Below, one piece after another: positions 1-21,587 of a DNA stretch of 21,587 nucleotides (within the stretch, counting starts at the first letter, position 1; the number at the start of each line of letters is the position of its first letter). A program made the position numbers and the translations under genes. Source of the DNA: a virus; IMG/VR virus record IMGVR_UViG_3300025732_000312, positions 1 through 21,587 of that record; one strand, 5' to 3'. Under the pieces are notes generated by a model. That model did no database searches and was not told where the DNA came from. It saw only the letters and a program-made list of their open reading frames with translations.

Positions 1-1
1 C

Positions 2-220
2 CCACATAAATATAAGGCAAGATATACGCTTAGAAACGCCATAAAACTAGGGAAAATGGAACGCTTGCCATGCGAAAGATGTGGCGACCAGAAATCTGAA
101 GGCCACCATCACGACTACTCAAAGCCTTTAGATGTCCACTGGTTATGCAAAAAGCATCATGGAGAACAACATCGAACCCCTCTCAAAGCGGCCCAACAAG
201 AAATAGAGAAGAATAATTAA
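2..220 (+). CDS. HNH-like Cys/His small protein (5' end cut off)
   Basis: This reading frame is open from the window edge to a TAA at 218-220, giving 72 visible residues; its start lies upstream or beyond the edge. It shows a zinc-binding layout: a CERC knuckle, then GHHHDYSKPLDVHWLC, then KKHH and a last His four residues on. That spacing (CxxC, HHxxY, LDVxWLC, HxxxH) is the pattern of small HNH-type or HNH-derived phage proteins, although the second CxxC knuckle has become C-x2-H. HNH proteins next to terminase genes are a known theme in tailed phages (HK97 is the classic case), where they assist DNA cleavage during packaging. Whether this one is catalytic or only binds zinc or DNA cannot be decided here. 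An internal ATG at 56 would leave a shorter protein that keeps the motif. Confidence 0.7.
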   Translation, partial: PHKYKARYTLRNAIKLGKMERLPCERCGDQKSEGHHHDYSKPLDVHWLCKKHHGEQHRTPLKAAQQEIEKNN

Positions 221-227
221 AATCAGT

Positions 228-641
228 ATGAGCCTCACTAAAGAGAAATGGGCCGACCCTGAATTCAGAAAGAAAATGAAGGAAGCAGCAGAAAAAGCCA
301 AACTTAATCCCAAAGATAAAGAAATAGCCGACCCCTACACCATGACAGACACAGGATTCCAACACAGACTAGACTATATTCCCCTTCCAAAGAACTGGAA
401 AAAGATAAAACACACCAACACAAAAGCCATAGAGCAATCACTACAGGGATTCTGCCAAGAAATGAAAAACAATGGATGGCTAAACGACGAAGCGCCCAAA
501 AAGAGAAGCCACAAAGCCAAAGTACACACAGAATTCAACAACGGCCCCCTCACCCTCACAAAAGAAAAGATAGCCGAATGGCACCAAAGACAAGAATCCC
601 CACTTGACAAACAAACAGAAGCCGATACCTTCCAAGAATGA
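228..641 (+). CDS. Hypothetical basic/charged protein, 137 aa
   Basis: This 137-residue protein starts 7 bases after the preceding stop and ends in an ATGA overlap with the next small gene. The N-terminus (KEKWADPEFRKKMKEAAEKA, residues 5-24) is a charged amphipathic helix that resembles the NUMOD-type DNA-binding helices attached to HNH enzymes. The rest is rich in Lys, Asn and Gln, with short motifs such as PLPKNWKKIKH and GPLTLTKEKIAEWHQ. There are no membrane segments and only one cysteine. Its place between an HNH-like protein and the terminase genes suggests a DNA-associated accessory role in packaging, but this is inference from context. I do not recognise the family. Confidence 0.75.
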   Translation: MSLTKEKWADPEFRKKMKEAAEKAKLNPKDKEIADPYTMTDTGFQHRLDYIPLPKNWKKIKHTNTKAIEQSLQGFCQEMKNNGWLNDEAPKKRSHKAKVHTEFNNGPLTLTKEKIAEWHQRQESPLDKQTEADTFQE

Positions 642-787
642 ACTACTGCGATTTATGCGGTGGTGAATCAACCCTCAAAGAAAAGGTGCATCCATACTGT
701 CTACGATACTTTCTGAAAGATGACACAACAACAAGCCCAACCCACACCCAATACAAACTCAAAATAGAAGCAGATATATATGGCTAA
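638..787 (+). CDS. Cys-rich zinc-binding microprotein, 49 aa
   Basis: The start ATG shares bases with the TGA of the upstream gene (ATGA), and the end runs 8 bases into the terminase small subunit gene, as expected for translational coupling. The protein begins MNYCDLCGGESTLKEKVHPY and continues CLRYF. It therefore holds CxxC followed by HPYC, a plausible single zinc site (Cys4, Cys7, His18, Cys21). The tail is short and polar, rich in Thr and Gln. Function is unknown. Small CxxC proteins recur in this packaging region, so it may act with the terminase or with DNA. It could still be a non-translated stretch, but the exact overlaps on both sides and the intact motif favour a real gene. Confidence 0.6.
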   Translation: MNYCDLCGGESTLKEKVHPYCLRYFLKDDTTTSPTHTQYKLKIEADIYG

Positions 788-1247
788 AGTGAATAAAGTA
801 GGCCGCCCCACAATCTTCACCAAAGAACTAGGAGATAGTATTTGTGCGAAGCTAGCAATGGGCCAATCGCTGAGAACAGTGCTCAAGGGAGAGGAAATGC
901 CAAGTATGGTGACGGTATTCAGTTGGTTGAGAACAAACGAGGAGTTTCTTAATCAGTACGCGCGCGCGAAGGAAGAAAGCGCCGATGCTTTAAGCGATGA
1001 AATCCTTGATATTGCGGATGACGGCTCGAACGATTGGATGGAAATTCATAAAGGTGGCTACACAAGCACAATTGTTGACCAAGAGGCTGTGCAGCGCTCA
1101 AAACTACGAGTAGATACCCGCAAATGGATAGCATCAAAGATGAAACCCAAGAAATACGGAGACAAGGTAGATGTCACAAGCGCCGGAGAAGCCATAAAAG
1201 GCAACACAATCATCCTCAAAGACTACGACGATGATACAAATGGCTAG
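780..1247 (+). CDS. terS: Terminase small subunit (TerS), Sf6-like
   Basis: Likely the DNA-recognition subunit of the packaging motor, which binds the packaging site and brings the large subunit to the genome. The 155-residue length fits the family. After a basic start containing GRPTIFT (residues 8-14) comes a helix-turn-helix-like segment (about residues 15-55, ending TVFSWLRTNEEF). A helical oligomerisation region follows with YARAKEESADALSDEILDIA, then the stretch RSKLRVDTRKWIASKMKPKKYGDK, typical of Sf6-type small terminases. It directly abuts the large subunit: the TAG at 1245-1247 is followed at once by the ATG at 1248. The start at 780 has no Shine-Dalgarno and lies in an ATATAT run. 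Confidence 0.9.
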   Translation: MAKVNKVGRPTIFTKELGDSICAKLAMGQSLRTVLKGEEMPSMVTVFSWLRTNEEFLNQYARAKEESADALSDEILDIADDGSNDWMEIHKGGYTSTIVDQEAVQRSKLRVDTRKWIASKMKPKKYGDKVDVTSAGEAIKGNTIILKDYDDDTNG

Positions 1248-2552
1248 ATGCAACAGGAGGTAAACAGGGTATATGCGCCGCTTTTTAAGGAAAATCCACG
1301 CTATTTCATTCTGTTAGGCGGGAGAGGTGCTGGCCGCTCAACGGTTGCGTCACAATACGCACTCTCAAAGCTCATAGCACCTGGTTATTTCAGATGCGCG
1401 ATAATGCGCTACATCCTCGGCGATATTCGCAATTCTATCTACAGAGAGATTAAAGACCGCGCCGACGAGAATGGAATACTTGAGAACCTAAAGATTAACG
1501 ATTCCTCAATGGTGATTGAGTACGGCAGAAATACCATTAACGCAGTAGGTTTTAAGAAATCAAGCGGCGACCAAAAAGCCAAACTGAAATCACTTGCAAA
1601 CTATAACTGCGTGATTATCGAGGAAGCTGATGAAATCCCCGAAGCCGACTTCATGCAACTAGACGACTCTCTGAGAACCTTAAAGGGAGACATAACGATA
1701 ATCCTACTGCTCAACCCGCCAGCCAAAACACATTGGATAGTCAAGCGGTTTTTCAACCTTTTACCTAGTGAGATGCAGGGTTTCTACATTCCGCAGCTAA
1801 AAGAGACAGGCGATACGGTGTTCATTCACACGAACTACCAAGTGAACGCGAAGAACATTTCCCCGCAGACCATACAAAGCTACGAGAACTACAGATTCAC
1901 GAATCCAAGCCACTATTGGACGATGGTAAAAGGCTTAATCCCTGAAACAGTTAAGGGAAAAATATACAGCGGATGGAGGGAAGTTGATGCAGTTCCCCAT
2001 GAGGCGCGACTAATGGGCTATGGGCTTGACTTCGGTTTTGACCCTGACCCTGCTGCGATTGTGGCCCTGTATTACCATAATGGCGGGTATATAGCAGATG
2101 AGATTTTGTATCAGAGAGGGCTTTTGGACGAGCACTTAGCGAAGACCATTCTTGCATTACCTAAAGCACCAACAATAGCAGATAGCGCTGAACCGAAGGC
2201 CATCGCAGGTTTGCGAGGACGTGGCATCAGCATACTTGAGGCACAGAAAGGACCAGGAAGTGTCGAGGCCGGGATTAAGCATGTTCAAGGATTACGAATC
2301 AGTTACACCAAAAGAAGCGAAAACCTACGCAAAGAGTACGAAAACTATGCATGGAAGCGCCTGAAAGACGCAGTTGAGGACGACCAACATCTAGGAATTG
2401 AAGACCCTGTTTGTGAGAATCACCTTATGAGTGCAATGCGTTACGCACTCACCGTACTCGCAAAACCACGAAAAGACGATGATTTCTATGATAACCTCTA
2501 TGGGCGCAAGGTAGGACAGATGCCACGAGAGAGGAAAAACCTCGCTGTATGA
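1248..2552 (+). CDS. terL: Terminase large subunit (TerL), ATPase and nuclease
   Basis: Motor ATPase plus nuclease that drives DNA into the prohead and cuts it. At 434 residues it has normal length. ATPase parts: Walker A GGRGAGRST (residues 24-32, with Arg where Lys is usual), Walker B VIIEEADEI (122-130, catalytic Glu in the EE pair) and a coupling motif LLLNPP (around Asn156). Nuclease parts (RNase H fold): LDFGFDPDP with Asp261, IADE with Asp284, IADS with Asp312, and ENHLMSAMRYAL with His392. The Asp/Asp/His set parallels the active site known for the SPP1-type large terminase, so I place it in the Terminase_3 / 3C families. It overlaps the next small gene by ATGA at its stop. Confidence 0.95.
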   Translation: MQQEVNRVYAPLFKENPRYFILLGGRGAGRSTVASQYALSKLIAPGYFRCAIMRYILGDIRNSIYREIKDRADENGILENLKINDSSMVIEYGRNTINAVGFKKSSGDQKAKLKSLANYNCVIIEEADEIPEADFMQLDDSLRTLKGDITIILLLNPPAKTHWIVKRFFNLLPSEMQGFYIPQLKETGDTVFIHTNYQVNAKNISPQTIQSYENYRFTNPSHYWTMVKGLIPETVKGKIYSGWREVDAVPHEARLMGYGLDFGFDPDPAAIVALYYHNGGYIADEILYQRGLLDEHLAKTILALPKAPTIADSAEPKAIAGLRGRGISILEAQKGPGSVEAGIKHVQGLRISYTKRSENLRKEYENYAWKRLKDAVEDDQHLGIEDPVCENHLMSAMRYALTVLAKPRKDDDFYDNLYGRKVGQMPRERKNLAV

Positions 2553-2671
2553 ATGAAATACCAACTCAGATTATCAGCATTATTATCCCTAAGTGTTGCC
2601 GGGAAGGTTTGCCGTCGTGTAAACATGTCCCGCAACGGCAGCGTAAATCAAAGAGAAACATAGGACTATGA
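2549..2671 (+). CDS. Cys-containing microprotein, 40 aa
   Basis: This small frame overlaps the terminase stop (ATGA at 2549-2552) and ends in another ATGA with the following gene (2668-2671). It has a hydrophobic start (IPTQIISIIIP), then KCCREGLPSCKHVPQRQRKS, then KRNIGL. The Cys-Cys, Cys and His cluster (residues 16, 17, 24, 26) could hold a metal ion, and the C-terminus is strongly basic. Coupled overlaps on both sides are the main reason to believe it is translated. I recall similar short 'CCREG...C.HV...KR' proteins in uncultured phages but cannot name a family. Function is unknown; DNA or packaging association is only a guess from position. Confidence 0.55.
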   Translation: MNEIPTQIISIIIPKCCREGLPSCKHVPQRQRKSKRNIGL

Positions 2672-2838
2672 GTGATATTTTGATTAGTGTCGGACTGAAA
2701 GAAGGCACGGAGAAGCTGACCGTGACTATCTCAGAGGATGAATTTGAGGCGGCAGAGGCCAAAGACCTGGGTTTCATGCTCCGTAAAGCTGTTATGAGCA
2801 TGAAATTAGCGGAATTGAGCAAAAACGAACATGAGTGA
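2668..2838 (+). CDS. Hypothetical small acidic protein, 56 aa
   Basis: This frame is linked by an ATGA to the microprotein before it and overlaps the next gene by 8 bases. The sequence MSDILISVGLKEGTEKLTVT followed by ISEDEFEAAEAKDLGFMLRK reads like a small beta-beta-alpha fold: two short strands, then a charged helix with an internal Met-rich, Leu-rich C-terminal segment (AVMSMKLAEL). There is no Cys and no membrane segment. No family is recognised. Its continuous coupling with neighbours in the packaging operon supports it being real. Confidence 0.6.
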   Translation: MSDILISVGLKEGTEKLTVTISEDEFEAAEAKDLGFMLRKAVMSMKLAELSKNEHE

Positions 2839-3136
2839 GATTACCCCGCAGACATTTCCGAAATACACGCCAAACCCGCTGTTTGCAGGTATGCCGCAAC
2901 ATCTGAAAGACCCCGCGAACTACAAGAAAATCAAGAAGCTCATCATTGAATCCCTCGCAGGGAAACACTCTCATGGCGAGATTATCGAGTGGGCCGCATG
3001 TTCTTCGTGTCAAAGGCGGTTTGCGGAAAGAGGCGATGTATTAAAGAAGTTGGGATTCAGGTCAACGGCGCAGTATATGGCGTGGCAGAGAGTCCATGAG
3101 CAGATGCAAAGCATGAAACGGGATAAGCTCAGATAG
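2831..3136 (+). CDS. Conserved-looking zinc-knuckle protein, 101 aa
   Basis: This is the last gene of the packaging block. It has a proline-rich start (ITPQTFPKYTPNPLF), a helical middle (HLKDPANYKKIKKLIIESLA), then HGEIIEWAACSSCQRRFAER with a CxxC pair at about residues 57-60, and an aromatic helix (STAQYMAWQRVHEQM). Only one CxxC is present, with His at about residues 47 and 49 as possible extra ligands, so a zinc site is plausible but incomplete. The gene ends in TAG just before a promoter, so it probably closes a transcription unit. Position between terminase and portal is typical for small packaging or connector-associated proteins. Function is not recognised. Confidence 0.75.
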   Translation: MSEITPQTFPKYTPNPLFAGMPQHLKDPANYKKIKKLIIESLAGKHSHGEIIEWAACSSCQRRFAERGDVLKKLGFRSTAQYMAWQRVHEQMQSMKRDKLR

Positions 3137-3151
3137 AGTTTTCCACTAAAT
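3137..3151 (+). repeat. 15-base promoter-upstream motif, copy 1
   Basis: AGTTTTCCACTAAAT lies directly after the stop of the preceding gene and 4 bases upstream of a consensus -35 box. An exact copy occurs at 5787-5801, again just after a stop and just upstream of a TTGACA box. Repeated position relative to promoters suggests a binding site or upstream promoter element. Confidence 0.6.
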
Positions 3152-3155
3152 CCTA

Positions 3156-3182
3156 TTGACAATTAAGCAATAATGATATACT
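3156..3182 (+). promoter_or_regulatory. Sigma70-type promoter, possibly giving leaderless mRNA
   Basis: A perfect -35 TTGACA (3156-3161) is followed after 15 bases by TATACT (3177-3182), a good -10 with somewhat short spacing. The expected transcription start, about 6-8 bases after the -10, falls on the ATG at 3189, so the first mRNA would have almost no 5' leader. It should drive the 3189-5788 gene group (zinc ribbon, AT-hook-like protein, portal, small protein). Confidence 0.65.
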
Positions 3183-3188
3183 CGCGAT

Positions 3189-3410
3189 ATGTTTACGGCG
3201 CATTGCATTAAGTGTAAGGCAGAGTATGAGTCCCCTGATGAAGATGATTACTACTGCGACTCATGCCTTGAAGAAAAGAGAAGTGTTGCCAAGGAGCTAG
3301 ACAAGAAGTTTGCACACCGAGTCATAGATATTCCGAAGCCTCGTTTTAGTGAGAAGGATTTTCAGGGAAGTAAGGGAAGGATTTTCTTTAATGCTAAAGA
3401 CTTACTGTAA
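3189..3410 (+). CDS. Zinc-ribbon protein, 73 aa
   Basis: This is the first gene after the 3156-3182 promoter, probably read from a transcript that begins at or next to its start codon. The N-terminal half is a small zinc ribbon: CIKC (residues 6-9) and CDSC (23-26), separated by an acidic, aromatic loop (EYESPDEDDYY). The C-terminal half is basic with a helix (EEKRSVAKELDKKFAHRVID) and an end segment containing GRIFFNAKDLL. Such ribbons bind nucleic acid or mediate protein contacts. Being first in the portal operon, it could be a regulator of late expression or a packaging accessory factor, but that is inference. Confidence 0.75.
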   Translation: MFTAHCIKCKAEYESPDEDDYYCDSCLEEKRSVAKELDKKFAHRVIDIPKPRFSEKDFQGSKGRIFFNAKDLL

Positions 3411-3413
3411 AAT

Positions 3414-3725
3414 ATGGGACGCCCAAAGGGGAGCAAAAACGGCATCAGACTGCCTAAAACAGCAGCGGATGAGCCATATATTGCGAAGGTAAAGTTGTTT
3501 GGCAAGCTCTACGAGGCACAGGGAGCATCCATCGCAGATGCAATATCGAATCTGAAACCAGGCCGCAGCAAGTCAATGGCAATCCTGACTGTTTCAAGGA
3601 ACGGGAAGTCGTGTGAGCGTATTCTTCCCGCGATGGCGTCGGTACGTCTTTTTGAATCGCAAGGTATTACGAGAGAGATACAACTTAAAAACGTCAGCCT
3701 TCGTTTCCAAGGCTTTGATACATGA
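3414..3725 (+). CDS. AT-hook-like small DNA-binding protein, 103 aa
   Basis: The protein starts MGRPKGSKNGIRLP. GRPKGSKN is the shape of an AT-hook (Arg-Pro core flanked by basic residues), which binds the minor groove of AT-rich DNA. The following part is a compact alpha/beta segment (AKVKLFGKLYEAQGASIADA) and a strand-rich end (KSMAILTVSRNGKSCERILP). It begins 3 bases after the zinc-ribbon gene and overlaps the portal gene by ATGA (3722-3725), so translation is probably coupled to portal. A structural or regulatory DNA-binding role is likely from the motif. The start choice is supported by the short gap and the AATATG context. Confidence 0.75.
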   Translation: MGRPKGSKNGIRLPKTAADEPYIAKVKLFGKLYEAQGASIADAISNLKPGRSKSMAILTVSRNGKSCERILPAMASVRLFESQGITREIQLKNVSLRFQGFDT

Positions 3726-5548
3726 ACAGCCCTGATATTTTCTCATACATAAAGGCAGAGGAAGCGGCATACGAAACAGAGGAAGTGCGCGTCGGAGACA
3801 ACTGGAATTGGTCAATGCGCCGCCATATACAGATGATTTTCCATCTCAAGAATGGGATATTCTTCACGGGAGAGAATAACTGGCTGAGGGCTTTTAAGAA
3901 CATCATGGAGCCCATTCTAAACCTGTCGTACTGGTCAGAGGATATTGAACTCAAGGACATCATCTTTTTCATAGAAGATTCTCCCGGGCGCGTCATGTCG
4001 TTTCTCATAAAGAAGTACCACGATGAGGTCTATGTCAGGGAAAATGACCTCGATACACTCCTTGATGAGATTACTGAGTCTGATTTGGATTATGGAGGGG
4101 TGCTTGTGCAGGAAACGAATGACGCACGGCCCGAAGTGCTATCGTTAAACTCGATTGCCTTCTGTGACCAAACGGACACTCTCGGCGGCGCCATTGCCTT
4201 TAAGCATCATTTCTCACCGGGGAAACTCCGCTCGATGGCTAAGAATGGGTGGGGAAGCGAGCAAAATGGTGCCACAATCTCCATCGAGGATTTGATAACT
4301 CTTGCTGATTCTGACAAATCACCAGACGGCATGGCTAAGACGAAAGAGAATAAATCAACATCCAAAACGATTGAAATATACATTGTCAAAGGCCAGCTTC
4401 CCGAACACTACCTCAAAGACAATGATGACATGGAGACATACTGTGAACAGGTGCATGTCGTCGCCTTTTACACAGACAAGGAAGGCTCAAAGCATGGTGT
4501 CACGCTCTACCGAAAGGAAGCAAGTGAAGGCTCACTTAAATTCTTCACATCTAAGAAGGTGCATGGGCGTGCGCTTGGTCGTGGCACAGGCGAGGCACTA
4601 CTTGGGCCTCAGATTTGGACGAACTTTCTCACGATTCACAAGACAAACATGCTTGAGGCGGCGTCAAAAGTCCCGCTCTATACAGACGATGCCGCGTATT
4701 CAAACAGAAACAAGATTCAGGACATGGAAAACCTCGAAATCACTACCATCGAGGACGGAAAGAGGATTTACCAAGTGCCGACTGCCGCACCTGCAAATGT
4801 GCAGCTCTACGAAAAGAGCATAAACGAGTGGTACGAGCACGGGCAGCTTATCGGCTCAGCGTTTGACCCCCTCATAGGAAAGGAACAGGCGTCAGGAACA
4901 ACATTCAAGGGACAGGAACGCACCGTTGCTCAAGGAAAGGGACTGCATGACCGTCGCAGAGGACAGAGGGCTAAGTTTATCGAACAACTGTATCGAGAAA
5001 TCATCATCCCGAAGATGAAGCGTGAAATTCTCAAAGGTAAAAAGTTCCTTGCAACCCTTACCGCAGAGGAAATGGAGTGGGTGACTGACAATCTTTCAAC
5101 AAATTACGCCAACAGAAAGATAATTGACGCAGTATTGGACGGTAAGGAGCCGCAGACGTTTGAAGAACTGAAACAAGAGGCGCTTACCAATATCCGCAAG
5201 AACGGCAATCAGATGTTACTTGAGGTGCTGAAGGATGAGTTTGCCGATGTTGAGATTCGTATGGGAATTAACGTGGCAGGGAAACAGAAGGACTTGGCTG
5301 GTCTTTCGGACAAATTGCTCTCTATCTTCCAGGCTGTGTTTGCCAATCCTCAAGGATTCCAGCAAGCCATGAGAATCCCAGGCATGTCCAAGTCATTTAA
5401 CGATATTCTTGAGTTTAGCGGCATTTCACAGGTAGATTTCGCACAAATTGCCACAATGGACTTAGGGCAATCGCCTGACGGAAGCCAACTCAACCAGCAA
5501 CAGCCTTCACAGGTTCCGCAGCTACAATTACCACAGCCGGTGGCTTAG
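3722..5548 (+). CDS. Portal protein
   Basis: The portal forms the dodecameric ring at one capsid vertex through which DNA enters and leaves, and which docks the terminase and the neck. At 608 residues it has portal size. The order terminase, portal, scaffold, capsid fits. The N-terminal part (PILNLSYWSEDIELKDIIFF and the YVRENDLDTLLDEITESDLDYGG region) and the middle helix-rich part (IWTNFLTIHKTNMLEAASKV, then GTTFKGQERTVAQGKGLHDR) match the wing and stem architecture of such proteins. The C-terminal barrel-like helices end in a Gln/Pro-rich tail (LNQQQPSQVPQLQLPQPVA). Evidence is mainly context and general layout, since portals share little sequence. A different capsid-vertex protein is a weaker alternative. 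Confidence 0.8.
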   Translation: MNSPDIFSYIKAEEAAYETEEVRVGDNWNWSMRRHIQMIFHLKNGIFFTGENNWLRAFKNIMEPILNLSYWSEDIELKDIIFFIEDSPGRVMSFLIKKYHDEVYVRENDLDTLLDEITESDLDYGGVLVQETNDARPEVLSLNSIAFCDQTDTLGGAIAFKHHFSPGKLRSMAKNGWGSEQNGATISIEDLITLADSDKSPDGMAKTKENKSTSKTIEIYIVKGQLPEHYLKDNDDMETYCEQVHVVAFYTDKEGSKHGVTLYRKEASEGSLKFFTSKKVHGRALGRGTGEALLGPQIWTNFLTIHKTNMLEAASKVPLYTDDAAYSNRNKIQDMENLEITTIEDGKRIYQVPTAAPANVQLYEKSINEWYEHGQLIGSAFDPLIGKEQASGTTFKGQERTVAQGKGLHDRRRGQRAKFIEQLYREIIIPKMKREILKGKKFLATLTAEEMEWVTDNLSTNYANRKIIDAVLDGKEPQTFEELKQEALTNIRKNGNQMLLEVLKDEFADVEIRMGINVAGKQKDLAGLSDKLLSIFQAVFANPQGFQQAMRIPGMSKSFNDILEFSGISQVDFAQIATMDLGQSPDGSQLNQQQPSQVPQLQLPQPVA

Positions 5549-5551
5549 CCT

Positions 5552-5788
5552 ATGGATGCAACTACAAAAGAAAGAATCGCCCGTTTCCTCGAAGATTCCG
5601 CAACCGCAACAGCGGTGTATAACGTGCTTCTCGACTCATTCCTTGCGAATCATGGCGAAAAGGATGTGACGATGCTCGCGGCTCGTGCCATGAGTGTTGA
5701 TTTCCTGAAACTAGGATGGAAAGAATTGGCGAAATACAAGGCCGAGGCTGAGCGAGAGCCTAAACCCCAATCCCAAATAGGAATGTAG
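5552..5788 (+). CDS. Hypothetical small helical protein after portal, 78 aa
   Basis: This gene starts 3 bases after the portal stop in the sequence TAGCCTATGGA, which recurs exactly at the junction before 21183. The protein is almost all helix (KERIARFLEDSATATAVYNV, then ARAMSVDFLKLGWKELAKYKAEAEREP) with no Cys and no membrane segment. It ends immediately before the second promoter region, so it closes the portal transcription unit. Small helical genes just downstream of portal are common in phages but have no single established role. I do not recognise the family. Confidence 0.75.
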   Translation: MDATTKERIARFLEDSATATAVYNVLLDSFLANHGEKDVTMLAARAMSVDFLKLGWKELAKYKAEAEREPKPQSQIGM

Positions 5789-5801
5789 TTTTCCACTAAA
5801 T
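5787..5801 (+). repeat. 15-base promoter-upstream motif, copy 2
   Basis: This is an exact copy of AGTTTTCCACTAAAT found at 3137-3151. It overlaps the last two bases of the preceding stop codon and lies 7 bases upstream of the TTGACA at 5809-5814. Confidence 0.6.
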
Positions 5802-5808
5802 TATTGGC

Positions 5809-5835
5809 TTGACAGTATAAAGTTTGATTTAATAG
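5809..5835 (+). promoter_or_regulatory. Promoter for the scaffold/capsid gene group
   Basis: A perfect -35 TTGACA (5809-5814) is followed after 15 bases by TAATAG (5830-5835), or after 13 bases by TTTAAT (5828-5833). The -10 is weaker than at the first promoter, but the 15-base spacing and the upstream 15-mer are shared. A direct repeat AAAGTTT (5819-5825 and 5842-5848, 23 bases apart) flanks the -10 and could be an operator. The leader to the ATG at 5861 would be about 20 bases. Confidence 0.55.
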
Positions 5836-5860
5836 AGGTCGAAAGTTTAAACATAAAATT

Positions 5861-6298
5861 ATGCACACAAAAACACTACATATAATCTTTGCTTTCTTAA
5901 TGGCGCTGTCTGTCATTGCTGTCTCAGTGATGATGTTCACCCCGCGAGAGCAGGTGGGGGCAAGCACCATACAAGGCAATGATTACATGTCTACATCTAC
6001 CGCCGCATCGAACGTGTATGGGGCGCAGATTCGCAGTTCATTGCTTAAAAATACACCAGGCTCTCTCGGAACTGTCATTGTCACAGGTGCCGCAGCAGGA
6101 ACAATTAACATCTACGACGCTACAACGACGAACATAACGCTTCGGGCCTCAAGCAAGGCGACAAGTACGCTTCTCATTGCGTCACTCCCCGCCTCACTCG
6201 CGGCAGGGGATTACGTTTTCGACGCTGAATACACGGACGGACTGTATGTTGACTTGGCTGACGGTGTAATGCCGACGACGACTATCACCTATCGTTAA
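5861..6298 (+). CDS. Exported or membrane-anchored beta-rich protein, 145 aa
   Basis: The N-terminus has a classic signal or anchor: MHTKTLH, then a hydrophobic stretch IIFAFLMALSVIAVSVMMF (about residues 8-26), then TPREQVGAST, where cleavage after VGA is possible. The mature part is small, Thr/Ser-rich and strand-rich (GTVIVTGAAAGTINIYDATT, then LPASLAAGDYVFDAEYTDGL), with no cysteine. It is the first gene after the 5809 promoter and sits where phages usually keep protease or scaffold genes. Similar 'ITVxGAAAGTINIYDATTTN' modules are, from memory, common in uncultured Patescibacteria-associated phages. It could be a surface or virion-associated protein; the actual role is unknown. Confidence 0.75.
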   Translation: MHTKTLHIIFAFLMALSVIAVSVMMFTPREQVGASTIQGNDYMSTSTAASNVYGAQIRSSLLKNTPGSLGTVIVTGAAAGTINIYDATTTNITLRASSKATSTLLIASLPASLAAGDYVFDAEYTDGLYVDLADGVMPTTTITYR

Positions 6299-6323
6299 AA
6301 ATTATTATTTAAGTGAAATTACT

Positions 6324-6464
6324 ATGAGTCTACTTAATGAAGCGAAACTTTCGAGCCTCAAGGACAAACTGCTTGAAGCTGAGGCAGAAAGGGTGCGGGA
6401 AGAACTCGAAGTAAAAGACGAGAAAGTTAAAAAGATTATTAAAAAGGTTTCTAAAAAGAAATAA
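6324..6464 (+). CDS. Highly charged coiled-coil microprotein, 46 aa
   Basis: This short frame lies between two membrane-anchored proteins, 3 bases before the ATG at 6468. The sequence MSLLNEAKLSSLKDKLLEAE continues as an uninterrupted Glu/Arg/Lys-rich helix and ends in a Lys cluster (KVKKIIKKVSKKK). Leu spacing suggests a short coiled coil. The basic end could bind nucleic acid or the acidic inner face of a membrane. Function is unknown. It is accepted as a gene because the start context (ACTATG), length and tight spacing match its neighbours. Confidence 0.6.
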   Translation: MSLLNEAKLSSLKDKLLEAEAERVREELEVKDEKVKKIIKKVSKKK

Positions 6465-6467
6465 AAT

Positions 6468-7028
6468 ATGAATCTAAAAGAATGGGGTGTAGTGGGAGTC
6501 GCGGCGCTTGCGCTTGTGGTCGGCTTCATGGGCTGGTCTAAGCCAGCAATCATCGTTGATTCAACGAAAGTTGATATTAACGCCATAAGTAGCGGCATCT
6601 ACGATGCAGTAGTGTCACGGATGTCGTCACTCGGCGCGGTATCAGTACTCACTTCACCGCAGGAATGGAATGGTGTCACAACCATTAACGAAAATCGTCG
6701 CTTCGCGCCTGGAACTTCGACTGTTGTTTCCCTCCCGGTAAATGCATCCTCTACCCTTGCGGTTATCTGCAAAGGCGGCGGCTTGAGTTTTGCACAGGAG
6801 TACGAAATCGCCGTTGGAGCAACGCCTAATGCGACAACAACGAGCCTCGGTAAGTTGTTTGTCCCGGCGAACAGGACAGCTTTCGTCGTTGCATCTACGT
6901 CAGGAAGAACTTTCTCAGAGAATTCTAAGGAGTTCATTAACCTTAAGATGGCAACGACTTCTGGAACAACTGTTTCGACTTCGTTAACGCCAACAGGTTC
7001 TTGCTCTTTCCAAGGAATCGCAATTTAG
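6468..7028 (+). CDS. Membrane-anchored Thr/Ser-rich protein, 186 aa
   Basis: A short N-terminal segment MNLKEW is followed by a hydrophobic helix (GVVGVAALALVVGFMGWS, about residues 7-24) typical of a signal anchor. The rest is beta-rich and Thr/Ser-rich, with SVLTSPQEWNGVTTINENRR, a Thr-Ala-Thr-Thr-Thr stretch, and exactly two cysteines (AVICKGG and TGSCSF) that could pair if the domain is exported. It follows the 46-aa charged gene by 3 bases and precedes the scaffold-like gene. Neither I nor the context gives a firm function. Candidates are a virion surface protein assembled at the membrane, or a protein that changes the host envelope. The neighbour at 5861 has a similar design. Confidence 0.75.
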   Translation: MNLKEWGVVGVAALALVVGFMGWSKPAIIVDSTKVDINAISSGIYDAVVSRMSSLGAVSVLTSPQEWNGVTTINENRRFAPGTSTVVSLPVNASSTLAVICKGGGLSFAQEYEIAVGATPNATTTSLGKLFVPANRTAFVVASTSGRTFSENSKEFINLKMATTSGTTVSTSLTPTGSCSFQGIAI

Positions 7029-7067
7029 CTTTAACGGTTATTCTACCTCAAAAGGAAAATACGTTTA

Positions 7068-7085
7068 TGCTTATCGTATAAAGCA
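7068..7085 (+). promoter_or_regulatory. Small hairpin upstream of scaffold gene
   Basis: TGCTTAT (7068-7074), a CGT loop, then ATAAAGCA (7078-7085) form a 7-bp stem with one bulged A, ending 14 bases before the ATG at 7100. No U-run follows, so it is not a normal terminator. It also contains TATAAA (7077-7082), which could act as a -10 box, but no -35 is visible. Confidence 0.3.
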
Positions 7086-7099
7086 AACAAAAATCAGTT

Positions 7100-7675
7100 A
7101 TGAGTACTGAAACAAACAATCAAGCAGAAGCCCCTGCTGTAAGTGGGGAGGGAGAAGAAGCAGCACAGGTCGAGACTATTGCAATCCCCAAAAAGGATTA
7201 CGAAGCTCTCAATCAGACTGTCGGCTCGCTGAAACGCGAACTCAAGGACTTGCGAAAAGCCTCTGAGATAGCGAAGGAAACTCCACAACAAAACCAAAAA
7301 CCAGAAGAATCTGCATTGTTACAAAAACTGGAAAGAATCTCCTTGCGACAAGCAGGGATTGACCACCAGGACGATATAGAACTAGCCAGAGCCACCGCTA
7401 AGAAATGGGGAGTTGATATAGACGAGGTGCTTATGGATGAGGACTTTAAGGTAAAGCTTGAACGTCAGCAGACAAAACGCTCCAACGAACTAGCAACATC
7501 CAATATCAGAGGTGGCCAAGGGCAGTCAGAAGCCAAAAATACCGCTGCATACTGGATGGCGAAAGGTGTTCCACCTTCGCGTGACCAAGTGCCTGACAGA
7601 AAGATTCGCGCAAAGATTACGCGTGCCATGATGGAAAAGGCGGGGACGAACGGCAAGACGTTCTATAACGATTAA
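7100..7675 (+). CDS. Scaffolding-like capsid assembly protein, 191 aa
   Basis: A hydrophilic, mostly helical protein just before the major capsid gene, the normal place for a scaffold. The start is acidic and disordered (TNNQAEAPAVSGEGEEAAQV), followed by a coiled coil (IPKKDYEALNQTVGSLKREL and on to about residue 60). After a Gln/Pro linker come a helical region around LLQKLERISLRQAGI and the segment ARATAKKWGVDIDEVLMDED. The basic C-terminus (DRKIRAKITRAMMEKAGTNG) would be the capsid-binding end, as in known scaffolds. No protease motif is visible. It ends in TAA 47 bases before the capsid start. Confidence 0.75.
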   Translation: MSTETNNQAEAPAVSGEGEEAAQVETIAIPKKDYEALNQTVGSLKRELKDLRKASEIAKETPQQNQKPEESALLQKLERISLRQAGIDHQDDIELARATAKKWGVDIDEVLMDEDFKVKLERQQTKRSNELATSNIRGGQGQSEAKNTAAYWMAKGVPPSRDQVPDRKIRAKITRAMMEKAGTNGKTFYND

Positions 7676-7693
7676 GGTCGGCAAAGCGGGTTC

Positions 7694-7714
7694 TCTGGTC
7701 TTACAAAGACTAGA
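7694..7714 (+). promoter_or_regulatory. Hairpin directly upstream of capsid gene
   Basis: TCTGGTCTT (7694-7702), ACA loop, AAGACTAGA (7706-7714) form a 9-bp stem with one G-U pair. It ends 8 bases before the capsid ATG at 7723, where a Shine-Dalgarno would normally sit. It may protect or present the start of the capsid mRNA. No U-tract follows, so termination is unlikely. Confidence 0.45.
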
Positions 7715-7722
7715 TTACCTAC

Positions 7723-8601
7723 ATGGCAGACACAGTAAACGTAATTACATACGAGACAGCCTATGAAGATGTACTTCAGGACCGTCTTGACCATCCGCAG
7801 ACATGGAAAGAGATGTGCGCAGTAACCATCACGGATACTCGCGTCATTTCCTCATCCTACATGTCCACCACTCCGACAGTCACAACTGTCACTCGTGGCA
7901 CAGGACATGACCTGACTCTCTACCAGGAGACAGCCGAAACGCTGACAATCTCTACGGGACGAGACTTGGGTATGTTCATGGATTGGGGAGATTTGGCACA
8001 GAGCCCGTGGTCAAAACCAGCGGAACTCTTTGACCGAATCGGTGCGCTTCTGAATGAGTACATTGAAGGCGCAGTTCTTGCAAACCACGCAGAATGGACT
8101 GACTTTGGTAACTCAAGTATTGGAAATGGCGGCGCTGCAACTGACCCGATAACGGTCAGCGCGTCCAACATTGACGATATTATCCGAGGTGTTAAGCGAC
8201 AGATTCGTGTCGGAAACGGACAGACGAGGATGAACCAGTATGGTGTCGGATTCGTTTGGCGTGCTGCTGACTTTGAGTTGCTTGAAGCGTTCGTACAGGC
8301 TAACGGCTTTACGACTGCTGACCAGGCTCTCAAGGAAGGCACCGTTGAAGGACTCCGCTATCTCGGCGCTGACCACTACTGGTCTAACGAACACACCGCA
8401 AACCATGTGTTTGCAGGAGTTAAGAAGACACAGCGCATCGGCATCCTTCGTGGCACATATGGCCGCGCTCACACGATAGATTTCCCTGCCTCATCGGAAA
8501 ACAACTTCCTTTCAGGACAGGCGTACTACTCGCGTGTAGATATTGGGCTCTTGCACCCTACTTCAATGGATGCGTTGAGTTTCGATGTCAACGTTGCTTA
8601 G
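7723..8601 (+). CDS. Major capsid protein, HK97-fold type
   Basis: The expected shell protein, 292 residues, placed right after the scaffold-like gene. It starts MADTVNVITYETAYEDVLQD and has a Thr-rich beta segment (YMSTTPTVTTVTRGTGHDLT). A helix-rich core follows (IGALLNEYIEGAVLANHAEW; ASNIDDIIRGVKRQIRVGNG), then an aromatic C-terminal part (GILRGTYGRAHTIDFPASSE). The alternating E-loop, spine-helix and P-domain order fits an uncleaved HK97-fold capsid of small size. No N-terminal scaffold domain or cleavage signal is seen, consistent with a separate scaffold gene. The gene is bracketed by two hairpins and three short tandem repeats, suggesting special handling of its mRNA. Confidence 0.85.
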   Translation: MADTVNVITYETAYEDVLQDRLDHPQTWKEMCAVTITDTRVISSSYMSTTPTVTTVTRGTGHDLTLYQETAETLTISTGRDLGMFMDWGDLAQSPWSKPAELFDRIGALLNEYIEGAVLANHAEWTDFGNSSIGNGGAATDPITVSASNIDDIIRGVKRQIRVGNGQTRMNQYGVGFVWRAADFELLEAFVQANGFTTADQALKEGTVEGLRYLGADHYWSNEHTANHVFAGVKKTQRIGILRGTYGRAHTIDFPASSENNFLSGQAYYSRVDIGLLHPTSMDALSFDVNVA

Positions 8602-8623
8602 ACGTAGCTTAAACGTCGCCTAA
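8591..8623 (+). repeat. Three tandem 11-base repeats across the capsid stop codon
   Basis: ACGTTGCTTAG (8591-8601), ACGTAGCTTAA (8602-8612) and ACGTCGCCTAA (8613-8623) are head-to-tail imperfect copies of ACGTNGCYTAR. The first copy contains the last capsid codons and the TAG stop. Each copy also carries an in-phase-looking TAG or TAA at its end. Purpose unknown; slippage-derived duplication of the gene end is possible. Confidence 0.5.
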
Positions 8624-8635
8624 TTGTTCTTATAT

Positions 8636-8662
8636 CCCGTCCTTGCAAACAGAGAGGACGGG
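8636..8662 (+). terminator. Strong hairpin after capsid gene (no U-tract)
   Basis: CCCGTCCT (8636-8643) and AGGACGGG (8655-8662) form a perfect GC-rich 8-bp stem with an 11-base loop, 35 bases past the capsid stop. No run of T follows, so it is not a textbook intrinsic terminator. It may stabilise the 3' end of capsid mRNA, act as a processing site, or give partial termination to keep downstream tail genes lower. Confidence 0.5.
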
Positions 8663-8690
8663 AATATGAGAAGAATAAATACATAATTTT

Positions 8691-9377
8691 ATGCCAATCG
8701 CAGATATAATTTCCGACATCTATTTCAAGACCAAGACCAATTCTGCCGACTACCCCGCAGCGGACATGCTCATTCATATCAACCGCGCGTATAACGATGT
8801 GGTCAGTCAGATTTTGAGCGCGGATGGACGATGGCAATGGGATGACGACAACCAGAGTGATTTTTCCATCGCAACAACGGCACTTGTCTCCTCACAGAAA
8901 GATTACTCAATGGCAGTCAGTCACCTCAAGATATTGCGCGTTGAATTACTCCCTAACGGGGAAACGGATTACATAAAACTTGACCCAAAGGACGAAGCTG
9001 ATGAATCACTGGCAATGGATACCTCGTCAACAGGAACACCGGCATGGTATGACTTAGTTGGCGGCTCGATTTTCCTTTACCCCACACCCGACTATTCCCA
9101 AGCATCTTCACTCAAGGTGTATTTCCAGCGCGGCCCCGATGAGTTTACATCAGGACAAGTGACGACAGGAACCAAAAAGCCTGGCTTTGCCTCGCTGTTC
9201 CATGCCCTCATCCCACTCAAGGTGTCATTTAATTACTGTGTGGCGAACGGTCTTCCGATGGCGAACGGCTATTTACAGGAAATCCTCAGAATGGAGAAAG
9301 AACTAAAGGCGTTTTATGGCAAAAGAGACAAAGATGACCGTTCTATTATGAGAGGTAAGCGGATTCTCTACATCTGA
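8691..9377 (+). CDS. Head-tail adaptor (head completion) protein
   Basis: A 228-residue protein right after the capsid gene, the standard place for the connector that sits under the portal. It starts with helices (ADIISDIYFKTKTNSADYPA, then MLIHINRAYNDVVSQILSAD). The centre has the feature I associate with short-tailed phage adaptors, GTPAWYDLVGGSIFLYPTPD followed by LKVYFQRGPDEF. C-terminal helices follow (MANGYLQEILRMEKELKAFY), with a basic tail MRGKRILYI that could insert into the portal. It ends TGA-T-ATG into the next gene. The family assignment rests on this pattern and on context. Confidence 0.75.
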   Translation: MPIADIISDIYFKTKTNSADYPAADMLIHINRAYNDVVSQILSADGRWQWDDDNQSDFSIATTALVSSQKDYSMAVSHLKILRVELLPNGETDYIKLDPKDEADESLAMDTSSTGTPAWYDLVGGSIFLYPTPDYSQASSLKVYFQRGPDEFTSGQVTTGTKKPGFASLFHALIPLKVSFNYCVANGLPMANGYLQEILRMEKELKAFYGKRDKDDRSIMRGKRILYI

Positions 9378-9378
9378 T

Positions 9379-9786
9379 ATGGCTTCATTCGTAAAATTTA
9401 ACAGTTTTGTTGAGGCTGTTGCTGAGAAAACCCACAACCTCGGCTCCGATACCCTCAAGGTAGCCCTCACGAATACCGCACCAAACGCAACAGACACGCA
9501 GCTATCCAACATCACCGAGATTTCGTACACTAACTGCTCTGCGCGAACAATCACAACCTCATCCTCGTCGCAATCATCGGGAACGTATAAGCTCGTGCTT
9601 GCTGATTTGACGCTTACCGCATCAGGGTCAGTAGGCCCGTTTCGCTATGTCGTCATCTACAATGACACGGCCACGAATGACGAACTGATTGGCTACTATG
9701 ACTACGGTTCAGCGGTAACACTTCAGGCATCAGACCAGTTCGTTATTGACTTTGACGGCACCGCAGGGGTGCTCACCATCGCTTGA
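9379..9786 (+). CDS. Phage structural protein, 'KFNSF...SDTLKVALTNTAP' type, 135 aa
   Basis: The start MASFVKFNSFVEAVAEKTHN, followed by LGSDTLKVALTNTAPNATDT, is a pattern I have seen in many tailed phages as a small structural protein of the neck, tail or capsid surface. The remainder is beta-rich (FRYVVIYNDTATNDELIGYY, then an end segment FVIDFDGTAGVLTIA). It has one cysteine and no membrane part. Placed between the adaptor and fibre-like genes, it could be a decoration, neck or tail-surface protein. It is joined to both neighbours by the same TGATATG junction, which suggests tight co-translation with equal stoichiometry control. The exact role is unproven. Confidence 0.75.
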   Translation: MASFVKFNSFVEAVAEKTHNLGSDTLKVALTNTAPNATDTQLSNITEISYTNCSARTITTSSSSQSSGTYKLVLADLTLTASGSVGPFRYVVIYNDTATNDELIGYYDYGSAVTLQASDQFVIDFDGTAGVLTIA

Positions 9787-9787
9787 T

Positions 9788-10654
9788 ATGCAGACGATTG
9801 CTTTCGATGCGGCATCTTCCTCAAACACAACTGGCGGCTCTCCGTTTACTTGGAGTCATACATGCACTGGTTCCAATCGTATCTTGATAGTGGGTCTTAT
9901 CAACGCTGCTGGCGACCAAGTTACGGGCGTCACCTACAACGGCGTCGCAATGACTCAGATAAATAAGCAAAATGTTTTCGGAGGTACAGAGGTATATCTA
10001 TACTATCTCTTAGCTCCTGCCACTGGCTCTAACACGATTTCAGTTTCCAAATCTTCTGGCAACATGGCAGGTGCCGCCGCTTCATATACTGGAGTAAAGC
10101 AATCTGGTCAACCAGACGCAAGCACGACTGCTACGACGGGCAGTTCCACAACGCACGCTGAGGCTCTGACTTCGATTGCAGATAACTGTTGGCATGTCTC
10201 TGGGGTATTCGGCGGCACCCTTAATGCAATTTCAGCAGGAACGGGGACAACTGTTCGCGTGAATAACACCACGACCCAAAATGCGGCAATAGGCGATAAT
10301 AACGCAGCGATTACTCCCGCTGGCTCAAATACGCTGAATTTCTCTGCTTCTTCAATGAATTGGGCATCTAATGGAATCACCATTTCTCCTGCTCCCGACA
10401 TCTACACGCTCACAGCGGGAACAGGCTCATTCACATTCACAGGCAATGCCGCCTTGTTCTATCGCCTCTACACACTCACCGCATCTGTCGGCTCCTTTGT
10501 CCTGACAGGAGTTTCCGCAACACTCACGCACATAATCAAATGGGCGATGCCGTCACGAAACTCATCCTCACAATCCAATCAGTCAAAGAACAGTTCTTCG
10601 TGGGTAAATCAAAGCAAAGACTCAAGCACCTTCAATAACCAGACACGCAACTGA
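9788..10654 (+). CDS. Beta-sandwich tail/virion surface protein, 288 aa
   Basis: I place the start at 9788, not at the in-frame ATG 42 bases upstream, because 9788 gives the TGA-T-ATG junction used by both neighbouring genes and avoids a 41-base overlap. N-terminal domain: MQTIAFDAASSSNTTGGSPF, then TWSHTCTGSNRILIVGLINA, an immunoglobulin-like beta-sandwich seen in phage and bacterial surface proteins. Two short repeats follow near residues 205-250 (YTLTAGTGSFTFTGNAA and YTLTASVGSFVLTGVSA). The end is a low-complexity Asn/Gln/Ser/Lys tail (SQSNQSKNSSSWVNQSKDSS). This modular build fits a tail surface or fibre-base protein. Exact attachment unknown. Confidence 0.75.
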   Translation: MQTIAFDAASSSNTTGGSPFTWSHTCTGSNRILIVGLINAAGDQVTGVTYNGVAMTQINKQNVFGGTEVYLYYLLAPATGSNTISVSKSSGNMAGAAASYTGVKQSGQPDASTTATTGSSTTHAEALTSIADNCWHVSGVFGGTLNAISAGTGTTVRVNNTTTQNAAIGDNNAAITPAGSNTLNFSASSMNWASNGITISPAPDIYTLTAGTGSFTFTGNAALFYRLYTLTASVGSFVLTGVSATLTHIIKWAMPSRNSSSQSNQSKNSSSWVNQSKDSSTFNNQTRN

Positions 10655-10655
10655 T

Positions 10656-12248
10656 ATGAAGACAATCGTCATTGACAATTTCTCACGGGGCATCGCAGAC
10701 GACAGATATAATGGCGTTACTGGCGAGTGTGGCTTTTGTAAGCACTTCGACATCCTCACTCATCCCCGCAGACTTCAACCGCTTCGCGGGATGTCAACGG
10801 ATACCGCCAGCACCACAATCGGCAACATCATCGTCGCGTCAAATGGTTTCCTCTATGGTGTTGGTGTTGATGGAAGCAACCCAAGCAACGGTAAGCTCTG
10901 GGTCAGGGCCGATAACAACACGACAGCAAGCTCTACAGGCTCATTTGGTGCATCTTCCACATGGCGTGCGCTCACTAATAACCAACTTTCAGGAGCAACG
11001 GTGAATTATGATTTAATTGTCGAGAACCCTGACGCTGGACAGGTTCGTACACTCTATTGGGCCTCAAATAATCTCATAGTTGCCTCTGACCCGCTCGGCG
11101 CATCTTCAGCAAGCACAGACGCGCTCACATTCTCGTCTATCGGGCAAGGTATCCTGCATCCGAAGGATAAGACTATCTATTTCCCATACAAAACATCATC
11201 AGCACACTACATCGCACTGATAGCCCCAAACGCTACGGCTTTCGGTGGGAAGAACTATACAGCATTTACCCTACCCTTCCTCTACCGCTGCTACTGCCTC
11301 TCCTATTACGGCAACTACCTTGCAATCCCCATGACCTCGGTCAATGGTATTGGAGTCAACGGCTCTGTCGTCGCCTTGTGGAATAGAGACACTTCGACAA
11401 CTACGCTCGATGAGACAATCCCGTGGGGCGCAGGGAAGCTACAGGTGCTCAATAACCTCAATGGCGTCCTCGTTGGTGTCAACACACTCTCTGCCGCGTA
11501 CTCAGGTTCCTTCCAAGATTACGACGCTATTCAGATTAAGATGTGGGCTGGTGGTGCTGAACCAACACTCCTCAAGGAACTAAAAGCGATACATCTTGCG
11601 GGGTCAAACCAGCCTACAGTTACCATAAATCCGCGCGTCAACTTCATTTACAACAACCGCCTCTACTTCTCGGTCAACGTCAATCCGAATGACGGCAAAC
11701 AGGCTGCATGGTATGGGCTGTGGTCAGTCGGGAAAAACAAGCTCACAGGCGAATGGACTGTCTCGATGGAGCGTGTTGAGACTAACTCAAACACTGGTAC
11801 AGGCGTTATTGCAGCGGCTATATCAGGCGACTTCGTTTCGATGGCGCATACTGCAGAAGGAACGCTTACCTATACATCCAATGGCGTTACATCATCGAGC
11901 ACCTATGGCGCAACGTCCGTCTACGAGAGCTTGGTTAATCCTGGCATGGACCCCGCCGACAAGATGCGAAAAAAGAAACTCTACGCAATCCAAGTCAACT
12001 GTCTTCCACTCCCTTCGTCAGCATCACTTGTCCTCAAGTACCGAATAGACAGCGACGGTGACTCGTCTGATTGGGTGACACTCAAAACCTACTCGACTAC
12101 TGACGGCAGTTCATTCGATGTCCCTAATATTCCAAGCTCGGGGAAATCAGATGGCTACAATATCGAATTGCGGCTTGAGAGTACGGGCGGTGCAGTGCCG
12201 ATTGCATTTGCGTATAAGTACGATGTCCTTTCTTCAAACACACTATGA
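10656..12248 (+). CDS. Large beta-rich tail protein, possible nozzle/propeller
   Basis: A 530-residue protein starting MKTIVIDNFSRGIADDRYNG, with the motif ILTHPRRLQPLRGM soon after. Repeating strand pairs (GNIIVASNGFLYGVGVDG, LYWASNNLIVASDPLGASS, NNLNGVLVGVNTLSAAYSG, PRVNFIYNNRLYFSVNVN) suggest a beta-propeller. The end is a separate beta-sandwich (LVLKYRIDSDGDSSDWVTLK). In podoviruses the protein after the adaptor is the tail nozzle, which is also propeller-based, so this is the leading candidate; another tail-tip protein is possible. It has five cysteines, mostly near GECGFC and RCYC. It overlaps the next gene by ATGA. Confidence 0.65.
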   Translation: MKTIVIDNFSRGIADDRYNGVTGECGFCKHFDILTHPRRLQPLRGMSTDTASTTIGNIIVASNGFLYGVGVDGSNPSNGKLWVRADNNTTASSTGSFGASSTWRALTNNQLSGATVNYDLIVENPDAGQVRTLYWASNNLIVASDPLGASSASTDALTFSSIGQGILHPKDKTIYFPYKTSSAHYIALIAPNATAFGGKNYTAFTLPFLYRCYCLSYYGNYLAIPMTSVNGIGVNGSVVALWNRDTSTTTLDETIPWGAGKLQVLNNLNGVLVGVNTLSAAYSGSFQDYDAIQIKMWAGGAEPTLLKELKAIHLAGSNQPTVTINPRVNFIYNNRLYFSVNVNPNDGKQAAWYGLWSVGKNKLTGEWTVSMERVETNSNTGTGVIAAAISGDFVSMAHTAEGTLTYTSNGVTSSSTYGATSVYESLVNPGMDPADKMRKKKLYAIQVNCLPLPSSASLVLKYRIDSDGDSSDWVTLKTYSTTDGSSFDVPNIPSSGKSDGYNIELRLESTGGAVPIAFAYKYDVLSSNTL

Positions 12249-12583
12249 ATCCTGATGAAGCACAATCTATGCGTGATAGGATAGCAAAACTGGAAGCGCA
12301 ACTCGATTTCTTCATTCGCGCCACAACGTATGAGTTCAAGCGAACCATTAAGGGCGACCCTAACGGATTACGAATCGGCGACAAAGCAAGTGATAAACTC
12401 GGCTTCATGGGGAAAACTCCAATAGCACAATGGTCATCAGGTACAGGAAGACAGGACGTTGTTGATAATACAGGCTCGGCGGCAAATGTCGGCTTCAGGG
12501 CGACTGGCAACACTGGCTCAACTGGTTATTCATTAGGCGATGTCGTCGCCTTTCTTAAAACAATAGGCTTATTCGCGCCGTGA
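12245..12583 (+). CDS. Small fibre-type structural protein, 112 aa
   Basis: Starts inside the stop of the preceding gene (ATGA). A short N-terminal coiled coil (AQSMRDRIAKLEAQLDFFIR) could trimerise the chain. The remainder has the phage fibre signature NGLRIGDKASDKLGFMGKTP followed by IAQWSSGT, and closes with LGDVVAFLKTIGLFAP. In my experience the pattern 'IxIGxxxxxKLGFxGxTPI.Q' plus a terminal Leu-rich helix occurs at the ends of many phage virion proteins, often as a trimer capping or collar element. There is no Cys and no signal peptide. A role as a small tail fibre or collar protein is likely but not proven. Confidence 0.7.
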   Translation: MNPDEAQSMRDRIAKLEAQLDFFIRATTYEFKRTIKGDPNGLRIGDKASDKLGFMGKTPIAQWSSGTGRQDVVDNTGSAANVGFRATGNTGSTGYSLGDVVAFLKTIGLFAP

Positions 12584-12595
12584 TATTCTTATTAT

Positions 12596-14350
12596 ATGGC
12601 AACTATTAAAAACGGTAATTTTGTAGGGAATGGCTCGATTGTGCCTGGGGCTTCTTCGGGGTATCAAACTCCATCAAACCTAGTGCCAGTTCTTGACCAG
12701 CAAATGCAGATTTTCGCTAATAAAAACCCTGAACAGGCTAACCTTGCGATGGATGCTTATGGCTATTCAAAAGTTCCTAGTTATTCCCCTGCTGCCCCTA
12801 TATCTTCCGCCGTACTTGCCCCCCAAGCACCAATAAGACTCCCCCAATATCCACAGGGTGATAATCCGTTCACAACGAACGCAAGCATCCCAACCCCACA
12901 ACAGATTGTGACCGCATCGCCAACAAACGCAGAAAACTCACAAAATGAGTATCTAAAGAAAATTGCGGAACTTACAGGAGCAGGTTCAAGCCTCGCTACA
13001 TTTCAAAGTCAGCAAGAACAGGCGGCAGGTATCCCAGGACTGGCGAAAACTCTGAATGACATAGGTGCACAAATAATGGGTCTGAACGACCAGGCCGCCG
13101 CTTTGCAGAACGAAGCGCAGTACACGATTCCGAACGCCGCACAAATCTCAGCAGAAGGGCGTGGAATAACAACGGGAGGACTTGCCCCGATTACCGCTTC
13201 TCAGTTACGTTTGAACCAAATTAAGCAAGGAGCAATTGCCACACAAACCCTCACCCTTAAAAGTGCCTACTACGCAGCACAAGGAAACTATGCGCTCGCA
13301 AAAGACGCAGCAGACAAGGCGGCACAAGTTCAATTCGATGCTCAGGAGCGAGAAATTGCTTACAAAAAAGCGCAACTAGATGCAATCGCCCCGACATTAA
13401 ACAAAGAGGAAAAGCAAAGAGCGGCAATTCAGCAAGCTCAGCTTGACGACAGGAAGCGTCTACTGGACGACGCTAAGCTGGAAAAACAGAACGTAAATCA
13501 AGTGATGATAACTGCCGCTAAATATGGTGCTGATTCTGCTACATTGCAGAAGATAGCTCAATCGAATAGCTATGATGAAGCAATCATTAGCGCAGGTTCT
13601 TCTCTCGTAGACCCTAAAGCAAAGTATGAGCTTGAGTCAGCGAAACTTGAAAACACACTGAGACAGATGCAGATAAATAAACTTTCATATGAGACAGGCT
13701 TGCTGAAAAAATATGGTGGAATGACTCCATCGCAGTATTCTGATTATTTGAAAGAGCAGAAAAAGGCGATAAATGAAACGAAAGATGCTAGTTCTAAATC
13801 CTATCAGCAGGGAATCGCGTTACAGGAAAAGATTGACGTAATAGATGCGGCACTTAATAGTCCAGCGCTTAAAACAGCTGTTGGAACTAACTTTTTATCT
13901 CGTTCACCTTCGACTTTTTTGGGGAGCGCGGGAGCCTTCATTTTTGGCGGCGCTCCATCAGTCCTCGGTGGTGCATTGAATACGGCGACTGGCGCTACGC
14001 AAGACTTCATCTCATCTACTGAGCAGTTAATATCTAAAGAATTCTTGCAGAACCTTATAGACGTTAAAGCTCAAGGGGCCACCTTCGGAGCACTTACAGA
14101 AAAAGAACAACAAGCACTCACTGATGCGGCCACAAAAATCGGAAGATGGAGGGTGAAAAATTCCAGTGGCGATGTGACTGGATATAACATAGATGAGGAT
14201 AATTTCAGACGAGAAATGAATCGAATCAAGGCTCTCGCAACAAAAGCCTATCAGAAAGCAACAGGAGAAGTCTGGGCTCCTGATGAGCAAAAGATGTGGG
14301 ACGATTTAGAGAATTCCATGTCTGGTGTTAGCTTTAATCCAGCATATTAA
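12596..14350 (+). CDS. Large helical internal virion (ejection) protein candidate, 584 aa
   Basis: The first ~100 residues are Pro/Ser/Gln-rich and disordered. A long Ala/Gln/Lys-rich helical region follows (YYAAQGNYALAKDAADKAAQ through KEEKQRAAIQQAQLDDRKRL), consistent with coiled coil. Around residues 441-461 there is a Gly/Ala-rich hydrophobic patch (LGSAGAFIFGGAPSVLGGAL) that could meet a membrane. After it comes a block I recall from other phage virion proteins (LISKEFLQNLIDVKAQGATF, then GALTEKEQQALTDAATKIGR). No catalytic lysozyme or protease motif is visible. Position between tail genes and fibres fits the ejected internal proteins of short-tailed phages. A minor tail protein is the alternative. 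Confidence 0.65.
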   Translation: MATIKNGNFVGNGSIVPGASSGYQTPSNLVPVLDQQMQIFANKNPEQANLAMDAYGYSKVPSYSPAAPISSAVLAPQAPIRLPQYPQGDNPFTTNASIPTPQQIVTASPTNAENSQNEYLKKIAELTGAGSSLATFQSQQEQAAGIPGLAKTLNDIGAQIMGLNDQAAALQNEAQYTIPNAAQISAEGRGITTGGLAPITASQLRLNQIKQGAIATQTLTLKSAYYAAQGNYALAKDAADKAAQVQFDAQEREIAYKKAQLDAIAPTLNKEEKQRAAIQQAQLDDRKRLLDDAKLEKQNVNQVMITAAKYGADSATLQKIAQSNSYDEAIISAGSSLVDPKAKYELESAKLENTLRQMQINKLSYETGLLKKYGGMTPSQYSDYLKEQKKAINETKDASSKSYQQGIALQEKIDVIDAALNSPALKTAVGTNFLSRSPSTFLGSAGAFIFGGAPSVLGGALNTATGATQDFISSTEQLISKEFLQNLIDVKAQGATFGALTEKEQQALTDAATKIGRWRVKNSSGDVTGYNIDEDNFRREMNRIKALATKAYQKATGEVWAPDEQKMWDDLENSMSGVSFNPAY

Positions 14351-14352
14351 AT

Positions 14353-15834
14353 ATGGCATTTACACCAGAAGAACAGCAAATAATAAACTGGAGTAGACAG
14401 AATGGTAAGACAGTCCAAGAAATGAAGGACGCAATCTTTCGGTATAGAACTACCGGCTCTCCTGCTGCACCGCAGAGTGAGAAACAGGGGTCAACAGTAG
14501 GACAAGATGTAGCTATTGGAGTGGCAAAGGGCGCGGGAGAAACGGCTAAATTCCTTGGTGGCACAGCAGCTCGCGCAGCCGCACAAGCTTCAGGCTTTAA
14601 TGTTATTCCTGGCGTGCGCGAATCTGTAGATACATCTGTTGGCAAAGTGCAGGATGCAATAGGACTTTCTGATAAGAATCTTGAAGCAACAAACACCGCA
14701 CAAAAAGTCGGAAAGGGCATCGAGGTTGCGGCAGAATTAGCCTCGCCACTCATTGTTGGAAAACTCGCTGGAGTCGCAGAACAAGGCGCAAAAGTACTTG
14801 AATCTAAGTTACCAAAGCCAGGGAAGGTGACGCAATTTGTTAAAGATGCACGGCTCGCACTTTCAGACATTGACCCGCAGGTGGAGACTGTATTACAGCG
14901 CAGCACCTTCGATGAGGTTAATAAGTATTTTCAACAGGCCAAAAATGCAAAAGCAGACCCTACAAAATACACCCCACTAGAATTGGCTGGACAAAAAGCC
15001 GAGGATGCCTTTGATGAGATAAACAAAGCTCGTAAGGCTGCTGTGCAAGGAAAGAAGAAGATATTGGATACCGTGGCAACACAGCGCGTTTCTGGGAATA
15101 CCATAAATGATGTAATGTCCACGGGTATTCAGAGGATTAGCGAGAAGTTTGGGGCAAAAATATCGGCCAAAGGTGAAGTTTCTCAGGCCAAGGGTCGCAC
15201 CCTTCAGTTGGACGATAAAGATACTAAGCTCATCGGAGATTATTTCTCACGCCTTAATTCTTTGGGTATCTCCCCTTCCGTTAAGCAAGTGGATGATTTC
15301 GTTGATTGGGCGCAGTCGCAGCTGTATAAGCAGAGCAAAACAGTAAGTAAGTATGAAGTTGCGTCTGAACCAGTCGTAAGAGAATTACAGAGTGTAACTG
15401 GCGACCTGAATTCAAGGCTCAAAGGAGCTGTGGGTAATGGCTATGGTGAAGTCAACGCCCGTATATCAAAACTCATAGAGCTTCAAGATGAACTTTCAAG
15501 CGCACTTGGCGCAGACGCAAGAAAGGGCGGTGGCCTAATGAAGCGTCTTTTTAGCCCTACTGGTGGGAATGTGCGAAAAGTGTTTGAGGAAATCCAAAAA
15601 GAAACGGGTATTGACCTCAGTAAAGAGGCCACACTTGCTAAGTTTGCAATGGAGGGCGTCGGTGATGTACGACAGCAATCACTTCTAAAGCAACTCGATG
15701 TTTTGAGTAAGGACGCAGGAGAACTCGACCTCACAAAGCCGATGTCAATAATCCGATTTATAAGAGAGCGCGCCGACTTAGACGCGCAGGAATTGGCTAA
15801 CGAGATAGTCCGTCGCGCTTCTTCATCCCAATGA
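14353..15834 (+). CDS. Second internal virion/ejection protein candidate, 493 aa
   Basis: Starts 2 bases after the previous stop in the AAATATG context. The N-terminus (EEQQIINWSRQNGKTVQEMK) looks like a small helical binding module. Next come Gly/Ala-rich, moderately hydrophobic segments (VAIGVAKGAGETAKFLGGTA; AAELASPLIVGKLAGVAEQG) that could insert in membranes, and then a long charged helical domain to the end (LQSVTGDLNSRLKGAVGNGY; KPMSIIRFIRERADLDAQEL). No enzyme motif is seen. Paired with the gene before it, this suggests a two-protein ejection set that forms a conduit through the cell envelope. This is inference from composition and order. Confidence 0.65.
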   Translation: MAFTPEEQQIINWSRQNGKTVQEMKDAIFRYRTTGSPAAPQSEKQGSTVGQDVAIGVAKGAGETAKFLGGTAARAAAQASGFNVIPGVRESVDTSVGKVQDAIGLSDKNLEATNTAQKVGKGIEVAAELASPLIVGKLAGVAEQGAKVLESKLPKPGKVTQFVKDARLALSDIDPQVETVLQRSTFDEVNKYFQQAKNAKADPTKYTPLELAGQKAEDAFDEINKARKAAVQGKKKILDTVATQRVSGNTINDVMSTGIQRISEKFGAKISAKGEVSQAKGRTLQLDDKDTKLIGDYFSRLNSLGISPSVKQVDDFVDWAQSQLYKQSKTVSKYEVASEPVVRELQSVTGDLNSRLKGAVGNGYGEVNARISKLIELQDELSSALGADARKGGGLMKRLFSPTGGNVRKVFEEIQKETGIDLSKEATLAKFAMEGVGDVRQQSLLKQLDVLSKDAGELDLTKPMSIIRFIRERADLDAQELANEIVRRASSSQ

Positions 15835-15929
15835 GTTTATGGCCACTCCTTTTCAACTTCCCACGAAACTCGATAATACCAACCAAGAAGAAAATGCCTA
15901 AGAGAATCGCCAACATCCAAAAACCATAG
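15831..15929 (+). CDS. Possible 32-aa basic microprotein (uncertain)
   Basis: An ATGA overlap with the previous stop opens a frame MSLWPLLFNFPRNSIIPTKK followed by KMPKRIANIQKP, ending at a TAG just before the ATG at 15933. It has a hydrophobic start and basic end. The ATGA link is the only support. A competing 20-residue frame starts at 15839 (MATPFQLPTKLDNTNQEENA, ending 15901), and the minus strand also encodes a membrane-like peptide here. At most one is likely real. Confidence 0.3.
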   Translation: MSLWPLLFNFPRNSIIPTKKKMPKRIANIQKP

Positions 15930-15932
15930 CAT

Positions 15933-16649
15933 ATGCCACAGGAAAACGAAACACAGCAGAATTTCAAATCCCTCATGCGTCTTTTGGATACTAAGAATAC
16001 CGCAGACAAGCTGTTGGAGGCTTTTGGCGCTATAGTAAAAGCTCTCACCTCCCTTAAATCAGAAACTATCCAAGAACAGGAGACTCTAAAGCAGAGTGTA
16101 AAAGATGCGTTAGCGACCCTCGAACTCGCTATAGCATCCATTAAAAATGGCATAGATGGGAAAGACGGTGCGCCTGGTAAAGATGGGCGTGACGGTATTG
16201 ACGGTGCTCAAGGTCCGAAGGGCGAAGACGGAAAGGATGGCAAAGATGGGCAGAATGGAAAAGACGCGCCGTTTGATACTGCGGAAGATGTAAGAAACAA
16301 ATTAGAACTCTTGCAAGGAAATGAGCGTCTTGATAAGTCGGCCATTAAAGGACTCGATGAGGAATTTCAGAGAGTGGCCGCTACTCGTGGTCAAGGTGGC
16401 GGTATATCGCAAATTGCACTTCAAATGGCGATGGCGAAACTCATCAAACATGAAGTCCACGCTACGACATCAGCAACGACCACAATCACGTTATCTGACC
16501 GTGTGGCGCACAATACAGTAATCTGGGCCTACTATAACGGCCAGCTCATGTCGCTCGGACAGCAATACACCGTATCAGGGAATACAGTCACCCCCGCATT
16601 TACTCTTGATAATGACTCTGAATGGGAGTTTACTTTCTTTAGAGGCTGA
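15933..16649 (+). CDS. Collagen-like tail fibre protein, 238 aa
   Basis: Three parts are visible. (1) A helical/coiled-coil N-terminus, residues about 1-70 (NFKSLMRLLDTKNTADKLLE; VKDALATLELAIASI). (2) A perfect collagen-like run of 13 Gly-X-Y triplets, residues 73-111 (16149-16265), rich in GKD. It lacks the proline content of animal collagen and relies on Lys-Asp pairs, as bacterial and phage collagens do. (3) A C-terminal beta domain (LSDRVAHNTVIWAYYNGQLM, then VSGNTVTPAFTLDNDSEWEF) of the kind that caps phage fibres. Such proteins form trimers. It lies directly before the giant repeat fibre, and both are likely host-contact parts. Confidence 0.85.
   Translation: MPQENETQQNFKSLMRLLDTKNTADKLLEAFGAIVKALTSLKSETIQEQETLKQSVKDALATLELAIASIKNGIDGKDGAPGKDGRDGIDGAQGPKGEDGKDGKDGQNGKDAPFDTAEDVRNKLELLQGNERLDKSAIKGLDEEFQRVAATRGQGGGISQIALQMAMAKLIKHEVHATTSATTTITLSDRVAHNTVIWAYYNGQLMSLGQQYTVSGNTVTPAFTLDNDSEWEFTFFRG
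16149..16265 (+). repeat. Collagen-like coding repeat, 13 GXY triplets
   Basis: Thirteen consecutive Gly-X-Y codon triplets with no interruption, dominated by GKD and GID. The reading GIDGKDGAPGKDGRDGID starts the run and GKDGKDGQNGKD ends it. This predicts a triple helix in the fibre shaft. Confidence 0.9.
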
Positions 16650-16652
16650 CGT

Positions 16653-19600
16653 ATGCAATATCTCTCAACAGGAATAGCGGCACTCATGATGGGGATTATG
16701 GGCTTCTTTGGCTTTCAAAGTGCCACACAGTTTGGTGCTGGCCCGTCCGTTCTCAAAGTGCAGCAGGGAGGCACTGGCGCATCCACATTTACTGTTGGAG
16801 ATTGTCTTGTCGGTAACGGAACAAGCCCCATAACAACTCAGCCATGTTCAGCGGGTGGCGGTGAAGCCAATACAGGTGGCTCACTCGGTACTGGTCTTAA
16901 TATTTATGACAGTAAATCGGGCGTGCAGTTGCGCTTCAACACACTCGCGGCAGGTTCAAATATCACACTGTCTACAACGACAAACGACAACACCATCGTC
17001 ATTGCTTCTACTGCGTCAGGGGGTACAGGTTTCTCAACTACCTCTGCCGACTACTACCGTTCCGTCACTGGCCGCGTCGCAACCTCGGCAGCAGAAACAG
17101 CAGGGCAGCTACCTTACTGGACTAGCTCTAATGCCAATCCTGCAACACTTGGGGGCATAGCTACTGGCACTGTGTCCTCATCAGGCGGCATCACGACAAC
17201 CGCATCTCGCTACGTTCTCAACGGCGCACTCGCTATCTCGTGTGATGTTGCGTCGGGTTCCATTCCAGGGTGTCTCTCCGCGGCAGATTGGACTACATTT
17301 AATAATAAGGCGTCGTTTGGCTATCCATTCCCCTCGAACGCCACAACCTCAGTTCTCACATTCAGCACTGGAACAATTCAGGCAAGTTCAACTGTCGGCA
17401 ATCTCACCGCGACATCCACATTCGCACTTCCAGTATCAGGATTGCTCAAAGGCAATGGCGTTAGTAGCGCAGTCACCGCAGGAGCAAACGGCACCGACTT
17501 TACTCTTATATCTGCACAAACCTGTTCCGCAGGGCAGCATGTCTCGGCTATTTCTGCATCAGGCGCAGTCACCTGTTCAGCGGATACAGACCTGTTTGCC
17601 TACCCATTCCCGAATAACGCAACGTCCACAGCACTCACATTCAATGGCGGTCTTACCTCAGCGACTTCAACGAGCGGCACACTCAACGCTGGCTCGATAA
17701 CGGCCACATCTTCCTATAGAGGCGCAGGACTGACGGCTGACTGCGACACGGCTGCAACATCAAAACTCTTGTGGGACATAACGACAGGGCAATTCTCTTG
17801 CGGCACGGACCAAACTGGTGCTGGTGGTGGAGCGTACCCATTCACACCAACCACGAACCTTGGTGTACTCACTCAGGCCACGACAGGCATCCCGTTCTTC
17901 CAAAATGGGTTTCAGGCTTCGTCTACTTCATACCTCACGAACGCATCATCAAGCATCCTTACATCGAAGGACATTTATTCAGCACGCATCAGGCCGAACG
18001 TACCTGGCTCCAGTCTCTTTCTGACAGACACGAGCTTCAATAATTACGTCGAACTTGGTGACACATACATAAGCGTCTACAGTAGCAACAGCCTCGTATT
18101 TAACTCGGACGGAACGATGACATGGAGCGCATCAGGGGCAGACTATAAGTTCCAAGGAAGTCCTGCCGTTTACGGTATTGAGGATTATTCCAATCTTACA
18201 ACGGTTGACCGCACATTTTCTCACCCTGACTGGTCTGGTGAATACGTCATCTCAACTTCAACGACTCAGGTATCGAGCATCACAGCTACCAGTACATCCG
18301 CATCATCAACCTTCCAAGCGGGAGCTTATTTCGGCGGTTCCGTTCGGACCAACATTCTCGGATGTAATACCACACAGAAGATAGCGACGAACGGAAGCGG
18401 GTATTTGTTCTGTGACACGGACGCTACGGGCGGCGGCTCTGCATCCTCAACCCTTCTTACTGACTTCAACACATGGGATGGTCAGCAGCGTTTCAGGGCA
18501 GACCTTCGCTTCCCTTCGGGACTCGGGACGTTCTTTTTCACTAGCACTGACGATTCAACGATTTACGCAGGACTCTATGGTTACAACACAAATCAGATGG
18601 CGATACAGGGTGCCAACGGATTTAGCGCCATCCTCGACCTTTCTCTCATCACTCAAGACAAAATTATATTCGTCCCAGACCTCCCTGGTACGCTCTGCAT
18701 AAAGGACGGAAACTGCGCCGCAACGACGACCAGCAACACCTGGGCCGGAACGCAGACATTCGATAACCTTATTGTTACAGGAACCTGTACGGGGTGTGGA
18801 ACAGGTACTTCACTAGATTACACAGCGTGGGGAGGCTCTATTGCATCAACTTATGGCACGACCACCATCGCCTCGACGACTCCCGCTTGGTTTAAGATGG
18901 GAGTTTATGCTTCGAGTACATCGCAACTCAAATATGCCTCATCAACTGCGTTGACTGTAAGTGGTAAAATCTTCACCCCAAACATTGCTACAGTAGACCA
19001 AGATTCACCCGCGACAATCACTGTAAAAGGGGGCGACACAACTCTTTCAGGGGGGACAGGCGCAATAGCAATTCTCCAGGCTGGTGCAGGACTGGATAGT
19101 GGCGCTGGTGGAATAGCAGAAATCAAGGGCGGCAACGGAGGTGAAACTGGTAATGGAGGTGGAATTGACCTTGATGGCGGTTTCGGTGGCGGTTTGGGCG
19201 GTAATGGTGGTCCCATAAATCTATACGCAGGGGACGCATCAGATGGAAATTCAACTGGAGGGGATATTACATTCAACACAGGAGCGGGGGCAGGAACAGG
19301 GATAAACGGACGATACATATTCAATGCAGCAGACGCTCCATTTGATGCGTACTTCTACTTCAACCAACTTGTTACTGCGGTTCGCAGTTACTTCTATCCG
19401 AATGTTTCTGGTACAGTAGCCGTCGGCGTCGCGACAACTTCTTCTGGGGTAGCCTATTGGGGAACTGACAGCGGACTATACTCTGGCGCTACAACAACCC
19501 TCGTCGCCGGAACAAATATCTCCTTCTCTGCGACTCCCGTTATTCTTGGTTCTTCACCCATTACCATAAGCGCATCTGGTGGTGGCTCATCGTTTGGCCA

Positions 19601-21179
19601 AGCCTTCGAGCTAAACTCAAACGGCCTTCTCGCCCCGACGACCACGAAAAGTATCGCAATCAACGGAAGCGCGACTTCGACATTTGCCGCTGGCGTAGAA
19701 GCACCTGGCATCGGAACACCGTGGTTCTCAGCCACATCTACAACTGCGACAAGCACTGTCGCCTTCGGCCTCAATGTCGGTCAGCTAAATCAAACGGGAA
19801 CAGCCACAAGTACATTCGCGCGAGGCATCACGCTTGCAAACGGATGTTTTGCTATCGGCGTCAACTGTCTACAGACCATCTATTCCATCGGCACAGGTCT
19901 TTCCCTTTCCGGTGGCGCACTCACAAATACTGGCATCATCTCGGCATCGTGCTCTGGCGGTACGGTCTGCTCAGGCACAAACCCGCTCTCAATAAGCAGC
20001 TTCTCGTATCCGTGGACCAACACCACATACGGAACCTCTCTCGCCGCCGCGACAACCACCACAATTAAATTCGCTGATGCCACTATCGCTTCGTCTACTA
20101 TAGGAAATCTACAGTCGGGTGCGCTCACGGCAACCTCGTCCTTCGCTCTCCCTGTCTCCGGCGTGCTCAAGGGCAATGGTGTGACAAGCGCAGTCACCGC
20201 TGCTGCCAACGGCACAGACTTCACCCTCATATCTGCAACGACATGCGGTGGCACTGATAAGGTTTCAGCCATCTCCGCTTCAGGAGCCGTAACATGCTCC
20301 GCAGACCAGACGGGTGGCGGCTCGTCATTCGGCCAAGCGTGGGAAATCAACACCAACGGCTTGCTCGCGCCTACTACGACCAAGAGTATCGCCGTCACCG
20401 GAACCGCAACGTCAACATTCTCGAAAGGCGTTGAGGCTTCTGCAATAGGAACACCCGTTCTCTATGCGACCTCTACTTCTGCCACATCTTCCTTCGCGTG
20501 GGGCGTTCATGTCAACGCGCTCAACATCATAGGAACCGCCACCACTACATCGAATTGGGGTATCACGATTGCCAACGGCTGCTACGCCCTCAACAACACA
20601 TGCAACCTGAACATCACATCAGTAGGAACGGGGCTGACATTCACATCTGGGGCGCTGTCGTTGAACCAAGCCGCAAACCTCACCTGGACAGGCTCACATG
20701 ACTTCGGTGGCGCATCAGCCTTAGAGGTTCCGAACGGCACGAGCTTCACTTTCTCAGCGACAGGCCAAGTCTACTATGACACCACGGACAACCAATGGCA
20801 GATTGGTACTACATCAGCCAACAGTCCCCGCGCCGTTCCTACAATCACCAGGCTGTGGAGCGGAACTGTTGCATCTTCTTCGGTGGACTTCGTATCGGGT
20901 GGACGTATCCCGCTCTACCCTCATAGGGATGGTGTGGTCATAACTGAAATCAACTGTGTCGTGGATGGGGGAACTTCCAAGGCCATCAACATCGACACCC
21001 TCGCAGGAGGCTCCAACACTGACGGCCTCACTTGTGCCACAACCAACACCTCAGACACGTCAATGTCTGCAAACTACAACATTACAGCAGGAACACCGAT
21101 GGCACTTGAGTTTGGAGCCACGACTGGTTCTGTAGACTACGTTACATTCGCTGTCTGGGGCTACATACAGCCAGAATAG
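16653..21179 (+). CDS. Giant exported repeat fibre with paired cysteines, 1508 aa
   Basis: The N-terminus MQYLSTGIAALMMGIMGFFG is a hydrophobic signal or anchor, followed by the phage-fibre motif VQQGGTGAST and VGNGTSPITT. The body is Thr/Ser/Gly-rich, with many 'TATSTF' units. Near-identical blocks: LPVSGxLKGNGVxSAVTA...ISASGAVTCSAD at residues ~250-312 and ~1150-1218, and SSFGQAxExNxNGLLAPTTT...NGCxAxxxxC at ~976-1072 and ~1221-1317. A Gly-rich beta-helix-like block spans ~790-889 (KGGNGGETGNGGGIDLDGG). It has 24 cysteines, falling into 12 neighbouring pairs. The last ~150 residues (YYDTTDNQWQIGTTSANSPR, TRLWSGTVASSSVDFVSGGR) form a distinct tip domain. Most likely the receptor-binding or adhesin fibre. 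The export signal is odd for a tail fibre; a host-derived adhesin is the alternative. Confidence 0.8.
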   Translation: MQYLSTGIAALMMGIMGFFGFQSATQFGAGPSVLKVQQGGTGASTFTVGDCLVGNGTSPITTQPCSAGGGEANTGGSLGTGLNIYDSKSGVQLRFNTLAAGSNITLSTTTNDNTIVIASTASGGTGFSTTSADYYRSVTGRVATSAAETAGQLPYWTSSNANPATLGGIATGTVSSSGGITTTASRYVLNGALAISCDVASGSIPGCLSAADWTTFNNKASFGYPFPSNATTSVLTFSTGTIQASSTVGNLTATSTFALPVSGLLKGNGVSSAVTAGANGTDFTLISAQTCSAGQHVSAISASGAVTCSADTDLFAYPFPNNATSTALTFNGGLTSATSTSGTLNAGSITATSSYRGAGLTADCDTAATSKLLWDITTGQFSCGTDQTGAGGGAYPFTPTTNLGVLTQATTGIPFFQNGFQASSTSYLTNASSSILTSKDIYSARIRPNVPGSSLFLTDTSFNNYVELGDTYISVYSSNSLVFNSDGTMTWSASGADYKFQGSPAVYGIEDYSNLTTVDRTFSHPDWSGEYVISTSTTQVSSITATSTSASSTFQAGAYFGGSVRTNILGCNTTQKIATNGSGYLFCDTDATGGGSASSTLLTDFNTWDGQQRFRADLRFPSGLGTFFFTSTDDSTIYAGLYGYNTNQMAIQGANGFSAILDLSLITQDKIIFVPDLPGTLCIKDGNCAATTTSNTWAGTQTFDNLIVTGTCTGCGTGTSLDYTAWGGSIASTYGTTTIASTTPAWFKMGVYASSTSQLKYASSTALTVSGKIFTPNIATVDQDSPATITVKGGDTTLSGGTGAIAILQAGAGLDSGAGGIAEIKGGNGGETGNGGGIDLDGGFGGGLGGNGGPINLYAGDASDGNSTGGDITFNTGAGAGTGINGRYIFNAADAPFDAYFYFNQLVTAVRSYFYPNVSGTVAVGVATTSSGVAYWGTDSGLYSGATTTLVAGTNISFSATPVILGSSPITISASGGGSSFGQAFELNSNGLLAPTTTKSIAINGSATSTFAAGVEAPGIGTPWFSATSTTATSTVAFGLNVGQLNQTGTATSTFARGITLANGCFAIGVNCLQTIYSIGTGLSLSGGALTNTGIISASCSGGTVCSGTNPLSISSFSYPWTNTTYGTSLAAATTTTIKFADATIASSTIGNLQSGALTATSSFALPVSGVLKGNGVTSAVTAAANGTDFTLISATTCGGTDKVSAISASGAVTCSADQTGGGSSFGQAWEINTNGLLAPTTTKSIAVTGTATSTFSKGVEASAIGTPVLYATSTSATSSFAWGVHVNALNIIGTATTTSNWGITIANGCYALNNTCNLNITSVGTGLTFTSGALSLNQAANLTWTGSHDFGGASALEVPNGTSFTFSATGQVYYDTTDNQWQIGTTSANSPRAVPTITRLWSGTVASSSVDFVSGGRIPLYPHRDGVVITEINCVVDGGTSKAINIDTLAGGSNTDGLTCATTNTSDTSMSANYNITAGTPMALEFGATTGSVDYVTFAVWGYIQPE
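17401..17590 (+). repeat. Fibre module A, copy 1
   Basis: Encodes NLTATSTFALPVSGLLKGNG then ISASGAVTCSAD. The same module returns at about 20100-20307 with most residues kept (LKGNGVTSAVTAAANGTDFT). Protein identity appears higher than base identity, so the copies have diverged mainly at silent sites. Confidence 0.75.
19578..19869 (+). repeat. Fibre module B, copy 1
   Basis: Encodes GGGSSFGQAFELNSNGLLAP through ITLANGCFAIGVNC. It is repeated at 20313-20603 with the same order of sub-motifs (SSFGQA, NGLLAPTTTKSIA, GTATSTF or SATSTF, GIGTP or AIGTP, ANGC). Confidence 0.8.
20100..20307 (+). repeat. Fibre module A, copy 2
   Basis: Second copy of the LPVSG...GAVTCSAD module first seen at 17401-17590. 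Here it directly precedes module B copy 2, so the A-B order occurs once as a unit in the C-terminal part. Confidence 0.75.
20313..20603 (+). repeat. Fibre module B, copy 2
   Basis: Second copy of the SSFGQA...NGCxAxxxxC module first seen at 19578-19869; residue differences cluster in the middle (SKGVEASAIGTPVLYATSTS versus AAGVEAPGIGTPWFSATSTT). Confidence 0.8.
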
Positions 21180-21182
21180 CCT

Positions 21183-21587
21183 ATGGAGTTAGTACGAAAA
21201 GCAATAGCACTCATCCTCTGCTTCTTTACCGCCTGTCCTGCGCCGCTACCTGATGCACAGCTTTTCGGCTCCACTGGTACATCATCCATCCGTCAGGAAG
21301 TGAATATCACAAACGCCTATTACTACGCTGCGTCAGGCTCCTATGCGACATCCTCTGAAATCGTCGCCATCACGCCAAATAACTATTCAGCCCCCTACTT
21401 CTACTTCGAGGTGGTAGCCTCAACGACAGCAGCCACGAACGCCACAATCTCTCTCGTCAACGCTACTTCAAGTGCAACTGTCGCCTCTGTCACAGTCAAC
21501 GGCACTTCGTATTCACGCTACCGCTCTACAGGGTTTCTCCCCAACGCAAGCACCACTGTCGAATACAAAGTGGAGCTCGGCAATGAG
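21183..21587 (+). CDS. Secreted Thr/Ser-rich protein, N-terminal part (runs off window)
   Basis: The frame opens at an ATG 3 bases after the giant fibre stop, in the TAGCCTATGGA junction also used at 5552, and stays open for 135 codons to the edge. The N-terminus is a textbook signal peptide: MELVRK, a hydrophobic core AIALILCFFTA, then CPAPLPDAQLFG. A lipoprotein cysteine is conceivable (TAC), but the preceding Phe is not a good lipobox, and cleavage near PDA is equally possible. The mature part is Thr/Ser/Ala-rich and beta-like (TSSIRQEVNITNAYYYAASG; NATISLVNATSSATVASVTV). It resembles the fibre in composition, so it may be a partner surface protein. The function is not recognised. Confidence 0.75.
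   Translation, partial: MELVRKAIALILCFFTACPAPLPDAQLFGSTGTSSIRQEVNITNAYYYAASGSYATSSEIVAITPNNYSAPYFYFEVVASTTAATNATISLVNATSSATVASVTVNGTSYSRYRSTGFLPNASTTVEYKVELGNE

Follow-up and report, generated by a model that had tools for sequence, protein, structure and literature searches.

A giant phage fibre protein with 24 cysteines in 12 consecutive pairs and a hydrophobic N-terminal leader, from a probable Patescibacteria phage

The locus and the cysteine pattern of its giant fibre

The window, meaning the whole 21.6 kb stretch of DNA analysed, is part of the genome of a podovirus-like phage, and relatives of this phage show links to Patescibacteria. Its genes run in the order small terminase, large terminase (PF04466), portal, scaffold, major capsid, tail, nozzle-like protein, two internal-virion-type proteins (both Cys-free), collagen-like fibre and giant fibre. 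Family matches back the terminase and collagen names; the portal, scaffold, capsid, nozzle and internal-protein names come from position and from an order conserved in relatives. The main features are:

780..15834, + strand: podovirus-like packaging, head and tail genes, assigned by family matches, position or conserved order
15933..16649, + strand: collagen-like fibre (PF01391) with 0 Cys and without a leader; it lies immediately before the giant fibre and serves as synteny landmark
16653..21179, + strand: giant fibre ORF, 1508 aa, ATG start, 24 Cys in 12 consecutive pairs
16653..16742, + strand: N-terminal hydrophobic leader of the giant fibre, MQYLSTGIAALMMGIMGFFGFQSATQFGAG
20838..21176, + strand: C-terminal jelly-roll-like beta-sandwich head of the giant fibre, modelled by AlphaFold2

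Two further proteins with hydrophobic N-terminal leaders are encoded between portal and scaffold (5861-6298 and 6468-7028); leader-bearing ORFs are also present at that location in L330, L332, L083 and L087, and L331 and L090 have one or both of them. The ORF that follows the giant fibre (21183-21587) begins with the leader MELVRKAIALILCFFTACPAP, whose final TAC resembles a lipobox, and runs past the window end.

The giant fibre had no family match in Pfam, PHROGs or NCBIfam and no match in an annotated phage collection; those relatives that were tried had no family match in Pfam or NCBIfam, and PDB sequence searches gave weak chance matches only. A sequence-only reading had counted 24 cysteines in 12 neighbour pairs with particular spacings, and our recount on the ORF agrees exactly. 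The pairs are as follows, with residue positions and the number of residues (X) within each pair:

16803..16847, + strand: pair 1, C51-X13-C65, in a GGTGASTFTxGxCLxGNGTxxITTxxC module
17241..17273, + strand: pair 2, C197-X9-C207, in the common fibre motif xxLSxxDWTTFNNK
17523..17576, + strand: pair 3, C291-X16-C308, TCxxxxxVSAISASGAVTC
17742..17801, + strand: pair 4, C364-X18-C383, in a DCDxxxxxKLLWDxTTGxFSCGTD module
18363..18413, + strand: pair 5, C571-X15-C587, with a C-X15-C counterpart in L114 and a similar pair in L173
18696..18716, + strand: pair 6, C682-X5-C688, LCIKDGNC
18786..18797, + strand: pair 7, C712-X2-C715, GTCTGCG
19845..19868, + strand: pair 8, C1065-X6-C1072, NGCFAIGVNC
19950..19970, + strand: pair 9, C1100-X5-C1106, SASCSGGTVCSG
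20244..20297, + strand: pair 10, C1198-X16-C1215, second copy of the pair-3 module
20580..20603, + strand: pair 11, C1310-X6-C1317, NGCYALNNTC
20955..21035, + strand: pair 12, C1435-X25-C1461, within the head; its first Cys is conserved and the partner position varies between homologues

The pair-4 module is common to the giant fibre and to giant Patescibacteria chromosomal proteins. The spacing of pair 6 equals that of the CLTGDTCRTTWP module in L234, L236 and L096, and a C-X2-C like that of pair 7 is also present in G003, G005 and L238. The two repeated contexts pointed out previously are both real, TCxxxxxVSAISASGAVTC occurring at pairs 3 and 10 and NGCxAxxxxC at pairs 8 and 11, and the 12 pairs fall in ten distinct contexts.

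The alternation of short pairs with longer gaps, also claimed from the sequence, is borne out by nearest-neighbour counts and permutation. All 24 cysteines are mutual nearest neighbours, and the summed within-pair distances come to 148 residues against about 724 expected if they were randomly placed. Pairing as strong was reached by 0 of 200,000 uniform placements and by 1 of 200,000 shuffles of gap order. The ten other amino acids examined (W, M, R, K, Q, E, D, Y, F, P) do not alternate in this way along the chain. Histidine is scarce, with only 5 residues in 1508.

The head domain (the C-terminal 110 residues) was modelled by AlphaFold2 as a monomer with pLDDT blocks mostly at 77-93, falling to 65-68 around the C1461 loop. 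Its fold look-alikes, at Z of about 8, are phage fibre, fibre-tip and cement domains, CBM36/6 and nucleoplasmins; the fold search gave a generic jelly-roll and no specific family. The DCDxxxxxLLWDxTTGxFSCG module (module B below) is predicted, with moderate confidence in its secondary structure, to form a hairpin with the second Cys in the second strand.

Joint gain and loss of cysteines in homologues

If neighbouring cysteines are bonded, as the sequence-only reading proposed, homologues should gain and lose them in pairs, and they do: across six Cys-pair modules no genuine instance has just one of the two cysteines, and in the head domain a conserved Cys swaps its partner. To guard against circularity, the alignments used to search for module A, the pair-2 motif and module B had X in place of Cys. 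Module A (GGTGA...LxGNGTxxIT) was found with both cysteines in 4 instances, a single one in 0 and neither in 60; for the pair-2 motif LSxxDWTTFNNK the corresponding counts are 7, 0 and 145, and pooling the two gives 11 both-Cys, 0 single and 205 Cys-free instances. Module B has both cysteines in 85 of 85 full instances, a count from which 20 matches ending at the module edge were set aside. Modules C (5/5), D (6/6) and E (15/15) likewise have both in all 26 genuine instances, look-alikes in unrelated frames having been excluded by eye.

The claimed link between paired cysteines and export also stands. All 11 both-Cys instances of module A and the pair-2 motif are in leader-bearing proteins, and the syntenic gene is leader-bearing in every relative examined. 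In leaderless proteins 46 of 46 module A instances and 123 of 123 pair-2 motifs have neither cysteine. Leader-bearing proteins have both cysteines in 4 of 18 module A instances and in 7 of 29 pair-2 instances (Fisher 0.005 and 5e-6, respectively; the instances share ancestry, and these P values are guides, not exact). The other leader-bearing instances (14/18 and 22/29) are Cys-free; export alone needs no staples.

The first Cys of the head domain is conserved in leader-bearing homologues except L233. Its partner lies 23-35 residues further on in the window, L234, L236, L238 and L102, and 60-64 residues on, in the last strand, in L173, L096, L037 and L232; the two alternatives never occur together in one homologue, and the pair is absent from the leaderless L235 and L244. 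Such switching would be hard to explain other than by a bond.

Cysteine parity was counted in non-redundant fibre-like phage proteins that have any Cys, 21 leader-bearing and 37 leaderless. Counts are even in 19 and odd in 2 of the leader-bearing proteins (P 1e-4), and even in 20 and odd in 17 of the leaderless ones. The two odd clusters with leaders are L144 (7 Cys) and L155 (1 Cys, its leader probably false). Two independent proteins have the same look: L234, of the same design, with 1773 aa, 24 Cys in 12 ordered pairs and a canonical signal peptide ending SYANA|Q, and L173, with 20 Cys in 10 pairs and again a canonical signal peptide.

Signal-peptide fibre-like proteins were also seen in phages apparently unrelated to the window group (L259, L265, L289, L321), some having a C-X9-C form of LSxxDWTTFNNK and others not. 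A second family in the phages of the window group (L030, L032, L034, L038, L044, L066, L070, L091) begins with a membrane segment, continues with GATxTTIQGSDTLSxSR-like and GGTGSTTLSSNQVLLGNGT-like stretches, and usually has exactly two Cys.

Leader, gene slot and host

Leaders were called where a 13-residue Kyte-Doolittle mean reaches at least 2, a hydropathy criterion rather than a trained predictor. An export-type N-terminal segment had been proposed for the giant fibre, and a hydrophobic leader is indeed present, both in the window and in syntenic relatives; the window leader is homologous to the L114 leader region MKLLKLFLIGITGFLMGLLFFVPYFGNAQ (43% over 65 aa, E 3e-16 for that comparison). 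The window copy has no Lys or Arg ahead of the hydrophobic core and no clear Ala-X-Ala or other cleavage site, and so its leader may be an uncleaved anchor or the protein may not be exported. Several syntenic relatives have leaders with a basic start and an Ala-X-Ala end, for example MKKLSLILVGLLLGVGVSVQA, MKHVLWFVLASLLFGTAVYA and MRNLIVIAAVLAFLAANYVAYA. We infer Sec export for the window protein.

The giant fibre belongs to a late structural block, beside the tail genes, whose order is conserved in relatives. In 8 of 8 related genomes the collagen-like fibre is followed by a slot whose fibre-like product starts with a leader, either hydrophobic or of signal-peptide type; G013 has no collagen match and its slot was placed by position, and the leader of the partial G030 copy (MNEIITALTTFFIGLGSLFTPAEP) was judged by eye and not by threshold. 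Five of these slot fibres are complete (2074, 1172, 988, 523 and 392 aa) and three are partial, ending with the fetched region or the contig. Including the window there are six complete slot fibres, with 24, 8, 18, 2, 6 and 6 Cys, all even and all fitting consecutive pairs. The leader criterion flagged none of the portal, scaffold, capsid, tail, nozzle, internal and collagen genes of the eight relatives.

Portal relatives were found at no fewer than 80 IMG/VR loci (at least 80), one of them within nzgw467, a MAG that a published study treats as belonging to Patescibacteria and as having three predicted prophages. The host is probably a member of the Patescibacteria, tiny parasitic bacteria whose listed genomes are mostly 0.5-1.4 Mb, an assignment that draws on binning and on shared modules. 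The Patescibacteria chromosomal proteins L214, L215 and L216 (G242) and L212 and L213 (G201) are 3674-4793 aa long with up to 48 Cys, almost all in strictly ordered C-X16-18-C pairs.

A DsbA-like family (PF13462) was found in 108 of 145 Patescibacteria genomes and VKOR (PF07884) in 50 of 145, often adjacent. A published survey reports that MdbA-like oxidoreductases are enriched in CPR bacteria and adjoin VKOR (PMC6744442). None of 31 related or comparison phage records was found to have a DsbA-like gene, and any oxidation would then fall to the host.

Interpretation and known systems

We consider it probable that the giant fibre is an exported modular phage fibre that folds in an oxidising envelope, its cysteine pairs closing local disulphide staples. 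The pairing, the joint gain and loss of cysteines, their occurrence as pairs in leader-bearing proteins only, the constant place of the gene and the oxidative-folding genes of the host phylum are computational observations; the disulphides are very probable, judging from paired and export-linked cysteines. A long, beta-rich, modular fibre would be made as a late structural gene product of a podovirus-like Patescibacteria phage, be exported across the cytoplasmic membrane by its hydrophobic leader, and fold in the oxidising envelope of the host. There each of the 12 pairs would close a local disulphide, probably aided by a host MdbA/DsbA-like oxidase and VKOR. The staples would most likely stiffen short modules, hairpins or loops, strung along a thin fibre working outside the cell, and one of them (pair 12) would close the jelly-roll head. 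The role that we infer is receptor-binding or adhesive: the fibre would be displayed outside the infected cell and may join virions on release. The sequence-only proposal of a disulphide-stapled fibre that folds outside the reducing cytoplasm thus gains support from the paired, export-linked cysteines; the fibre may end up on the virion or on the infected cell.

Location is where the strongest competing explanation differs. The protein might be a secreted phage adhesin or surface-layer-like coat of the infected cell, no part of the virion, serving superinfection exclusion or epibiont attachment. This is a real though doubtful possibility: the leader points to the cell surface, and module B, with the same paired cysteines, occurs in Patescibacteria chromosomal proteins of up to 4793 aa, as would suit a mimic of giant host surface proteins; yet the gene holds a fixed slot in the tail gene block directly after the collagen-like fibre in the relatives examined, and its motifs are of fibre type and its head domain resembles fibre tips. 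Gene position and motifs, then, favour a fibre, and the leader and shared host modules favour the cell surface. It seems less probable, and rather unlikely, that the protein joins the virion inside the cytoplasm, its hydrophobic N-terminus acting as virion anchor, and that the cysteine pairs oxidise only after lysis. The sequence-only reading had offered staples that form after release as its own alternative, and this may still be the case. The gene does lie in the operon of virion proteins, directly behind the collagen-like fibre gene, and as a signal peptide the window leader is atypical; however, several syntenic relatives have canonical, cleavable-looking signal peptides, and leaderless phage fibres with the same motifs, which also meet oxidising conditions after lysis, never have the pairs.

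Metal binding or cluster formation by the pairs, with no disulphides, is very improbable. One C-X2-C pair would suit it, but spacings range from 2 to 25, the pairs are far apart, there are few His, and even Cys counts go with export. That the pairing arose by chance or by repeat duplication has next to no likelihood: two modules are duplicated internally (pairs 3/10 and 8/11), but the number of distinct contexts and the existence of independent proteins of the same design speak against it, and the permutation and homologue tests rule it out.

The fibres of tailed phages are ordinarily synthesised and folded inside the reducing cytoplasm. We found no published precedent for exported or disulphide-bonded tail fibres in the open literature, and one may exist elsewhere. 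A conserved slot for a fibre built for export and oxidative folding would mean that these phages employ the secretion and disulphide-forming systems of the host for a protein of the virion structure or the surface, and it raises the question of the route by which such a fibre could get onto virions put together in the cytoplasm. One tentative answer, which we hold less likely than its opposite, is a two-compartment phage, in which the fibre is exported, oxidised by host MdbA/VKOR and joined to virions only afterwards, either at the envelope or once the cell has lysed; if so, the leader-bearing head-block proteins would belong to the same strategy. A leader, an even Cys count and ordered pairs together provide a sequence signature for such fibres in uncultivated phages.

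Ordinary tailed-phage fibres share with the giant fibre the GGTGA...GNGT and LSxxDWTTFNNK motifs and a beta-rich composition; most of them, however, have no export leader, and the leaderless ones never have paired Cys at the motif positions. The giant Patescibacteria chromosomal proteins with DCDxxxxxLLWDxTTGxFSCG repeats have the same Cys-pair module, ordered pairs and, in several cases, leaders, but differ in being chromosomal, in reaching 4793 aa and in the dominance of one module type. Bacillus endospore appendages (Ena) are disulphide-linked pili, extracellular fibres reinforced by disulphides as the giant fibre would be; Ena consist of small subunits with cross-links between subunits, and their jelly-roll is among the head-domain look-alikes, a generic fold match with no sequence relation found. 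Actinobacterial pilins (e.g., FimA of Actinomyces oris) are surface fibres oxidised via MdbA/VKOR, a pathway that CPR also encode (PMC6744442), and differ from the giant fibre in being sortase-assembled host pili rather than phage proteins.
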